Source: Thiothrix litoralis
GTDB taxonomy: Bacteria > Pseudomonadota > Gammaproteobacteria > Thiotrichales > Thiotrichaceae
DNA length: 64,000 nucleotides
Assembly: GCF_017901135.1 (NCBI RefSeq)
Contig: NZ_CP072801.1
Location: 1,302,001 to 1,366,000 of the forward strand
Direction of reading: 5' to 3'
In this document: positions 1 to 64,000 of the stretch, in pieces
How the letters are laid out: each line of letters opens with the position of its first letter
Position numbering within the stretch: position 1 is the stretch's first letter
Position numbers and translations under genes: made by a program
Notes under the pieces: model-generated
The model's input: the letters and a program-made list of their open reading frames with translations, nothing else
What the model was told of the DNA's origin: nothing
The model's database searches: none

Positions 1-186
1 CTGGTACTCTTTATCCGTACCGGCAAATTCAATGAAGGCTTCAGCTTTTTCCCAATCGCTGCCAACTTCATCCCACCATGTGAGCATTGTTGCAATATCA
101 TCAGCCGTCTCGGCGGCAGCCACAGGCACTACCCCGCTTAACGACACCCAAAATATAATATTCCACAGGAATCCTTTCCCTATCAT
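1..186 (-). CDS. Exported protein of unknown function, N-terminal part only
   Basis: This frame stays open for 62 codons from an ATG at 186 and runs off the left edge, so the C-terminus is not seen. A good ribosome binding site (AAGGAGA) lies seven bases upstream of the ATG. The first 25 residues are hydrophobic and end in an Ala-rich stretch (PVAAAE), which fits a cleaved signal peptide. The visible mature part is acidic and Trp-rich. It lies 23 nt downstream of the DUF3619-like gene and is probably in the same operon as the sigma factor. In related operons this position often holds a DUF3106 protein, but I cannot match that family from the visible part. Confidence 0.6.
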   Translation of the reverse strand, partial: MIGKGFLWNIIFWVSLSGVVPVAAAETADDIATMLTWWDEVGSDWEKAEAFIEFAGTDKEYQ

Positions 187-209
187 CACTATCTCCTTGA
201 GATTAAGAA

Positions 210-617
210 CTAACCATATTCAGCATCGAGCCATTCATACATATCCAGATTTTCCAGCAAATCCATGTCTTCACCGGACATCAGGACATCCATAACGCTA
301 ACATCCAAATTTGCTGCTGACGCATCCGTCAGGGTATCACTGGACAATGCCAACACCCCCGGATGCCTACCCCCCCTATCTGGCAACAGCCAAAAGGTTG
401 CTGCCAATGTAACAGCGGTTGCAACGGCAAACCCCCGCGCAAGCGATGAAAAACTAAAACCAGCAGACGAAGGATCAAGCTGATCCAGTGCCTGTAAATG
501 TAAGCGCGTCAATTTGGCTTGTGTCTGCCAGTCCAAGTTTAAGACTGAATGTTCCATCCCCTGCTTGACGACCCCCATCACTAAACGTTCAGTCATCTCT
601 TGTGTCATGTTTGTCAT
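210..617 (-). CDS. DUF3619-type membrane protein, putative anti-sigma partner
   Basis: A 135-residue protein with a soluble N-terminal half, one membrane segment around residues 58-78 (ending FWLLP) and an acidic C-terminal tail (EDMDLLENLDMYEWL). This layout and the position directly after an ECF sigma gene match the DUF3619 family, which is thought to hold its sigma factor at the membrane. The start at 617 is chosen because its ATG overlaps the sigma stop codon by one base (TAATG), with GGGAG upstream. A longer reading of the frame would run inside the sigma gene. The anti-sigma role is inferred from context and not from a ZAS-type motif. Confidence 0.65.
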   Translation of the reverse strand: MTNMTQEMTERLVMGVVKQGMEHSVLNLDWQTQAKLTRLHLQALDQLDPSSAGFSFSSLARGFAVATAVTLAATFWLLPDRGGRHPGVLALSSDTLTDASAANLDVSVMDVLMSGEDMDLLENLDMYEWLDAEYG

Positions 618-1222
618 TAATGATCTCCCAGTTTTTCCCGCAAACTGTGGATAGCCCTTGAGTAATGTGTTTTTACACTCCCTGCGGAGCACTTCATGAT
701 TTTGGCCGTTTCTGCAATGTCGTACCCTTCCCAACCACGCAATAATAAGGCTTGCTGCTGACGTAATGGCAACTGCCCGACCGCCTCTTGCACCAAAACA
801 CTCATTTCGTCTTGTAGCAATTGGCGCTCTGGCTCCAAAAACTGGGTTTGAGCGACTTGATCTTCGGGTGCAGAATTATCCTCATCATCATTTTTCGAAA
901 AAAACACCCGCCAACGGTTACGCACTTTCTGGCGACGATGCCAATCGTTAATCCTGCTGTGCAGAATGGTATGAAACAATGCACCCCATTCACCATGAGG
1001 ACTTCCAGCGTATTTTTGCACCAGTTTGAACATCGCATCCTGCACAATATCCATTGCCTCATCTTCATCATGAGTTGCCAGACGTGCGACCACGAAGGCA
1101 CGCCGACTCACTTCCCGCAGGAAGGTGTCCAAGCGTGTCGTATCATCCAAACCATCATCCTTGTGCGAATCTCTCTCCAACCGCTCGTTATGATCGGTTA
1201 TCAATGCCGCCATTCTCATCAT
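617..1222 (-). CDS. ECF-type RNA polymerase sigma factor
   Basis: A 201-residue sigma-70 family protein. Region 2 is visible around residues 40-75 (DEDEAMDIVQDAMFKLVQKY) and region 4 around residues 140-195, with the helix-turn-helix near GYDIAETAKIMKCSAGSVKT. The linker between the two is short and no region 1 or 3 is present, as in extracytoplasmic-function sigma factors. Two adjacent ATG codons (1222 and 1219) follow an AAAGGA site, and either could be the start. It heads a three-gene operon with a putative membrane anti-sigma partner and an exported protein. The target regulon cannot be read from the sequence. Confidence 0.88.
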   Translation of the reverse strand: MMRMAALITDHNERLERDSHKDDGLDDTTRLDTFLREVSRRAFVVARLATHDEDEAMDIVQDAMFKLVQKYAGSPHGEWGALFHTILHSRINDWHRRQKVRNRWRVFFSKNDDEDNSAPEDQVAQTQFLEPERQLLQDEMSVLVQEAVGQLPLRQQQALLLRGWEGYDIAETAKIMKCSAGSVKTHYSRAIHSLREKLGDH

Positions 1223-1296
1223 ATTCCTTTGAGCGCCCCTCTTTCCCCTGCCAATACCGGAGACTCCAGTGTATTAACGCTGTAGCCATTTATAAG

Positions 1297-1325
1297 TTGA
1301 CAGATGTAATACAATTAGCTTTAGT
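1297..1325 (+). promoter_or_regulatory. Possible sigma-70 promoter of the zinc metallopeptidase gene
   Basis: A perfect -35 hexamer TTGACA (1297-1302) is followed after 17 bases by TTTAGT (1320-1325), a weak -10. It lies 50 bases upstream of the metallopeptidase ATG, in the divergent gap between that gene and the sigma factor. The -35 is convincing and the -10 is poor. Confidence 0.35.
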
Positions 1326-1374
1326 TCAGTAAAAGGCGAAATAATTCCTGCGAATATTTTTATGGAGAATCAAA

Positions 1375-2232
1375 ATGCGTTGGAGAACAGGACGGCAAAG
1401 CAGCAATGTGGAAGATCGACGGGGTGGGAAGAGCGGGGGTGGTAGAATGAAAATCGGCCTGCTCGGCACCGTCGCCGCCGTCCTGATTGGCTGGTACATG
1501 GGTTTTAACCCGATCCAGGTGCTTGGGCTGGTCGGCGGGGCAAATACCATCCTCGGTGGGTTTGGTGGCAGTACTCAAACCGTGTCTACTGGCGCACCCC
1601 AAGACGAGTTGGGGCAATTTGCCTCCTCGGTACTGGCTTCGACCGAAGATGTCTGGAACCCAGTATTCCGCCAGCTTGGTGGGCGCTACGTAGAGCCGAA
1701 ACTGGTGCTGTTTGAAGACGGCACGGATTCCGTTTGCGGCTATTCCAGCTCAGCCACTGGCCCGTTTTACTGCCCCGGCGACCAGAAGGTTTACATCGAC
1801 CTCGGCTTTTTTCGCGAACTCCAGAATCTGGGGGCATCCGGTGATTTTGCCCAAGCGTATGTCCTGGGGCATGAAATCGGTCATCACGTCCAGAACCTGA
1901 TGGGCACGACCGATAAAGTTACCAACCTGCAAGCCCGTGCCAGCAAAAGCGATAGCAATGGCTTGTCAGTAGCACTGGAACTGCAAGCAGACTGTTACGC
2001 TGGGGTGTGGGCACACCATGCCCACAAACAATTCAATGTATTGGAAGAAGGTGATATTGAAGAAGCCATCAATGCCGCAGGTGCTATTGGCGATGACCGC
2101 CTACAACGCATGTCCGGGCGACGTATCAACCCCGATTCCTTTACGCACGGCTCATCCACACAACGCATGGAATGGTTTCAGCGTGGCCTGAAATCGGGCG
2201 ACCTGAAAAACTGTAATTCATTCGGCAGTTAA
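1375..2232 (+). CDS. Neutral zinc metallopeptidase, YpfJ family
   Basis: A 285-residue protein of the usual length for the YpfJ/putative neutral zinc metallopeptidase family. It starts with a positively charged, Gly-rich leader, then a single membrane segment (residues 24-45), then a periplasmic peptidase domain. The zinc-binding motif HEIGHHVQNLMG lies near residue 164, and the ELQADCYAGVWAHH segment downstream supplies the further conserved acidic residues of the family. The start has GGAG ten bases upstream. The gene stands alone and converges with the aminotransferase gene, with one base between the two stop codons. Substrates are unknown. Confidence 0.88.
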   Translation: MRWRTGRQSSNVEDRRGGKSGGGRMKIGLLGTVAAVLIGWYMGFNPIQVLGLVGGANTILGGFGGSTQTVSTGAPQDELGQFASSVLASTEDVWNPVFRQLGGRYVEPKLVLFEDGTDSVCGYSSSATGPFYCPGDQKVYIDLGFFRELQNLGASGDFAQAYVLGHEIGHHVQNLMGTTDKVTNLQARASKSDSNGLSVALELQADCYAGVWAHHAHKQFNVLEEGDIEEAINAAGAIGDDRLQRMSGRRINPDSFTHGSSTQRMEWFQRGLKSGDLKNCNSFGS

Positions 2233-2233
2233 C

Positions 2234-3403
2234 TCAACGCGGCAGGTAGTGGGCAAGACGTTCCACTGCCTGCTCCAGTCGCGCCACGCCCGTGGTATAA
2301 GCAAAGCGTACATGCGTGCTTGCCTGATGGCTGCCAAAGTCGATTCCCGGCGTGAATACCACACCTGTTTGATCCAGCATATCCCGACACAAACGCTGTG
2401 CATCCTCACCGAAACGTTCTGAACCTGCATACAGATAAAAAGCTCCTTGCGGCTCAGTACGCACCGCAAAGCCCAGTTCCCGCAAGGCAGGCAGCAAAAA
2501 ATCCCGCCGCTGCTGCAATTCCTGGCGTTGTGCTGCCATGATGGCCAAGGCTTCTGGTGTAAACGCTGCCAATGCCGCGTATTGCGCCGGGGTGGATGCC
2601 GCCAGAAAAATGTTTTGTGCCAAACGATCCAGTGTTTCCACAGCCCATTCCGGGGCAACTACCCAGCCCAAGCGCCAACCTGTCATGCCGAAATATTTGG
2701 AAAAGCTGTTGATGACCCACAAGTTATCAGGGTCTACCGACAGCGCTGTGGTATCAGGAATGCCATACGTCAGCCCTTGATAAATTTCATCCACAATCAA
2801 TTCCCCGCCACGTTGCTGGATGGCGGCATGAATGTCTGCCAATTGCGGCAAGGTCAAGACTGTCCCGGTTGGATTCGCGGGTGTTGCCAACAAAACAGCC
2901 TTAGTAGCTGTATTCCAATGTTCCTGAACGTGTGCACGGCTCAGTTGATAGTCAGTCGTTGCATCCACTGGAATAGCGGTTGCCTTGCCTTCAAACAAGC
3001 GCACAAAGTGACGGTTACAGGGGTAGCCGGGGTCGGTCATCAACACCTCATCGCCCGGATTCAATAGCGCCCCCAATACCAGTTGCAACGCGCCCGATGC
3101 ACCCGGCGTAATCAGGATGCGCTCAGGTGAAATGTTCACCCCAAAACGGCTAGCATAGTAAGCAGCAATTGCCTCACGTAGCTGCGGCAAACCCCGTGCT
3201 GCGGTGTATTTAGTTTGCCCTGACTGCAAAGCACGGATACCGGCTTCCACAATAGGTGCTGGGGTTGGAAAGTCCGGCTCCCCTACCTCCATGTGAATAA
3301 TGTCTTGCCCAGCGGCTTCGCGTTGACGTGCCTCAGCCAACAAAGCCATCACATGGAAGGGCTGAATATCCCGCATTCGCTTGGCAGCTATGGTATGCTT
3401 CAT
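2234..3403 (-). CDS. PLP-dependent aminotransferase, class I/II
   Basis: A 389-residue fold-type I aminotransferase of the AspC/AatA group. The PLP lysine sits in the motif INSFSKYFGMTGWRLGW, and the N-terminal HMEVGEPDFPTP and GASGALQLVLGAL segments are typical of the family. The amino acid substrate cannot be assigned, although the GEPDFPTP signature is common in aminotransferases annotated as acting on aromatic or branched-chain 2-oxo acids and aspartate. The start is separated by 36 bases from the divergent M23 peptidase, so the two probably share a promoter region. Confidence 0.9.
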   Translation of the reverse strand: MKHTIAAKRMRDIQPFHVMALLAEARQREAAGQDIIHMEVGEPDFPTPAPIVEAGIRALQSGQTKYTAARGLPQLREAIAAYYASRFGVNISPERILITPGASGALQLVLGALLNPGDEVLMTDPGYPCNRHFVRLFEGKATAIPVDATTDYQLSRAHVQEHWNTATKAVLLATPANPTGTVLTLPQLADIHAAIQQRGGELIVDEIYQGLTYGIPDTTALSVDPDNLWVINSFSKYFGMTGWRLGWVVAPEWAVETLDRLAQNIFLAASTPAQYAALAAFTPEALAIMAAQRQELQQRRDFLLPALRELGFAVRTEPQGAFYLYAGSERFGEDAQRLCRDMLDQTGVVFTPGIDFGSHQASTHVRFAYTTGVARLEQAVERLAHYLPR

Positions 3404-3439
3404 GATCTATTTCGTACCAACTTGATTGAGTCAATAAAA

Positions 3440-4228
3440 ATGAAAAAATGGTTACTATTAAGCATGGCGTTTTATTCTGCGAACCTGCTGGCTTTCCCAC
3501 ACGCCAACCCTGTACCGGGCGGCCTTACCATCATTCCAGTCGCGCCACTCTCAGGCAAAGCGCCCATTGTACAGTATGCAGGTAAGCGGGTAACGGTCGT
3601 GCCACTGGATTCTGAATGGGTCGCGGTTGTCGGCATTCCCCTCGATGCAGACGCAGGCACTCAACAACTGGACACTTCAACAGGATCTATCCCTTTCCAG
3701 ATACAAGCCAAGCAATACAAAACCCAGCGCATTACCATCAGAGACAAAAACAAGGTCGACCCGGACGATGAATCCAGCCAGCGCATCATTCAGGAACAAG
3801 CCATACAACAACAAATCAAAACGCACTTCACCGAGGGTGAGGCGCAACTCGATTTCATCAAGCCTGTTCCGGGACGAGATACCGGACGTTTCGGCCTGAA
3901 ACGCTTTATTAACAATCAACCCCGTAGTCCGCACAGTGGCATGGACATCGCCGCCGCCAGTGGAACCTCCGTCAAAGCCACCGCTACTGGGCGAGTATTA
4001 CACACCGATGATCTCTTTTTCAGCGGCAACACGGTCTACATTGATCACGGCGACGGCGTGATCAGCATGTACGCACACCTGAGTAAAATAAATGTAGAAG
4101 CCGGTGACAGGGTGCAACAAGGGGATATTATCGGGCAGGTAGGCAGTACCGGGCGGGCAACCGGCCCTCACTTGCACTGGTCGGTGTATTTGAATGGTGA
4201 GGCAGTCGATCCAGCCTTATTCCTATAG
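3440..4228 (+). CDS. M23 family (LytM-type) peptidoglycan endopeptidase
   Basis: A 262-residue secreted protein. A signal peptide (MKKWLLLSMAFYSANLLAF) is followed by an all-beta N-terminal domain and a C-terminal M23 domain (about residues 160-255). The zinc ligands are visible in HSGMDIAAASG and in HLHW near the end, with the conserved YAHLS segment between them. Members of this family cut peptide cross-links in peptidoglycan, and some only regulate amidases. The open frame extends further upstream, but into the divergent aminotransferase gene. The ATG at 3440 is chosen because it begins the signal peptide. Confidence 0.9.
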   Translation: MKKWLLLSMAFYSANLLAFPHANPVPGGLTIIPVAPLSGKAPIVQYAGKRVTVVPLDSEWVAVVGIPLDADAGTQQLDTSTGSIPFQIQAKQYKTQRITIRDKNKVDPDDESSQRIIQEQAIQQQIKTHFTEGEAQLDFIKPVPGRDTGRFGLKRFINNQPRSPHSGMDIAAASGTSVKATATGRVLHTDDLFFSGNTVYIDHGDGVISMYAHLSKINVEAGDRVQQGDIIGQVGSTGRATGPHLHWSVYLNGEAVDPALFL

Positions 4229-4260
4229 AACAAAAAATAAGCCAACAATTCAGGTTCGAT

Positions 4261-4458
4261 TCAGTGATTCGGGCTTATTATAGCCACAACTTCAGCAGGA
4301 ATCGCGAACTTGGGGTTTGTGGTAACGATTTCGTCGTCAGATGTATCTGAAATAAAAAATAAGCTTGTTCCGCCGTTCTGACACTCAATGGCATAAGAGA
4401 TTCGGGATGACGGCACGCTGAAGTTAACTTTCTCAAACTGACCCTTACAACCGGCCAT
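4261..4458 (-). CDS. Doubtful small hypothetical protein (65 residues)
   Basis: The frame from an ATG at 4458 gives a protein with a balanced composition and two cysteines (CKG, IEC), without a signal peptide or membrane segment. A longer reading needs a TTG at 4512. No convincing ribosome binding site precedes the ATG. I do not recognise a family. It may be the tail of a decayed gene. It is listed because the residue composition looks more protein-like than a random frame. Confidence 0.25.
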   Translation of the reverse strand: MAGCKGQFEKVNFSVPSSRISYAIECQNGGTSLFFISDTSDDEIVTTNPKFAIPAEVVAIISPNH

Positions 4459-4483
4459 TTTTATTGGGGAGCTGGTTGAGGTG

Positions 4484-4612
4484 AGGCAAGAGAACCGAAT
4501 GCAAGCTCGCAAACAGGGGGTTTGCCTGCATTCACTACCGAAGTCTTCAATTTCTTCGGCGTTCTTGAGTTACCTTTCCAAAAAGCGGGCATCATGTTGC
4601 TCGCTTTTTTTT
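4484..4612 (+). ncRNA. Candidate structured small RNA or long 3' UTR
   Basis: Two clean hairpins and a terminator lie in a row. Hairpin 1 has an outer stem GAATGCA/TGCATTC (4497-4503 with 4527-4533) and an inner stem GCAAAC/GTTTGC (4509-4514 with 4520-4525). Hairpin 2 is CCGAAG/CTTCGG (4538-4543 with 4554-4559). GAAC (4492-4495) can pair with GTTC (4561-4564) to close both into a branched structure. A strong terminator follows. The upstream end and promoter are not defined. It could instead be the 3' UTR of the M23 peptidase transcript. No known RNA family was recognised. Confidence 0.35.
4580..4612 (+). terminator. Rho-independent terminator
   Basis: A 12-bp stem (AAAAAGCGGGCA with TGCTCGCTTTTT, one G-U pair) closes a loop of about six bases and runs into eight T residues on the plus strand. 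Confidence 0.75.
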
Positions 4613-4757
4613 CGTTCTGACACAAACTTATATCCCATTATACAGCTTCCGTTCATAAATAAAATCTTTTTCTAAGCATCATGCTTGAATAGAATGGGCT
4701 ATCACCTCATATACACGCTACACTTAGCACTGATTATAAAAAGGAGGACAAAGCGCA

Positions 4758-4862
4758 ATGGCTTATGCATTACAAAAGACAGTTGGGTTTATTCTTTTGG
4801 TGGTCACGGTTGGCGGCGTCAGCGTGCTATCTATTTTTCACCTATTTCCCCCTCTCTTCTAA
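4758..4862 (+). CDS. 34-residue single-pass membrane microprotein
   Basis: An ATG at 4758 preceded by a near-perfect ribosome binding site (AAGGAGG, ten bases upstream) opens a 34-codon frame that stops at 4862. After a short polar start (MAYALQKT) the rest is one hydrophobic helix of about 22 residues rich in Val, Gly, Leu and Ile, ending in a Pro-Leu-Phe tail. It sits 12 bases upstream of the XpaC-like gene, so it is the first gene of that operon. I know no family for it. The strong ribosome site and tight spacing make it more than a chance frame. Confidence 0.6.
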   Translation: MAYALQKTVGFILLVVTVGGVSVLSIFHLFPPLF

Positions 4863-4874
4863 GCTGGAGACACC

Positions 4875-5741
4875 ATGACAATAACGGTCAAGTCGGCTGC
4901 CAAACGCTACGAACCCACTATCCATAACGTCCGTTACGGCATCAAGGGTATCCTGCTTTACTTACTCCCTCTCCCCTCCCTGATTACCGCCATCGGTTCA
5001 TTGATGCGAGGTGATGTCATGGATACCTTGGTCACAGGCGGAATATTTGCAGCCTTCATGGTGGGTGCGAGCGTCGCCCGGCGCGGTTTCCGCTTACAGG
5101 GTGAGTATGAACGGCGCAAGATTGCCCGTGCGCCCTCCACCCCATTCAAAACAGTTGCCGCACTGATTATCAGCATCACTACAGGTATATTAGCTTGGTG
5201 GATTTCTGATTTCGCCATGAAAGAAGTTTTGTCCTCTGCACTAATCGGTGCAGTAACTTTCCTCGGTTTTGCCCTCTACTACGGGCTAGACCCACGTAAG
5301 GATAAGGCAGGCAACATCTCCATCGGCGTCACCATCGAAGAAGTACTCGACGCGCTGGATGCCGCCAACATCAAAATCGACGCGATTGAACGCGCCCGCC
5401 GCCAAATTCCTAACCCGGAATTCAACGCCCGCCTGCAACGCATCACCAGCAAGGCGCGTGAAGTCCTCGACAATATCGAGGATGACCCGACCCGTTTATC
5501 TCGCGCCCGCAAATTCCTCAAAGTCTATCTGGATGGCACTCAGCGTGTCACCGAAGGCTATGCACGCACTCATCAGGAAGATAAGGCAGTTGCGCTAGAA
5601 ACCAATTTCAGGCGCGTGCTGGATTCGATAGAACAGACGTTTGACGAACAACAAACCAAACTACTCGAAGACAACCATTTCGATCTGGACGTACAAATAG
5701 AAGTGCTAGAAACCCAACTCAAGCGCGAAGGCGTCCTCTGA
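4875..5741 (+). CDS. XpaC-like membrane protein (5-bromo-4-chloroindolyl phosphate hydrolysis family)
   Basis: A 288-residue protein with two pairs of membrane segments in the N-terminal half (about residues 24-65 and 92-137), then a cytoplasmic alpha-helical, charged C-terminal half that is probably coiled. This architecture matches PF10112, named for Bacillus XpaC. The real biochemical role of the family is not established, despite the name. XpaC homologues usually sit next to telA, as here: the TelA-like gene starts 29 bases downstream. A joint role in membrane or toxic-anion stress is inferred from this linkage. Confidence 0.8.
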   Translation: MTITVKSAAKRYEPTIHNVRYGIKGILLYLLPLPSLITAIGSLMRGDVMDTLVTGGIFAAFMVGASVARRGFRLQGEYERRKIARAPSTPFKTVAALIISITTGILAWWISDFAMKEVLSSALIGAVTFLGFALYYGLDPRKDKAGNISIGVTIEEVLDALDAANIKIDAIERARRQIPNPEFNARLQRITSKAREVLDNIEDDPTRLSRARKFLKVYLDGTQRVTEGYARTHQEDKAVALETNFRRVLDSIEQTFDEQQTKLLEDNHFDLDVQIEVLETQLKREGVL

Positions 5742-5770
5742 TACCCCCAATACCCAAGGAGAAGATCACC

Positions 5771-6940
5771 ATGAATGAAACAGAAACGACAACAGCCGTT
5801 CAAACCGCTCCAGCGGTGATCCCCGGCACTGAACTTGCCACCCTGCCGGAAGTCACGACTGAACTGGTTGCTTACGAACAAGCTGATGATGCCAACAAAA
5901 ACAAACTCGAAAGCATCATCGCGGAAATCGACATGAACGACCGCAGCAGCATCATGTTCTTTGGCACCAAAACCCAAGAGCAGATGACCACCATTTCCGA
6001 AAAAATGCTCAATGGCGTCAAAAACAAGGACATTGGTTCCGCAGGCACATCCCTGACCAATATGGTCGTTGCCATTAAAGGCTTCGACATTGACTCCCTC
6101 AACCCCAATGACGAGCCAAGCTGGTGGGAAAAACTCATTGGCAAAGCCAAGCCTGTAGTCGAATTCCTCAATCAGTACGAAGAAGTCCGCAAGCAAATCG
6201 ACGCCATCAGCGACGAAATGGAAGGCCACAAAACCCAATTGCTAACCGATGTAGTGACCCTCGACAAACTCTACGAAGCCAATCTGGATTTCTTCCACAA
6301 TCTGGAAGCCTATATTGCTGCGGGTGAAGAAAAACTGCGCCGTCTGGAAAGCACCGACATCCCCGCACTGGTAGCCAAAGCCGAAGCCAACACGGAAGAC
6401 ATGATCCTCGCACAAAACCTGCGTGACCTGCGCAGCTCCCGCGATGACCTCGAACGCCGCGTTTACGACCTGCGCCTCACCCGTCAGGTAGCCATGCAAA
6501 GCCTGCCCAGCATCCGTCTGGTTCAGGAAAACGACAAAACCCTGATCAACAAGATCAACTCCACCCTGATCAATACGGTTCCCTTGTGGAAAAACCAGTT
6601 GGCGCAAGCCGTCACCATTTTCCGCATGAGCGACGCCGCAGAAGTGGTGAAAAAGGCTTCTGACCTCACCAACGAATTGCTGGAAAAGAACGCTGAAACC
6701 CTGCGCATGGGCAATGCTGAAACCCGCAAGCAAATGGAACGCGGCGTATTCGACATCGAATCCGTCAAAAAAGCCAACCAGACCCTGATCGAAACCATCA
6801 ACGACTCGCTGCGCATTGCCGATGAAGGTAAAGCCATGCGTGCCAAAGCCGAGGAAGAAATCAAGGTCATGGAAAGCGATCTGCGTCACGCCCTGACAGC
6901 AGCCAAAGCCAAGGCCGACAGCCCACGCCAAGGAGTATAA
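5771..6940 (+). CDS. TelA/KlaA-like toxic anion resistance family protein
   Basis: A 389-residue soluble, almost wholly alpha-helical protein of the TelA family (PF05816), at the usual length. The long central helical region contains the family's conserved segments around QYEEVRKQIDAIS and ATNLRDLR-like LAQNLRDLRSSRDDLERRVY. Family members are linked to resistance to tellurite, colicins or membrane-active compounds, with an unknown mechanism. The ribosome site AAGGAGA is ten bases before the ATG. The next gene follows after three bases, so translation of the two is probably coupled. Confidence 0.88.
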   Translation: MNETETTTAVQTAPAVIPGTELATLPEVTTELVAYEQADDANKNKLESIIAEIDMNDRSSIMFFGTKTQEQMTTISEKMLNGVKNKDIGSAGTSLTNMVVAIKGFDIDSLNPNDEPSWWEKLIGKAKPVVEFLNQYEEVRKQIDAISDEMEGHKTQLLTDVVTLDKLYEANLDFFHNLEAYIAAGEEKLRRLESTDIPALVAKAEANTEDMILAQNLRDLRSSRDDLERRVYDLRLTRQVAMQSLPSIRLVQENDKTLINKINSTLINTVPLWKNQLAQAVTIFRMSDAAEVVKKASDLTNELLEKNAETLRMGNAETRKQMERGVFDIESVKKANQTLIETINDSLRIADEGKAMRAKAEEEIKVMESDLRHALTAAKAKADSPRQGV

Positions 6941-6943
6941 ATC

Positions 6944-8038
6944 ATGGGATTATGGGACAAACTGATGGGTGAATTCGTTGATGTCATCGACTGGACCGAT
7001 GACAGCAGCGACACCATGGTCTACCGCTTCGAGCGCCACGGCAATGAAATCAAGTTCGGCGCAAAACTCACCGTGCGCGAATCGCAGGTAGCGATTTTCG
7101 TCAACGAAGGCGAGGTTGCCGACATCCTCACCCCCGGCATGTATGTGCTGGAAACCCAGAACCTGCCGCTGCTTTCCACCCTGCAACACTGGGATCACGG
7201 CTTTAACAGCCCGTTCAAAGCGGAAGTTTACTTCTTCAACACCAAGCAGTTCACCAACCTGAAATGGGGCACGCGCAACCCAGTCATGATCCGTGACAGC
7301 GAATTCGGTGGGGTACGGGTACGGGCATTTGGTACGTATGGGGTGCGGATTGACGATGCCCGCAAATTCATGCAAGAAATCATGGGGACGGATGGGCATT
7401 TCACCGTCGATGAAATCAGCGATCAGTTGCGTAATATGATCGTGACCCGCTTCAGCAGCGTGGTTGCCAGCGCCAATATTCCGATATTGGACATGGCCGC
7501 CAACTACGAACAACTGGGACAGTTCGTTACCCAAAAAATCGCCCCTGAATACGCCGCTTATGGCCTGAAATTAACCAATATTCTGGTGGAAAACATCTCC
7601 CTGCCCAGCGAAGTGGAGGACGCCCTCGACAAGCGTACCAGCATGGGCATGATCGGCAATCTCGACAAATACCTGCAATACCAAACGGCACAAGGTATTG
7701 GCAACGGTGGTTCCAACAGTGCACTGGACATGGGCATGGGTTTTGCTGTCGCCAACAAAATGGCAGAAGCATTGAACAAACCCGCAGCAGCCACCCCGCC
7801 GCCATTACCGGATAGCGGTTGGCATGTGGCCATCGGGCAAGAATCCAGAGGGCCCTTGGGGCTTCAGCAATTGCAGCAAATGGCGCAAAACGGGCAATTG
7901 ACGGCGACCACATTGGTCTGGCAGGCAGGTATGGCGAACTGGCAAGCTGCGGGGCAAACCAGCGCACTCAGTGGCTTGTTTGCGGGGCAAACACCGCCAC
8001 CTATTCCACCTTCAGCACCTCCTCACCCTACAGAATAA
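6944..8038 (+). CDS. SPFH-domain protein with C-terminal GYF_2 domain (YdjI-like)
   Basis: A 364-residue protein. The first 240 residues match the SPFH group often called virion core protein-like (Bacillus YdjI type), with characteristic segments such as SQVAIFVNEGEVADIL and YGVRIDDARKFMQE. A Gly/Met-rich linker (residues 245-270) and a Pro-rich hinge lead to a GYF_2/DUF4339 domain (about residues 288-345, GWHVAIGQ, GPLGLQQLQQMA, LVWQAGMANWQ). GYF_2 domains bind partners and are often fused to membrane proteins. SPFH proteins assemble on membranes. The gene lies between telA-like and zinc-ribbon genes, which suggests a membrane-associated complex. Confidence 0.85.
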   Translation: MGLWDKLMGEFVDVIDWTDDSSDTMVYRFERHGNEIKFGAKLTVRESQVAIFVNEGEVADILTPGMYVLETQNLPLLSTLQHWDHGFNSPFKAEVYFFNTKQFTNLKWGTRNPVMIRDSEFGGVRVRAFGTYGVRIDDARKFMQEIMGTDGHFTVDEISDQLRNMIVTRFSSVVASANIPILDMAANYEQLGQFVTQKIAPEYAAYGLKLTNILVENISLPSEVEDALDKRTSMGMIGNLDKYLQYQTAQGIGNGGSNSALDMGMGFAVANKMAEALNKPAAATPPPLPDSGWHVAIGQESRGPLGLQQLQQMAQNGQLTATTLVWQAGMANWQAAGQTSALSGLFAGQTPPPIPPSAPPHPTE

Positions 8039-8052
8039 CAACGCAGGCTTAA

Positions 8053-9270
8053 ATGGCGGATAACGACACTAATCAGCAACACTTTCCTTGTGAAGAGTGC
8101 GGGGCCGATCTGGTTTACCAACCAGGTACACAGACACTCACGTGCACCTATTGTGGGCATCAAAATAGCATTCACCAAAGCCATCAGGAAATTCGTGAAT
8201 ACAGTTTTGAGCAAGCATTACGTGCCGTACAGCAGGGCAAATTGCGCCCACTGGATAGTACTCAGGTCATCAAATGCCCCAACTGCGCCGCCACGTTTGA
8301 GCTAAAACAAAATAATCATGCCGGTGATTGCCCATTTTGCGGTACACCGGTCGTGACCGGGACAGAACAGACCCGCTTGTTTCAGCCCAAGTCGCTGCTA
8401 CCCTTCCTGATAACCGACAAAGCTGCACACGCAGCCTTCGATAAATGGATTGGCGGCTTGTGGTTTGCCCCTTCTGCTTTGAAGGATAAAGCCAAGCGTG
8501 ACGAAAAACTGCTGGGCATTTACATCCCTTACTGGACATATGACAGCCATACCGACAGCTATTACCGGGGTGAACGCGGCGTCATTTACTACGAACGCCA
8601 AATGGTCACGGTCATTGTCAACGGACAACCCCGCCAACAAGTGCAGAATGTACCCCGTATCCGCTGGACGCCTGTCAGTGGGCGGGTAAGGCTATTCTTT
8701 GATGATGTGTTAGTCGGTGCGACCCGTACCCTGCCCCGCGCTATTCTTGACCGGCTGGAACCGTGGGATTTACCCAATCTTGTGCCTTACAACGAGAGTT
8801 ACCTGAGCGGTTTTCAAAGCGAAATTTATCAGGTCGATCTGGATGAAGGCTTTGAGCAAGCTCGCGGCATCATGGATAGCCGTATTTATCACGCCATCCT
8901 TAGCGACATTGGTGGGGATCAGCAACGGGTAAACAGTCTGGAAACCCAACATGCAGCCACCACCTTCAAACATGTCTTGCTGCCAGTCTGGTCTGCTGCC
9001 TTCCGTTATAACGGCGAAACGTACCGTTTTGTCATCAACGGGCGTAACGGTAAAACCCAAGGCGAACGGCCTTACAGCGTAGTCAAAATCGTGTTTGCCG
9101 CACTGTTGGGTATTAGCTTGCTGGGCGGTCTGGGCTATTTCATGGACAAAGAGGGAGTCTTTGAACAAATGATGCAACAGGGCGGGAATTACCAGCAGTA
9201 CCAACAATACCAGCCACGCCAACGGCTGCCCGACCCTTATCGGTCGAATCCGGGCTATTATTACCGCTAG
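8053..9270 (+). CDS. Zinc-ribbon membrane protein, YdjG-like (TFIIB-type zinc finger)
   Basis: A 405-residue protein with two N-terminal zinc ribbons: CEECGADL with CTYCGHQ (about residues 15-38) and CPNCAATF with CPFCGTPV (about residues 76-98). A long beta-rich middle region follows, then one membrane helix near residues 346-366 (VFAALLGISLLGGLGYFM) and a Gln/Tyr-rich tail (QQGGNYQQYQQYQPRQR). Such proteins are sometimes misannotated as PriA-like because of the zinc fingers. Pairing with a YdjI-like SPFH protein is known from the Bacillus ydjFGHI operon. It is the last gene of the XpaC-TelA-SPFH set. Confidence 0.8.
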   Translation: MADNDTNQQHFPCEECGADLVYQPGTQTLTCTYCGHQNSIHQSHQEIREYSFEQALRAVQQGKLRPLDSTQVIKCPNCAATFELKQNNHAGDCPFCGTPVVTGTEQTRLFQPKSLLPFLITDKAAHAAFDKWIGGLWFAPSALKDKAKRDEKLLGIYIPYWTYDSHTDSYYRGERGVIYYERQMVTVIVNGQPRQQVQNVPRIRWTPVSGRVRLFFDDVLVGATRTLPRAILDRLEPWDLPNLVPYNESYLSGFQSEIYQVDLDEGFEQARGIMDSRIYHAILSDIGGDQQRVNSLETQHAATTFKHVLLPVWSAAFRYNGETYRFVINGRNGKTQGERPYSVVKIVFAALLGISLLGGLGYFMDKEGVFEQMMQQGGNYQQYQQYQPRQRLPDPYRSNPGYYYR

Positions 9271-9282
9271 ACAAAGCCCTAC

Positions 9283-9891
9283 TTAAACTCCGTACAATTG
9301 TTGCATCAGGCGCAATTGTTCCAGTGTTGCCCACGGCGTATCCAGAAACAGGATCACATCCCGATGCGCGGTCTGTTGCTGGATTTCTTCAAACACTTCA
9401 CGCAAGGCGGGTGGGGAAAACGCCTGCGTCGCCTGTAACAAGCCAATTTGTGCCTCTGCACCACTTGGCATTGCTGCCAGCCATTGCCCCAGATGCCGCA
9501 CATGCACGGGGAAACGTTCTGACCAATCCAGCGGCAATAAGGGCAGTGCTTCTGCATCCACCAACAGCCCCAATACCTGACTGCTCAAATGCATGTCAGC
9601 GCCTGCTTTTACCTGTTGCCAGTGCCGTGCCTGCAATAAGCTGGTGGTAATTTCCAGATAGAAGCCAAAATCCTGCCCGGTTTCTGCTGCCCAGAGCGCT
9701 GCTTTCGCCAATGATGCTTCCCAATCACTAGCGGGTAATAAAATCCTGATGAATTCGTTGGCGTAATAGGAAGTCTGCCAATCTGGTGGCAAATCATCCG
9801 GGTAAAACATTGCTTGCCAGTTGGCTGGTGACCAGCCGTAAGCCGCCAGTGTCAGGCTGCTGAATGCAGGTTGGGAAGTGCTCATAGGCAT
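9283..9891 (-). CDS. Divergent DUF72 (YecE)-like protein
   Basis: About 202 residues. The N-terminal part (AAYGWSPANWQAMFYPDDLP, then YYANEFIRILLP) resembles the start of DUF72/YecE TIM-barrel proteins, which begin with a GTSGW...W...FYP motif. The protein is shorter than usual DUF72 members (about 240-280) and the similarity in the rest is weak. The ATG at 9891 is preferred because a TGGAG site precedes it. A GTG four codons upstream is possible. It converges with the zinc-ribbon gene. The upstream region is cut by the insertion sequence at 9970. Function unknown. Confidence 0.6.
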   Translation of the reverse strand: MPMSTSQPAFSSLTLAAYGWSPANWQAMFYPDDLPPDWQTSYYANEFIRILLPASDWEASLAKAALWAAETGQDFGFYLEITTSLLQARHWQQVKAGADMHLSSQVLGLLVDAEALPLLPLDWSERFPVHVRHLGQWLAAMPSGAEAQIGLLQATQAFSPPALREVFEEIQQQTAHRDVILFLDTPWATLEQLRLMQQLYGV

Positions 9892-9960
9892 TGGATACTC
9901 CACACAGTTAAGCAGATACAGAATACCTCGTTGCCATCAAAATTTCTTGCCAACGATCAT

Positions 9961-9969
9961 AAAGCCAAC
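9961..9969. repeat. Target site duplication, left copy
   Basis: AAAGCCAAC directly abuts the left end of the insertion sequence and is repeated at 11435-11443. Confidence 0.85.
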
Positions 9970-11434
9970 CAGCAATTCTCATTTTACCACCCACTGCTCA
10001 ATCTCATCCGCTTGATGCCGCCGCTCTAAGCCGACGAGCATAAAATCCAGCAGAGCCGTCCAACTTTTGAAGCACAAAAAGGTCGTGAGCGTATTGATGT
10101 CATCGAACAAGCGTTCGCGTGACCCCATTTTCTGAAGTAACGTTCGGAAACGCTCATCCATCAAGTCAATCACGGTATGGACGAGATAAGCCAATAACAC
10201 TAATGCGGCCAACAAGTTGGCGAGGTGTTGCTGCCCATGCCCGAAGTTGTGTTCAAAGTGGTAGCCTTTGGTTTTCAGGGTGTTGTTGTTTTCGTTCTCA
10301 ATCTTCCAGCGACACCTCCCAGCCTTCACAAGATCGACGACCTTGCCGGTGGTGATAGGGTGAGAGGTGGCGAAATCGTTATGGTATAAGCACTTACCAT
10401 CATCACGCACACTCGTGAGACTGAACCAGTTGACACGCAGGGCATCGTCCCCATCACGTAAGGGCATCTGCGTCGCAAAACGGTAGGTATCCGTGACAGA
10501 ATGCTTTCCCATCCGCCGCTGTACAAGATGGGTGCGTATCGCGCCGATTTTCTCTAGCCCTTCCAACTCTTCATATAAGGTCGTGTGGGACGTGGGTTTG
10601 CAGTTGAAAATGAACTGTGCGCCAGCGTCCAGGACTGCTTGGCAAAAGGGCTGGTGACAATACAAATCATCCCCCAGAAACGTGATGCCCAGCGGGATGT
10701 AATCCGCGCCCCACTGAGCCAGCCAGCGTTTAGCGGCGTTGATTTCACAATCTTGCTTGGTTTGCCCATCTTGGCGGCTGATGAACTCTGGCGGTAACGG
10801 GATCACCTGCGGTTTATCGGGTGCTGTTAAAATCGGGGTCAGCACTTGGTGTGAGTAGGTGACTGTCCCGTTGTGATGCGTCTTCGTCAAACACTGCTCA
10901 CAATGGATGTGGGATGACGAAAAATGCTGTGTCCCATCCAGTGCCAACAAATAACCGTAGTCATGCACCCGCCACTTATCCAAATAACCATTCTGTTGCA
11001 ACCCATTGAAAAGATAACGGTAAGCAGGCGCAACGGCTGACGGCGGCACGCTATCCAGCAAATGGCGAATTTGATTGTCGCAGGGAATGGCATGAACACC
11101 GAACAACGTCTGTGCATTACTCCGCTCTTGGTTCTCCACCATGCGCCGCTGGTACTCCAGAAAGGACGCACACTGCATGAAAAACACCGAAAAGGCACTC
11201 AAACCCGCATCCTCCAAGGTATAGCGGGTATTATTGCCGGGTTTGCGGCAGTCGGGGAAGGCGCGGAATGTATCGCGCAATTGCTCCACGATACCCGCAA
11301 AGGTGAGCGGTGCGGTTAGCGCAGCAGCAGTAACGGTTGGGTAGCTCATCGACTTCACCTCCCGGAACAGATCTCAATGGGATAGGTTTAGTTTACGCCA
11401 TTTTATTGGGTGAGGGGCAAAATGAGAATTGCTG
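9970..11434 (-). mobile_element. Complete insertion sequence, 1465 bp, ISNCY/IS4-like
   Basis: The ends are inverted repeats with 16 identical terminal bases (CAGCAATTCTCATTTT) and weaker similarity for about ten more. A 9-bp direct repeat, AAAGCCAAC, flanks the element at 9961-9969 and 11435-11443, so the borders are exact and the insertion is recent. It carries one intact transposase gene. Family assignment is uncertain. The 9-bp duplication and DDE-type enzyme fit the IS4-like or unclassified (ISNCY) groups. Confidence 0.88.
9979..11349 (-). CDS. DDE transposase of the 1465-bp insertion sequence
   Basis: A 456-residue transposase that fills the element. DDE-type catalytic segments are visible: LLALDGTQHFSS (first Asp), ITFLGDDLYCHQPF (second Asp), and CRWKIENENNNTLKTKGYHF, in which WKIE supplies the Glu as in the IS4-like Y-(2)-R-(3)-E-(6)-K arrangement. 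A cysteine pair (HCEQC) lies just after the first Asp. The ATG at 11349 is chosen because GGGAGGTGA lies seven bases upstream. A GTG three codons earlier is inside that site. The gene is intact, so the element may still be active. Confidence 0.88.
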   Translation of the reverse strand: MSYPTVTAAALTAPLTFAGIVEQLRDTFRAFPDCRKPGNNTRYTLEDAGLSAFSVFFMQCASFLEYQRRMVENQERSNAQTLFGVHAIPCDNQIRHLLDSVPPSAVAPAYRYLFNGLQQNGYLDKWRVHDYGYLLALDGTQHFSSSHIHCEQCLTKTHHNGTVTYSHQVLTPILTAPDKPQVIPLPPEFISRQDGQTKQDCEINAAKRWLAQWGADYIPLGITFLGDDLYCHQPFCQAVLDAGAQFIFNCKPTSHTTLYEELEGLEKIGAIRTHLVQRRMGKHSVTDTYRFATQMPLRDGDDALRVNWFSLTSVRDDGKCLYHNDFATSHPITTGKVVDLVKAGRCRWKIENENNNTLKTKGYHFEHNFGHGQQHLANLLAALVLLAYLVHTVIDLMDERFRTLLQKMGSRERLFDDINTLTTFLCFKSWTALLDFMLVGLERRHQADEIEQWVVK

Positions 11435-11443
11435 AAAGCCAAC
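11435..11443. repeat. Target site duplication, right copy
   Basis: AAAGCCAAC directly abuts the right end of the insertion sequence, identical to 9961-9969. Confidence 0.85.
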
Positions 11444-11565
11444 CCGGTAACTTGACTTTAGCACTATGAAATATTATTTTAGATATATATAAAGGCTCTA
11501 AACCACACCACTAGAGATACGAAAGGTTTACTATCGCCATAAAAACTCAACAGGAGGATTACACC

Positions 11566-11937
11566 ATGATGTTTAGCGATGTTTCCCTGGATGAAATGTT
11601 CCCACGTGCCCATGCGGTTATGCGTGCCCCACTTCCCAACTTAAAAGTCGACCGTGTTTACGATCTAATCAGTAAAAATGCCGCCGAACGCGGTATTACT
11701 CTGACCGATGCCCATATGGATGTAGTCAATTTTGTGCTGGACTTCTACGAGCACTGCGACGACTGCCAAAATGCCCGCGCCCTTGCCGACATGATGCAGG
11801 AAGAATTCCTGCGACAGGGTGGGCGCAAATATTTGTACCAATTGTTCCCGGATGGCCCCTTGAGCACTATCCACAACTTGGCTGATTTGCCCAAACTGGG
11901 CAATGAATCCGATAAAAGTTTCGGCACTAACTGGTAG
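11566..11937 (+). CDS. DsrC/TusE-family protein lacking the C-terminal redox cysteines
   Basis: A 123-residue protein with the DsrC/TusE fold signature (RGITLTDAHMDVVNFVLDFYEHC, shortened here, and GGRKYLYQLFPDGPLSTIH). In sulfur-transferring DsrC the C-terminal arm ends in a conserved Cys, with a second Cys ten residues before. Here the arm reads LPKLGNESDKSF and has neither. The only cysteines form a CDDC pair at residues 64-67. DsrC-like proteins without these cysteines have been proposed to be regulatory. A strong CAGGAGG ribosome site and a downstream terminator show a single-gene transcript. The role in sulfur metabolism is inferred. Confidence 0.8.
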   Translation: MMFSDVSLDEMFPRAHAVMRAPLPNLKVDRVYDLISKNAAERGITLTDAHMDVVNFVLDFYEHCDDCQNARALADMMQEEFLRQGGRKYLYQLFPDGPLSTIHNLADLPKLGNESDKSFGTNW

Positions 11938-11956
11938 AAAACTCTGATCCCTGTGA

Positions 11957-11990
11957 AAACCCGACCAAGCGTCATGTTTGGTCGGGTTTT
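11957..11990 (+). terminator. Rho-independent terminator after the DsrC-like gene
   Basis: A stem AACCCGACCAA with TTGGTCGGGTT closes an eight-base loop and ends in TTTT, 20 bases after the stop codon. Confidence 0.85.
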
Positions 11991-12063
11991 GTTTGCGTGC
12001 ATTCAGTTTTAAACTTATAGAATAGCCTTTAAGTTCTAAATGCATAACAAAAAAACAGGGCAT

Positions 12064-12687
12064 ATGATGATGGGCAAAATTAAAGCATCGATGCTGATGG
12101 GTACAGCAGCGGTATTTCTAGGGGGCTGTGCGCCTGTGGCTTATTACCCACAAACAGCACAATACCCTTATTGGAACCACACGGTTCCGGGGGCTTACCA
12201 AGGGGAACCAAGACCGTATTTTGCTCGCTATAATACCCAAGGAATGTCACCACCTGCCTATTCCCAGCCATACCAACCCTTATCCCAACAGACCGAACCA
12301 GCCGACGCACCGGCAAGACGTGCCTTGCTGGCACATGCACATCAAGCACTAGGAGTACGTTACACCTACGGCGGTGAAACACCCCGCGAAGGCTTTGATT
12401 GCAGTGGCTTGACGCAGTACGTCTATAAAAATGCCCAAGGCATCACCTTGCCCCGCACGGCACTCGAACAAAGCAAAGCCAGCCGCACCATCAGCTTTGA
12501 AGAAATGCGCCCCGGCGACCTGATCTTCTTCCGCACCAGTGGCAGCACTATCAACCATGTAGGCATCTACATCGGACGCGGTGATTTCATTAACGCTGCA
12601 TCCGGTGGCGGCAAAGTCACCCTTGACAGCCTCAGCAAAAGTTACTGGCAGCAGCGCCTCGTTAAGTTTGGCACATTCCTGACGTAA
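12064..12687 (+). CDS. NlpC/P60 family lipoprotein, peptidoglycan hydrolase
   Basis: About 207 residues. A lipoprotein signal ends in the lipobox FLGGC (Cys22), followed by a Tyr/Pro/Gln-rich linker and a C-terminal NlpC/P60 domain from about residue 88. The catalytic Cys lies in GFDCSGLTQYVY and the His in NHVGIYIGRG. The third position, usually His, is probably Asn in DFINAASGG, which is accepted in this family. It would cleave stem peptides of peptidoglycan at the outer membrane. Three consecutive ATGs at 12064-12072 follow a CAGGG site. An upstream ATG at 12040 is in frame but has no site and adds a charged leader. Confidence 0.85.
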   Translation: MMMGKIKASMLMGTAAVFLGGCAPVAYYPQTAQYPYWNHTVPGAYQGEPRPYFARYNTQGMSPPAYSQPYQPLSQQTEPADAPARRALLAHAHQALGVRYTYGGETPREGFDCSGLTQYVYKNAQGITLPRTALEQSKASRTISFEEMRPGDLIFFRTSGSTINHVGIYIGRGDFINAASGGGKVTLDSLSKSYWQQRLVKFGTFLT

Positions 12688-12818
12688 ACCTGTTCTTTGG
12701 CATGAACCTTTACATCAGATTTTCCGACTGACCGTCAGGCCAGTTGCTAATTTTGGCTGAATAGCGTCTATACTACGTGTGGAGATCCATTCATACGTAA
12801 ACCATAGGAGAAAACAAG

Positions 12819-13262
12819 ATGGGACTGTTTGATTTTGCCAGAAACATTGGCAAGAAAATTTTTGGCAAGGAAGAGGAAGCCCCTACGGCATTAACACAGC
12901 ACATCAATGAAGACAACCCCGGTGTCGATGGCCTGCAAGTTGAAGTCAAAGATGGCGTTGCCACGTTGACCGGTCAGGCACAGTCCGCTGAGGCGCTGGA
13001 AAAAGCTGTCTTGATGGCAGGCAACGCTATGGGTATTCAGGAAGTCAAAGCTGATGGCATGACTATTGCCGATGGCAGCCAAGTTGGTGGAGACGATGAG
13101 TTTTATGTTATCGTCAAAGGCGACACTTTGTGGAAAATTGCTGAAAATGCTTATGGCAACGGTGCTAAGTACACCAAGATTGTGGAAGTAAACCGTGAAG
13201 TCATCAAAGATGCTGACAAAATCTTCCCCGGTCAGAAAATCCGCATTCCTAAAAATATCTAA
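12819..13262 (+). CDS. kbp: BON-LysM protein, Kbp/YgaU type
   Basis: A 147-residue protein, close to the 149 residues of E. coli Kbp (YgaU). An N-terminal MGLFDFARNIGKKIFG leader is followed by a BON domain (about residues 25-85, VDGLQVEVKDGVATLTGQ) and a LysM domain (about residues 93-146, YVIVKGDTLWKIAENAYG, PGQKIRIPKN). E. coli Kbp is a cytoplasmic potassium-binding protein. Whether this one senses K+ is inferred from the architecture. The ribosome site AGGAGAAAA is just upstream. The EF-hand/YidB gene follows after 18 bases, so the two are likely co-transcribed. Confidence 0.9.
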   Translation: MGLFDFARNIGKKIFGKEEEAPTALTQHINEDNPGVDGLQVEVKDGVATLTGQAQSAEALEKAVLMAGNAMGIQEVKADGMTIADGSQVGGDDEFYVIVKGDTLWKIAENAYGNGAKYTKIVEVNREVIKDADKIFPGQKIRIPKNI

Positions 13263-13280
13263 CCAAAGGTACATTCACAC

Positions 13281-13751
13281 ATGGATATGATGCAAATCGC
13301 TGTACAGTTGTTCAAAAGCCAACTGGATAAAGATGGCGACGGCCAACTGGAAATGACTGAAATCGCTTCAGCCATGATGGGTCTGATGGGTGGCGGTCAA
13401 AATCAGGCACAGGCTGGTGGTTTGGGCGGCTTGGCCTCCATGATTTCCGGTATGCAAGGTGGTGGTGACTCTGGTTTGGCATCACTGGCAGCTTCCTGGT
13501 TAGGCAATGGCGCTAATGCCCAGCCTTCCGGTAACCAAGTAACCCAAATGTTCGGGCAAGACAAAATCGCTGCTTTCGCCCAGCAACTGGGTATTAGCCC
13601 TGATCAAGCGGTTAGCGGTTTGCAAGCGGCTGTTCCTGAAGTAGTCGACAAGGCATCCCCAAGCGGTTCATTGGATTTGAACAGTCTGCTGGATTCAGTT
13701 GGTGGCGTATCTGGCGCTATTGGTCTGGCAAGCAAGCTGTTCGGTCGTTAA
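13281..13751 (+). CDS. YidB/DUF937-like protein with an N-terminal EF-hand loop
   Basis: A 156-residue protein. Residues 16-27 (DKDGDGQLEMTE) form a canonical EF-hand calcium loop, with acidic residues at positions 1, 3, 5, 9 and 12 and Gly at 6. A Gly/Gln/Met-rich low-complexity stretch (residues 36-85) follows. The C-terminal 70 residues (FGQDKIAAFAQQLGISPDQA, then SLLDSVGG) match the YidB/DUF937 family. The YidB function is unknown. Co-transcription with the Kbp-like gene suggests an ion-linked stress or envelope function, which is inference. A strong terminator follows. Confidence 0.8.
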   Translation: MDMMQIAVQLFKSQLDKDGDGQLEMTEIASAMMGLMGGGQNQAQAGGLGGLASMISGMQGGGDSGLASLAASWLGNGANAQPSGNQVTQMFGQDKIAAFAQQLGISPDQAVSGLQAAVPEVVDKASPSGSLDLNSLLDSVGGVSGAIGLASKLFGR

Positions 13752-13772
13752 TTCGGCTCACCCGTACTCTCT

Positions 13773-13803
13773 AAAAAAGCCGCTCTAACAAGGCGGCTTT
13801 TTT
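13773..13803 (+). terminator. Rho-independent terminator of the kbp-yidB pair
   Basis: A perfect 11-bp stem AAAAAAGCCGC/GCGGCTTTTTT with a nine-base loop lies 21 bases after the stop codon. Confidence 0.9.
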
Positions 13804-13892
13804 GATGCCCATAATTTTCATGGGAATACTGTTCCAGTTTCAGGTAATCACCTATAGTTAGATGATTACTGTACAAGGCCGTTACAAAACCT

Positions 13893-14825
13893 ATGAATTT
13901 TAACACTGACCCTGACGGGAATGACAATACCGCGCTTTTTCCGATTGGCACTGTTTCTGAACAGACGGGTGTTAACACCGTTACCTTGCGGGCGTGGGAA
14001 CGCCGTTACGGTTTGCTAAAACCGCGCCGCACTCCCAAAGGCCACCGCCTTTACAGCCAGCAGGACGTTGAACGGGTAAAGCAAGTGCTGGTGTTGCTTG
14101 ATCAAGGCATTCCTGTTAGCCGTGTCCGGGATGTCATCGACAGCAATAACCACTTAACTCTGTTGCACCCAGCAAAAACGGCGCAAACCGATGACCCTTG
14201 GCGGCATTACTGCACCCTGTTCCAACGCTGGATCCATAAACTCGATGCCCGCTCACTCGAACAAGTGTTTAACGAGGCCGTTTCGCTGTATTCGTTGGAA
14301 CTGGTCGCCAAAAAATTATTGCTGCCACTCCACCAACAGCTTTGGCAACAACAGGGCGTGCTGCCCTCCACCCATGCGGATTACGCGTTCTTGCATGAAT
14401 TCCTGTGTGCCAAGCTGGGTTCACGCTATTTGCAACACAATGGCCGCGCCACAGGCAAGCACATCTTGCTCGCCAATACCTGTGGTCATGAGGCACAACT
14501 CGAAACGCTATTGCTCGCCAATGTGCTCAGCCAACACGGTTATCAGGTCAGCTTGCTGGGGACAAAAACCCAACTGGATCACCTACCCCTGATAATCGGG
14601 CGGGTAATATTTGATGCTTTACTGCTTCCCCAACACGGTAGCATTACCAGCGCTTTGCACGCCTTGGTAAACATGACCAATATCCGTGTTTTCCTGTCAG
14701 GCACTCAAGAAGAACAGACGCCAGAAACGCAGGAACACGCCTTGATTCAAAGGCTACCAACTGACTTAAGCGAGGTTTGCCGTTTCATGGATCAAACCCT
14801 GCTCATACCGGGTAAGGCTCCATGA
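13893..14825 (+). CDS. MerR-family regulator, CarH/LitR-like, upstream of photolyase
   Basis: A 310-residue protein. An N-terminal MerR helix-turn-helix (FPIGTVSEQTGVNTVTLRAW, RRYGLLKPRRTPKGHRLYS) is followed by a helical region and a Rossmann-like domain that resembles the cobalamin-binding region of CarH/LitR photoreceptors (HILLANTCGHEAQLETLLL, HGYQVSLLGT). The E/D-x-H-x-x-G signature used for B12 ligation is not clearly present, because CGHEAQLE replaces it. Light sensing via adenosylcobalamin is therefore doubtful. The stop codon overlaps the photolyase start by four bases, so it most likely regulates that gene and itself. Confidence 0.85.
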   Translation: MNFNTDPDGNDNTALFPIGTVSEQTGVNTVTLRAWERRYGLLKPRRTPKGHRLYSQQDVERVKQVLVLLDQGIPVSRVRDVIDSNNHLTLLHPAKTAQTDDPWRHYCTLFQRWIHKLDARSLEQVFNEAVSLYSLELVAKKLLLPLHQQLWQQQGVLPSTHADYAFLHEFLCAKLGSRYLQHNGRATGKHILLANTCGHEAQLETLLLANVLSQHGYQVSLLGTKTQLDHLPLIIGRVIFDALLLPQHGSITSALHALVNMTNIRVFLSGTQEEQTPETQEHALIQRLPTDLSEVCRFMDQTLLIPGKAP

Positions 14826-16180
14826 CAACCGCCATCGTTTGGCTGCGGCAAGACCTGCGCCTTGCTGATAACCCAGCCTTGTACCATGCCTGCCGTACCT
14901 GCGACCACATTATCCCGCTCTTCATTGACGACCCGTTGCCCACTTCTGTCAGCCAATTGGGCGCCGCCAGTCGCGCATGGTTACACCACAGTTTGCAAGA
15001 CCTGGATACACGCTTGCAAGCCATAGGAAACCGCCTGACCTTACAACAAGGCGCAGCACTGCCGATCTTGCAAAAACTGATCGCCACCACCGGCGCAACC
15101 CATGTGTATTGGAACCGGGTATACGACCCGCAAAGCCTCGCCCGCGACAAGCACCTCAAGGAAGCTCTCAAGCCAAGCTGTGCTGTCCACAGCTTCAACG
15201 CCAGCCTGCTCAATGAACCGTGGGAAGTGCTCAAAGCCGATAGCACACCCTACAAAGTCTTCACCCCTTTCTGGAAAGCCATGTTGAAACACGGCATCCA
15301 GCATTTGCCCCTACCCCTGCCGGAACGCATTCCCGCCCTCCCCTTGCAACCAGAAAGCCTGCCACTGGAAACACTGGGTTTGCTGCCGCATATCCGTTGG
15401 GACACCGGCATGATGGCGCACTGGCAAGTCGGTGAAGAAGCTGCCATGCAAAAGTTGCACGATTTCTTGCCAACACATGGCGGTGCTTACAAGGAGGCGC
15501 GTAATTTCCCCGCTCAACCCGGCACTGCCCGGCTTTCCCCCCATCTGCATTTCGGTGAAATCAGCCCCCGCCAAGCGGTTTACCATACCGAGCGGCATTT
15601 GGCAGAACAGCCCGGCGCGGAAAATGGTTTACGCCATTTTATGCAGGAAATTGGCTGGCGGGAATTTGCGTATTACCTGCTGTACCACTTTCCGCACACC
15701 GTCGAACGGGCGCTGGATGCGCGTTTCGACCACTTTCCGTGGGCAGACGATTACACCGACGTATTGGAACGCTGGCAACGTGGGCAAACCGGCTTTCCCA
15801 TCATTGATGCGGGGATGCGCGAACTCTGGCAAACCGGTTGGATGCACAATCGGGTACGCATGATCGTGGCATCATTGCTCACCAAAAACTTGCTGGTGCC
15901 GTGGCAGGTGGGGGAACAGTGGTTCCGGGATACGCTGGTGGATGCTGATCTTGCCAGCAATGTACTCGGGTGGCAGTGGGTAGCCGGTTGCGGGGCGGAT
16001 GCCGCACCGTATTTCCGCATTTTCAACCCGACCCTGCAAGGGCAGACGTTTGATCCTGACGGTGAATACATCCGGCGGTGGATACCAGAATTACAGACAC
16101 GGGATTATCCCTCGCCGATCATGGACTTAAAGGCTAGCCGCGAACGGGCATTGGCGAAATTTTCACAAATCAAACAATAG
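14822..16180 (+). CDS. phrB: Deoxyribodipyrimidine photolyase
   Basis: A 452-residue class I CPD photolyase, at the usual length. The N-terminal antenna domain starts TTAIVWLRQDLRLADNPAL. The C-terminal FAD domain contains the conserved GWREFAYYLLYHFP, FPIIDAGMRELWQTGWMHNR and WQWVAGCGADAAPYFRIF segments. It uses blue light to split UV-induced pyrimidine dimers. The ATG overlaps the MerR gene by four bases (ATGA). Its natural terminator seems to lie at 17575-17608, now separated from the gene by a tnpB element. Confidence 0.95.
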   Translation: MTTAIVWLRQDLRLADNPALYHACRTCDHIIPLFIDDPLPTSVSQLGAASRAWLHHSLQDLDTRLQAIGNRLTLQQGAALPILQKLIATTGATHVYWNRVYDPQSLARDKHLKEALKPSCAVHSFNASLLNEPWEVLKADSTPYKVFTPFWKAMLKHGIQHLPLPLPERIPALPLQPESLPLETLGLLPHIRWDTGMMAHWQVGEEAAMQKLHDFLPTHGGAYKEARNFPAQPGTARLSPHLHFGEISPRQAVYHTERHLAEQPGAENGLRHFMQEIGWREFAYYLLYHFPHTVERALDARFDHFPWADDYTDVLERWQRGQTGFPIIDAGMRELWQTGWMHNRVRMIVASLLTKNLLVPWQVGEQWFRDTLVDADLASNVLGWQWVAGCGADAAPYFRIFNPTLQGQTFDPDGEYIRRWIPELQTRDYPSPIMDLKASRERALAKFSQIKQ

Positions 16181-16189
16181 TTTTGCTTG

Positions 16190-16330
16190 ACATCCTCCCC
16201 TCCCTAAAGGAAGGGGATTCCTACTGCATTCAGCTAGATAGCTGACTGACTTCGGCGGGTTCCTGCTTCACAGAGCGGCTTAAGGCCGCATCTCCACAGG
16301 CTAACAAGCGGTATCCCCGCTCTAAAACAT
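16190..16330 (-). ncRNA. Probable omega RNA (reRNA) at the 3' end of tnpB
   Basis: In IS605-type elements the guide RNA used by TnpB is made from the region that overlaps the tnpB 3' end and runs to the right element end. Here that is the minus-strand segment from about 16330 to the hairpin at 16197-16216. The location is inferred from family knowledge. The exact ends are not visible. Confidence 0.4.
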
Positions 16331-17419
16331 TGATCGCGCCGACATGATCGGCGTGATTTTCATAGTGACATTGCACACACACAAACCGCGCTTGCGTCTG
16401 ACGATTGTCCGCCGCTACATGGTGACATTCGGGGCATTCCTGACTGGTGTAATGCGGTGGCACAGTGAACAACATGCCGCCTTTCCATACCATCTTGTAG
16501 TCGAGTTGCCGTCGAAATTCACCCCAGCCTTGGTCGAGAATGGCTTTGTTTAAGCCAGATTTCTGGACAACGTTCTTGCCGGGGTTTTCTGCCGTGCCTG
16601 CCGCTGACTTCGACATATTTCGTACCTGCAAATCTTCGATGAACACGAACGCGTGGTTTTGGCTGAGCGTGGTCGTCGCCTTGTGCAGGAAATCGCGGCG
16701 GGCGTTGGCGATTTGCGGGTGAATTTTTTGAACTTTAACTTGGGCTTTTTTCCAGTTGTTGCTGAACTTTTGTTTGTGCGCCATGCGCCGTTGGTATTTG
16801 GCGAGTTTGGCGGCTTTAGTTTTGAAGCTGTTGCGCGGTTCGAGGTACGTACCGTCGGAGAACGTGGCAAAACGGGCTATACCCAGGTCGATGCCGATGG
16901 CTGTCGTGGCTTGAGAGGCGATTTTTTCCACTTCCCGCTGAGTTTGGATGCTGACAAACCATTGGCTGCCCTTGCTGGAAACCGTGACATCGCGGCTGTT
17001 GAGGTAGCGTATCCAGCCCAGTTTCGGCAGAAAAATTCGGCTACTGCCTGGGTCGAGCTTGATTTGTTTGGGGTCGGGGTAACGGAAGCTATCACCACTG
17101 CCTTTGCGTTTGAAGCGGGGGAAGTCGGCACGTTTGGCGAAAAAGTTTTGGTAAGCCTTGTCGAGGTCTTTGAGTGCGTGTTGCAGGGGATGAACGGGGG
17201 CATCTTTCAGCCAAGGGGTTTCTGTGCCGTTACGCCATGCTGTCAGATGCTTGGCCATTGCGACGTAACCGATGAATTTTCACCCGCTTCATGATTGGCT
17301 TGCTGCAACGCTAATGCCTTGTTGTAAACGAAGCGGCATGACCCAGCAAAACGGCGCAGTTGACGCTGTGTTTCACCATTGGGCATGAGTTCGTATTTGA
17401 AGGCTTGGTGTCGTTGCAT
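16230..17419 (-). pseudogene. TnpB RNA-guided nuclease, frameshifted near its N-terminus
   Basis: Two frames make up one TnpB of about 396 residues. The N-terminal part starts at 17419 (MQRHQAFKYELMPNGETQ) and leaves frame at about 17277-17280, in a run of four T (minus-strand AAAA). One extra A there would restore GEKFIGYVAMAKHLTAW. The downstream frame (16230-17258) has all RuvC residues: Asp in GIDLGIARFATF, Glu in FIEDLQVRNMSK and Asp in NHADHVGAINV. The zinc finger CPECH...CVQCH is also intact. The gene is nearly whole, so the break is recent, a sequencing error, or bridged by slippage. Confidence 0.8.
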
Positions 17420-17574
17420 CTTCGGAGTGTAGCTAAACAAGAGCGGCTTGAGTGGGTATTCTGCGTTAAACTGCGCGGATTATCCGACAAAACTACCGAA
17501 CATAGGGCGGCTTCGCCACCCGCGCTATCCTCCCCGACCTGAAGGACGGGGTTTGCCGCGCAACCTGATCAAGC

Positions 17575-17608
17575 AATCGCCCTGCTCATTCAAAACAGGG
17601 CGATTTTT
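17575..17608 (+). terminator. Rho-independent terminator, probably originally that of phrB
   Basis: A perfect 10-bp stem AATCGCCCTG/CAGGGCGATT with an 11-base loop and a five-T tail reads on the plus strand. No plus-strand gene lies between it and phrB other than the inserted tnpB element on the opposite strand. Confidence 0.75.
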
Positions 17609-17622
17609 CAGTCGACGTTATA

Positions 17623-20600
17623 TCATTCCATCTCGACGATAAGATCGCCTTGCTCAACCAACTCCCCGGCTGGCAAGTGAACCTTCTTGACCTTACCCGC
17701 TGCTGGCGCGGTAATGGTGGTTTCCATCTTCATCGCTTCGATCACGAATAGCGGGGTATTCTCCTCAACTTCATCCCCAGCTTTGACCATGACGGTAGAC
17801 AGCTTGCCTTGCAAGGATGTGCCGACTTCATTCGGGTCAACCGCCTTGCGGTTCGTAGCCTTGGTTGGCTTCACCGACAGATCGCGGATTTGTACCGCGC
17901 GGATTTGCCCGTTGAAGTCGAAAGTGACACCACACATACCGCTTTCATCCGTTGGTGAACGGTATAGCAGGCGGATGATCAGCACCTTGCCACGTCCCAG
18001 TTCGACCAGCACCTCTTCGTTCAGCTTGAGGCCGTAGAAGAACAATGCTGTCGGTAGATGGCTAATATCACCGTATTCCTGCTGGTGCTTGTAGAACTCG
18101 CGGAATACCGCCGGGTACATTTTGAACGACAGGAAGTCGAGGAAGGTCTGTTCCGGGTCGAACTCTTGCTTGAAGGCTTCAAACTCGGCATCCATATCCA
18201 CCGGCTTGAGGTGATCATTGGGACGGCCTGTGTACGGCTTTTCACCCTTGAGAATGATGTCGCTCAAGTCTTTGGGGAAACCGCCGGGTACTTGCCCCAA
18301 GCCGCCTTTGAACAGGTCGATCACGGAATCAGGGAACGCTAATGACTTACCACGCTCCATCACATCCTGCTCGGTCAGGCCGTTGGAGGTCATGTAAATC
18401 GCCATGTCGCCCACAACTTTAGAAGACGGGGTAACTTTCACAATGTCGCCGAACATGCGGTTGACGATCGCGTAGTTTTCCTTCACTTCCTCGAACTTGT
18501 GCTCCAGACCCAACGCAATCGCTTGCGGACGCAGGTTGGAATATTGCCCGCCGGGGATTTCGTGGTTGTACACTTCCGCCGTGCCCGCCTTGAGGCCGGA
18601 CTCGAATGGGTAGTACATTTCGCGCACGTCTTCCCAATAGTTGGCGTAATCGTTCAAAGACTTGAGGTCGAACGGTTGTTCACGCGGCTGGCCTTCCATC
18701 GCGGCAATCAGCGAGTTCAGGTTAACCTGTGAAGTCAGGCCGGACATGGAACTCATGCAACCATCAACCACATCCACACCGCCTTCGATAGCTTTCAGCA
18801 AGGTGGCTGACTGGATGGAAGAGGTGTCGTGGGTATGCAAGTGGATAGGGATGTTGACCGCTGATTTCAATGCCGGGATCAGGGTTTCCGCTGCATACGG
18901 CTTGAGCAGACCCGCCATATCCTTCAGTGCCAGCATGTGCGCACCGGCATCTTCCAGTTGTCGCGCCAGATCGAGGTAGTATTGCAGGTTGAACTTGTTG
19001 CTGGGGTCTGTGTTGAGCACATTGCCGGTGTAGCAAATCGTGCCTTCCGCGATACCGCCAGTGCGTTCACGCACCACCTGAATGGATTTACGCATCCCCT
19101 CGATCCAGTTCAGGGAGTCGAAGATGCGGAACACGTCGATACCATTTTCCCACGACTTTTCGATGAAGGCTTCCACCACATTGTCAGGGTAAGCGGTGTA
19201 ACCAACGGCGTTGGAGCCACGGAACAGCATTTGGAACAGGATGTTGGGAACGGCTTCGCGCAGTTGCTTCAAACGATCCCACGGGCATTCGTGCAGGAAG
19301 CGCATCGCCACGTCAAAAGTCGCCCCGCCCCACAGTTCCAGTGAGAACAGTTGCGGGTGGTTTTTGGCCAAACCTTCCGCAATTTTCATCATATCATCGG
19401 TACGCACGCGGGTTGCCAGCAAGGACTGGTGCGCGTCACGCAGCGTGGTATCGGTGTAGAAAATGTTCGGCTGTTCTTTGACCCACTGGCAGAATTTTTC
19501 CGCGCCCATTTCATCCAGCAAGTTTTTGCTGCCTTTGGGGTACGCGCCTACCTTGTCGAATTCCGGGATGATGGGCTTGCGGAAATGCTTATTGGGGTCA
19601 ACGTACTTCACATCCGGGTTGCCGTTGACGATAACATCGCCGACGAATTTCAGCGTCTTGGTACCCCGGTCGAAACGGTGCGTCGTATGGAATAGCTCAG
19701 GGTGGTTGTCGATGAACGTAACAGCGCACTTACCTGTGGTAAACACCGGATGTTGCAGCACATTTTCAAGGAAGCCGATATTGGTTTTCACCCCACGGAT
19801 ACGGAATTCCTGTAAGGCTCGCAAGTTACGGTTGGAAGCACCTTCCAATGAACGCCCCCACGTAGTGACTTTAACCAGCATGGAGTCGAAGAACGGCGAT
19901 ACTTTCGCGCCGGGGTAAGCCGCACCCGCATCCAACCGCACCCCGAAGCCGCCGCTGCTGCGGTAGGCAATGATAGTGCCGTAGTCGGGCTTGAAACCGT
20001 TTTCCGGGTCTTCGGTGGTGATGCGGCATTGCACGGCGTAACCGTTGCATTCAACCGATTCCTGCGAAGGGATACCGATTTCAGGGTCGTCGAGTTTAGC
20101 GCCACCAGCGATCAAAATCTGGCTGCGCACAATGTCGATACCGGTGATTTCTTCAGTAATGGTGTGCTCGACCTGTACGCGCGGGTTCACTTCGATGAAG
20201 TAAATGCGCTCATCCTTGTCGACCAAGAACTCCACCGTACCTGCACAGGAGTACTCAACGTGGCGGGTGATGGCGAGGGCGTATTTGTACAGGTTTTCGC
20301 GGGTTTCGTCCTTCAGGCCCGTGCTAGGGGCAACTTCCACCACTTTCTGGAAGCGGCGTTGTACCGAGCAGTCGCGTTCATACAAGTGAACGATATTGCC
20401 ATGAGTGTCACCCAAAATCTGGATTTCAATGTGCTTGGGTGAGTCGATGTATTTTTCGAGGAAAACGGTAGCATCGCCGAAGGCTTTTAGGGCTTCATTG
20501 CGGGCATCGTTATACGCGCCTTCCAGTTGTGAAGGTTCACGCAATACGCGCATCCCACGCCCACCGCCGCCGGAAGCGGCTTTCATCATCAGCGGGTAGC

Positions 20601-21066
20601 CGATGCGGTCAGCTTCACGTTTGGCAATTTCCAGCGTATCCAGTGGTTCGCGGCTGTCTTCGATGACAGGTAAGCCAGAGGCAATCGCGATTTCCTTAGC
20701 AGCTACTTTGTCGCCCAGTTTTTGCATCGCTTCTGGGGTGGGGCCGATGAAAATGATGCCTTCTTCACGGCAACGGGTTGCAAACCTTACATTTTCAGAG
20801 AGAAAGCCGTAGCCGGGGTGAATCGCGTCTACGTGGTTGCGTTTTGCCACCTTGATGATGGCTTCGATGTCGAGGTAGGGCTTGAGCGGCTCGTCATCCT
20901 TGCCAATCTGGTAGGCTTCGTCAGCCTTATAGCGGTGTGGTGAAAAACGGTCTTCGTAAGTATAGACGGAAACAGTGCGCAACTTGAGTTCAGACGCTGC
21001 CCGCAAGATGCGGACGGCAATTTCGCCACGATTGGCGACCAGAAGTTTGTTAATTGGCCGGGTCAT
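17623..21066 (-). CDS. pyc: Pyruvate carboxylase
   Basis: A 1147-residue single-chain pyruvate carboxylase of normal length. The biotin carboxylase domain (residues 1-450) begins INKLLVANRGEIAVRILRA and has the ATP-grasp loop SGGGGRGMRVL. The carboxyltransferase domain (about 530-800) contains FYTDTTLRDAHQSLLATRVR (here in part) and LHTHDTS with metal-binding histidines. The biotinyl domain ends the protein, with Lys1113 in EAMKMETT. It makes oxaloacetate from pyruvate, bicarbonate and ATP to refill the TCA cycle. It is separated by 105 bases from thyA upstream and may have its own promoter there. Confidence 0.96.
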   Translation of the reverse strand: MTRPINKLLVANRGEIAVRILRAASELKLRTVSVYTYEDRFSPHRYKADEAYQIGKDDEPLKPYLDIEAIIKVAKRNHVDAIHPGYGFLSENVRFATRCREEGIIFIGPTPEAMQKLGDKVAAKEIAIASGLPVIEDSREPLDTLEIAKREADRIGYPLMMKAASGGGGRGMRVLREPSQLEGAYNDARNEALKAFGDATVFLEKYIDSPKHIEIQILGDTHGNIVHLYERDCSVQRRFQKVVEVAPSTGLKDETRENLYKYALAITRHVEYSCAGTVEFLVDKDERIYFIEVNPRVQVEHTITEEITGIDIVRSQILIAGGAKLDDPEIGIPSQESVECNGYAVQCRITTEDPENGFKPDYGTIIAYRSSGGFGVRLDAGAAYPGAKVSPFFDSMLVKVTTWGRSLEGASNRNLRALQEFRIRGVKTNIGFLENVLQHPVFTTGKCAVTFIDNHPELFHTTHRFDRGTKTLKFVGDVIVNGNPDVKYVDPNKHFRKPIIPEFDKVGAYPKGSKNLLDEMGAEKFCQWVKEQPNIFYTDTTLRDAHQSLLATRVRTDDMMKIAEGLAKNHPQLFSLELWGGATFDVAMRFLHECPWDRLKQLREAVPNILFQMLFRGSNAVGYTAYPDNVVEAFIEKSWENGIDVFRIFDSLNWIEGMRKSIQVVRERTGGIAEGTICYTGNVLNTDPSNKFNLQYYLDLARQLEDAGAHMLALKDMAGLLKPYAAETLIPALKSAVNIPIHLHTHDTSSIQSATLLKAIEGGVDVVDGCMSSMSGLTSQVNLNSLIAAMEGQPREQPFDLKSLNDYANYWEDVREMYYPFESGLKAGTAEVYNHEIPGGQYSNLRPQAIALGLEHKFEEVKENYAIVNRMFGDIVKVTPSSKVVGDMAIYMTSNGLTEQDVMERGKSLAFPDSVIDLFKGGLGQVPGGFPKDLSDIILKGEKPYTGRPNDHLKPVDMDAEFEAFKQEFDPEQTFLDFLSFKMYPAVFREFYKHQQEYGDISHLPTALFFYGLKLNEEVLVELGRGKVLIIRLLYRSPTDESGMCGVTFDFNGQIRAVQIRDLSVKPTKATNRKAVDPNEVGTSLQGKLSTVMVKAGDEVEENTPLFVIEAMKMETTITAPAAGKVKKVHLPAGELVEQGDLIVEME

Positions 21067-21105
21067 TGGACTACCTTCATAAGGGTGGAACGGATTGCCG
21101 TTAAC

Positions 21106-21130
21106 TGTGGGCTAGGTGTGGAAGCCCACA
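21106..21130. repeat. Inverted repeat between thyA and pyc
   Basis: TGTGGGCT pairs with AGCCCACA across nine bases in the 105-bp gap. It has no T tract on either strand, so it is not a clear terminator. It could be an operator or an mRNA processing signal. Confidence 0.35.
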
Positions 21131-21171
21131 CTATTATTATGCTGATAGTGTGCGTGAGTGACCGCCGCTAG

Positions 21172-21966
21172 TCAAACCGCTATTGGCGCTTTAATCAGCG
21201 GATGGTACTCATAACCCTGTAATTCAAAGTCATCGTAGGTAAATGCAAACAAATCGGTGACGGCGGGGTTCAATTTCATCTGCGGCAAGGGGTAAGGTTC
21301 ACGGCTGAGTTGCCGTTCCACCTGTTCGAGATGGTTGGAATACAGGTGCGCATCACCGAGCGTGTGAACAAATTCACCCGGTTGCAAACCCGTTACCTGT
21401 GCCATCATCAGCGTCAATAGTGCGTAGGAAGCAATATTGAACGGCACACCAAGGAAAATATCCGCGCTGCGCTGGTACAACTGGCAGGATAATTTGCCTT
21501 CCGCCACGTAAAACTGGAAAAAGGCATGGCATGGCGGCAAGGCCATGTTATCGACATCCGCCACATTCCACGCGCTGACGATAATACGGCGCGAGTCAGG
21601 GTTGTGTTTCAATTGTTCAATCACTTGCGCCATCTGGTCGATGTGCCGCCCATCGGGTGTCGGCCAGTTACGCCATTGGTAGCCGTAAACTGGGCCAAGG
21701 TTGCCCTCGGCATCTGCCCATTCATCCCAGATGCTCACGCCATTTTCCTTCAGGTAACGGATATTGGTGTCGCCTTTAAGAAACCACAGCAACTCGTGGA
21801 TGATCGAGCGCAAATGCAGCTTCTTGGTGGTGACCACCGGGAAACCTTCACTCAAGTCAAAACGCATCTGGTAGCCGAACACGGAAACTGTTCCCGTGCC
21901 GGTGCGGTCATCCTTACGAACCCCGTGATCACGCACATGGCGCATCAAATCCAGATATTGTTTCAC
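21172..21966 (-). CDS. thyA: Thymidylate synthase
   Basis: A 264-residue protein, identical in length to E. coli ThyA, if the GTG at 21966 is the start ([14 protein letters not shown]). That GTG overlaps the lgt stop codon by four bases. The catalytic Cys is in [14 protein letters not shown]. The [20 protein letters not shown] segment is the folate/dUMP-binding signature. It methylates dUMP to dTMP using methylenetetrahydrofolate. The longer frame to 22059 lies inside lgt and is rejected. The lgt-thyA order is widely conserved in gammaproteobacteria. Confidence 0.96.
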
Positions 21967-22748
21967 CGCTTCCCTACCTTGTAAGCAACGCCCATGAACA
22001 ATAAGCCCAGCAAAATCATAGGCACGCTCAAGACTTGCCCTTGCGTGACCCAACCCCAAGCGACGTAACCGAGTTGTGAATCCGGCTCGCGCACAAATTC
22101 CACCATCACCCGTGCAATCCCATAGCCAACCAGGAACAGGCCAGAAATCGCAGCCACCGGCGGCGAACGTTTCCTAAACCAGTTCAGCAGCAGGAACAGC
22201 ACCAACCCTTCGAGGAATGCCTGATAAAGCTGTGAGGGGTGACGAGCAATATTATCCACCTGCGGAAATACCATACCCCACGGCACATCCGTGGCTCTAC
22301 CCCACAATTCACCATTGATGAAATTGCCGATACGCCCGGCGCCCAAGCCAATCGGCACCAGCGGCGCAACAAAATCACTGACCTGAAAGAAATTCAGGTT
22401 CCAACGCCGCGCCAGCAGGAACATCGCCAGAATCACCCCCAGCAAGCCGCCGTGGAAACTCATGCCGCCATCCCACACCTGAAACAACGATATGGGGTCA
22501 GACAGGAAGCCTTTCAGATTGTAAAACAGCATGTAACCAATACGCCCACCCGCGACTACGCCGATAGCACCCCAGAACATCATGTCATCCACCCGGTCGG
22601 GATTCATGACACTTCTGGGTTCTTTGGAACGCATTTTCCCGATAATCAGGAAGCCGAGAAAACCGATGACATACATCAGCCCGTACCAGTGAATTTTCAA
22701 CGGGCCAAGCGATAAGGCAATCGGGTCAAATTGAGGATGAACCAGCAT
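21963..22748 (-). CDS. lgt: Prolipoprotein diacylglyceryl transferase
   Basis: A 261-residue inner-membrane enzyme with seven expected membrane segments. The Lgt signature [14 protein letters not shown] lies near residue 140, and the family motifs [12 protein letters not shown] and [10 protein letters not shown] precede it. It transfers diacylglyceryl from phosphatidylglycerol to the lipobox Cys of prolipoproteins, of which this window encodes several. The gene lies between trpC (18 bases upstream) and thyA (four-base overlap). Confidence 0.95.
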
Positions 22749-22766
22749 GAATCAGGTACTCTCTTG

Positions 22767-23561
22767 CTAGAAAAACAGTTTATTGAGTTCAGAACCGGGG
22801 TCTTGTGCCCGCATGAAGGCTTCCCCAACCAGAAAAGCGTGGACGCCGTGGTCTCGCATTAGTTTGACATCGGCTTGCGTATGAATGCTGCTTTCAGTCA
22901 CCAGTAACACCTCTTCTGGCACATCAGGTAAGAGGTCGATAGTGGTTTGCAGCGAAGTCTCGAAGGTGCGCAGGTTGCGGTTATTGATGCCGATCAGTGG
23001 GGCATTGAGACGCAAGGCACGCTCAAGTTCATCCTTGTCATGCACTTCTATCAGTGCATCCATGCCCAGTTCCCTTGCTAGCGCGTACAGATCCTTCATC
23101 TGTGCGTCAGCCAATGCCGCCACGATCAGCAGGATGCAGTCTGCACCGATAGCACGCGCCTCGAACACTTGATACGGATCAACGATGAAATCTTTACGAA
23201 TAACGGGCAACTGGCAAGCTGCCCGCGCCGTTTGCAAGTAGCTTTCATGCCCCTGAAAGTACGGTGCATCGGTCAGCACCGACAAACAAGCCGCACCACC
23301 CTGTTCATAACTGGCCGCAATCGCAGGTGGATCAAAATCAGCGCGGATCAGCCCCTTGCTGGGGGATGCCTTTTTGATTTCAGCAATCACCGCAGAATCA
23401 CCCGCCGCAATCCGCTGGCGCATGGATTGGATGAAACCGCGTACCGGCGAGGCACTCGCGGCCTCTTCCGCCAACTGTGCCAAGGGGCGGACAGCGGAAC
23501 GCGCCGCGATTTCTTCCTGCTTGGTGCGCAAGATTTTTTGCAAAATATCAGGTGTACTCAT
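22767..23561 (-). CDS. trpC: Indole-3-glycerol phosphate synthase
   Basis: A 264-residue TIM-barrel enzyme. Typical segments are visible: [47 protein letters not shown] and [12 protein letters not shown]. It closes the indole ring of tryptophan from CdRP. The ATG overlaps the trpD stop codon by one base (TGATG), so the two are translationally coupled. It is the monofunctional form, not fused to trpF. Confidence 0.95.
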
Positions 23562-24583
23562 CAGATGTTAACACCATTGGTTAGGTCAATCAGTTGTTGC
23601 AGACGCGCAGCGGCTACCCCAGAATCAATCGCTTGCTGGGCTTTAACAACCCCGCCAGCATGGCTGTCTGCCAAGCCTGCCACGTAAATGGCCGCCCCCG
23701 CATTCAGGCACACAATGTCGCGTGCCGTGCCGGGTTCGCCCGCCAAGACCCGTTGGATCAAATTCAGGCTTTCAGCAGCAGTTTCCACCCGGATACTGTC
23801 GAGGCTGGACTGGCGCACACCGACATCTTCGGGCTGAATGGTGTATTCCGTAATCACCCCGTCTTTCAGCTCAGCGACGAAGGTTAGTCCGGCGGTGCTG
23901 ATTTCATCCAAACCATCGGCTGCATGAACCACCATGACGTGCTGGCTACCTAGGGTTTTCAGTACGTCAGCCATCGGACGCACCCAATGCTGGTCAAATA
24001 CGCCCAACACTTGATTCGGGGCATTCGCTGGGTTCGCCATTGGGCCTAACAGATTGAAAATAGTGCGGACACCCAGTTCCCGACGTGGCCCACTGGCGTG
24101 CCCCATCGCGCTGTGATGCTTTTGGGCAAACAGGAAACCTACCCCCAGCGTATTGATACAATGGGCAACCTGTTCCGGGGTAATGTTCAGATTCACGCCC
24201 GCCGCTTCCAGCACATCGGCACTGCCGGATTTGCTGGAGACCGAACGATTACCATGCTTGGCTACCCTTGCGCCTGCCGCTGCCGTTACAAAGGCACTGG
24301 CGGTGGAAATATTGAACGTACCGGAGGAATCCCCCCCCGTCCCACAGGTATCGACCAAATGCTCGGGGCTGACCTCTACGCGGGTAGACAATTCCCGCAT
24401 GACGCTTGCCGCTGCGCTGATTTCGGTGACGGTTTCACCGCGCATCCGCAAGCCAATCAGAAACCCGCCAATTTGCGCGGGAGTTGCCTGACCTGTCATG
24501 ATGGTACGCATCGCAGCCGTCATTTCCTCGGTGGAAAATGAGCCGTTTTCGGTGATTTTGCGAATAAATTTTTGCAATTCCAT
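23561..24583 (-). CDS. trpD: Anthranilate phosphoribosyltransferase
   Basis: A 340-residue enzyme when started at the ATG at 24583 ([16 protein letters not shown]), which matches the usual N-terminus. An upstream in-frame start adds 18 unusual residues. The PRPP-binding motif [17 protein letters not shown] and the [19 protein letters not shown] segment are characteristic. It joins anthranilate and PRPP in tryptophan synthesis. It heads the trpD-trpC-lgt-thyA run. No trpG or trpE is adjacent in this window. Confidence 0.95.
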
Positions 24584-24677
24584 GTAATCCGCTTGAGTCT
24601 TGCTAAGATAAGATGATGAATGGACGAATGCTAACATGGATTTGGTCTGTTGTGTTCACTACTAAAAGAGGTGTCTT

Positions 24678-24866
24678 ATGGAAAAGAACGTTGGCAGTAT
24701 GGATAGGAATATCCGTTTCGGTGCAGGGGCTGTCCTGCTGATTTGGGGTCTGGTTTTCAAGGGTGGCATCCTGCTGACCTTGATCGGGATTGTGCTACTC
24801 GCTACTGGCTACTTGAACTTCTGCCCGGCCTATAAGCTGATTGGCATGAATACCGACAAAAAATAA
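24678..24866 (+). CDS. DUF2892 small membrane protein
   Basis: A 62-residue protein of the DUF2892 (YgaP C-terminal-like) family. It has a conserved N-terminus (EKNVGSMDRNIRFGAGAVLL), two short membrane helices and a FCPAYKLIGMNT end, in which the FCP-x-Y motif is typical. Many members stand alone or are fused to rhodanese domains. No rhodanese is adjacent here. It is divergent from trpD. The function is unknown. Confidence 0.85.
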   Translation: MEKNVGSMDRNIRFGAGAVLLIWGLVFKGGILLTLIGIVLLATGYLNFCPAYKLIGMNTDKK

Positions 24867-24953
24867 GCCGATTTCTACTGGCTTGGCTGGCGTCATTTGC
24901 CGCGAGCCAAGCAGTATGCGATATTGCCCGCCATTCATTTGGAAGGATACCGC

Positions 24954-25631
24954 ATGATCATCAAACCCAGTGAGCACCCCGGCTCACACGAGCGTCATTT
25001 ACTGCGCAAAGCCAGCAACCCGCTATTTCCCTTCGCCCCCACGCTGGACGATGACAACCTCATCGACGCACAACGGCTGGATCACGAAGCCTTGCAAACC
25101 TTCAACCGCGACTTCCACGAATTGCTGGAAGAAACCACTTCGCTCGCTGGCAATGTTGAGAGTGACGTTATCCTGCAACTCAAAGACCGTATGGATCGCG
25201 CTTACGAAAGTGCCTCCAGCCTCGGCCATGATGTCAGCAAGACGAAGGATGCCATCCGCAAACTGCTAAGTTTCATCATGGCGAGTGTACGACGTGGTGC
25301 GGGTACAGACATGCAGGCGCATCAGGAACTGGATCAGGAAGAAAGTGCCCGCGAAGCACATTTTGCCCTGTTGGATGCGCCATTGGTGGCAGATTTGTTG
25401 AATCCAAACTCACCTATTCACCCCGATGAACTGGTTCCCACCCTGTTGTCTGCGGACAAGGACGAGCTGCAAGTAGCCCTGCAAATGTTTGACGAAGTGC
25501 AATTGCTGGCGATTTTGAATCAGGGCGCAGCCTTGCTGGAACAGTTGCAAGGTGAAGGCATCAATGTCAGCATTCCGCAGGAAAAGCTGGGGTTTATTCA
25601 GGGCTATGCGGAATTTGCGGGAGGGCTGTAG
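24954..25631 (+). CDS. Hypothetical soluble protein (225 residues)
   Basis: The ATG at 24954 has GGAAGGA nine bases upstream, and an in-frame upstream start lacks one. The protein is acidic and mostly alpha-helical, without a signal peptide, membrane segment or cysteine-rich motif. It has three Leu-rich helical blocks (around residues 35-95, 110-150 and 175-215). I do not recognise a family. It stands alone, convergent with the AraC regulator. Confidence 0.75.
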   Translation: MIIKPSEHPGSHERHLLRKASNPLFPFAPTLDDDNLIDAQRLDHEALQTFNRDFHELLEETTSLAGNVESDVILQLKDRMDRAYESASSLGHDVSKTKDAIRKLLSFIMASVRRGAGTDMQAHQELDQEESAREAHFALLDAPLVADLLNPNSPIHPDELVPTLLSADKDELQVALQMFDEVQLLAILNQGAALLEQLQGEGINVSIPQEKLGFIQGYAEFAGGL

Positions 25632-25671
25632 CCTATAACCCCATGAGCATCGTGTGGATTCCAGACGATGT

Positions 25672-26598
25672 TCAACCATATCTTTTCTGCCCCTGCCGCC
25701 GGAACTCGCTCGGCGTCATCCCTTTCACTTCCATAAAGCGCCGATTGAAATTGGCAATATTGTTAAAGCCAACGTTATAACCAATGGTACTGACATACTG
25801 ATCCGTATCCATCAGTAACTGGCAAGCACGACTCACCCGCAGATGGTTAATGAAATCGGTAAAGGTATTGCCCGTAGCACGACGGAAATAACGGGAAAAA
25901 CGGCTAGCCGTCATATCAAAACGCTGGGCAATTTCCTCCATGGTGAAGGATGCGGCGTAGTGATGAGTAATGTACTCCACCACTTCGCTAATCTGGTGCA
26001 GAGAAGCATCATCATCGAAACTCTGTAGCTGCACGCTGGACAACAGCCGATAATCATCATGCTGCGCCAACTCGCCAAACAGTTGTAAAAATTCACCAAA
26101 ACGCTGCAAGCCAGAGGTTTCTTGAATACGGGTAATACACTCACTCGCCCGTTCACTCAGGCCAATGAACTCAATACCATGCCGCGCACGCTCCAGCAAC
26201 GGAAAAATCTCACGAACTTCGGGAATCAGCTCCCCCGCCTTACGCAGCGGCTCGTCTGAGAATTGCAGCACTCGGTCACGCACCGGAACACCTTCTGCGG
26301 GTAAATCAGTGGAAATCCAGTTATGTGGCAAGCGCGGGCCGGTCAATACCAAATGCCCCGGTTCAAACTGACCAATGTAATCACCCACGAATACTTTACC
26401 ATGCGTACTGACGATCAGGTGCAGCTCGTATTCCTCGTGATAATGCCAACGAATCAGCGGATTAGGTGCACCATGCTCCAGATAACGCACATAACCCAGC
26501 AAGCTTTCCGGCTCATACCCCAAGCCGGGGCTACGCTGGAACTCACGCTCCAGCTCTGGCATACCGCTTTTAGACAATGGGGGGCTGGGTGATCCCAT
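25672..26598 (-). CDS. AraC-family regulator of the polyol operon, MtlR-like
   Basis: A 308-residue protein with an N-terminal cupin-type sensor domain (WHYHEEYELHLIVSTHGKVF, GQFEPGHLVLTGPRLPHNW) and a C-terminal pair of AraC helix-turn-helices (FTMEEIAQRFDMTASRFSRY and VSTIGYNVGFNNIANFNRRF). The sensor resembles MtlR of Pseudomonas, which activates mannitol/arabitol/glucitol genes. It is the last gene of the importer-dehydrogenase operon, 26 bases after the SDR gene. Its likely sites are the 21-bp-spaced GTATCAG repeats at 33075-33102 and 41681-41708. The inducer is not known. Confidence 0.85.
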   Translation of the reverse strand: MGSPSPPLSKSGMPELEREFQRSPGLGYEPESLLGYVRYLEHGAPNPLIRWHYHEEYELHLIVSTHGKVFVGDYIGQFEPGHLVLTGPRLPHNWISTDLPAEGVPVRDRVLQFSDEPLRKAGELIPEVREIFPLLERARHGIEFIGLSERASECITRIQETSGLQRFGEFLQLFGELAQHDDYRLLSSVQLQSFDDDASLHQISEVVEYITHHYAASFTMEEIAQRFDMTASRFSRYFRRATGNTFTDFINHLRVSRACQLLMDTDQYVSTIGYNVGFNNIANFNRRFMEVKGMTPSEFRRQGQKRYG

Positions 26599-26624
26599 GA
26601 CAAGCTCCTATTCATTCTGACAGG

Positions 26625-27353
26625 TTACAAATCAAAATTGGTCGGCAGCATCACCACATCTCGAATAGTGACACCGCGTGGTCGGGTGAGCATAAACAGG
26701 ATCACATCCGCGACCTCACTTGCTTCAATCAGGCTACCCGATTCCTTGGCTTCCTGAAGTTTTTCCGCTGGCCAGTCGGCAAGCAACGCCGTGATAACCG
26801 GCCCAGGTGACACCGCACCCATCCGAATACCGTGTTTGAATACCTGTCGTCGGGTGGTTTGCACAAAACAGTCAATCGCCCATTTCGACGAGGCGTACAC
26901 AGGTTCCCACGGTGTCGGGAAATGCGCCGCCAAGGAACTGGTGACAATAATATCACCCGTTCCACGCGCTATCATGTGTGGCAATACATCACGGACATTT
27001 TTCATCACCACATTGATATTCAGATTGAGCATCCGGTCAATCGCATCTGGTTCAGCATCAACCAGATCACCGCCGACATACATACCCGCATTGGCATGAA
27101 AGATATCGAGTTGACCGGCTTTTTCCAGGATTTGCGGAACCATTTGCGCACAACGTTGCGGATCCAGCAGGTCGATAACCAAGGGAATTACCGCATCCCC
27201 CTGCTGTTCAGCAATCGCCATGACCGCAGCCTCGTCACGGTCAATCAGCACCACACGAGCCCCTGCTGCCAACATGGCCTCAAGGCTCGCCAAGCCAATA
27301 CCGGATGCGCCGCCTGTAATAGCGGCTACCTTACCCGCCAACGCTTTGCTCAT
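26625..27353 (-). CDS. SDR-family oxidoreductase, probable polyol dehydrogenase
   Basis: A 242-residue classical short-chain dehydrogenase. The NAD(P)-binding motif GGASGIG lies near residue 15, NAG follows near residue 89, and the catalytic Ser and YASSK motif lies near residue 155. The start overlaps the stop of the long-chain dehydrogenase gene by four bases. Its place in a polyol operon suggests oxidation of a sugar alcohol (ribitol-, glucitol- or arabitol-type) complementary to the neighbouring enzyme, but the substrate cannot be read from the sequence. Confidence 0.85.
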   Translation of the reverse strand: MSKALAGKVAAITGGASGIGLASLEAMLAAGARVVLIDRDEAAVMAIAEQQGDAVIPLVIDLLDPQRCAQMVPQILEKAGQLDIFHANAGMYVGGDLVDAEPDAIDRMLNLNINVVMKNVRDVLPHMIARGTGDIIVTSSLAAHFPTPWEPVYASSKWAIDCFVQTTRRQVFKHGIRMGAVSPGPVITALLADWPAEKLQEAKESGSLIEASEVADVILFMLTRPRGVTIRDVVMLPTNFDL

Positions 27354-28747
27354 CTTTTTTTCTCAATGAACTGCTGCACACGCTCGTAAGCACCACGCAT
27401 CTCAGCCAGTAAGCGCTCATCCCCGGCGATATCATCGAACAACAAACGCTCAGCAACATACGCCTTGACCGGATCATCCGAGGTGCAAATGGTGCGGGCA
27501 CTTTCCGCCGTCATGCTCTGATCGTGATATTCATAAGGAATTTCACCGCGTTGCTGCCGCTGCAAAAAGGCCAAAAACAGCGCCGGTAACATGCTGACGC
27601 TCGCCGCACTACGCCCGGCAGCCAGACAATCACGGATAGTTGGCAAAATCATCGAAGGGATTTTGGCGTAAGTATCCATCACCACCCGTGGATTCGCATC
27701 CTGAATATTCGGATTCGCGAAACGTTCCAGCACCACATCACGGTACTTCGCCAGATCCAGCGGGCAGGGATGTTCCGGTGTATCCAGACAAGGAATCGCG
27801 TCATTGGTCACATAATCATACGCCAATTGCACCACATCTGGGTCAGTACAATCTTCATGGATGAAATAATAACCCCGCAAAGTCCCCGCCCAAGCCACGC
27901 AACTATGCGTCGCGTTCAGTAAACGAATCTTGGCTTCCTCATAAGGGGTGACATCTTCAACCATTTCCACCCCGGCCTTTTCCCATTCAGGGCGACCGGC
28001 GATGAAATCATCCTCAAGCACCCACTGGATAAAGGATTCACCCATCAACGCCGCCGGGTCATCACGCCCTGTCGCCGCCAAGACGCGCTCGCGCACATCC
28101 GGGGTTGGGCGTGGGGTAATGCGGTCGACCATGCCATTCGGTGCACGGGTATTTGCCCGTACCCACGCCAACAACTCGGTTTTGCCCTGACGTTCCAGAA
28201 ACTGCTGGAAACCGGCATAAAAACGGGTGCCATTACTGCGCAAATTATCGCAGTTCATCAGGGTAACAGCGCCAGCATCCAGCTGCCGCCGCGCCTCCAA
28301 CAGCAAAGCCATTGCCCCATACAGGGTGCTGCACGTTTTCCCCGATAAATCACTGCGCAAGTCAGCAAAGGTCTCATCCAGATCGTTATTCGCATCCAGA
28401 TAATAACCCGCTTCGGTCACGGTAAAGGAAATGATGCGGGTATTCGGGTCAACCGCTACTGCCGTCAAGCCTTCCAGTTGCGGATCGTAGTCGACAATTT
28501 GCTTGATACACTCAATGTACTGATAAACGTGTTCACCGGCTGGGGAAACCGTTTCCAGCGTATAAGCACCGTGTTGCGACTTAAGGGCAGCCACGGTGTC
28601 GAGCATATCGGGGCGAATATTCCCCCCGATAATTTGCCAACGGGTATCGCCCTGTTCATGCAGGTTTTGCATGTAAACGGCCTGATGGGCACGGTGGAAC
28701 GAACCCAAGCCAATGTGTAACTGGGTTAAAGTTGACGCTTGGCTCAT
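27350..28747 (-). CDS. Mannitol/D-arabinitol dehydrogenase, polyol-specific long-chain family
   Basis: A 465-residue enzyme of the polyol-specific long-chain dehydrogenase family. The N-terminal NAD-binding motif is IGLGSFHRAHQAVYM, and the family's catalytic Lys-x5-Asn-x2-His motif appears as KIRLLNATH near residue 296. The length is nearer to D-arabinitol 4-dehydrogenase (DalD, about 455) than to mannitol 2-dehydrogenase (about 490). The products would be D-xylulose from D-arabitol or fructose from mannitol. A xylulokinase and a fructokinase are both encoded nearby, so both routes fit. It overlaps its neighbours by four bases on both sides. Confidence 0.88.
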   Translation of the reverse strand: MSQASTLTQLHIGLGSFHRAHQAVYMQNLHEQGDTRWQIIGGNIRPDMLDTVAALKSQHGAYTLETVSPAGEHVYQYIECIKQIVDYDPQLEGLTAVAVDPNTRIISFTVTEAGYYLDANNDLDETFADLRSDLSGKTCSTLYGAMALLLEARRQLDAGAVTLMNCDNLRSNGTRFYAGFQQFLERQGKTELLAWVRANTRAPNGMVDRITPRPTPDVRERVLAATGRDDPAALMGESFIQWVLEDDFIAGRPEWEKAGVEMVEDVTPYEEAKIRLLNATHSCVAWAGTLRGYYFIHEDCTDPDVVQLAYDYVTNDAIPCLDTPEHPCPLDLAKYRDVVLERFANPNIQDANPRVVMDTYAKIPSMILPTIRDCLAAGRSAASVSMLPALFLAFLQRQQRGEIPYEYHDQSMTAESARTICTSDDPVKAYVAERLLFDDIAGDERLLAEMRGAYERVQQFIEKKR

Positions 28748-29790
28748 GCCGCCACTCCTTGTGTCATATGGGTTAATCTCATTCCTTTGGCGTCGAAGTA
28801 ATGGATATGCTTGCTATCATCCCACGTCAGCCCCACTCGATCGCCCACATGAACAGTAGTACGACCATACAAACGCACAATCAATGGCTCTTCCAGTTGA
28901 ACCTTGTCGGGGCGAATGTGTACCAAGGTTTCGTTACCCAATGCTTCGACCAGCACCACTTTACCCGCCAGCAGGCCATCCTCTGGGCTAACCATTTGCA
29001 GGTGTTCGGGGCGAATACCCACCTCCGCCACCTGTGCAGGAAACTGACCGAACAAGCTAGCCGGAGCCACGTTCATTTGTGGCATACCGATGAAACGAGC
29101 CACGAAACGGTTGATCGGCTGATCATACAATTCCAATGGCGTACCCACCTGCTCAATGATGCCATCACGCAGTACGACCACGCGGTCTGCCAGTGTCATG
29201 GCTTCAACCTGATCATGGGTAACGTAAACCGTGGTTGCACCCAATTCGCGGTGTAAGGAAGCAATTTCTACCCGTGTATTACCACGCAAGGCAGCATCCA
29301 GATTGGAAAGCGGCTCATCAAACAGGAATACTTTAGGAGAACGTACAATGGAACGACCAATCGCCACCCGCTGACGCTGACCGCCAGAAAGCGCCTTGGG
29401 CGTGCGTTGCAGATACGCCGTAAGGTTTAGTTTGTCAGCAGCCATCTTCACTTTTTCTTGAATGATGGCGGGGTCAACCTTGGCCAAGCGCAGCGCAAAC
29501 GACATGTTTTCTTCCACCGTCATGTGCGGATACAAGGCATAAGACTGGAACACCATCGCCAGATCACGCTTGGACGGCGGCACTTCCGTAATATCACGCC
29601 CATCCAAAATCAACTGTCCACCATTGATCACTTCCAACCCCGCAATCATGCGCAACAGGGTGGATTTACCGCAACCAGAAGGGCCAACGAACACAATAAA
29701 TTCGCCTGACTGGATCTCCAGGCTGACTTCCTTGATTGCGTGTAATTTACCGTAGTACTTATCTACGCTTTTTAACTCTAAAAATGCCAT
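28744..29790 (-). CDS. mtlK: ABC transporter ATP-binding protein, MtlK/SmoK-like
   Basis: A 348-residue ATPase of the MalK/UgpC subfamily. The Walker A (GPSGCGKST), Q-loop, signature (LSGGQRQRVAIGRS) and Walker B (VFLFDEP) motifs are all intact, followed by a C-terminal OB-type regulatory domain (about residues 240-348). It powers import of the sugar alcohol with the two permeases encoded upstream. The MtlK name rests on operon context. Confidence 0.92.
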   Translation of the reverse strand: MAFLELKSVDKYYGKLHAIKEVSLEIQSGEFIVFVGPSGCGKSTLLRMIAGLEVINGGQLILDGRDITEVPPSKRDLAMVFQSYALYPHMTVEENMSFALRLAKVDPAIIQEKVKMAADKLNLTAYLQRTPKALSGGQRQRVAIGRSIVRSPKVFLFDEPLSNLDAALRGNTRVEIASLHRELGATTVYVTHDQVEAMTLADRVVVLRDGIIEQVGTPLELYDQPINRFVARFIGMPQMNVAPASLFGQFPAQVAEVGIRPEHLQMVSPEDGLLAGKVVLVEALGNETLVHIRPDKVQLEEPLIVRLYGRTTVHVGDRVGLTWDDSKHIHYFDAKGMRLTHMTQGVAA

Positions 29791-29802
29791 ATCCTCTTCC
29801 TC

Positions 29803-30648
29803 CTATTTCACTGCACCAAACGTCAGACCCTGCACCAACTGTTTCTGACTGAACCAACCAAACACCACGATCGGTGCAATGGCCAACACAGAAACGGCCG
29901 ACAATTTGGCCCAGAACAACCCTTCAGGGCTGGAATACGAAGCCACTAACGAAGCCAATGTGCCCGCGTTAGCTGCTGTCAGGTTCAATACCCAGAATGC
30001 CTCATTCCACGACAGCACCAGACACAACAAGCCGGTTGATGCCATGCCACCCATTGCCAGTGGCAGCAAGACATGGCGGAATTCCTCACTCAAACCTGCA
30101 CCATCCATGCGTGCTGCTTCGAGAATTTCAATCGGAATATCCTTGAAGTTGGAATACAACATCCACACCATAATCGGCAGATTCATCATCGTGAAAATAA
30201 TGATCAACGAAATAACGTTATCCAACAGGCCGAATTTCTGGCATAACACGTAGATCGGTAGCAATGCACCCACCGCAGGCATCATTTTGGTGGACAGCAT
30301 CCACATCAAAATATCTTTGGTACGTCTGGTCGGGCTAAACGCCATGCTGTAAGCCGCCGGAACAGCGATGAGCAACCCCAGGATGGTTGAACCCACACTG
30401 GTGATGACGGAGTTCCACGCATAGTCGAAGTAACCACTGCGCTCTTGCACCAGAGCGAAGTTCTCCCATGTTGGTGTAAAAGCCCACACACTAGGGACAG
30501 CAATCGCTTGCAGTTCCGTTTTGAATGCGGTCACAAACATAAACAACAGTGGGAAGAAAATAATAAAGGTGATTGCCCATGCCAACAGCGTGCGTGACGC
30601 TAGTCGCATGTTCCAATCGTATTTGCCGGTTCTGACAGGTTTACTCAT
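29803..30648 (-). CDS. mtlG: ABC transporter permease, MtlG-like
   Basis: A 281-residue inner-membrane permease of the MalG type with six predicted helices. The EAA loop that contacts the ATPase appears as EILEAARMDGAGLSEEFRHV. Its gene starts two bases after the stop of the first permease gene and is followed by the ATPase gene, the usual order of polyol importers (E-F-G-K). Confidence 0.92.
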   Translation of the reverse strand: MSKPVRTGKYDWNMRLASRTLLAWAITFIIFFPLLFMFVTAFKTELQAIAVPSVWAFTPTWENFALVQERSGYFDYAWNSVITSVGSTILGLLIAVPAAYSMAFSPTRRTKDILMWMLSTKMMPAVGALLPIYVLCQKFGLLDNVISLIIIFTMMNLPIMVWMLYSNFKDIPIEILEAARMDGAGLSEEFRHVLLPLAMGGMASTGLLCLVLSWNEAFWVLNLTAANAGTLASLVASYSSPEGLFWAKLSAVSVLAIAPIVVFGWFSQKQLVQGLTFGAVK

Positions 30649-30650
30649 GT

Positions 30651-31535
30651 CTATCGCTCCAAATTCTTGCCGATCATGCGGATCAGGAAAATCGCAACAA
30701 TGTTCGCCAAAACGATGGCCAACAGCGCACCGGCGGAAGCCGCACCCACATCAAAGTTGAGCAGCGCTTCGGTAAAGATCAGGAAGGCCAGATTGGTACT
30801 CTCCGTGCCCGGCCCGCCGCCTGTGGTCGTAAAGATTTCGGCGAAAATACTCAGCAGGAAAATCACCTCAATCATAATCACGACTGAAATGGCCCGCCCC
30901 ATGTGCGGCAGGTACAGGTGGCGTAATTGCTGCCAATAGGTTGCACCATCCAGTTCCGAAGCCTCAAGTTGCTCACGATCCATGGATTGCAGCGAGGTAA
31001 TAAAAATCAGGCAGGCAAACGGTAACCATTGCCAACTAATCATAATGATGATTGACCCCAGCGGCATATCCGTCAGCCAGTCAATCGGCGTCAGGCCAAA
31101 GAATTGCCATATTTGCGCCAACACCCCGTAAATCGGGTTCATCATCATGTGTTTCCACAACAATGCATTCACAGTCGGCATCACAAAAAACGGGGAAATC
31201 AGGAGAATGCGCACCAAGCCTTGCCCCGGAAACGGGTCATTGATCAAGAGCGCCAGTGCTAACCCGAGTACCACCGTAATAATAACCACACTACCCAGCA
31301 AGAGCAGTGTATTCATAACGGCGTCTGTAAATGCAGGGTTGCTAATAAAGAACTCGTAGTTCATCAAACCGACAAAACCGGTTTGATCAGGTTGCATCAA
31401 GTTATAGCGGATGAGGGAAAAATAGATGGTCATGCCGAGCGGCACTATCATCCATAACAGCAGGGTTGCAACAGCGGGGGTCATTAATAGCCGGGGAATC
31501 CAGCGATGACCGGGTGTAGATGAGCGCATAATCAA
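30651..31535 (-). CDS. mtlF: ABC transporter permease, MtlF-like
   Basis: A 294-residue permease of the MalF type. The N-terminus starts a hydrophobic helix near residue 17, and the EAA loop reads EQLEASELDGATYWQQLRHL. It pairs with the downstream permease. The gene is separated from the binding-protein gene by 105 bases that contain a strong stem-loop, which would allow the binding protein to be made in excess. Confidence 0.92.
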   Translation of the reverse strand: MIMRSSTPGHRWIPRLLMTPAVATLLLWMIVPLGMTIYFSLIRYNLMQPDQTGFVGLMNYEFFISNPAFTDAVMNTLLLLGSVVIITVVLGLALALLINDPFPGQGLVRILLISPFFVMPTVNALLWKHMMMNPIYGVLAQIWQFFGLTPIDWLTDMPLGSIIIMISWQWLPFACLIFITSLQSMDREQLEASELDGATYWQQLRHLYLPHMGRAISVVIMIEVIFLLSIFAEIFTTTGGGPGTESTNLAFLIFTEALLNFDVGAASAGALLAIVLANIVAIFLIRMIGKNLER

Positions 31536-31586
31536 GCTCCGTATCTGAGTCTGGACAGATGTTACTTTTTAAGCTTTCGTAACTGT

Positions 31587-31627
31587 GGAATCCCCCTCCT
31601 CAAGGACAGGACTTGAGAAGGGGTTCC
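31587..31627 (-). promoter_or_regulatory. Intercistronic stem-loop between mtlE and mtlF
   Basis: GGAA-CCCCTTCTCAAG pairs with CTTGAGGAGGGG-ATTCC around a seven-base loop, directly after the binding-protein stop codon. There is no T tract on the minus strand. Such stem-loops protect upstream mRNA or partly terminate transcription in importer operons, lifting binding-protein levels above permease levels. That role is inferred. Confidence 0.55.
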
Positions 31628-31640
31628 CAGTGGAGAGAGC

Positions 31641-32960
31641 CTATTTCTTGAAGTAACCCGAACGTTGCATTTCGCGCTCAGCAGAAACCTGTGAGGCTTT
31701 CAATGCATCATCAACAGACATTTTGCCTGCCAGCGCAGAACTCATTTGCTGACCGACTGCGATACCAATAGCTTGGAACTCAGGAATAGCGGCAAACTGT
31801 ACGCCCGTGTAAGGCGACTTGGGCAAGGTGCTATCATTTGGATTGGCACTGTCAATGGCTATTTTCTCTGCACTTGCGAAGACCGCTGCCTTCTGGAAAT
31901 CAGCGTTGGCATAAGTGGAAGCACGTGTACCAGTCGGTACTTTGTTCCAACCTTCTTCCTTGGCAACCAGATTGATGTAGTCCTTGGAAGTAGACCACTC
32001 AATGAACTTTTGAGCTTCGGCGGAGTGCTTGGAAGACTCAGGTATGGCTAGCGCCCATGCCCACAACCAGTTGGCACCTTTAGGCGTGACTTTGGTGGGT
32101 GCTTGTGCGAAAGCCACTTTGTCAGCGACTTTACTTTGTGCTGGGTCAGTGATGAAGGATGCTGCGATGGTGGCATCGACCCACATCCCGCACTTGCCTT
32201 CGTTATACAGCGCGAGGATTTCATTGAAACTGTTGGCAGCAGAACCCGGCGGGCCGTATTTGCCCAGTAGATCAACGTAGAAACCGACAGCATCTTTCCA
32301 AGGTTGGGATTCAAGTTGCGGCTTCCAGTCCATATCGAACCATTGACCACCGAAGGTATTCGCCATGGTAGTGATGAGTGCCATATTGTCACCCCAACCC
32401 GGCTTACCGCGCAGGCAGATACCGTAAATACCGTTATCTTTATCGGTAATTTTAGCGGCAACTTCCGCAACGTGATCCCATGTTGGGTTGTCAGGCATAT
32501 CCATGCCAGCTTTTTCCACCAGATCTTTGCGATACATCAGCATGGAGCTTTCACCGTAGAACGGTGCGGCATACAATTTACCATCAGCAGACAAACCATC
32601 GCGGATGGCAGGCAGAATGTCACCCACATCATAGGCATCATCAAATGTCAGATCCTTGATCCAGCCTTTTTTACCCCAGATAGGGGCTTCGTACATACCG
32701 ATGGTCATGACGTCGAACTGACCACCTTTAGTGGCAATGTCGGTCGTAACACGTTGACGCAGTACACCCTCTTCCAGCGTAACCCATTTGAGTTTGATGT
32801 CAGGATTCGCGTCTTCGAAATGCTTGCTGAGCTTTTGCATTTCAACCATGTGACCATTATTGACGGTCGCAATCACCAGATCAGTGGCTGCGTGAGTAAA
32901 TGTGGCTGACGTCAATAGAATAGCACCGCTAACAGCGGTAAATAGGCGGGTAAATTTCAT
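31641..32960 (-). CDS. mtlE: Polyol ABC transporter substrate-binding protein, MtlE/SmoE-like
   Basis: A 439-residue periplasmic binding protein. The ATG at 32960 starts a clear signal peptide (MKFTRLFTAVSGAILLTSAT) cleaved after THA. The open frame continues upstream but without a start of this quality. The body matches family 1 extracellular solute-binding proteins of the sorbitol/mannitol group (WVTLEEGVLRQRVTTDIATK here in part, and PTWDHVAEVAAKITD). It is the first gene of the operon. A decayed second copy of the same gene and its promoter lies at 41345-41860. Confidence 0.92.
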   Translation of the reverse strand: MKFTRLFTAVSGAILLTSATFTHAATDLVIATVNNGHMVEMQKLSKHFEDANPDIKLKWVTLEEGVLRQRVTTDIATKGGQFDVMTIGMYEAPIWGKKGWIKDLTFDDAYDVGDILPAIRDGLSADGKLYAAPFYGESSMLMYRKDLVEKAGMDMPDNPTWDHVAEVAAKITDKDNGIYGICLRGKPGWGDNMALITTMANTFGGQWFDMDWKPQLESQPWKDAVGFYVDLLGKYGPPGSAANSFNEILALYNEGKCGMWVDATIAASFITDPAQSKVADKVAFAQAPTKVTPKGANWLWAWALAIPESSKHSAEAQKFIEWSTSKDYINLVAKEEGWNKVPTGTRASTYANADFQKAAVFASAEKIAIDSANPNDSTLPKSPYTGVQFAAIPEFQAIGIAVGQQMSSALAGKMSVDDALKASQVSAEREMQRSGYFKK

Positions 32961-33250
32961 ACAACTCCTCCAGTGGCTGTAAAAATCCGGCATCAAAAGT
33001 GATATTTTGATGCAGAAAAATAGAAGCATTCCTCTCAATGCAGATAATAGAGTATCACCAACAACCTGAACACCCTGATACGGTATATAACAATGCTGAT
33101 ACTTTATTGCATTTTTTGACATTTATATAGATTCATTAATGCATAAAAGTTTAGTAGTGAGACTTTCAAGGTTTATTCTTTGAAATTAAGCATATAACAA
33201 CATAACGATAAGCTAATTCAGCCTAACAATAGCCCCCATTGAAGGAGAGG
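32961..33250. repeat. Divergent mtlE-xylB control region, copy 1 of a duplicated segment
   Basis: Nearly the whole intergenic region reappears at 41566-41860 with scattered substitutions. The best conserved block is about 33026-33102 and includes GCATTCCTCTCAATGCAG and CGGTATATAACAATGCTGAT. It contains the mtlE leader, a candidate -10 (TATTAT on the minus strand, 33044-33049) and a 21-bp-spaced direct repeat. Confidence 0.8.
33075..33102 (-). promoter_or_regulatory. Candidate AraC-type activator site upstream of mtlE
   Basis: The minus strand carries GTATCAG at 33102-33096 and again at 33081-33075, a direct repeat with a 21-bp period as expected for an AraC dimer. It sits 26 bases upstream of a TATTAT -10 candidate (33044-33049). 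The same repeat with the same spacing is kept in the second copy at 41681-41708. The link to the AraC-family gene at 25672-26598 is inferred. Confidence 0.5.
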
Positions 33251-33255
33251 ACATC

Positions 33256-34704
33256 ATGTATATCGGTATCGATATCGGCACATCGGGTGTAAAAACGTTA
33301 CTCATGAATGAGCAACAAACCATTATCGGCTCAGCACATGCTGGGCTAAGTGTTACCCGCTTGCATTCTGGCTGGTCGGAACAACATCCGGCGGACTGGA
33401 TCAGCGCAACACAAACCACCTTGGACACGCTTGCCCAACAGTTCCCCGCTGCAATGGCGGCAGTCCGAGGGCTGTCATTGTCTGGGCAGATGCACGGTGC
33501 GACCCTGTTAGATAAAGATCATCAAGTATTGCGCCCCTGCCTCTTGTGGAACGATACCCGCAGCCATCTGGAAGCCGCCGCGCTAGATGCCAACCCGTTG
33601 TTTCGCCAGATGTCCGGGAACATCGTTTTTCCGGGCTTTACTGCCCCCAAATTGCTGTGGGTGAAGCACCACGAACCCGCCATTTTCGATCAGGTAGCGC
33701 AAGTCCTGTTACCCAAGGATTATGTACGCCTGTGGCTAACCGGCGAAACGGTGTCGGATATGTCGGATGCGTCCGGGACGTCATGGCTCGATGTCGCCGG
33801 ACGCTGCTGGTCGGATGAATTGCTGGCTGCCAGCAGTATGCAACGCAGCCAAATGCCACGTTTGGTGGAAGGCACTGAAAACAGCGGCGCGTTGCGTACT
33901 GTACTGGCTAAACGTTGGGGGATGCAGCAATCGCCGCTGGTGGCCGGTGGCGCAGGTGACAATGCGGCCTCGGCTTGCGGCATGGGAGTTGTACAAGCGG
34001 GTAGCGCTTTTGTTTCGCTGGGAACATCCGGGGTGCTGTTTGCGGCTAATGCCACGTATCTACCGAATCCCGGCAGTGCGGTACACGCTTTTTGCCATGC
34101 CATACCGGATACCTGGCATCAGATGGGGGTTATCCTCTCAGCAACCGATGCCTTGAACTGGTATGCAGGCATTACCGCTATTCCCGCTGCGGCCTTGACC
34201 GCTGCGTTGGGGGAACACCTGAGCGCCCCCAGTGGCATCACCTTCCTGCCTTACCTGTCTGGGGAACGTACCCCGCATAATGATGCCACCATTCGGGGGG
34301 CATTCATCGGCCTTGAACACCAGCACACCCGGCAACACCTGACGCAGGCTGTCTTGGAAGGCGTTGCTTTTGCCATTCGCGATAATCTGGGAGCACTGAA
34401 TGCCGCTGGTACTAATCTGCAACGGCTGACGGCTGTCGGGGGTGGTTCAAAATCGCATTACTGGCTGCGCCTGATCGCTACCGTACTGAACCTACCAGTC
34501 GATATTCCCGCAGATGGGGATTTCGGCGGGGCTTTCGGGGCGGCAAGGTTGGCATTGATTGCCGCCAATAATGCTGACCCGCTGAGCGTTTGCCAACCAC
34601 CGCCGATTAAACAGAGCATCGCCCCACAATCAGCGTTAACGGTAGCCTATGAAGATGCCTACCAACGTTACCGAGCTGTTTATCCGCTCCTGAAGCAGCG
34701 TTAA
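33256..34704 (+). CDS. xylB: Xylulokinase
   Basis: A 482-residue FGGY-family carbohydrate kinase. The N-terminal phosphate-binding motif is YIGIDIGTSGVKTLLM, followed by the xylulokinase-typical SLSGQMHGATLLD. A second motif (GGGSKSHYWLRLIATVLNLP) lies in the C-terminal domain. It converts D-xylulose to xylulose 5-phosphate, the step after D-arabitol oxidation. It is transcribed divergently from the importer operon across a 295-bp shared control region and corresponds to mtlY of the Pseudomonas mannitol cluster. GGAGAGG precedes the ATG. Confidence 0.94.
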   Translation: MYIGIDIGTSGVKTLLMNEQQTIIGSAHAGLSVTRLHSGWSEQHPADWISATQTTLDTLAQQFPAAMAAVRGLSLSGQMHGATLLDKDHQVLRPCLLWNDTRSHLEAAALDANPLFRQMSGNIVFPGFTAPKLLWVKHHEPAIFDQVAQVLLPKDYVRLWLTGETVSDMSDASGTSWLDVAGRCWSDELLAASSMQRSQMPRLVEGTENSGALRTVLAKRWGMQQSPLVAGGAGDNAASACGMGVVQAGSAFVSLGTSGVLFAANATYLPNPGSAVHAFCHAIPDTWHQMGVILSATDALNWYAGITAIPAAALTAALGEHLSAPSGITFLPYLSGERTPHNDATIRGAFIGLEHQHTRQHLTQAVLEGVAFAIRDNLGALNAAGTNLQRLTAVGGGSKSHYWLRLIATVLNLPVDIPADGDFGGAFGAARLALIAANNADPLSVCQPPPIKQSIAPQSALTVAYEDAYQRYRAVYPLLKQR

Positions 34705-34854
34705 TAGCGACAAGCGTATTCACGGCTCGAGCACGCTAACATGATACAACGGGTTAGTTTATCTAACCCATACCTCAATTTATTCTCACTTGTTGCAGTG
34801 CAGCATCAAGAGTAGAGTGACCCCATCAAGAACATTCCAATAGAGGAAATAATT

Positions 34855-35040
34855 ATGTTTAGCATTCCAACCATCATCGTTAATTTATGGGCATTTTGTA
34901 AAACAGAAGTAAGCATTTACAAAACCATTAACACATTGCGTGCGTTTAGTGATCGCGAATTAGAAGACCTGGGATTATCCCGCTTTACTCTGCAAGATGC
35001 AGTGCGCAATGGTCGTAAGAATCAGGAGCTTTTCAGATAA
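34855..35040 (+). CDS. DUF1127 small protein
   Basis: A 61-residue protein. The C-terminal half has the DUF1127 signature (LRAFSDRELEDLGLSR), usually Arg-rich and involved in RNA binding or stress adaptation in other bacteria. The N-terminal half is hydrophobic (SIPTIIVNLWAFCKTE). It has its own 150-bp upstream region and an AGAGGAAAT ribosome site. It converges with the eda operon. Confidence 0.8.
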   Translation: MFSIPTIIVNLWAFCKTEVSIYKTINTLRAFSDRELEDLGLSRFTLQDAVRNGRKNQELFR

Positions 35041-35096
35041 AAAAAGCCCCCTCTCGGAGGAGAGGAGGTAACTGAGGAGTCGTAAAAGAAACTGTT

Positions 35097-35141
35097 AAAA
35101 AGACCCCTCCCTTATGAATGACTCAACATAAGGGAAGGGTT
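35097..35141 (-). terminator. Terminator of the porin-frk-zwf-edd-eda operon
   Basis: On the minus strand, ACCCTTCCCTTAT pairs with ATAAGGGAGGGGT (one bulge) and is followed by CTTTTT. It lies about 90 bases after the eda stop. Confidence 0.7.
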
Positions 35142-35146
35142 AACCA

Positions 35147-35177
35147 GAGCCGTTAAACCAGACTATCCTAACGGCTC
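35147..35177. repeat. Perfect 9-bp inverted repeat after eda
   Basis: GAGCCGTTA pairs with TAACGGCTC across 13 bases. It lies just before the terminator on the minus strand and may add stability to the transcript end. Confidence 0.45.
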
Positions 35178-35226
35178 CAATGTCCAGAAAAGTAGAGGAG
35201 TCGACTCAATACCTGACTGTGGACAT

Positions 35227-35853
35227 TCAGGCCACTTTAACCAATTCGCAGTTAAAGCGGGCAATGCTTTCAATACCTGCCCAGTCATGGGCGAGAACTT
35301 TATCTTCCGGGGTCAACCACGAACCACCCACACACAATACATTGGGTAATGCCAAGTATTCGCGAATGGTTTGCACGCTAATGCCACCGGTTGGGCAGAA
35401 ACGCACATCAGGCAAAGGCCCATGGATGGATTTCAACATTTTCACCCCACCCGCTGCTTCAGCCGGGAAAAACTTCAGGGTGTCATAGCCACGTTCCAGC
35501 AATTTCATCACCTCGGATACCGTTGCAGCACCGGGCAATAGCAGCAAACCTTCATCTTCTGCCGCCGACAGCAAGCTATCGGTGACACCGGGCGACACCG
35601 CAAAACTGGCACCTGCCGCTTTCACCGCTTTCACATCAGCCGGGGTCAACACCGTGCCCGCGCCGACGATACTGCCAGGCACTTCACTCATGCGACGGAT
35701 CACTTCCAAGGCCGCCGAGGTACGCAAAGTCACTTCCAGCACATGCAGGCCACCGCTGACCAATGCCTGCGCCAAGGGCTGGGCAAGCGTGGCATCATGA
35801 ACGACCAGCACCGGAATGACCGGCACTTGCTGGCAAATACTTCTAATTGACAT
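35227..35853 (-). CDS. eda: KDPG (2-keto-3-deoxy-6-phosphogluconate) aldolase
   Basis: A 208-residue TIM-barrel aldolase. The Schiff-base Lys lies in DTLKFFPAEAAGG and the catalytic Glu in VLEVTLRTSAAL. The phosphate-binding segment FCPTGGIS is also present. It cleaves KDPG to pyruvate and glyceraldehyde 3-phosphate, the last step of the Entner-Doudoroff route. Its start is two bases after the edd stop codon. Confidence 0.96.
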   Translation of the reverse strand: MSIRSICQQVPVIPVLVVHDATLAQPLAQALVSGGLHVLEVTLRTSAALEVIRRMSEVPGSIVGAGTVLTPADVKAVKAAGASFAVSPGVTDSLLSAAEDEGLLLLPGAATVSEVMKLLERGYDTLKFFPAEAAGGVKMLKSIHGPLPDVRFCPTGGISVQTIREYLALPNVLCVGGSWLTPEDKVLAHDWAGIESIARFNCELVKVA

Positions 35854-35855
35854 GG

Positions 35856-37691
35856 TTATGCCCTCTCTGTATCAGTAAACAGGGCACTTGCCCCACTCGC
35901 GGCGGCGCTGACATGCGAACGGAAAACCTGAAACAGTTCCCGCCCACAACCAGAGCCGTTGGCACTCAAATCCACACTGACTGGTGCACGTTCTGCAAAC
36001 CCTGCTGTCAGCACTTCCAGATGACCGTTATCCACATCCAGTCGGATCAAATCGCCATCACGGATTTTGGCTATTGCGCCCCCATCCATCGCCTCTGGGC
36101 TGACATGAATAGCCGCCGGAACTTTGCCGCTGGCTCCTGACATTCTGCCATCCGTGACCAGCGCGACGTGTTGCCCACGATCCTGCAACAAGCCCAACAC
36201 TGGCGTCAGGCCGTGCAACTCCGGCATTCCATTGGCTTTTGGCCCCTGAAAACGCACCACACACACAAAATCCCCTTGCAGCTCACCCGCCTCAAACGCA
36301 GCTTTAACCGCTGCCTGATCGTGGAAAACCTTCGCCGGGGCTTCAATCAGGTGTTTATCCGGCTTAACTGCCGACACCTTGATAACCGAATCGCCCAGAT
36401 TGCCCAATAACCGCACCAAACCACCGGAAGGTTGGAACGGCTGGACAACCGGGCGTAAAACGTCCGTATCATGGCTGGTGCTCGCACCTTCGCGCCATGT
36501 AACGGTTCCATCTGCTGCCAGCACGGCTTCTTGCGTATAGTGATGCAAGCCCTTCCCGGCAACAGTGTCTACTTCTTCATGCAATAGCCCCGCCGCCAAC
36601 AATTCGCGGATCACGAACTGCAAGCCACCGGCCGCATGGAAATGGTTCACGTCCGCCACCCCGTTGGGGTAGACCCGCGCTATCAGCGGGGTAATCGCGG
36701 ACAAATCAGCAAAATCTTCCAGACACAGTACAATGCCCGCCGCCCGCGCCATCGCCACCAAATGCAACAGCAAATTGGTCGAGCCACCGGTGGCGTTCAA
36801 GCCAACAATGCCGTTCACAAACGCATTGACCGTGAGGATGTTGGCAGCAGGCGTGTAATCCTGCCCCTTTGCCGTCATCGCTAACGCACGCTGCGCACCC
36901 GCAACCGTCAAGGCTTCGCGCAACGACGTACCCGGATTGACAAAACTGCTACCGGGCAATTGCAAACCCATGAATTCCATCAACATCTGGTTGCTGTTCG
37001 CCGTGCCGTAGAACGTGCAAGTACCCGCGCCGTGGTAGGATTGCATTTCAGCTTGCAGCAATTCCGCACGCCCCACTTTGCCCTCAGCGTATTGCTGGCG
37101 CACTTTGGATTTCACATCATTCGCCAGCCCCGACACCATCGGGCCTGCGGGCAGGAAAATGCACGGTAAATGCCCAAAACTAGCCGCTGCGATCACTAAC
37201 CCCGGCACAATCTTGTCGCATACCCCCAGAAAAGCGGCAACATCAAACACATTGTGTGACAAGGCAACGGCGGCACTCATGGCGATCACATCGCGGGAAA
37301 ACAAGGATAATTCCATGCCCTCCTGCCCTTGCGTTACCCCATCACACATCGCGGGAACGCCCCCGGCAACCTGAGCGGTTCCGCCGACTTCACGCACGGC
37401 CGCCTTGATCAGGTCGGGGTAGTAAACGAAGGGCTGGTGCGCCGACAGCATGTCGTTGTATGCGGTGACAATACCCAGATTGCCCGCTGTCCATTCCACC
37501 AGTTTCAGCTTGTCCGCATTGGGAACGGCGGCGACTGCATGTGCCAGATTGCCGCAACTCAGCTTGCTGCGCGGGGTCACGGGGTTAGCCGCTGCCACTT
37601 GCTGCAAGTAAGCCGCACGGCTCGCCGCACTACGAGCTTCAATGCGCTGAGTGACTGCCACTAATTGTGGGTGAAGCGTGTGATGACTCAT
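35856..37691 (-). CDS. edd: 6-Phosphogluconate dehydratase
   Basis: A 611-residue IlvD/Edd-family enzyme of standard length. Iron-sulfur ligands are visible in [17 protein letters not shown] and [11 protein letters not shown], and the C-terminal domain has [20 protein letters not shown]. It dehydrates 6-phosphogluconate to KDPG. The gene overlaps zwf by four bases. Confidence 0.96.
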
Positions 37692-39160
37692 GATTCGATC
37701 TCCCGCCAGCGGCGTCCGTCGCGTGCCATCATTTCAATGGCAGAAATAGGGCCGGAAGTACCCGGATCGTAGCCATCAGGCTTTCTACCGGATAATTGCC
37801 ATGCCTCGATGATGGGGTCTATCCATTGCCACGCGGCTTCCACTTCATCACCACGCATGAACAGGGTTTGGTTGCCGCGTACTACATCCATCAGTAAACG
37901 TTCGTAAGCATCCGGCATCCGCCAGTCCTCGTTCTGACCTTCCGCAAAGGCCATATCCAGTGGAATGTCGTGCAGACGAAAACCACCCGGCCCCGGTTCC
38001 TTGGTCATGATATGCAGGCGCAGACCTTCATCTGGCTGCAAACGCATGGTCAAGACATTGGGGAGAATCGGCGTCGGCAGATCACCAAACATGAGGTGTG
38101 AAGGCTGTTTGAAGACCACCGCAATTTCGGCGGATTGCGCTTTCAAACGCTTGCCGGTACGTAAATAAAAGGGCACGCCTGACCACCGCCAACTATCAAT
38201 CTCGACTTTCAACGCAACATACGATTCGGTCATACTGGCGGGATTTCCCACTTCTTGGATATAAGCAGGAGAGGAGGAGCTTGCCAAATATTGTCCGCGA
38301 ACCGTATGGTCGAGAACTTTTCGCCCGGAGAGAGGGCGCAGGGAACGCAGTACCTTCAACTTTTCATCGCGGACTGCATCCGCCTCAAAACGATAGGGCG
38401 GCTCGATAGCGATCAGGCAGAGCAACTGCAACAGGTGATTTTGCACCATATCGCGGATAGCACCAGCGGTATCGTAATAGCCACCGCGCGAACCGACACC
38501 GAGGGACTCGGCGGCAGTAATTTGCACATGGTCAATACACTGAGCATTCCAGACAGGCTCAAACAAAGCATTGGCAAAGCGCAGTGCCATCAGGTTCTGC
38601 ACGGTTTCTTTGCCAAGATAATGGTCGATGCGGTAAATGGCGTGCTCGTCAAACACCTCACCAACTTGCGCATTCAATAAGGCGGCGCTGGCATGGTCAT
38701 GCCCCAAAGGCTTTTCCAACACCAGACGGGCATTGTTACCCGCCAACCCTGCGCCTGCCAAGCCGTGGGAAATAGCGCTGAACAAGGCGGGCGCTACCGC
38801 CAGATAATAAATACGAATCCGTTCCGGGCAAGTATCCAGAATGGTTGCCAGTGACTGAAAGCTGGCGGGGCTCATCAGATCCACTGCATGGTATTCCAAG
38901 CGCTCTAGAAAACGCGCCAGAGTTTCCGCTTGAGCCTCAACCGCACGTAAATGGGTTTGCAGGGCATCAGCAACCTGTGCACGGTATTCCTCAAGCGTTT
39001 GGTGGTCTAATGCCAACGCAATAATACGGGCTTGTGGCGGAATTTGTCCGACAGCATCGCGACGGAACAAAGCGGGCAATAACTTGCGTAAGGCCAGATC
39101 CCCCGTGCCACCAAAAATAACCAGATCAAAGACCTCAACCGGAATAATGACATGACTCAT
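37688..39160 (-). CDS. zwf: Glucose-6-phosphate dehydrogenase
   Basis: A 490-residue enzyme. The NADP-binding start [20 protein letters not shown] and the active-site motif [19 protein letters not shown] are intact. It oxidises glucose 6-phosphate to the 6-phosphoglucono-lactone and makes NADPH. The next step (6-phosphogluconolactonase, pgl) is not encoded in this operon, so it must be elsewhere or spontaneous. The gene overlaps both neighbours by four bases. Confidence 0.96.
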
Positions 39161-40128
39161 ACAAGTAATTCCTCTGGATAATCAGCAAGTGCCAACTCGA
39201 CTTCTTTAGCCGATGGCAGATCAGCCCCTTGGCGTGAACAGGTAATGGCAGCAGCACACGCCGCTTTATGCCCAATACGCTGCAAGGTTGATGCTGTTAA
39301 TGCTGCTACCCAATCAGCCGTATTGGCTTGTAAATCCAGCAAACTGTCTAATAACGACGCTTGGAAAGTATCCCCAGCGCCAACGGTATCCACCACGTTG
39401 ACACGCGGGGTTGGCAAGGTCACTTGCGCCTGTTGGCTCCACAACGACGCACCTTCACTGCCACGGGTTAACGCTGCAAGTTTTACGCCAACCGCCAACC
39501 AGTCGGCGATAATGCTTTCGGGTGCAATACCGGGGTATAAGGCTGCCAAATCTTCATCACTGACTTTGACAACATCCATAAAGGGCAACAATTGGGTGAT
39601 ACGCTCACGCCATTGGTGCACATCTGGCTCGACCGTCAAACGAATATTCGGGTCAAGTGACAACAAACACTTGCCCGCTTGTCGACGAGCAAGTGCCAGC
39701 AAGGTATCCGCTGTGGGGGCAACCACCAACGAATACGACCCCATGTGAATACCTGTTACCTCGGTGTCATCAAAGGCAATATCTGCCGGGGCTAATAGCC
39801 GATCGGCAGCACCTTCACCGTAAAACGCATAGTTGGGCACGCCCACGGCGTTTTTCTGGATGAAACCCAAGGTCGTCGGCGCGGCTTTACGGGCAATGAA
39901 ATCGGTAGATACCTGCTCCGCTTGCAGCACCGCCATCAAGCGGTCACCTAAAAAATCGGTGGAAACACCGGTCAATAACGCAACGGTCTGCCCCAGACGG
40001 CGCAGACCAATCGCAACATTGAACGGTGAACCACCGGCTCGCGCCGCAAACGGTACAGCAAATGCTGATTGACTCACCCCTTCCGGGACAAACACATCAA
40101 ACAACGCCTCACCACAAACAACAAACAT
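39157..40128 (-). CDS. PfkB-family sugar kinase, probable fructokinase
   Basis: A 323-residue ribokinase-fold kinase. The N-terminal Gly-rich motif GGSPFNVAIGLRRLG and the C-terminal catalytic motif DTVGAGDTFQASLLD are intact. In the Pseudomonas mannitol cluster the equivalent gene (mtlZ) phosphorylates fructose made from mannitol. The product fructose 6-phosphate would be isomerised to glucose 6-phosphate for Zwf. Specificity for fructose is inferred from the operon. Confidence 0.88.
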   Translation of the reverse strand: MFVVCGEALFDVFVPEGVSQSAFAVPFAARAGGSPFNVAIGLRRLGQTVALLTGVSTDFLGDRLMAVLQAEQVSTDFIARKAAPTTLGFIQKNAVGVPNYAFYGEGAADRLLAPADIAFDDTEVTGIHMGSYSLVVAPTADTLLALARRQAGKCLLSLDPNIRLTVEPDVHQWRERITQLLPFMDVVKVSDEDLAALYPGIAPESIIADWLAVGVKLAALTRGSEGASLWSQQAQVTLPTPRVNVVDTVGAGDTFQASLLDSLLDLQANTADWVAALTASTLQRIGHKAACAAAITCSRQGADLPSAKEVELALADYPEELLV

Positions 40129-40140
40129 GGGGTAGTTTCC

Positions 40141-41178
40141 TTAGAAGGCGTAATCGAAACGCATACGGACGGCATTCAGCTTGTCATCCTTGACCACATT
40201 ATCGGCTTGAGATGTATTGGCAGCGAACGTGACGGTAGCATCTTTCACACTAAACAGCGGCACGGTGTAGGTAGCATATAAAGTATTGACTTTGGGTTTG
40301 GCAGCAGCGCCATTATCGGTGGTGGAATTAATCCAGCCACCCCCCAATCCCCCACGCTTCATGTTTACCCCGAATGAGGTGACATCCGCATCAGCCACGC
40401 CGGTACTTTTTTCCTTCAGCCGGGAAACACTGGCATTTACATCTGCCGTACCCACTTTGAATGCTGCGCCAAGGCCGATACCATTCTGGGTCAACTTGGT
40501 AGTAGCGCTAGCCTTGTCGGACACACTTTCAAAACCTGCGTGCAGGGTCGTATTGCCGACTTTGTATTGCAGCGCCGGACGAACCCCGGTGAAGCTGTCA
40601 TTACTACCGGTTTTATTCGCCATCAGCCCCATTTCCAGCTTGAGCTGGTCAGACGGGTTGGAATGCAGCGCAACGTGCAGCACGTCATCTTTACGACCGC
40701 GTACCTTGTTGGCTTCATAGACTTTGGCTTCTCCCGCCCCGGCATGGGTGATGAGGGTATCGTTACCTAGTGGAAACAGATTGAAGGCTTCAAAGCGCCC
40801 GATTTGCGCATCCCACTTCTCACGCCCCATTTGCAGGTATACATCTTCGTACTGCATATCGTTCCCTTGGAAGGGCACTAAGGGTTGCGCTACGCCTTTG
40901 ATGAAGTAATCTTCACCTTTGATTTCACCGACAGCATTGAGCTTGATACGCCCGCCGTGGGTGAAATTGCCACCCGAATCACCACTAGCATCATCGGTAG
41001 CCGCGTTATAAACGGTAAAACCAGACCCACCATCATCCGCTGTAATGTCTAATTGGACATCACCGCCAATGGTAAAGGTTTTACTGGGGGAAGCTGCTGC
41101 ATCTGCTGCCATTGCGCCAGCACTCATCAACAAAACAGCCAAACTACTGACAACACTCAACCGAACACTCGTTTTCAT
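40141..41178 (-). CDS. Outer-membrane carbohydrate porin
   Basis: A 345-residue outer-membrane protein. A signal peptide (MKTSVRLSVVSSLAVLLMSA, then GAMAAD) precedes a beta-barrel with alternating strands and the usual C-terminal aromatic residue (MRFDYAF). Residues 40-70 are rich in Asp, Gly and Ser and probably form an external loop. It heads the operon with fructokinase and the Entner-Doudoroff enzymes and so probably admits the sugar alcohol or sugar. The substrate is not visible in the sequence. Confidence 0.85.
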   Translation of the reverse strand: MKTSVRLSVVSSLAVLLMSAGAMAADAAASPSKTFTIGGDVQLDITADDGGSGFTVYNAATDDASGDSGGNFTHGGRIKLNAVGEIKGEDYFIKGVAQPLVPFQGNDMQYEDVYLQMGREKWDAQIGRFEAFNLFPLGNDTLITHAGAGEAKVYEANKVRGRKDDVLHVALHSNPSDQLKLEMGLMANKTGSNDSFTGVRPALQYKVGNTTLHAGFESVSDKASATTKLTQNGIGLGAAFKVGTADVNASVSRLKEKSTGVADADVTSFGVNMKRGGLGGGWINSTTDNGAAAKPKVNTLYATYTVPLFSVKDATVTFAANTSQADNVVKDDKLNAVRMRFDYAF

Positions 41179-41206
41179 TGCACTTACCTACTGTGTTACT
41201 ATAAGT

Positions 41207-41224
41207 GCGCTCATTACTGAGCGC
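41207..41224 (-). promoter_or_regulatory. Small hairpin in the porin leader
   Basis: GCGCTCA pairs perfectly with TGAGCGC across four bases, ending about 28 bases before the porin start codon on the minus strand. It may affect translation or mRNA stability. Confidence 0.4.
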
Positions 41225-41228
41225 TAAG

Positions 41229-41302
41229 GGCGCAGTTCGCCTCGGCCAAGTGGCGGGGAGTACCAGTCCCATCCACTTGCTCCAATGCCGAAGCGAACTG
41301 CC
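41229..41302. repeat. Long imperfect inverted repeat upstream of the porin gene
   Basis: The arms GGCGCAGTTCGCCTCGGC and GCCGAAGCGAACTGCC, plus the inner pair AAGTGG/CCACTT, could form one stem of about 30 bp with a short loop. It lies between the decayed mtlE copy and the porin gene. It could be a repeat element, an attenuator or an mRNA stabiliser. Confidence 0.6.
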
Positions 41303-41344
41303 ATTTACTTTAAAGTCGGATTACACTGCCACAGCGGGCTTTGA

Positions 41345-41565
41345 AGCAATCCGAATGTTGCATTTCGCGCTCAGCAGAAACCTGTGAGGCTTTCATTGAA
41401 ACGATTGGAAGAAGAGTCCGGTGGGTCGTAGTTATCCATCAGCCCAACATCGCCTTTAGTGGAGATGCCGACGGCAACAACCAGCCCAGTGGCTGCGTGA
41501 GCGAGTGTGGCTGACGCCAACAGAATAGCACCGCTAATAGCGGCAAAAAGACGGGTAAATTTCAT
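41345..41565 (-). pseudogene. Decayed second copy of mtlE (binding protein)
   Basis: The first 24 codons encode a signal peptide almost identical to that of MtlE (MKFTRLFAAISGAILLASAT). At the other end, 41351-41397 is almost identical in bases to the mtlE 3' end (31657-31706), encoding the KASQVSAEREMQ region but in another frame. About 1.1 kb between the two ends is gone. The residual 64-codon frame has no binding-protein body. The orientation and order relative to the duplicated promoter are kept. Confidence 0.85.
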
Positions 41566-41860
41566 ACAGCTCTCCTCCGGTGGCTGTAAAATCCCACATC
41601 GGAAGTGATATTCTGATGCAGAAAAATATAAGCATTCCTCTCAATGCAGATAATAGAGTATCACCAATAATCCGAGCATCCTGATACGGTATATAACAAT
41701 GCTGATACTCTATTTCCGTTTTTAATGATTTGTATTGATCTGTTAATGCATAGAAGTTTAGCCGTGAGGGTTTTGGGGTTTATCCTTTAAAATTAAGTAT
41801 ATAACAACATAATAATAATCTAATTATCTATACTAATAATCCCCACTTAACCAGATTAAA
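41566..41860. repeat. Copy 2 of the mtlE control region, now upstream of the porin operon
   Basis: The sequence matches 32961-33250 throughout, with substitutions, up to the point where xylB would begin. The candidate -10 (minus-strand TATTAT, 41650-41655) and the 21-bp direct repeat are kept. It probably drives transcription through the mtlE remnant into porin-frk-zwf-edd-eda. Confidence 0.8.
41681..41708 (-). promoter_or_regulatory. Candidate AraC-type activator site, second copy
   Basis: GTATCAG occurs on the minus strand at 41708-41702 and 41687-41681, with the same 21-bp period as upstream of mtlE. Sequence between and around the repeats is conserved as well. Confidence 0.5.
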
Positions 41861-41880
41861 TATTAATCATTGGGTGAAAA

Positions 41881-43248
41881 TCACGACTCAATCGGCTCCA
41901 TCACCATTCGTCCCACCTCGCTTTCCACCGCGACAATCACGCCACGCAGAGAATTCGGTTGGGCTTCGGTAATACGCACATCTACAAATTTCCCGATCAG
42001 GCGCGGATGCCCGTCGAAATTGACCACGCGGTTATTTTCAGTGCGCCCCGCCATCTGATCGTGTTTACGGGATGGGCGTTCCACCAACACCCGTTGCACC
42101 GTGCCAACCATTGCCGCGCTGATGGCGTTGGATTGCGCCAGAATGCGGGTTTGCAGGTGTTGCAAGCGGTCTTTTTTCACTGACTGCGGCACATCATCCG
42201 CCAGACTCGCGGCAGGAGTGCCGGGGCGCTGACTGTAGATAAAGCTGAAACTCAGGTCGAAGTTCATCTCTTCAATCAGCTTCATGGTATCGGCAAAATC
42301 CTGCTCGGTTTCACCGGGAAAACCAATGATGAAGTCGGATGACAAGCTGAGCGTCGGGCGGATTTTGCGTAACTTGCGGATTTTGGCTTTGTATTCAATC
42401 GCCATGTGGTTGCGCTTCATCGCCATCAAAATCCGGTCAGAACCGCTTTGCACCGGCAAATGCAGGTGATTCACCAGTTCTGGCACATCCTCATACACCT
42501 GAATCAGGTTGTCATTGAATTCATTGGGGTGCGAGGTGGTGTAACGGATACGGTCGATACCATCCACGGCTGCCACAAACGTAATCAGCATCGCCAGATC
42601 GGCAATCGAACCGTCGTGCATTTTACCGCGATAGGCATTCACGTTTTGCCCCAGCAAATTGACTTCGCGCACACCCTGCGCCGCGAGCTGGGCAATTTCG
42701 GTAATCACATCATCGAAGGGACGGGAAATTTCTTCGCCACGGGTGTAGGGAACCACGCAGAACGTACAATATTTGCTGCACCCTTCCATCACCGATACGA
42801 ACGCGGTGGGGCCGTCAGCACGCGGTTCTGGCAAGTTGTCGAACTTTTCGATTTCGGGGAAAGAAATATCCACCACCGGGTGATGTTCCGTGCGCACTTG
42901 ACGGATCATGTCCGGCAAACGGTGCAAAGTTTGCGGGCCGAACACCACATCCACCACCGGGGCGCGTTGGCGCAAGGCTTCACCTTCCTGACTGGCGACA
43001 CAGCCGCCGACACCGATGACAATGTGCGGACGTTTATCTTTAAGCTTTTTCCAACGTCCCAATTGTGAGAAGACTTTTTCCTGCGCCTTTTCGCGGATCG
43101 AGCAGGTATTCATTAATAAGACATCGGCCTCTGCGGGGTCATTGGTGAGTTCCATTCCCTGTGCATGGTGCAGCACGTCCAGCATTTTGGCTGAGTCGTA
43201 CTCGTTCATTTGACATCCGTGGGTTTCGATAAAAATTTTGCCTGCCAT
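41881..43248 (-). CDS. miaB: tRNA-2-methylthio-N6-dimethylallyladenosine synthase
   Basis: A 455-residue methylthiotransferase of the usual length. The N-terminal UPF0004 domain begins [20 protein letters not shown]. The radical-SAM cluster motif is CSKYCTFC near residue 157, and a TRAM domain ends the protein. It adds methylthio to i6A37 in tRNAs that read UNN codons. In many gammaproteobacteria miaB is followed by phoH and ybeY; here it is followed by the duplicated mtlE control region instead. Confidence 0.96.
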
Positions 43249-43399
43249 GTGTCCGTTTTGTCCGTCGTTTGAGCATTTGGAAAACAGCTATTATCCCCGC
43301 TCTCCCGAAAGCAAACAACTTTTCGCGAAAACAGACTAAAATTGTGAGTGTAATGCCCGCAAGGGACACTTCAGTCTACAAGAGGATAAGGAATACACC

Positions 43400-43888
43400 A
43401 TGAAAGCGATTTCATTCTTCCCGGCAATGGCCTTGGCTTTAACACTGAGCGTATCCAGCGCACAAGCAGCAACTGACGTGTATGTCGTAAGTGGTGTGCA
43501 AAGCGGTCAATTCTTGAATATGCGCAGCAATGCAGGCACTGGCAACACGGTTACTGGCAGGATTCCGTCCAACGGCCAAGGTATCGTCACCACGGGCGAA
43601 CAAAAAAAGATCAATGGTTCAGTCTGGGCAAAGGTTTACTGGAAAGGCAGCGGCGGCTGGGTCAATAAAAGCTACTTGTCCCCCGCCAACCAAAAGACCA
43701 CTGTTGCACCACCGGCAAAACCCCAAGCCACTGTTGCACCACCGGCAAAATTTGTTATGTCTGTGATGGCTCCGTACAAAGTTACTACGCCACCCATGAT
43801 GCCGTCGGTGAAAGTGCCGTCTTACATGACCCCACCCAAACCGTTAATACCGTCTTACATGATCCCACCCAAACCGTTAGGCAAGTAA
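43400..43888 (+). CDS. Secreted bacterial SH3 (SH3b) protein with Pro/Met-rich repeats
   Basis: A 162-residue exported protein. The signal peptide (KAISFFPAMALALTLSVSSA) ends at QA. One SH3b-type domain covers about residues 24-98 (DVYVVSGVQSGQFLNMRSNA, GWVNKSYLSPAN). The C-terminal 65 residues are low complexity, with repeats of the TVAPPAKPQ and PSYMxPPKPL types. SH3b domains bind peptidoglycan or surface ligands. It is a paralogue of the next gene; the first 98 residues of both are very similar and the tails are unrelated. A hairpin (GCCTGACT/AGTCAGGC, near 43916-43934) lies between them. Confidence 0.8.
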   Translation: MKAISFFPAMALALTLSVSSAQAATDVYVVSGVQSGQFLNMRSNAGTGNTVTGRIPSNGQGIVTTGEQKKINGSVWAKVYWKGSGGWVNKSYLSPANQKTTVAPPAKPQATVAPPAKFVMSVMAPYKVTTPPMMPSVKVPSYMTPPKPLIPSYMIPPKPLGK

Positions 43889-43962
43889 TCAACAATCGTC
43901 AATATTTAAGTGTCATGCCTGACTAACAGTCAGGCAACCATAGATAACTCAAGGAACAAACC

Positions 43963-44607
43963 ATGAAAGCGTTTTCATTCTTCCCGGCGATGGCCTTGGC
44001 ATTGACCCTGAGCCTCTCCAGCGTACAAGCAGCAACTGATGTGTATGTCGTAAGCGACGTGCCATCAGGAGACTTCCTGAATATGCGTACTGGCGCAGGT
44101 GTCAGCAATGCCATTACCGGCAGAATCCCGTCCAACGGCCAAGGCGTCGTTACCACGGGTGAAGAAAAAAAGGTCGGCAGCACTGTGTGGGCGAAAGTGT
44201 ATTGGAACGGCGTAGGTGGTTGGGTCAGCAAGCGCTACCTGCTACCGGCAAATCAAGCCAGCAAAGCACCGGCGGCAGTCGTGCCACCCGTGAAAGCGCC
44301 CACCACCAACGTACTGGTTTGCACAGGCACAGAACCCTTCTGGCGCATTGATGTTAGCGATGCCACCCTGAAGGTCAATATGTCAGATGGCCCGCAGTAC
44401 ACCGTACCCGTAACCTTCCGCCAAACATCAGCGAATAACACCACCATCGCCGTGATTGGCGGCGCAACCGGCACCAACAATACCCAAGCATTCATGCAAA
44501 AAGTAGACAGTTGCAGCGATGGCATGTCGGAGGTGAAATACCCTTACAGCATCACCGCCGTGTTGAATAACAAGCAGGTGGTATCGGGTTGCTGTAAGGT
44601 GCAGTAG
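43963..44607 (+). CDS. Secreted SH3b protein with C-terminal COG3650-like domain
   Basis: A 214-residue exported protein. The signal peptide and SH3b domain (residues 1-98) are nearly identical to the paralogue just upstream. After an Ala/Pro linker, residues 115-214 start VLVCTGTEPFWRIDV and contain four cysteines, two adjacent at the end (SGCCKVQ). The GTEPFW segment is typical of COG3650-like domains found in small envelope proteins. The function is unknown. A clear terminator follows at 44617-44641. Confidence 0.8.
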   Translation: MKAFSFFPAMALALTLSLSSVQAATDVYVVSDVPSGDFLNMRTGAGVSNAITGRIPSNGQGVVTTGEEKKVGSTVWAKVYWNGVGGWVSKRYLLPANQASKAPAAVVPPVKAPTTNVLVCTGTEPFWRIDVSDATLKVNMSDGPQYTVPVTFRQTSANNTTIAVIGGATGTNNTQAFMQKVDSCSDGMSEVKYPYSITAVLNNKQVVSGCCKVQ

Positions 44608-44616
44608 CAGAGAGAT

Positions 44617-44641
44617 TGTCGGGCTTCAGCCCGACATTTTA
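44617..44641 (+). terminator. Rho-independent terminator after the SH3b pair
   Basis: TGTCGGGCT pairs with AGCCCGACA across two bases and is followed by TTTT. Confidence 0.75.
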
Positions 44642-44667
44642 AGGCATGTGGGTAATCTTCAAACTCA

Positions 44668-44844
44668 TCAGAACAACTTGTTGAGCTTCTTACTCGTCAA
44701 CCACAGTAATAAGGGCTGATCCGGCAAACTCTCAAACCTATATTGGCGGTAAAACGCCGCTGCCTTATTATGCTTGGCATCTACCACCACAGCCACCATG
44801 CCAATTTCCTTGGCTAGCTTGTGGCAACGTTGTAAAGCATCCAT
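44668..44844 (-). pseudogene. C-terminal fragment of a GNAT acetyltransferase
   Basis: This 58-codon frame is too short to be a full gene. Its residues (AVVVDAKHNKAAAFYRQYRF, then LPDQPLLLWL) match the last third of TacT-like GNAT toxins, where the A-x-x-F-Y segment lies near the acetyl-CoA site. The acetyl-CoA P-loop region is missing. The ATG overlaps the proA stop by one base (TGATG), so it may still be translated. It is read as a remnant left after a rearrangement next to proA. Confidence 0.65.
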
Positions 44845-46112
44845 CACACCCGAATATGCCCATCCCCCAACACCACATACTTCTGCGAAGTCAGCCCTTC
44901 CAGACCAACCGGCCCCCGCGCATGAATCTTGTCGGTGCTAATCCCAATCTCCGCACCCAACCCATACTCAAAGCCATCGGCAAAGCGCGTGGATGCATTC
45001 ACCATCACCGAACTCGAATCCACTTGCCGCAGGAATGCCCGCGCCCGCGTGTAATTCTCGGTAATAATCGCATCGGTATGCTGCGAGCTGTAAGTATTGA
45101 TGTGCGTAATCGCCGCCGCCATATCTGCCACCACCCGAATCGCCAAAATCGGCGCAAGGTATTCCGTGCTCCAATCTTCCTCGGTCGCAGGCACACAAGC
45201 AGGCAACAGCGCACGGGTTTGCTCACAACCACGCAATTCCACCCCTTTGGCGGCGTATTCTTCCGCGAGGGCAGGCAATACTTGCGCCGCCACACCTTCC
45301 GCTACCAGCAAGGTTTCCATCGCATTGCACACGCCGTAACGGTGCGTTTTGGCATTCACCGCAATCTTCACCGCTTTATCCAGATCAGCCTGATCATCAA
45401 TGTACACATGACAAATGCCATCCAAGTGCTTGATAACCGGAATACGGGATTCAGCACTGACTCGCTCGATCAAACTTTTACCACCACGCGGCACGATCAC
45501 ATCGACGTATTGCGCCATGCGTAACAACTCGCCCACCGCTGCCCGATCGGTGGTTTCCACCACTTGCACACACGCCGCAGGCAAACCCGCCGCTTCCAGC
45601 CCGGCACGCACACACGCTGCAATCGCCTGATTGGAATGGATAGCTTCCGAACCACCGCGCAAAATCGTCGCATTGCCCGACTTCAGGCACAGCACCGCCG
45701 CATCCACCGTCACATTCGGGCGTGATTCGTAAATGATACCGACCACACCCAAGGGCACACGCATTTTACCCACCTGAATCCCGGACGGACGATAGCTTAG
45801 GTCAGTAATCGTGCCAATCGGGTCAGCCAGTGTCGCCACTTGGCGCACGCCTTCTGCCATGCCTGCCAGCGTTTTATCGCTCAGGGTCAGGCGATCCAAC
45901 ATCGCCGCATCCAGCCCTTTTTCACGACCGGCGGCCAAGTCCTTAGCATTCTCGGCTTTCAGCCAGTCAGCACGCTCCAGTATTACCTCAGCAATACGCA
46001 GCAATGCATTGTTTTTAATGCTAGTATCAGTATTTGCCAAGACTTGCGCAGCCTGCTTTGCTTGCTGACCAATGCCCTGCATGTAGGTGGCAATAGTATT
46101 GATAGTGTCCAA
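44844..46112 (-). CDS. proA: Glutamate-5-semialdehyde dehydrogenase (gamma-glutamyl phosphate reductase)
   Basis: About 422 residues, the usual length. The catalytic Cys lies in [34 protein letters not shown] and the C-terminal [14 protein letters not shown] are family hallmarks. It reduces gamma-glutamyl phosphate in proline synthesis. The TTG at 46112 is preferred, giving [19 protein letters not shown], because TGAGGA lies nine bases upstream and homologues begin this way. An ATG at 46082 would trim ten residues, and the frame runs further to 46193. Confidence 0.93.
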
Positions 46113-46278
46113 ACCAAAATCCTCACGGTATGCAATGGGGAAATGGTAACACGAAAATACTGCTACGATCTTTCTGACAATTATCATGGGCACAGGCTTT
46201 GCTGTAGGTTATAACACCCAAATATGGCAAAATGCGCCGCTCAGTTATTCACTGGAAATACTCCCAAAGCCTTATCTT

Positions 46279-46860
46279 ATGACAGACTACTTACTGATTA
46301 TTGTTGGCACGGTGTGGGTCAATAACTTTGTCCTTTCACATTTCCTCGGTCTATGCCCATTCATGGGGGTGTCGCGCAAGCTCGAAACCGCGATGGGCAT
46401 GGGGCTGGCGACGACGTTTGTCCTCACCCTGTCAGCGGTTGCCAGCTACTTGGTTAATACGTGGTTATTGGAACCCTTCCACCTCGAATACTTGCGGACT
46501 GTCAGCTTTATTCTGGTGATTGCTGCGATTGTGGGCTTTACCGAAATGGTCATCCGCAAAACCAGCCCGGTGTTATATAACGTGCTCGGCATCTACCTGC
46601 CGCTGATTACCACCAATTGCGCGGTACTCGGCGTGGCGCTACTGAATGTGCAGGAAACCCACGGTTTCATCGAATCCGGCCTGTACGGCATGGGCGCTGC
46701 CCTCGGGTTCACCTTGGTACTGGTGTTGTTTGCCGGTATCCGTGAACGCATCAATGTGGGTGACGTACCCGGTATTTTCCAAGGTAACGCGATTGGCCTG
46801 ATCACAGCCGGGCTAATGGCACTGGCCTTCATGGGCTTTTCTGGATTGGTGAAAAACTGA
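46279..46860 (+). CDS. rnfA: Rnf electron transport complex subunit A
   Basis: A 193-residue membrane protein, the same length as E. coli RsxA. The ATG at 46279 ([20 protein letters not shown]) matches homologues; the upstream extension is rejected. Six membrane helices are expected, with the typical [21 protein letters not shown]. It is one of two membrane subunits that hold the intramembrane iron centre. First gene of rnfABCDGE-nth. Confidence 0.95.
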
Positions 46861-47414
46861 TGATTGCAGCACTGCTTATTATTGGTGGCCTCGCCGCCAT
46901 CTTTGGCGTACTGCTCGGCTACGCCGCTATCCGCTTCAAGGTCGAAGGCGACCCGATTGCCGACAAAGTAGACGCTATCCTGCCGCAAACCCAATGCGGG
47001 CAATGCGGCTTCCCCGGTTGCCGCCCTTATGCCGAAGCCATCGCCAAAGGTGAAGCCGACATCAACCATTGCCCACCCGGCGGCGAAAACACCATCAAGG
47101 CACTCGCCGAATTACTCGGCGTCGAAGCCAAACCTTTGAACGACGAAAACGGCGAACATTCCAGCGTTCCATTGGTCGCCATCATCGACGAAAACACCTG
47201 CATCGGCTGCACCTTGTGCATCCAAGCCTGCCCGGTGGATGCGATTGTTGGTTCAGCCAAGCACATGCACACCATCATTGCCGCTGAATGCACCGGCTGC
47301 AAACTGTGCCTGCCCCCCTGCCCGGTGGATTGCATTGACATGGTTCCCGTCAAGGTCGAACCTGCTTCCTGGAAATGGCCTTACCCCGTGTTTAATTTGA
47401 AGGTGGTTTCATGA
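46860..47414 (+). CDS. rnfB: Rnf complex subunit B, iron-sulfur protein
   Basis: A 184-residue protein with one N-terminal membrane helix. [10 protein letters not shown] motif (4Fe-4S domain) and two ferredoxin-type clusters ([15 protein letters not shown] and [15 protein letters not shown]) follow. The start overlaps rnfA by one base. It passes electrons between ferredoxin and the membrane part of the complex. Confidence 0.95.
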
Positions 47415-48982
47415 TCCAGACCTTACGCAAACTCTGGCGCAATCCCGGTGGCCTGCACCTCGATTACCACAAGGAAATCTCCAACACCAAGCCCGTGGTA
47501 CATGTTCCGCTGGCGGATGAGCTCATCATTCCCCTGCAACAGCACACCGGCTACAAGCCCACGCTGACCGTCGCCGTGGGTGATTACGTCTACAAAGGGC
47601 AAGAAATCGCCTCGCACACCGGCTTCATGAAAGTGCCGGTACACGCCAGCACCTCCGGCACGATTACCGCGATTGAAGAACGCCCGATTGCGCACCCTTC
47701 CGGCCTCAGTGACCTGTGCGTGGTGCTCAAACCCGATGGCAAGGACGACTGGGGCAATACACGCCTGTCTCCCTACCCTGACTACACCCAAGTCGATGGC
47801 GAAACTTTGCGCCTGCGTATCTGTGCCGCCGGTATCGTTGGCATGGGCGGCGCGGTATTCCCCTCCGCCATCAAGCTCAATGTACACGACAACATCCCCA
47901 TCGAAACACTGGTGATCAACGGCGCAGAATGCGAACCCTACATCACCTGTGACGACATGCTGATGCGCGAACAGCCGGAAGAAATCCTGCGCGGCGTGCA
48001 AATCATGATGCACATCATCAATACCCAACACGCGCTGATCGGGATCGAAGACAACAAACCCGAAGCCATAGCCACCATGCAAGCCGCTGTTGCCAGCCTT
48101 GGCGAGCGCCGCATTGAGATTGCTGCCATTCCCACCCTTTACCCCAGTGGCAGCGAAAAACAGCTCATCAAAATCCTCACTGGCAAGGAAGTACCCAGTG
48201 GCGGCAGACCCGCCCAAGTCGGCATCGTCTGCCACAACCCGGCCACTGCCCGCGCCATTTACCGTGCCGTCGTCTTGGGCGAACCCTTGATTGACCGTTA
48301 CCTGACCGTCACCGGCAAGGGTGTGGCTGAGCCTTGCAACCTCGAAGTGCCCTTGGGAACGCCGGTTCAACACCTGATTGAACAAGCCGGGGGTTACACC
48401 GCTGCGGCCAAACGGCTGGCAATGGGAGGGCCCATGATGGGCATTTCCCTGCAAAGCGACCAGATTCCGGCGGTCAAAGCCACCAACTGCATTCTGGTCA
48501 GCGATGTCGCCGAGACGGAACAGCAAACCGCCCTACCCTGTATCCGCTGCGGACGTTGCGCCGAAAGTTGCCCCGCCAGCCTGCTGCCGCAACAACTTTA
48601 CTGGTATGCCCGCTCCCGCGATTTCGACAAAGCGGAACAATACCACCTGTTTGACTGCATCGAATGCGGCTGCTGCGCTTACGTTTGCCCCAGCCACATC
48701 AAGCTGGTGGACTATTACCGTTTTGCCAAAGCCGAAATCCGCAGCCAACGCGAAGCCAAGGCCAAGGCCGACCTTGCCCGCGAACGCCACGAATTCCATC
48801 TGGAACGCATCGAACGCGCCAAGCGTGAAAAAGCCGAAAAACTGGCAAAACACAAAGAACAGGCCAAAACCAATACCGATGACGGCAAAAAAGCCGCCAT
48901 ACAAGCCGCCTTGGAACGTGCCAAGGCCAAAAAAGCCGACGCAGCGGCTGCCCAAACCGCTAACGGGGAAACCTCGGCATGA
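47411..48982 (+). CDS. rnfC: Rnf complex subunit C, NADH-binding
   Basis: A 523-residue peripheral subunit. An FMN/NADH-binding region in the first 350 residues ([17 protein letters not shown]) resembles Complex I 51-kDa protein. Two clusters follow: [15 protein letters not shown] and [15 protein letters not shown]. The C-terminal 90 residues are Lys/Ala/Glu-rich and probably helical, as in other gammaproteobacterial RnfC. It overlaps its neighbours by four bases on each side. Confidence 0.95.
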
Positions 48983-50010
48983 TGTTCAACAAACGCACTT
49001 CCCCTTACGTGACTGGCAAACAGGATGTCAGCGTGATCATGCGCCAAGTGCTCTACGCACTGGTTCCCGGCACTTTAGTGCTGATCTGGTACTTTGGCTG
49101 GGGCATGATCAGCAACCTGCTGCTGGCGATTGTGTTCGCCGAACTGCTGGAATGGGGCATGTTGACACTGCGCCAGCGCCCGGTTCGACCCTTCCTGAGT
49201 GATTACAGCGCGGTGGTAACGGCATGGCTGTTGGCAGTGGCGATGCCTGCGTTCGCGCCGTGGTGGCTGATTGCGTTGGCGATGGTGTTTGCCGTCGTGA
49301 TTGCCAAGCATTTGTACGGGGGATTGGGTTATAACCCGTTCAACCCTGCCATGATCGGCTATGCGGCCATGCTGGTGTCCTACCCGGTGCAAATGACCAT
49401 TTGGCCTGCTCCATTGGATTTCAGTTTCGCGCATATTGGTTTAGGGCAAGCCGTGCAGCAGGTGTTCGCGGGTGGTTCGCAAAGCTGGGATGCCCTGACT
49501 GCCGCCACTCCACTGGATGCGGTCAAGGTGAATCTGGGGCTGCATAAAACCCTGAACGAGATTTATGCCAATGGGCAGTTTGGGCTGTTGGCAGGCCAAG
49601 CCTGGCAATGGGTCAGTGTGGCATGGTTACTGGGCGGTTTATGGTTGCTCTGGCAACGCATTATCAGTTGGCATATTCCGGTAGCCTTGTTGGGGTCGCT
49701 GACGCTGATGGCGGGCATTTTCTGGATGATCAACCCGCAAGTGTACTCTTCGCCATTGTTCCATTTGTTTAGCGGCGCAGCCATGCTGGGGGCATTTTTT
49801 ATTGCCACTGACCCGGTTTCTGCGAGCACTACGCCGTTGGGCAAGCTGTATTATGCGGGCGGAATTGGTGCGTTTACCTACATTATCCGCACTTGGGGTG
49901 GCTACCCGGATGCAGTGGCCTTCTCGGTCATCATGCTGAATATGGCCGTTCCTTTAATCGACTACTACACCCAGCCACGCGTATACGGCACCAAGAGGCA
50001 GCAAGGATGA
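48979..50010 (+). CDS. rnfD: Rnf complex subunit D
   Basis: A 343-residue membrane subunit related to NqrB. The conserved GGLGYNPFNPAMIGYAAMLV and the flavinylation segment DPVSASTTPLGKLYY, in which a Thr carries covalent FMN, are intact. About nine membrane helices are expected. Four-base overlaps with rnfC and rnfG. Confidence 0.95.
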   Translation: MMFNKRTSPYVTGKQDVSVIMRQVLYALVPGTLVLIWYFGWGMISNLLLAIVFAELLEWGMLTLRQRPVRPFLSDYSAVVTAWLLAVAMPAFAPWWLIALAMVFAVVIAKHLYGGLGYNPFNPAMIGYAAMLVSYPVQMTIWPAPLDFSFAHIGLGQAVQQVFAGGSQSWDALTAATPLDAVKVNLGLHKTLNEIYANGQFGLLAGQAWQWVSVAWLLGGLWLLWQRIISWHIPVALLGSLTLMAGIFWMINPQVYSSPLFHLFSGAAMLGAFFIATDPVSASTTPLGKLYYAGGIGAFTYIIRTWGGYPDAVAFSVIMLNMAVPLIDYYTQPRVYGTKRQQG

Positions 50011-50654
50011 GCGACAAACGCTTGAAAGACATTCTCCAGTCGGGGGCTTTCCTTGCTGGATTTGCCCTATTGGGAGCACTGGCGTTGGCTTTTGTCCATG
50101 ACTTAACTTTACCAAAAGTGGAAGCCAATGAACGTGCCTCCACCTTGAAACAATTGAATGTGTTAGTGCCTGCCTCGTCTTACAACAATGACTTGCTGGC
50201 AAACACCCTGACCTTACCAGCTGCCAATTTCGGCAGTGCTGAAGATGTGGTGGTTTATCGCGCCAGCAAGCAAGGCGTACCCGTTGCAGCACTATTCATT
50301 GTGACAGCACCGGATGGCTACAGCGGTAAGATACGCATGGTCGTCGGCATCAAGGCCGATCAGACACTTGCAGGCGTGCGGGTGTTGTCGCACAAAGAAA
50401 CCCCCGGACTGGGCGATAAAGTTGATGCAGAGAAAAATAGCTGGATTCTAGGCTTTGCCAACAAGTCGCTGCAAAATCCAACGCTCGAAGGCTGGGCAGT
50501 GCGTAAAGATGGCGGCGAATTCGACCAGTTCACTGGCGCTACCATCACACCCCGCGCCGTCGTCAAAGCAGTCAAACGCACCCTTGAATGGTCACAACAA
50601 CATTTTGACAGCCTGTTCACCCCCCATGCGACTTCCCAAGGAGCACAGCCATGA
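50007..50654 (+). CDS. rnfG: Rnf complex subunit G, covalent flavoprotein
   Basis: A 215-residue protein starting at the ATG at 50007 (MSDKRLKDILQSGAFLAGFA). It has one membrane helix near the N-terminus and a periplasmic FMN-binding domain. The FMN-attachment Thr is in FTGATITPRAVV near residue 177. HKETPGLGDKVDAEKNSWI is the other family hallmark. Four-base overlaps with rnfD and rnfE. Confidence 0.95.
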   Translation: MSDKRLKDILQSGAFLAGFALLGALALAFVHDLTLPKVEANERASTLKQLNVLVPASSYNNDLLANTLTLPAANFGSAEDVVVYRASKQGVPVAALFIVTAPDGYSGKIRMVVGIKADQTLAGVRVLSHKETPGLGDKVDAEKNSWILGFANKSLQNPTLEGWAVRKDGGEFDQFTGATITPRAVVKAVKRTLEWSQQHFDSLFTPHATSQGAQP

Positions 50655-51343
50655 ATGCGACTTACCGCGAACTGACCCTTGCTGGCCTGTGGAACAATAA
50701 CCCCGGCTTGGTACAACTGCTGGGCTTATGCCCGTTGATGGCGGTCACTACCAACGTTGTCAATGGCTTGGGGCTAGGGCTGGCCACCTTGCTGGCACTG
50801 GTAGCGTCCAATTTCGCCATTTCATTGGTGCGGGATTATATCCGGGCAGAGATCCGCATCCCCGCTTTCGTGTTGATCATTGCGGGCAATGTCACTCTGA
50901 TTGAAATGCTGATCCACGCTTACTTTCCCGAACTGTACGCCATTCTCGGTATTTTCATCCCGCTGATTGTGACCAACTGCATCGTGATTGGGCGTTCCGA
51001 AGCCTATGCTTCGAAAAATCCGCCCTTACACGCCGGGTACGACAGCCTGATGATGGGTATCGGTTTCATGCTGGTGCTGATGGTGCTGGGCGGGCTGCGT
51101 GAACTGGTGGGCAATGGCACGCTGTTTGCGCAAGCCCACCTGATGTTTGGTGAGGCCGCACGCGGAATGACCATCAGTTTGGGTACTGACTTCAAGGGCA
51201 TATTGCTGGCTGCTCTGCCCCCCGGTGCCTTCATCGGTTTGGGCTGTCTGGTCGCGCTGAAAAATTATATCGACAAGCGCATGGCGCAAACCGCCAAAGC
51301 CAGCCAGCCCATTACCCGCCAACCACTCGGTGAAGCCGCATGA
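50651..51343 (+). CDS. rnfE: Rnf complex subunit E
   Basis: A 230-residue membrane protein homologous to RnfA, with the typical NNPGLVQLLGLCPLMAVTTN and ITNCIVIGRSEAYASK-type segment (here VTNCIVIGRSEAYASK). It pairs with RnfA around the intramembrane iron centre. Its start overlaps rnfG by four bases and its stop overlaps nth by four bases. Confidence 0.95.
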   Translation: MNATYRELTLAGLWNNNPGLVQLLGLCPLMAVTTNVVNGLGLGLATLLALVASNFAISLVRDYIRAEIRIPAFVLIIAGNVTLIEMLIHAYFPELYAILGIFIPLIVTNCIVIGRSEAYASKNPPLHAGYDSLMMGIGFMLVLMVLGGLRELVGNGTLFAQAHLMFGEAARGMTISLGTDFKGILLAALPPGAFIGLGCLVALKNYIDKRMAQTAKASQPITRQPLGEAA

Positions 51344-51972
51344 ACCCAGCCAAGCGGGCGGAAATGTTCCGCCGCTGGCGCGAAGCCAACCCTAACCCCA
51401 CCACTGAGCTGGAATACCACAGCGTCTTTGAATTGCTGATTGCGGTGATCCTCTCAGCACAAGCCACCGACAAGGGTGTCAACAAAGCCACCGCATACCT
51501 GTTCCCCGTCGCCAATACCCCGGGAGCCATCTATGCGCTGGGTGAAGAAGGTCTGAAGGATTACATCAAGACCATCGGCCTGTTCAACAGCAAAGCCAAA
51601 AACATCATGGCAACCTGCCGCATCCTGATCGACAAACATCATTCAGAAGTACCACAACAGCGCGAGGCGCTCGAAGCCTTACCTGGTGTCGGGCGCAAAA
51701 CCGCCAATGTTGTCCTCAATACAGCATTCCACCAGCCGACGATGGCAGTGGATACGCATATTTTCCGGGTGGCCAATCGCACTGGCCTTGCCCCCGGCAA
51801 AAACGTGCTCGCGGTCGAAAAGGGCTTGCTCAAGCACATCCCCAAGGAATACCTGCTGGATGCCCATCATTGGCTTATCCTGCACGGGCGTTATACTTGT
51901 GTGGCACGTACCCCCAAATGCGGGCAGTGCATCATCGCTGACCTGTGTGATTTCAAGGAGAAAACCTGCTGA
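51340..51972 (+). CDS. nth: Endonuclease III
   Basis: A 210-residue DNA glycosylase/AP lyase. The helix-hairpin-helix is LPGVGRKTANVVLNTAF, with the catalytic Lys in it. The catalytic Asp is in VDTHIFRVANR. The C-terminal iron-sulfur loop has the exact spacing C-x6-C-x2-C-x5-C. It removes oxidised pyrimidines from DNA. Linkage to rnf, which supplies the reducing system for SoxR in enterics, is conserved in gammaproteobacteria. Confidence 0.96.
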   Translation: MNPAKRAEMFRRWREANPNPTTELEYHSVFELLIAVILSAQATDKGVNKATAYLFPVANTPGAIYALGEEGLKDYIKTIGLFNSKAKNIMATCRILIDKHHSEVPQQREALEALPGVGRKTANVVLNTAFHQPTMAVDTHIFRVANRTGLAPGKNVLAVEKGLLKHIPKEYLLDAHHWLILHGRYTCVARTPKCGQCIIADLCDFKEKTC

Positions 51973-52391
51973 TGTTTGGCAACGACCGTGACAGTATGCG
52001 CCGCTATTACCTGCAATGCTGGCAGAAATTCCAGCAAAAGCAGCCGATGGATGCGCTGGAACAGCAAGTTGCCAGCGTCATTGCTGAACACCCGGAATAC
52101 CACGCCTTGCTGGAACGCACTGACAGCGCCCTGCAACGCGACTACCTACCCGAAAACGCTGAAACCAACCCGTTCTTGCACATGGGCTTGCATCTCGGTA
52201 TCCGTGAACAGGTAGCCACTAACCGCCCGACGGGAATTCGCGAACTTTACCAACAATTAGTGATCCAATACGGCCATAACGACGCTGAACACCGCATGAT
52301 GGACTGTCTGGCAGAAAGCATCTGGCTTGCCCAGCGCAACCAGACAGCACCGGATGAGGCAGCGTATCTTGAGTGCTTAAAAAAACGATGA
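51972..52391 (+). CDS. DUF1841 protein
   Basis: A 139-residue soluble protein of the DUF1841 family, with the typical start MFGNDRDSMRRYYLQCWQKF and the HMGLHLGIREQVATNRP segment. The family is found next to nth in many gammaproteobacteria, as here (one-base overlap). It is probably helical. The function is unknown. Confidence 0.88.
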   Translation: MFGNDRDSMRRYYLQCWQKFQQKQPMDALEQQVASVIAEHPEYHALLERTDSALQRDYLPENAETNPFLHMGLHLGIREQVATNRPTGIRELYQQLVIQYGHNDAEHRMMDCLAESIWLAQRNQTAPDEAAYLECLKKR

Positions 52392-52400
52392 GGAAATACA

Positions 52401-52856
52401 ATGAAATTGGGCTTTTATATGGGGATGCTGTTGTTCCCACTGGCATTGGGTGCTTGTTCGATTATGCCATCCAGCAACACTTACACCACCGCGCAGGCAG
52501 GCACCTTGCAGGAGGTCAAATTCGGCACGGTCGTCGGTTTGCGCAATGTCATGATCCGCGAAGACAATGCTGAAACCGGCAAAGTCGCAGGCGGCGTAAT
52601 CGGTGGCGTTGCAGGCAACGATTTAGGCGAAGGGAAAGGGCAAATTATCGGTAGCGTTGCCGGAGCTGTCATTGGTGGCACAGTCGGCATTGCACTTGAC
52701 CGCAGTATTCAATCCAAACAGGGGGTTGAAATTACCGTAAAGCTGGAAGATAACCGCACAGTCGCTATTGCTCAATTAGCAGATGAACATTTTACGATCG
52801 GCGAACAAGTTAAAATATTAACCAGCCAAGACGGCAAAGCACGCATTACCCATTAA
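52401..52856 (+). CDS. Glycine-zipper outer-membrane lipoprotein (SlyB/PcP-like)
   Basis: A 151-residue lipoprotein. The lipobox is ALGAC, with Cys19 lipidated. The middle (residues 62-98) is a glycine zipper with GGVIGGVAGND and GSVAGAVIGGTVG, forming a two-helix hairpin. The C-terminal part is a beta-rich domain (VEITVKLEDNRTVAIAQL). SlyB-like lipoproteins stabilise the outer membrane under stress. It lies nine bases after the DUF1841 gene. Confidence 0.85.
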   Translation: MKLGFYMGMLLFPLALGACSIMPSSNTYTTAQAGTLQEVKFGTVVGLRNVMIREDNAETGKVAGGVIGGVAGNDLGEGKGQIIGSVAGAVIGGTVGIALDRSIQSKQGVEITVKLEDNRTVAIAQLADEHFTIGEQVKILTSQDGKARITH

Positions 52857-52866
52857 ACAGGTAGGT

Positions 52867-52902
52867 TAAAAAAGTAGGGGCGTAGCTTTATACCCCCCTA
52901 CT
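52867..52902 (-). terminator. Rho-independent terminator for the minus-strand gene 52926-53294
   Basis: AGTAGGGG pairs with CCCCTACT, and on the minus strand the stem runs into TTTTTT. It may also act, weakly, for the convergent lipoprotein gene. Confidence 0.7.
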
Positions 52903-52925
52903 CAAGAACACTTCTCATATCACGC

Positions 52926-53294
52926 TTAGTCCATAGCCACAATAACATTGCTACTGCTAACAGTACGCAAATCGAATGTCCGGGAACGGCTGACACTACC
53001 ATCACGGAACATTACATCCGCACGATAAAGACCGGGCGTTAACTCAATATTGGCTGAGTGACGGCTCAGGGAGGTTTCCCAAATAGACTGACCATGATCC
53101 AGACGGTATACGTTCCAAGTCACCGGCTTCATGGCTGGGCCATTATTCAAGGTAGCCATCAGCAATACTTTTGACAAGGGGGTATCTGCACCTGCCACGG
53201 CATTAATCGGCGCACTAATAGATTGCGCTGACATCAGTGATAAAAAAATAAGCGATAAGACTGCAAACCCTTTCCGAACTGTATTCTTTGTCAT
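52926..53294 (-). CDS. Small secreted protein, paralogue A
   Basis: A 122-residue exported protein starting at 53294 (MTKNTVRKGFAVLSLIFLSL). The signal peptide is followed by a beta-sandwich-like domain (LSKVLLMATLNNGPAMKPVT, ELTPGLYRADVMF, VSRSRTFDLRTVSS). The TPGLYRADV-type turn is typical of carboxypeptidase regulatory-like or similar beta-sandwich folds. The last 25 residues are identical to those of the next gene upstream. The function is unknown. Confidence 0.75.
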   Translation of the reverse strand: MTKNTVRKGFAVLSLIFLSLMSAQSISAPINAVAGADTPLSKVLLMATLNNGPAMKPVTWNVYRLDHGQSIWETSLSRHSANIELTPGLYRADVMFRDGSVSRSRTFDLRTVSSSNVIVAMD

Positions 53295-53535
53295 TTTATG
53301 TACCTCATTACTGTATTTATGATTAGGTAACATCGACTTGTTACGCTCTTATAAGAGTAATTTACTGCTGAAAAAATACAATTCGATTTTTTTTCTGACT
53401 TAAATAAAAAAACTATTGGAACTTTTTTACTAACCGATGCCAAGCGACTTTCATTGAGTAAATGAGGAGCACGCGAACCCCTCAAAAGCGCTCTGAATAG
53501 CCTTGAGATTGATAGATAATTAACCTACCTCATCT

Positions 53536-53883
53536 TCAATCCATCGCCACAATGACATTACTGCTGCTAACGGTGCGCAAATCAAATGTCCGGGAACGGC
53601 TAACACTGCCATCATTGAAGGTAACATCCGCACGATAAACACCAGGCGCTAATTGGATATTGGCTGAATGACGCCCCAAAGAGGTTGCCAGGGTAGATTT
53701 GTCATTTTCTAAACGGTATATCTTCCAAGTAAGCGGGCGCATCGCCGGGCCACTATTCAAGGTTGCCATCAACAATACCTTTGATAAAGCGGCATCAGCC
53801 ATCGCATTGGGCTGTCCAACCATTAAAGATACGAAAACCAACGATACAATCGCTAATTTTTTATAGACTGCTTTGCTTATCAT
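53536..53883 (-). CDS. Small secreted protein, paralogue B
   Basis: A 115-residue exported protein, clearly a tandem duplicate of paralogue A (about two thirds of the mature residues are the same, and the last 25 are identical). The mature start and the middle (RLENDKSTLATSLGRHSANI) differ most. The flanking upstream DNA is also similar (CTTATGATTAGGTAAC blocks at about 53908 and 53321), so the duplication included the promoter region. About 240 bp separate the genes, with no terminator seen between them. Confidence 0.75.
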   Translation of the reverse strand: MISKAVYKKLAIVSLVFVSLMVGQPNAMADAALSKVLLMATLNSGPAMRPLTWKIYRLENDKSTLATSLGRHSANIQLAPGVYRADVTFNDGSVSRSRTFDLRTVSSSNVIVAMD

Positions 53884-54108
53884 CTTATATGTCTCCTTGC
53901 TGTACTTATGATTAGGTAACTTTCCCTGCTACACCCTAATGAGCATAATTTGCTCTCACAAAAACGCCATTCGATTTTTTTTCTGATACGAATAGAAAAA
54001 ACTGTTTTACTTTCTTTCCCTGACGCCCTGACGTAACACCGTGCAGAAACACAGGTGCATGTGCTATCCTGACGCCCCGTAATATTGCCCAATACCCGGA
54101 GTTTGTTG

Positions 54109-54900
54109 ATGCACCCGATGCTCAGAAAAGCCATAGAAGCCGCCCGCGAAGCAGGTGAATCGATCCGTCACCACGCCAACAAAGTGCACAAGCTCGATGT
54201 TGAAAACAAAGCCCACAATGATTTTGTCAGCAACGTGGATCGAGAAGCCGAGCAAATCATCGTGCGCTTGCTGCAACGTGCTTACCCCGACCATGCCTTT
54301 CTGGGTGAAGAAAGTGGCAAACATGGCCCCGACAGTGATTACGAGTGGATCATTGACCCGCTGGATGGCACGACCAACTTCCTCTACGGCATCCCCCAGT
54401 ATTCCGTGTCGATTGCCCTGAAGCACAACGGCAGGCTGTTGGTCGGCGTGGTATACGACCCGCTGCGTGATGAAACCTTCGCGGCGGCGCGGGGTGAAGG
54501 TGCTACCCTGAATGGTCGCCGCATCCGCGTGTCCGAACGTACCTCCATGCAAAGCGCCCTGCTGGGCACGGGCATCCCGTTCCGCGCCAACCAGAACCTC
54601 GACCTTTATTTGCAAACCCTCAAAGCCTTGCTGCCCGATACCGCAGGCGTGCGCCGCCCCGGTTCCGCCGCGCTGGATTTGGCCTATGTCGCCAGCGGTC
54701 GCTTTGATGGCTTCTGGGAATTCGGCCTGAATGAATGGGACATTGCCGCCGGTGTATTGCTGGTGCAAGAAGCCGGTGGCCTGATCGGCGACATGAAAGG
54801 CGACAACACCTTCCTGAAAACCGGCGATGTCGTTGCGGCCAATCCCAAGGTCTTCAAAGAAATGATCAAACGCCTGCACCCGATCATGGCTAAGCGTTAA
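54109..54900 (+). CDS. suhB: Inositol-1-monophosphatase family protein SuhB
   Basis: A 263-residue protein starting MHPMLRKAIEAAREAG, as in E. coli SuhB (267 residues). The metal-binding motifs are GEESG near residue 67, DPLDGTTNFLYGIPQYS near residue 84 and NEWDIAAGVLLVQEAGG near residue 213. SuhB proteins dephosphorylate inositol phosphates in vitro and also act in rRNA antitermination with Nus factors. It is divergent from the small secreted paralogues. Confidence 0.94.
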   Translation: MHPMLRKAIEAAREAGESIRHHANKVHKLDVENKAHNDFVSNVDREAEQIIVRLLQRAYPDHAFLGEESGKHGPDSDYEWIIDPLDGTTNFLYGIPQYSVSIALKHNGRLLVGVVYDPLRDETFAAARGEGATLNGRRIRVSERTSMQSALLGTGIPFRANQNLDLYLQTLKALLPDTAGVRRPGSAALDLAYVASGRFDGFWEFGLNEWDIAAGVLLVQEAGGLIGDMKGDNTFLKTGDVVAANPKVFKEMIKRLHPIMAKR

Positions 54901-54937
54901 TCCCCACAAGCATCCCCTGATGGACTAAAATCAGGGG

Positions 54938-55687
54938 ATGAAACTACCAAGCGCCACTCCCTTCGTTTACTACCTGATCAGCGGGCTTGCCCTGTTGTGC
55001 TTACACGGCTGTGACAAACCTAATGAAACACCGCCCCCACCTCAAGCCGAACCTGTGATTATCCCGCAAGCTGACCGTCTAAAACCCGGTTCCGCATCAA
55101 TGGATACAGCTATCCCCGTGACCACCACGACTGCCGTAGAAACGCAGCCATCCCCACCCGCCACTACGGAGCCGGATGTCATGCCAAGCACAACTAAATG
55201 GGACACACTCGATAAGCCCAATACCTTAAAAATCCCTAACCTTACCCAGCAAAGCCTGCCGGGCAGCAACCTATCCCTGCGTTTTCTGGCAACAGGTGAA
55301 AGTTTCTACACTGAAATCAAGCTTGCTAATGGCATTTTCAGTTACACCTATTTTGAAGACACCACAGGGCGTTGTAAGCAATGGATAAAAAGCAGCCCTT
55401 GCTGGGAAAAAAGTGATTTAAAAACCATCAGCATGGCTTTACCCAATGCAGACCTTGATAATCTGCACGCGGTTGTCAAAAATAGTGGCGTTTTAGCACT
55501 CAAGCGTGAAACCTTTGGTGGTGCAAAAACCGGGCAACGCTATTACACTCAACGGCTGGAAGTCAGTATCGACGGCAAGCAAAAGCAACTGGTCTACCAA
55601 AGTTTTCCGGGAGCCAGTAAAAAACCGGAAGCCTTTGCCATCTTGGAAACCGCGCTGCTCGAATATGCCCGTGACTTACCGCATTAA
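54938..55687 (+). CDS. Hypothetical lipoprotein
   Basis: A 249-residue lipoprotein with lipobox LHGC (Cys25). A Pro/Thr-rich linker (residues 28-85) leads to a C-terminal domain with two cysteines ([19 protein letters not shown]) and a mix of beta and helical segments. I do not recognise a family. It begins 37 bases after suhB and may be co-transcribed with it and the transporter downstream. Confidence 0.7.
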
Positions 55688-55722
55688 CCCCAAGCCTTTG
55701 CGCCCCCTTTAAAGGAATCACC

Positions 55723-56487
55723 ATGCACGACTGGATGGCCTATTTACTCGCGGCATTCGCAGCCTTAGCCGCTGGCGCGATTAACGCCCTCGCCGGTGGC
55801 GGCACACTGATTACTTTCCCAACCTTAATTGCCTTGGGCATTCCCCCGGTCGCAGCCAATATCACCAGCACGGTAGCGCTCTGCCCCGGTTATTTCGGCG
55901 CAACCCTCGCGCAACTCGGCGACATCCGCAGCCAATCACAGCGTTTGTGGCTGGTATTACCCGCAGCCGTCGTCGGCGGCGTGCTGGGTGGCATCTTGCT
56001 GCTGAATACCAATGAAAAGGTTTTCCAGTCACTCGTGCCTTTTTTGATTCTCTCCGCCTCGCTGTTGCTGGCAGTACAAGCGCCCTTACGTGGCTGGCTT
56101 AACCACCGTTTGCAGGCACACAGCGCCCAAGGTATCCCCACTGTCTGGGTCATCCCCTTAATCCTACTGGCGGCGGTGTATGGCGGTTATTTCGGCGCGG
56201 GCTTGAGTGTCATTGTGCTCGCAGCACTGGCGCTGATTCTGGATGATTCCCTGACGCGCCTGAATGCCCTGAAACAAGCAGTAGCGTTTGGGGTGAATGT
56301 CGCCACGGCAGTCTTTTTCCTGTTCTCGGGCAAAGTGGTCTGGTCACTCGCCTTCGTCATGGCTATCGGCGCACTCATCGGCGGCGTGCTCGGCGGTAAA
56401 CTCGCTGGCAGCATCAACCCCGCCACCTTGCGCTGGCTGGTTGTCAGTATCGGCATACTGGTCGCTGTGGTTTACTGGATTAAATGA
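55723..56487 (+). CDS. TSUP (TauE/SafE) family membrane transporter
   Basis: A 254-residue inner-membrane protein with about eight helices. The TauE/SafE repeats are visible: [19 protein letters not shown] near residue 17 and [20 protein letters not shown] near residue 150. Family members export or import sulfite, sulfonates or other organosulfur anions. In a sulfur oxidiser sulfite export is plausible, but the substrate is not known. Its 3' end overlaps the recB stop region by 16 bases. Confidence 0.85.
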
Positions 56488-59400
56488 TCCAGCGCCTCGA
56501 TCAGGCGAGCATCCGGCTTATGGAAAAACACCCCGGAACCCGCCTGATCCGGCATCATGCCACGCAAGAACAGGTACAACGCCCCGCCGACCTGCACATC
56601 CCAATCATATCCCGCCACCCGCTGCCGTAAATAACGGTGCAAGGCCAGACAGTAAATCAGGTATTGCAGGTAGTAATGGTGTTCCGCCATCGCCTGCTCC
56701 ATCGTTGCATGGGTGTAATCCGCCGGGGTTGCGCCCAAATCATTGGACTTGTAATCCACCACGAAATACTGCCCATCAGCCGCAAACACCAGGTCAATAA
56801 AGCCCTTCATATAACCCGTCAACTCGGTGAATTTCAACCTGTCGATAGCCGCATGGATAGCTTCCCACTCAGGCGGCAAATGCTGGTGCAATAACGCCTG
56901 CAACGGTTTCAACCGCAAGCGCTCCACCGGGAAATAGAACTCCAGCTCATCCAAACGCTGCCCTTTGGTGAGACCAGCCAAACGGATGACGGCTGCGCCG
57001 TTACCCCCCATCCCTAGCCCTTCCCCCCCAAGGGGTAAAAGGAGCAAAGGCGTGTTGAGGGTGTTTTCCAGCAATACTTCGGCTGCGGTCAGCCAGCGTT
57101 CTGGCAAGCCGTGTCGCGTCAACGCAGGCAATAGCACTTTATCCTGCTGTTCGACCAAGGGCTGAGTGAAATCCAGCTCTTCCAGCATCTTGTGCAGGCA
57201 ACTGCCTGCCTTCGTCCCGCGTGGAAACGCCGTGTTCCGCTCGCTGAGCGTAGTCGAAGCGAATGTAGCCGACGCGAAGGCCAGCGTATCGTAATCCGGG
57301 CGCTCATCTTCCTTGCCCGAGGATAACCCGCTAAAACTGCCGACCTTGGGCACGGGGGTATAACGCGGCTGGTAACGCCGGATAGCCGTTTGCACGTCCC
57401 CGGTTTCAGGCTGGTAGGTCATCAGATCGTCATCAACAGGTATCACCTCGTGACTGATGCGCCCCTCAGATGCAGCGACGATGCGCTCCAGTTGCTGGTG
57501 CATCAAGGTTTGACGTTCCGGGGCTTGCATCCCCTCCTTGCGTAATTTGCCGAGAATGTCGTGCCCCTGCGTCAGCTTGCCAAACAGCAACCAGCCCAGT
57601 GCCGAGTAATAGTCGAACTGCTTGATTTGCCCACTGACCAAGGCAATAGTGCAATGGTATTTGGCGCGGGTCAGTGCCACGTACAACAGCCGCAGGTTTT
57701 CAGCCTGTTCAGCCTCGCGGAAACGCTGGCGGGCAGCCTCACTGGCCAGCGTTTCCGCTTGCAGGCGCGACATGCCTTCTCCGCTATCGGCATCATACCA
57801 ACTGAACCAAGTGTTGGTTTTCGCATGGGCATCGCGTTCCAGCCACAAATACGGGCAGTAAACGATACCGTATTCCAGCCCCTTGCTTTTGTGGATGGTG
57901 GTGATTTGCACCAGATTCTCGTCGCTTTCCAAGCGCAATTCATGCGCTTCGTCTTTTTCAGCCGCTTCCGCCTTTTGCTGTAACCAGCGGATCAGCGCGT
58001 GCATCCCGTGGCCTTGCAAACGGCTTTCGGTATGCACCAGTTCCGCAAGGTGCAACAGGTTGGTGAGGCGGCGTTCGCCATCCGCCAACCCCAGCAAACG
58101 GGCGTAATGACCGCGTTGCAGCATCCACTGGCGAAACATGGGCATGAAGCCCTGCGAGTGCCAGGTTTTGTGCCAGCGGTGAAAGGCTTCCAGCTCGGCT
58201 TCCAACTCCGCCGGTTCTTCATCCAGCGCTAGCAAACGTTGGGCAGTAAACCCAAACAACTCGGTGACCAGCGCTTGTTTCAAGGCAGTTTCGTTACCCG
58301 GTTCGGCAATCGCCCGCAATACCGCACGGAATTCGCTGGCTTCGCGGGTACTAAAAATGCTGTCGCGGGATTTCTGCACACTGGCAATGCCGCGTGCCAG
58401 CAATGCCTGTTTGACCTGTTCGCCCTGCTGATTTTCGCGCACCAGAACGGCGATGTCGCTGCTCATCACCGAGCGATTGCCGATACGGGCGTTGCCTGCG
58501 CGGGCAGCATTCAGCAAGCGGGCAATGTCGTTGGCAACTGCCGAGGCAATGCCTTCCAGCACCACGGGTTTGTTAACGCCGTCTTCGAGTGAATCCCAAT
58601 CCCACAGACGTACTGCCGCGAGGGCTGGCTCCGCCACCAAATCATCCTGATCTTTACCCGCTTCCACCGCTTCGTAGCTGATGTCGCTGCGGAACGGCTG
58701 GTCGGATTGCGCAAACAAGTGGTTGAGCGCCGCGAGCAAGTCCGGGTGGGAGCGGAAATTGTGTTTCAGGGTATGGTGATGGCTGGTAGCTTTAGCCGCT
58801 TTCAAATAGGTGTAAATATCCGCACCCCGGAAGCCGTAAATCGCTTGCTTGGGGTCGCCGACGTAAAACACCGGCTGTGCTAGCTGGTCACGGTAAAGGC
58901 GCTCGAAAATCTCGTACTGGATCGGGTCAGTATCCTGAAATTCATCAATCAAGGCCGCCTGATATTTCGTCGCCAGCCGGGGCGCAAGCTCAGGATGCCG
59001 CGCCAGCGCTTCCCGCAAATGCAGCAGCAAATCGTCGAAGGTGAGGATGCCAAGTTGCTGCTTGCGGATCGGCAATTCATGACGCAGATGATGCAGCAAT
59101 TTCAGACGGATATTTTCCAGCGCCAACGGCAACAGCTCCTGTAAGGGCTGCTGCAACACCAGCAATTGCTCCAGTGCGTCAAAAAAGGCATGGGCTGGGG
59201 TCTGTTTACCCTTATTGGTTTTCTGTTGCAGGTAAGGCGTGGTCAGCCGTTCCAGAACACTTTCCGCACCTTTGGGCATCACTTTGTTGGCAAACAAGGT
59301 ATCTAAGGTGGCAAACCACTCGGGCAGTTTGTCGGCTTTATAGCTTTGACCGTTTAACACTTTGGCCTGCAAGGCATTCAACAACAACTCGCGAATAGTC

Positions 59401-60083
59401 TCGCCAGCGTCATGCCACCAAGCGGCACAAACCTCGACTTGCGCCAGAAATGCGCTGTTGCAGGCACTGAAGGTTTCCACGGTGACTTCAGCAATGTCTT
59501 CGTGCAAATAGGGCTTGCCGATGAAATCACGTACTGTTGCCAGCAAGCTATCCGGGGTCAGATTGCCTTTTTGCAATAGCATCAGGTGCAGCGGGTCAGG
59601 CTTGAGAAAGTATTGATACCAGAATTTGTCGGTCAATTCGGTGAGCAGGTTATCTTCATTCGTCACCAGTTCGCTTTCAAACGGCAGGCGTGCTTCAAAG
59701 GCATTTTCCGATAGCACCCGCTTGCAGAAACCGTGGATGGTGAACACGGCTGCTTCATCAAAACTGACCAACGCCAGTTGTAGACGCTGAATACAGTCCT
59801 GCGATGAGGCGGTTTCGGTGAGCAATTCGGCGTAGGTTTCGTCGTGCGGGCGGTTTTCCAGATAGGCCAGCGCATCGGCCAAGCGCTTGCGGATACGGTC
59901 GCGCAACTCTGCGGTCGCCGCGTCGGTGTAAGTCACCACCAGAATTTTGTCGACGGGCAAGCCATACACCGCTACTAGACGCAGGTATAACCAGGAAATT
60001 GTCCAAGTCTTGCCCGTCCCGGCGCTGGCTTCGATCAGATTGGTTCCCGCTAGCGGGACAGCTTTAGCATCAAGGGTTTGCAT
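56472..60083 (-). CDS. recB: Exodeoxyribonuclease V beta subunit
   Basis: A 1203-residue RecB, the usual length. The Walker A motif is [11 protein letters not shown] near residue 19, further UvrD-type helicase motifs are [20 protein letters not shown] and [20 protein letters not shown], and the C-terminal nuclease has GFIDLVF and VVDYKSN. It would act with RecC and RecD on double-strand ends, but neither gene is adjacent in this window. Two stretches near residues 940-1025 look like in-frame insertions of genomic repeats (57239-57260 and 57003-57042). Confidence 0.93.
57003..57042. repeat. G/C-rich palindromic repeat inside recB
   Basis: A block rich in CCCC and GGGG (CCCCCATCCCTAGCCCTTCC...AAGGGG) resembles the repeats near 62070 and 63421. 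In recB it encodes [11 protein letters not shown], which does not look like RecB sequence and is in frame. Confidence 0.5.
57239..57260. repeat. Interspersed short repeat inside recB
   Basis: The minus strand reads GCTTCGACTACGCTCAGCGA, a palindromic-type motif (TTCGACT/AGCGAAC style) found as a dispersed repeat in many bacteria. Here it encodes STTLSER, just before the conserved FPRGTKAG of RecB. Confidence 0.4.
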
Positions 60084-60292
60084 GGATTTACTAAAAATTT
60101 CTCATTGTGTGTCAACCGAACCTGAGCTTAATCGTTATACATACTGAACTCAAAGCCCAAGAGTGTCCCCAAAATAGTACATGAATAAAAATTCACAGCC
60201 CTTAATGCCTTGACCCTCCTGCCCCGGAGGGTTTTTCATTGGTGGATACGTCAGCACCACTGCATGTCAACTATTTCAAACCCCGACCCGCC
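60084..60292. other. Region between recB and the broken TIR gene
   Basis: No reading frame of interest was found. It holds a plus-strand hairpin with a T tract (60213-60237), and the rest looks non-coding. Confidence 0.5.
60213..60237 (+). terminator. Orphan Rho-independent terminator
   Basis: ACCCTCC pairs with GGAGGGT around a six-base loop and ends in TTTTT on the plus strand. No plus-strand gene lies upstream within several kilobases, so it may be a remnant or serve antisense transcription. Confidence 0.55.
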
Positions 60293-60471
60293 TCATGAGT
60301 AGCGGGCAAGTTCAGTTTCTACTTGGGCAAGACGGGCGGTGGTGGCGTTGATGTCGCGTTCGAGGCGCATCTGGCGCTTGGGGTCGTCGGCGAAGGTGAG
60401 TTCTTCCTGCTGGCGGGTGAGGAGTTCGTGCAACAAGGCGCGGCGTTTTTCCAGGGATTCGCGTTTTTGTT

Positions 60472-60480
60472 GAAGAAAAT
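60472..60480. repeat. IS66 target duplication, left copy
   Basis: GAAGAAAAT abuts the left terminus of the IS66 element and is repeated at 62067-62075. Confidence 0.8.
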
Positions 60481-62066
60481 GTAACTGTTCACGGAGCAGC
60501 CCCCTTAAGCGGCAATAAGTCCAGTCACCGGATTCAATACTCGCGGAGGGGGAATAGGCAAACGCACCGTCACCGGCTTTTTAGCCAATGCCTGCTGACA
60601 CGCTTGGCGGATAATTCGGTAAGCGCTGATACCTAGGCGTTTGCAGGTTTCCACGATAGTCAGTATTAACGGGCGGAATTGATCACCTCGGAAAGATTGG
60701 CTAAAAAAGCTGGTCTTACGCCAGATGACATAGGGGCGGATAGCCCGTTCGGCAGCATTGTTGGTCAGAGGAACACCGGAATGACGCAAAAATGTCCATA
60801 ACATCAGGTCATCATCCCGTAAGCGTTGGCACTGGTTGGCGGTTTTAGTCGGCTTATCAGGATGTTGTGCTTGACGTAAGCCGCTACCTGCTACCAATGT
60901 CTGGCGGAAGGCTTCGCGGAGTTTATCCATGCGTTGCCGGTACAACCTGTCCGAGTAAGCACCTGCGAGCTTGCGGTTATGCAAGTGGACAATCAGGCGT
61001 GCCAGACGCAGCAAACGCTTCCCTAAGATGCCTGCACGCCCGTAACGTTGTGCTATTTTTTTGAACTTACGGATAATGTGCGCCCAGCACAGTTGCCGTC
61101 GTTCATTGGGGTGGTGATTATAGCCGCCGTGCTGGTCGGTCACGAGTACGCCATTGAATTTTCCCAGCAATTCGTCCGCTGCACCTTTGCCGCGTGAGTA
61201 ATGCGTCATGAAGTACACCACCTGTGGCGAACACATCACCCATAACCATTCACGTTCGCGCCCACGGTAGTGACTGGTTTCATCCGCGTTTACCACCGGG
61301 CTGCTACGCACCGCATCACCCGCCTGAGCATATAAGGGTGCTAACCAACGGCTGACGGGGGCAGTAGCCTCACTGATCGCACCGCTACTGAAGGATAACT
61401 GCCATTGTTCTTCCAGCAGTAACTGGATTTGCCGCGTGGACAGGCGGCACGCCCCGTTCATCAGGGTGATCCAACTGATCAAGCCAGCACCCATCTGCCC
61501 GCTGGGGATGTCTTCGGGTAACTCGGCTACCTGACGTTTCCCGCAGCAACTACACGTACCCGCATACAGGCGGTGTTCCGTTACTTGATAAGCAACTTCC
61601 GGTAGGTCAAATACCTGATGACGCTGGCTCGGCGTGGTTTCCAGCACCAGATGACCACCACAACGGCAACAGCCTTCGGGATAGTAATGCTGGATAGCAT
61701 CCAGGCGTGATTCCTCCACCAAGGCGCGTTCATGTTTGCTGTGTCCTGGCTGACCGCCGCGTTTTAACGGGCTTTTCGGTTTGCGCTCGCGTTGGGCGCG
61801 TTGTTCGGGCGTGTCACGTGACGGGGGGTTAGAGGAGGTGGCGGAGGAGTCATTCAGGCGTTCTTTCAGTTCTGTCAGTTCCGCTTCCAGTTGTTTTACC
61901 CGTGCCTGCAACGCAACCACCAACGTCAGCAGATCACGGTTAAGCTGCTGAGAAGCTGCCAAATCGGTTGGCAACGCAATATCAGTAAAATCGGTGGTGA
62001 TCGTTAGCTCGTTCATCTTTCAAGCATAGCTCAGACTCTGGCAGTTGCAAGCCCGTGAACAGTTAC
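60481..62066 (-). mobile_element. IS66-family insertion sequence, tnpC only, 1586 bp
   Basis: The termini are inverted repeats GTAACTGTTCACGG (14 identical bases). The flanks carry GAAGAAAAT as a direct repeat (60472-60480 and 62067-62075). IS66 usually duplicates 8 bp; here nine bases match, one perhaps by chance. Only the large transposase is present, without tnpA/tnpB, as in the ISBst12 group. Confidence 0.88.
60505..62016 (-). CDS. tnpC: IS66-family transposase TnpC
   Basis: A 503-residue transposase. A leucine-zipper-like N-terminus (about residues 35-57) is followed by a basic linker (SSNPPSRDTPEQRAQRERK), a zinc finger (CCRCGG with CSCCGK) and the DDE core: Asp in VVNADETSHYRG, Asp in GVLVTDQHGGY and Glu in NNAAERAIRPYVIWRKTSFF (in part). 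Near residue 385 the stretch LRQAQHPDKPTKTAN looks like a dispersed repeat that has entered the gene in frame. The gene is otherwise intact. Confidence 0.9.
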   Translation of the reverse strand: MNELTITTDFTDIALPTDLAASQQLNRDLLTLVVALQARVKQLEAELTELKERLNDSSATSSNPPSRDTPEQRAQRERKPKSPLKRGGQPGHSKHERALVEESRLDAIQHYYPEGCCRCGGHLVLETTPSQRHQVFDLPEVAYQVTEHRLYAGTCSCCGKRQVAELPEDIPSGQMGAGLISWITLMNGACRLSTRQIQLLLEEQWQLSFSSGAISEATAPVSRWLAPLYAQAGDAVRSSPVVNADETSHYRGREREWLWVMCSPQVVYFMTHYSRGKGAADELLGKFNGVLVTDQHGGYNHHPNERRQLCWAHIIRKFKKIAQRYGRAGILGKRLLRLARLIVHLHNRKLAGAYSDRLYRQRMDKLREAFRQTLVAGSGLRQAQHPDKPTKTANQCQRLRDDDLMLWTFLRHSGVPLTNNAAERAIRPYVIWRKTSFFSQSFRGDQFRPLILTIVETCKRLGISAYRIIRQACQQALAKKPVTVRLPIPPPRVLNPVTGLIAA

Positions 62067-62075
62067 GAAGAAAAT
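62067..62075. repeat. IS66 target duplication, right copy
   Basis: GAAGAAAAT abuts the right terminus, identical to 60472-60480. Confidence 0.8.
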
Positions 62076-62125
62076 CCCCTCCAGCCTCTCTTTTGCAAAG
62101 GAGGGAAGAGGCTGAAGCAGCTTGA
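62073..62125. repeat. G/C-rich palindromic repeat inside the TIR gene
   Basis: AATCCCCTCCAGCCTCTCTT...AAGGAGGG is a near palindrome related to the sequence at 63421-63470 in reverse orientation. It encodes part of the linker before the coiled coil, which suggests the repeat entered the gene before the IS66 element did. Confidence 0.5.
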
Positions 62126-62432
62126 GGGAGATTTTCTCCCCGCAGCAGGGCAGCGATGTCTTTTGCCAGATCAATCAGGCATTTTTCAAAACCGGGTTCG
62201 CCGGGGTTAAGCGGATAGGTACGTTTGCTGTTGGCCTCTTGCCACCAGAAGCGGGAGCCGAGGAATTGGGTGAGAGCCTTGCTGGCGAAGCGGTTGTCTT
62301 TCCAGATGCGGTCGGGTTTGGCGCGGCCTGCGTACTGGTTGATGCGCTGTTCGAGCTGCGGGGCGAAGGTGTCTACCCAGTGTTTGTCGACGTGGGCGTA
62401 GCTGAGGAAGAGATCAGGCATTGATATCCTCC

Positions 62433-62912
62433 TTATTCAAGCAAACGACGTTTTAAATCGACGCTTAAACGGAATTCTACGTTTTCCAGAGCGTCCAAAA
62501 TTTCAGGCATTTCTGTAGAAGTAATCTCGCCCTGTTTTTTAAGCGCTCCCAAAATGCCTACTAATCCGGTAATTTTCAACCCCATCAAACTTGCCATCTT
62601 ACGCCCCGCTTTATCGTCAATAAGCAAGGGTAACTTGAGTTGATCAGCAAGCAGTATAGCTTCTGACTCACCGGGATCAATCTGCAACAACAGTACAGAC
62701 AAACGTTGGTCGGCTGGCAATATGACTAAACGCACGAACCCAGATTGTTGCATGGTAAACCACACAGAATCACTGGTTTCCCCCCTACCCACTTCCTCCG
62801 CAACCATTGATGGAACAATGATATGGGTAAACAATTTCCCCAACAGGTTAAAACGCCCTATGTTGAGAAGCGTAATCAGCGGAGAACTGTCAGCAACAAT
62901 CAATTCCTTCAT
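62433..62912 (-). CDS. DUF3368 PIN-like toxin of a toxin-antitoxin pair
   Basis: A 159-residue protein of the DUF3368 family, a PIN-domain relative. The N-terminal VADSSPLITLLNIGR carries the first acidic residue of a PIN active site. DPGESEAILLA carries the next acidic pair, and LLIDDKAGRKMA the last one. PIN toxins cleave RNA. The ATG overlaps the upstream antitoxin gene by four bases. DUF3368 genes usually pair with UPF0175 antitoxins, as here. Confidence 0.85.
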   Translation of the reverse strand: MKELIVADSSPLITLLNIGRFNLLGKLFTHIIVPSMVAEEVGRGETSDSVWFTMQQSGFVRLVILPADQRLSVLLLQIDPGESEAILLADQLKLPLLIDDKAGRKMASLMGLKITGLVGILGALKKQGEITSTEMPEILDALENVEFRLSVDLKRRLLE

Positions 62913-63247
62913 ACGGGATCAGCTTGCAAAAGGAAGTCAATTTCTGCTGATACCTCATCAGCCGGATAATCAATCATTGGCAAACCCATGCTGGAGAGTA
63001 CATGACGTAGCTCTCGCTTCTCCATATGTACCAGTTCTGCCATTTTCCCCAAAGAAATATCACCGTTGCGCCATGCTTGTAAGGCGGTTGCTTTGGTCAA
63101 ACCAATTTGCAGGTTTTCATCCGTCAATGGAATGGCAACACCAATCGGCTTACCGTGTTTAGTGATGAAAACGTATTCGTTTTGTTCTAGCGAACGCGTC
63201 AGGCTGGCTGGATTATTCCGCAGTTCGCGGATGGCAATGGCGTGCAT
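62909..63247 (-). CDS. Phd/UPF0175-type antitoxin
   Basis: A 112-residue protein starting at 63247 (MHAIAIRELRNNPASLTRSL). The first 45 residues look like a Phd/YefM DNA-binding domain (EYVFITKHGKPIGVAIPL). The C-terminal half (TALQAWRNGDISLGKMAELV, then LRHVLSSMGLPMIDY) matches UPF0175, the usual partner of DUF3368. The protein thus joins two antitoxin types in one chain. It probably neutralises the toxin and represses the operon. The upstream extension to 63283 lacks a ribosome site. Confidence 0.82.
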   Translation of the reverse strand: MHAIAIRELRNNPASLTRSLEQNEYVFITKHGKPIGVAIPLTDENLQIGLTKATALQAWRNGDISLGKMAELVHMEKRELRHVLSSMGLPMIDYPADEVSAEIDFLLQADPV

Positions 63248-63420
63248 GGCTTGATACCTCTGTACTACGTTATGCAGGTACATTGCATCTTAGCAGATTT
63301 TATAGAACTTTGTGGTTTCAGAATGGGCATAAAACAATCACCACAATATTCCTTCATGAATTGCAACCCTATGAGACATAACCGTTAGCTGCTGAATGCC
63401 ATGTTTAATTGACTAAACCC

Positions 63421-63470
63421 GCTCTAACCTCCCCCTTTGAAAAAGGGGGATGGAGGGGGATTTTCTTCTC
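63421..63470. repeat. G/C-rich palindromic repeat
   Basis: CCTCCCCCTTT is followed after a short gap by AAAGGGGGA and then TGGAGGGGGATTTTCTTC. It is the clearest member of a repeat family also seen near 62073 and, shorter, inside recB at 57003. Such palindromes are probably miniature mobile or REP-like elements. Confidence 0.6.
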
Positions 63471-63484
63471 GGTATGCTTTCGCT

Positions 63485-63655
63485 TCAATACACCTGCCGT
63501 GCAAACAGCTTTTCCAACCGATGCTGCCAGCGCTGCATCCGCTCTTCGCGCGGCATTTCCGGGGCACACCCGCAGGCACGCCGCGAACGTACACCCTGCC
63601 GGAACAGCAGGGAGAGTTTGTTATCGTGGTTAATGGTTTCTGTTTTAAGGCTCAT
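63485..63655 (-). CDS. Doubtful small protein (56 residues)
   Basis: From an ATG at 63655 the frame gives a short, Arg-rich protein with a CGC pair and an amphipathic C-terminal helix (PREERMQRWQHRLEKLF). No ribosome site of note and no known family. It may be a remnant truncated by the neighbouring palindromic repeat. Confidence 0.25.
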   Translation of the reverse strand: MSLKTETINHDNKLSLLFRQGVRSRRACGCAPEMPREERMQRWQHRLEKLFARQVY

Positions 63656-63760
63656 GTTGCGCCACACTCCTGTTTATCGTTTATTTAAATGCCGTGATAA
63701 GCATAACGCGCAGATGTGCAGAAAATGTGTAGAGCCGATGGAAGGTTTTTGCAGTGCCGC

Positions 63761-64000
63761 TTATTTGCGATTGGCTTGGGACTCAAAAGGGCGGATCTCG
63801 GTTGCCACCTTATCCAGCACGCCATTGATAAACTTGTGTGCCTGTTCCGCGCCATACTTTTTCGCCAGATTGACGTACTCGTTCACCACCACCTTGTAAG
63901 GTGTTTCGAGGTGATTGAGCAATTCACAGGTCGCTACCCGCAAAACAGCGTGTTCAATCGGGTCAACTTGTGCCAAGGAACGGTCAAGATGCGGAGAAAT
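63761..64000 (-). CDS. nusB: Transcription antitermination factor NusB, C-terminal part
   Basis: The last 80 codons are seen and the 5' end is beyond the right edge. The segment DPIEHAVLRVATCELLNH and the terminal VNEYVNLAKKYG and FINGVLDKVA are hallmarks of the NusB C-terminal half. NusB binds boxA RNA with NusE in rRNA antitermination. SuhB, a partner of this system, is encoded at 54109-54900. Confidence 0.93.
   Translation of the reverse strand: MSPHLDRSLAQVDPIEHAVLRVATCELLNHLETPYKVVVNEYVNLAKKYGAEQAHKFINGVLDKVATEIRPFESQANRK

Follow-up and report, generated by a model that had tools for sequence, protein, structure and literature searches.

Probable capture of a porin and Entner-Doudoroff operon by a duplicated polyol-importer promoter in Thiothrix litoralis and Thiothrix lacustris

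What is a decayed copy of a polyol-binding protein gene, together with its upstream region, doing in front of a porin and Entner-Doudoroff operon? The question is raised by the chromosome of Thiothrix litoralis, a single contig of 4,284,843 bp, in which we analyzed a stretch of 64,000 nucleotides (hereafter the window). Two gene sets run there on the minus strand, namely a polyol operon, mtlE-F-G-K-D-SDR-mtlR (32960 down to 25672), and porin-frk-zwf-edd-eda (41178 down to 35227), the latter with the copy ahead of its first gene. The first-pass annotation of this DNA proposed that the duplication had recruited the promoter of the polyol importer for the porin operon. The main features are as follows.

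25672-26598, minus strand: AraC-family regulator gene, the MtlR candidate, last gene of the polyol operon (HTH_18, 2.1e-22)
31641-32960, minus strand: intact mtlE-like polyol-binding protein gene (best PDB match 4rya, a sorbitol-type binding protein)
32961-33255: original divergent promoter region of mtlE and xylB
33256-34704, plus strand: xylB, xylulokinase, divergent from mtlE
35227-35853, minus strand: eda, KDPG aldolase
35856-37691, minus strand: edd, phosphogluconate dehydratase
37688-39160, minus strand: zwf, glucose-6-phosphate dehydrogenase
39157-40128, minus strand: frk, PfkB-family, fructokinase-like (best NCBIfam model fructokinase, 124.7 bits, below its cutoff of 450)
40141-41178, minus strand: porin gene (Porin_8, RafY-like), first gene of the putatively captured operon
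41341-41565, minus strand: decayed mtlE copy (start and signal-peptide codons, internal fragment 41386-41433, 3' end 41341-41398)
41566-41855, minus strand: copied mtlE/xylB intergenic region (PmtlE copy; counting block 41566-41805, blastn homology to 41825, weaker to 41855)
41881-43248: miaB, on the far side of the copy segment

Direct-repeat families, a DNA search of the own genome and blastn identify minus-strand positions 41341-41825, with weaker similarity on to 41855, as a second copy of the mtlE/xylB intergenic region and of pieces of mtlE, located ~8.6 kb from the original in the same island and oriented like the porin operon. In the repeat analysis, the upstream region is 89% identical to the original over 136 nt and 73% identical over the next 142 nt; blastn aligns copy and original at 84% over 353 bp (41474-41825). 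The statement of the first-pass annotation that the signal-peptide codons, the 3' end and the upstream region of mtlE are repeated here with the gene body missing is borne out by the repeat families and blastn, the remnant measuring 225 bp (41341-41565) against 1,320 bp for the intact gene, most of the body of which is missing. The 3' end (41341-41398) is 93% identical to mtlE positions 31648-31705, and an internal fragment that this inventory had overlooked (41386-41433) is 79% identical to positions 32214-32261. From the old start codon, the remnant keeps a 64-codon open frame in both T. litoralis and T. lacustris. The description of the promoter copy as intact was too strong, given that copy and original differ at 35 of the 237 aligned positions of the 240-bp block that precedes the start codon; what is identical in all four sequences of the two species is a run of 38 bp and another of 21 bp. 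That the copy points into porin-frk-zwf-edd-eda, as also claimed, holds: both lie on the same strand, and the operon is tightly packed.

Chance repetition was rejected because the promoter part of the copy is found in the own genome at E = 1.8e-105 and most of the segment recurs in T. lacustris at 96% identity. Identity of the remnant with a dispersed repeat was likewise rejected: the own-genome DNA search with the copy returned four places, the segment itself and three source pieces at the mtlE locus. As a separate observation, positions 43400-44607 hold two tandem, related secreted-protein-like genes that derive from duplication (75% over 300 nt), and a 33-bp tandem repeat lies at 43817-43879 within the region of this gene pair.

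Among 40 genomes searched, the remnant DNA was found in two, the own genome (G000) and that of T. lacustris DSM 21227 (G012), at the same locus in both; the other 38 whole genomes gave no match at E <= 0.001. Bases 1-472 of the 526-base query recur in T. lacustris at 96% identity, and a duplicate private to the T. litoralis strain was rejected, T. lacustris carrying the same copy. The miaB gene is present in all 16 Thiothrix genomes, and we read its neighborhood in each of them, retaining tblastn matches at E <= 1e-8 with at least 30% query coverage. In T. litoralis and T. lacustris, the order is miaB-PmtlE copy-remnant-porin-frk-zwf-edd-eda. Two relatives, G008 and G010, have miaB, an opposite-facing ROK-family gene some 0.26 kb (G008) or 1.4 kb (G010) away, and next to it frcB-frcC-frcA-porin-frk-zwf-edd-eda-glk, with additional importers beyond. 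Another two (G001, G006) have miaB-zwf-edd-eda followed by the trpD side; in four (G004, G005, G013, G014) miaB adjoins the trpD side with no genes of the island in between; and the remaining six showed neither island genes nor trpD within the stretch fetched. The miaB-trpD stretch, 23561-43248 in the window, is a variable sugar-metabolism island in ten of the 16 Thiothrix genomes, where it may be empty, carry zwf-edd-eda alone, or be of the frcBCA or the polyol type. Four of 26 genomes have the porin and two of 16 have frcB, the latter not being found in T. litoralis or T. lacustris; the loci fetched from the 14 relatives showed no PmtlE-like sequence at E <= 0.01. The genes downstream are orthologous by position, porin-frk-zwf-edd-eda following miaB at the same place in T. 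litoralis, T. lacustris, G008 and G010, and the possibility that the Entner-Doudoroff operon of the latter two resides elsewhere on the chromosome was rejected, the locus being the same miaB-trpD stretch.

A fructose importer of the FrcBCA kind consists of a ribose-type binding protein, a permease and a single-domain ATPase. The importer of G008 and G010 has these components: FrcB is a Peripla_BP_4 protein, the permease FrcC belongs to BPD_transp_2, and FrcA is a 272-aa ATPase that matches only the first half of the two-domain sugar ATPase models. No NCBIfam model for any of the three scored above its cutoff among the matches listed, and we use the name frcBCA because the neighboring gene is fructokinase-like. 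The first-pass annotation had held that an intact second binding-protein gene at this position in relatives, under independent control, would speak against its reading. Such a gene is indeed present, frcB being intact there in G008 and G010, but it comes from another family (Peripla_BP_4, as against SBP_bac_1 for the mtlE homolog) and has been displaced, and it therefore counts in favor of a control switch, not against one.

The junction between the remnant and the porin operon retains a trace of the displaced genes, in two adjoining features.

41179-41320, minus strand: porin leader, 142 bp, homologous in G008, G010 and T. lacustris (hairpin 41232-41301, palindrome 41207-41224)
41321-41340, minus strand: vestige of the 3' end of an frcA-like ATPase gene (last codons and stop), fused to the mtlE remnant

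In all four porin-bearing genomes, the homology of the leader extends across the frcA stop codon into the final codons of that gene. Positions 41321-41340 agree with the frcA tail of G008 or G010, whichever fits better, at 15 of 20 bases, a level reached at one of the 127,960 positions of the window (both strands), and the 3' end of mtlE lies directly upstream of this vestige. When the miaB-porin stretch of G010 was compared by blastn with the window and with T. lacustris, each comparison gave a single match region, beginning within frcA. With an frcA tail at the junction, the lineage must formerly have had frcA at this locus. A second trace comes from glgC, which follows eda in T. lacustris and lies further downstream in G008 and G010; it was not seen at the island of the window, where a 112-bp vestige of the pre-glgC region is found at 34754-34865 (72%, E = 1.6e-5), and the two observations together point to an ancestor of the G008/G010 type. 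In a miaB+trpD tree of the ten of 16 genomes that have trpD in the fetched stretch, T. litoralis and T. lacustris group with a support of 0.99, whereas inner supports of 0.54-0.67 leave the order of clades unresolved, so that the ancestral state is read from the frcA and glgC vestiges and not from the tree. On the anatomy of the locus, the ROK gene, the frcBCA importer and the region ahead of frcB have evidently been replaced by the mtlE promoter copy and remnant. Within the 240-bp promoter block, remnants and originals differ at 33-35 positions, far more than the copies (5) or the originals (15) differ between the species, and hence the duplication and the deletions are shared; they either predate the split of the species or were exchanged between them.

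Stretches of 38 bp (TTGGTGATACTCTATTATCTGCATTGAGAGGAATGCTT) and 21 bp (CATTGTTATATACCGTATCAG) are identical across the four upstream sequences, two originals and two copies; of 5000 column shuffles, 33 attained the length of the longest stretch. The following candidate site, which we infer to be bound by MtlR, lies in the copy.

41681-41708, minus strand: candidate activator site, a direct repeat GTATCA(G) with 21-bp spacing, the same as 33075-33102 before mtlE

At a tolerance of up to 3 mismatches, the 27-mer operator pattern occurs at exactly two places in T. litoralis and two in T. lacustris, and its reversed control gave 0 matches. By eye, the GTATCA repeats end just ahead of a weak -35 and a TATTAT -10 element, an arrangement typical of AraC-type activators, whose site abuts the promoter. 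The MtlR site of Pseudomonas fluorescens, given in the available part of its description as AGTGC-N5-AGTAT-N7-AGTGC-N5-AGGAT (PMC4514859), has no match as a whole, its first half being approximated, by eye, only before mtlE of the window and not in the copy. The mtlR query returned three matches in 16 genomes (T. lacustris left aside), the own gene and two partial ones at 34-36%; the T. lacustris protein is 94% identical to the MtlR candidate. A plasmid-borne homolog, 41.9% identical, lies inside a binding protein-permease-permease-regulator-dehydrogenase-ATPase cluster, the binding protein of which is 59% identical to MtlE; in a look for a shared operator among plasmid homologs that covered four of the 12 listed records, the one promoter read by eye carries a 21-bp-spaced repeat as well, but with another sequence and too weak to use. 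A hairpin followed by a T run, as in a terminator, was not found in the porin leader; the one weak terminator-like site of the segment (41529-41545) has a counterpart in intact mtlE.

Taken together, the scar, the relatives and the shared promoter core make it probable that a promoter switch occurred at this sugar-catabolism island, with the frcA-side stretch replaced by the mtlE copy and the operon now under the mtlE promoter copy and MtlR. By comparison with the relatives, an frcA-like gene once stood just before porin-frk-zwf-edd-eda in the lineage of T. litoralis and T. lacustris, as it does in G008 and G010; mtlE, duplicated along with the entire region upstream of it, has taken the place of the frcA-side stretch, and the same large part of the copied gene is gone from both species. 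Transcription of the porin operon would start at the mtlE promoter copy and be activated, like that of mtlEFGKD, by MtlR in response to a common polyol signal. The remnant would serve as a passive leader, and the cell would produce fructokinase and the Entner-Doudoroff enzymes at the same time as the polyol importer and the dehydrogenases that supply their substrates. Recruitment by a duplicated promoter, as first proposed, is the best-supported reading, apart from the promoter being intact, and gains from the ROK gene and frcBCA at the same position in relatives.

Such a coupling would have a metabolic rationale. The polyol genes should produce a keto sugar; fructose derived from mannitol or sorbitol would require fructokinase, and frk is the only PfkB-type candidate found with the frk query in the genome (sole match at E <= 1e-8). 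Matches to Frk occur in ten of 16 genomes, six of them weak (28-31% identity) and left out of the fructokinase count, and matches to MtlE in five of 26, three of them weak (26-30%). With the frcBCA-like importer lost, polyols may be a main source of internal fructose, and placing frk and the Entner-Doudoroff genes under a polyol switch would therefore be useful. In excerpts of the respective reports, frk mutants of Sinorhizobium meliloti do not grow on mannitol or sorbitol (PMC10433430), and the MtlR-activated operon of P. fluorescens includes the fructokinase MtlZ and a xylulokinase (PMC4514859). The identity of the polyol is less certain than the name mannitol implies: the best PDB match of the dehydrogenase of the polyol operon is 1lj8, a mannitol dehydrogenase, the protein scores above the NCBIfam cutoff for D-arabinitol 4-dehydrogenase, and T. 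litoralis AS is reported to be mannitol- and sorbitol-negative. If D-arabitol were the true substrate, the link would be looser, with xylulose routed via xylB and pentose phosphates. The accessible portions of two species descriptions list T. litoralis AS as negative for mannitol and sorbitol and positive for fructose, and T. lacustris as negative for all three (PMC8570282, PMC9319827); this reported non-use of mannitol and sorbitol does not fit simple polyol control. No paper on the locus was among the matches listed for the open-access literature on sugar and polyol use in Thiothrix, and the word "Entner" is absent from the available text of PMC8570282.

Divergence between T. litoralis and T. 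lacustris (all p values from uncorrected tests) offers a view of constraint on the copy. The promoter copy differs at 5 of 240 positions, less than the original block (15/238, p = 0.023), the fourfold sites of frk-zwf-edd-eda (50/864, p = 0.018), those of nine genes (144/1825, p = 0.00045) and those of miaB alone (20/212, p = 0.0007). It does not differ from the fourfold sites of frk alone (5/175, p = 0.75) or significantly from the coding part of the remnant (11/227, p = 0.13), and the low divergence of the copy may thus partly reflect a locally low rate, substitution rates varying along the region as the counts for frk and miaB show. The coding part of the remnant itself evolves at the rate of the fourfold sites of frk-zwf-edd-eda (p = 0.75), and the original mtlE promoter block is indistinguishable from the nine-gene yardstick (p = 0.44). 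A contrast between promoter core and distal part of the paralogous copies was significant in two of four pairings (p = 0.0018 and 0.019; the others 0.096 and 0.21). The porin, with 47 of 151 fourfold differences, was excluded from the nine-gene yardstick as an outlier; because of this high divergence, its inclusion would only widen the contrast. The low divergence is suggestive of constraint on the promoter copy without proving it, its significance depending on the yardstick. As an observation in its own right, the porin gene (40141-41178) is far more divergent than its neighbor frk, as if it had been exchanged or diversified.

The main rival of the promoter switch holds that the operon runs from a promoter of its own in the porin leader, older than the replacement, with the mtlE copy a decaying passenger. 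The 142-bp leader is homologous in the four porin-bearing genomes, all of which (4/4) have TATA(G/T)T about 25 bp before the porin start. Its hairpin covaries: 4 of 30 pairs are changed on both sides while kept, 2 of 120 cells are unpaired, and compensatory changes of this extent were reached in four of 500 shuffles, further pair types being not unusual (122/500). The palindrome at 41207-41224 is identical in four Thiothrix genomes, occurring once in the window and otherwise only in leader-bearing loci, and the use of fructose and not mannitol reported for T. litoralis AS in the available part of PMC8570282 also speaks for this rival. Hairpin and palindrome could possibly be an RNA element or an operator; Rfam yielded no family at gathering score in leader or remnant (search of 31400-43400) and none at E <= 1 in 41170-41860. 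However, in G008 and G010 the leader sits between frcA and porin within an apparent single operon, where the hairpin can have other reasons; a scan found no sigma-70-like site on its minus strand (nor any in the mtlE promoter); the leader as a whole is not conserved beyond fourfold sites (15/159 vs 50/864, p = 0.11); and a leader promoter would leave the low divergence of the copy unexplained. We regard this alternative as unlikely, yet as deserving serious attention.

It is quite improbable that the segment is neutral debris, the importer and promoter having been removed, the operon expressed weakly or not at all, and the copy kept by chance over a short time. The decay of the remnant coding part at about the fourfold rate would agree with this, as would the local variation of rates that makes the copy unremarkable against frk, but frk, zwf, edd and eda have full open frames with 0.8-2.9% amino-acid changes between the two species, and the copy is less divergent than the fourfold sites of miaB and the nine-gene yardstick. 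Still further from credible, to our mind, is selection of the 64-codon frame as a short secreted or leader peptide for which the promoter is kept. Both species do retain the start codon, the signal-peptide codons and the frame, with GGAGGAG visible by eye ahead of the start; against this, 11 of 227 positions differ, a rate no different from fourfold sites, and, counted by eye, 5 of the differences are nonsynonymous changes in the 64-codon frame, the signal peptide accounting for 4 of them. As an RNA, the remnant (41330-41655) folds no better than shuffled sequences (z = -0.42).

The promoter switch bears on a peculiarity of T. lacustris, in which the polyol operon is split, mtlE-F-G lying on one contig and mtlK-D-SDR-mtlR on another. 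Upstream of mtlK are genes for a Mu-type portal (4.1e-91) and Mu F (1.5e-24); beyond mtlG, past several genes with no Pfam match, comes one whose 1,696-aa product has a transglycosylase domain and weakly matches a tail-tube model (27.3 bits against a cutoff of 27). The two contigs may join through one prophage. Both mtlR (94%) and the captured promoter copy are retained. If the polyol operon is indeed dead in T. lacustris, MtlR may be kept for the captured operon. A regulator that outlives its first operon in this way, kept mainly for the captured porin-fructokinase-Entner-Doudoroff genes and handed over complete via a decayed gene copy, is a speculative and rather doubtful extension of the promoter switch.

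The event proposed here would be a natural promoter capture, a kind of event already known, and its record is unusually complete. Regulator changes of operons are usually inferred after their traces have vanished, whereas here an ancestral-type order, a scar, a decaying passenger and a derived order are seen at one locus. As the genus has cultured members, the sequence of duplicating a promoter, replacing the old control and losing the passenger gene becomes directly testable, and the locus suggests how a sulfur bacterium might have rewired its sugar use after the loss of a dedicated importer.

In the long-term evolution experiment with Escherichia coli, citT was reportedly captured by the rnk promoter through duplication. 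The two cases are alike in that duplication puts a resident gene behind the promoter of another gene; the Thiothrix capture differs in being natural, common to two species and joining biochemically linked pathways. A further comparable system is the mannitol operon mtlEFGKDYZ of P. fluorescens, which, as presented in the available part of PMC4514859, is under MtlR-PmtlE, with importer, dehydrogenase, xylulokinase and fructokinase all under one AraC-type activator. In the window, the published MtlR binding motif is unmatched as a whole, and the fructokinase gene belongs to a separate operon with the porin and Entner-Doudoroff genes, which would have joined the regulon by promoter duplication. 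Regulatory switching in bacteria by replacement of upstream regions and horizontal regulatory transfer (Oren et al. 2014, cited in PMC5890482) resembles the Thiothrix case, as far as described in the excerpts of the latter source, in that an upstream region is swapped for a non-homologous one with the downstream genes conserved. Unlike there, the incoming Thiothrix region was copied from a site ~8.6 kb distant within the island itself and brought along a whole gene, since decayed; the stretch is also without the ROK-family gene and the importer, and the ancestral-type and derived states are both visible.
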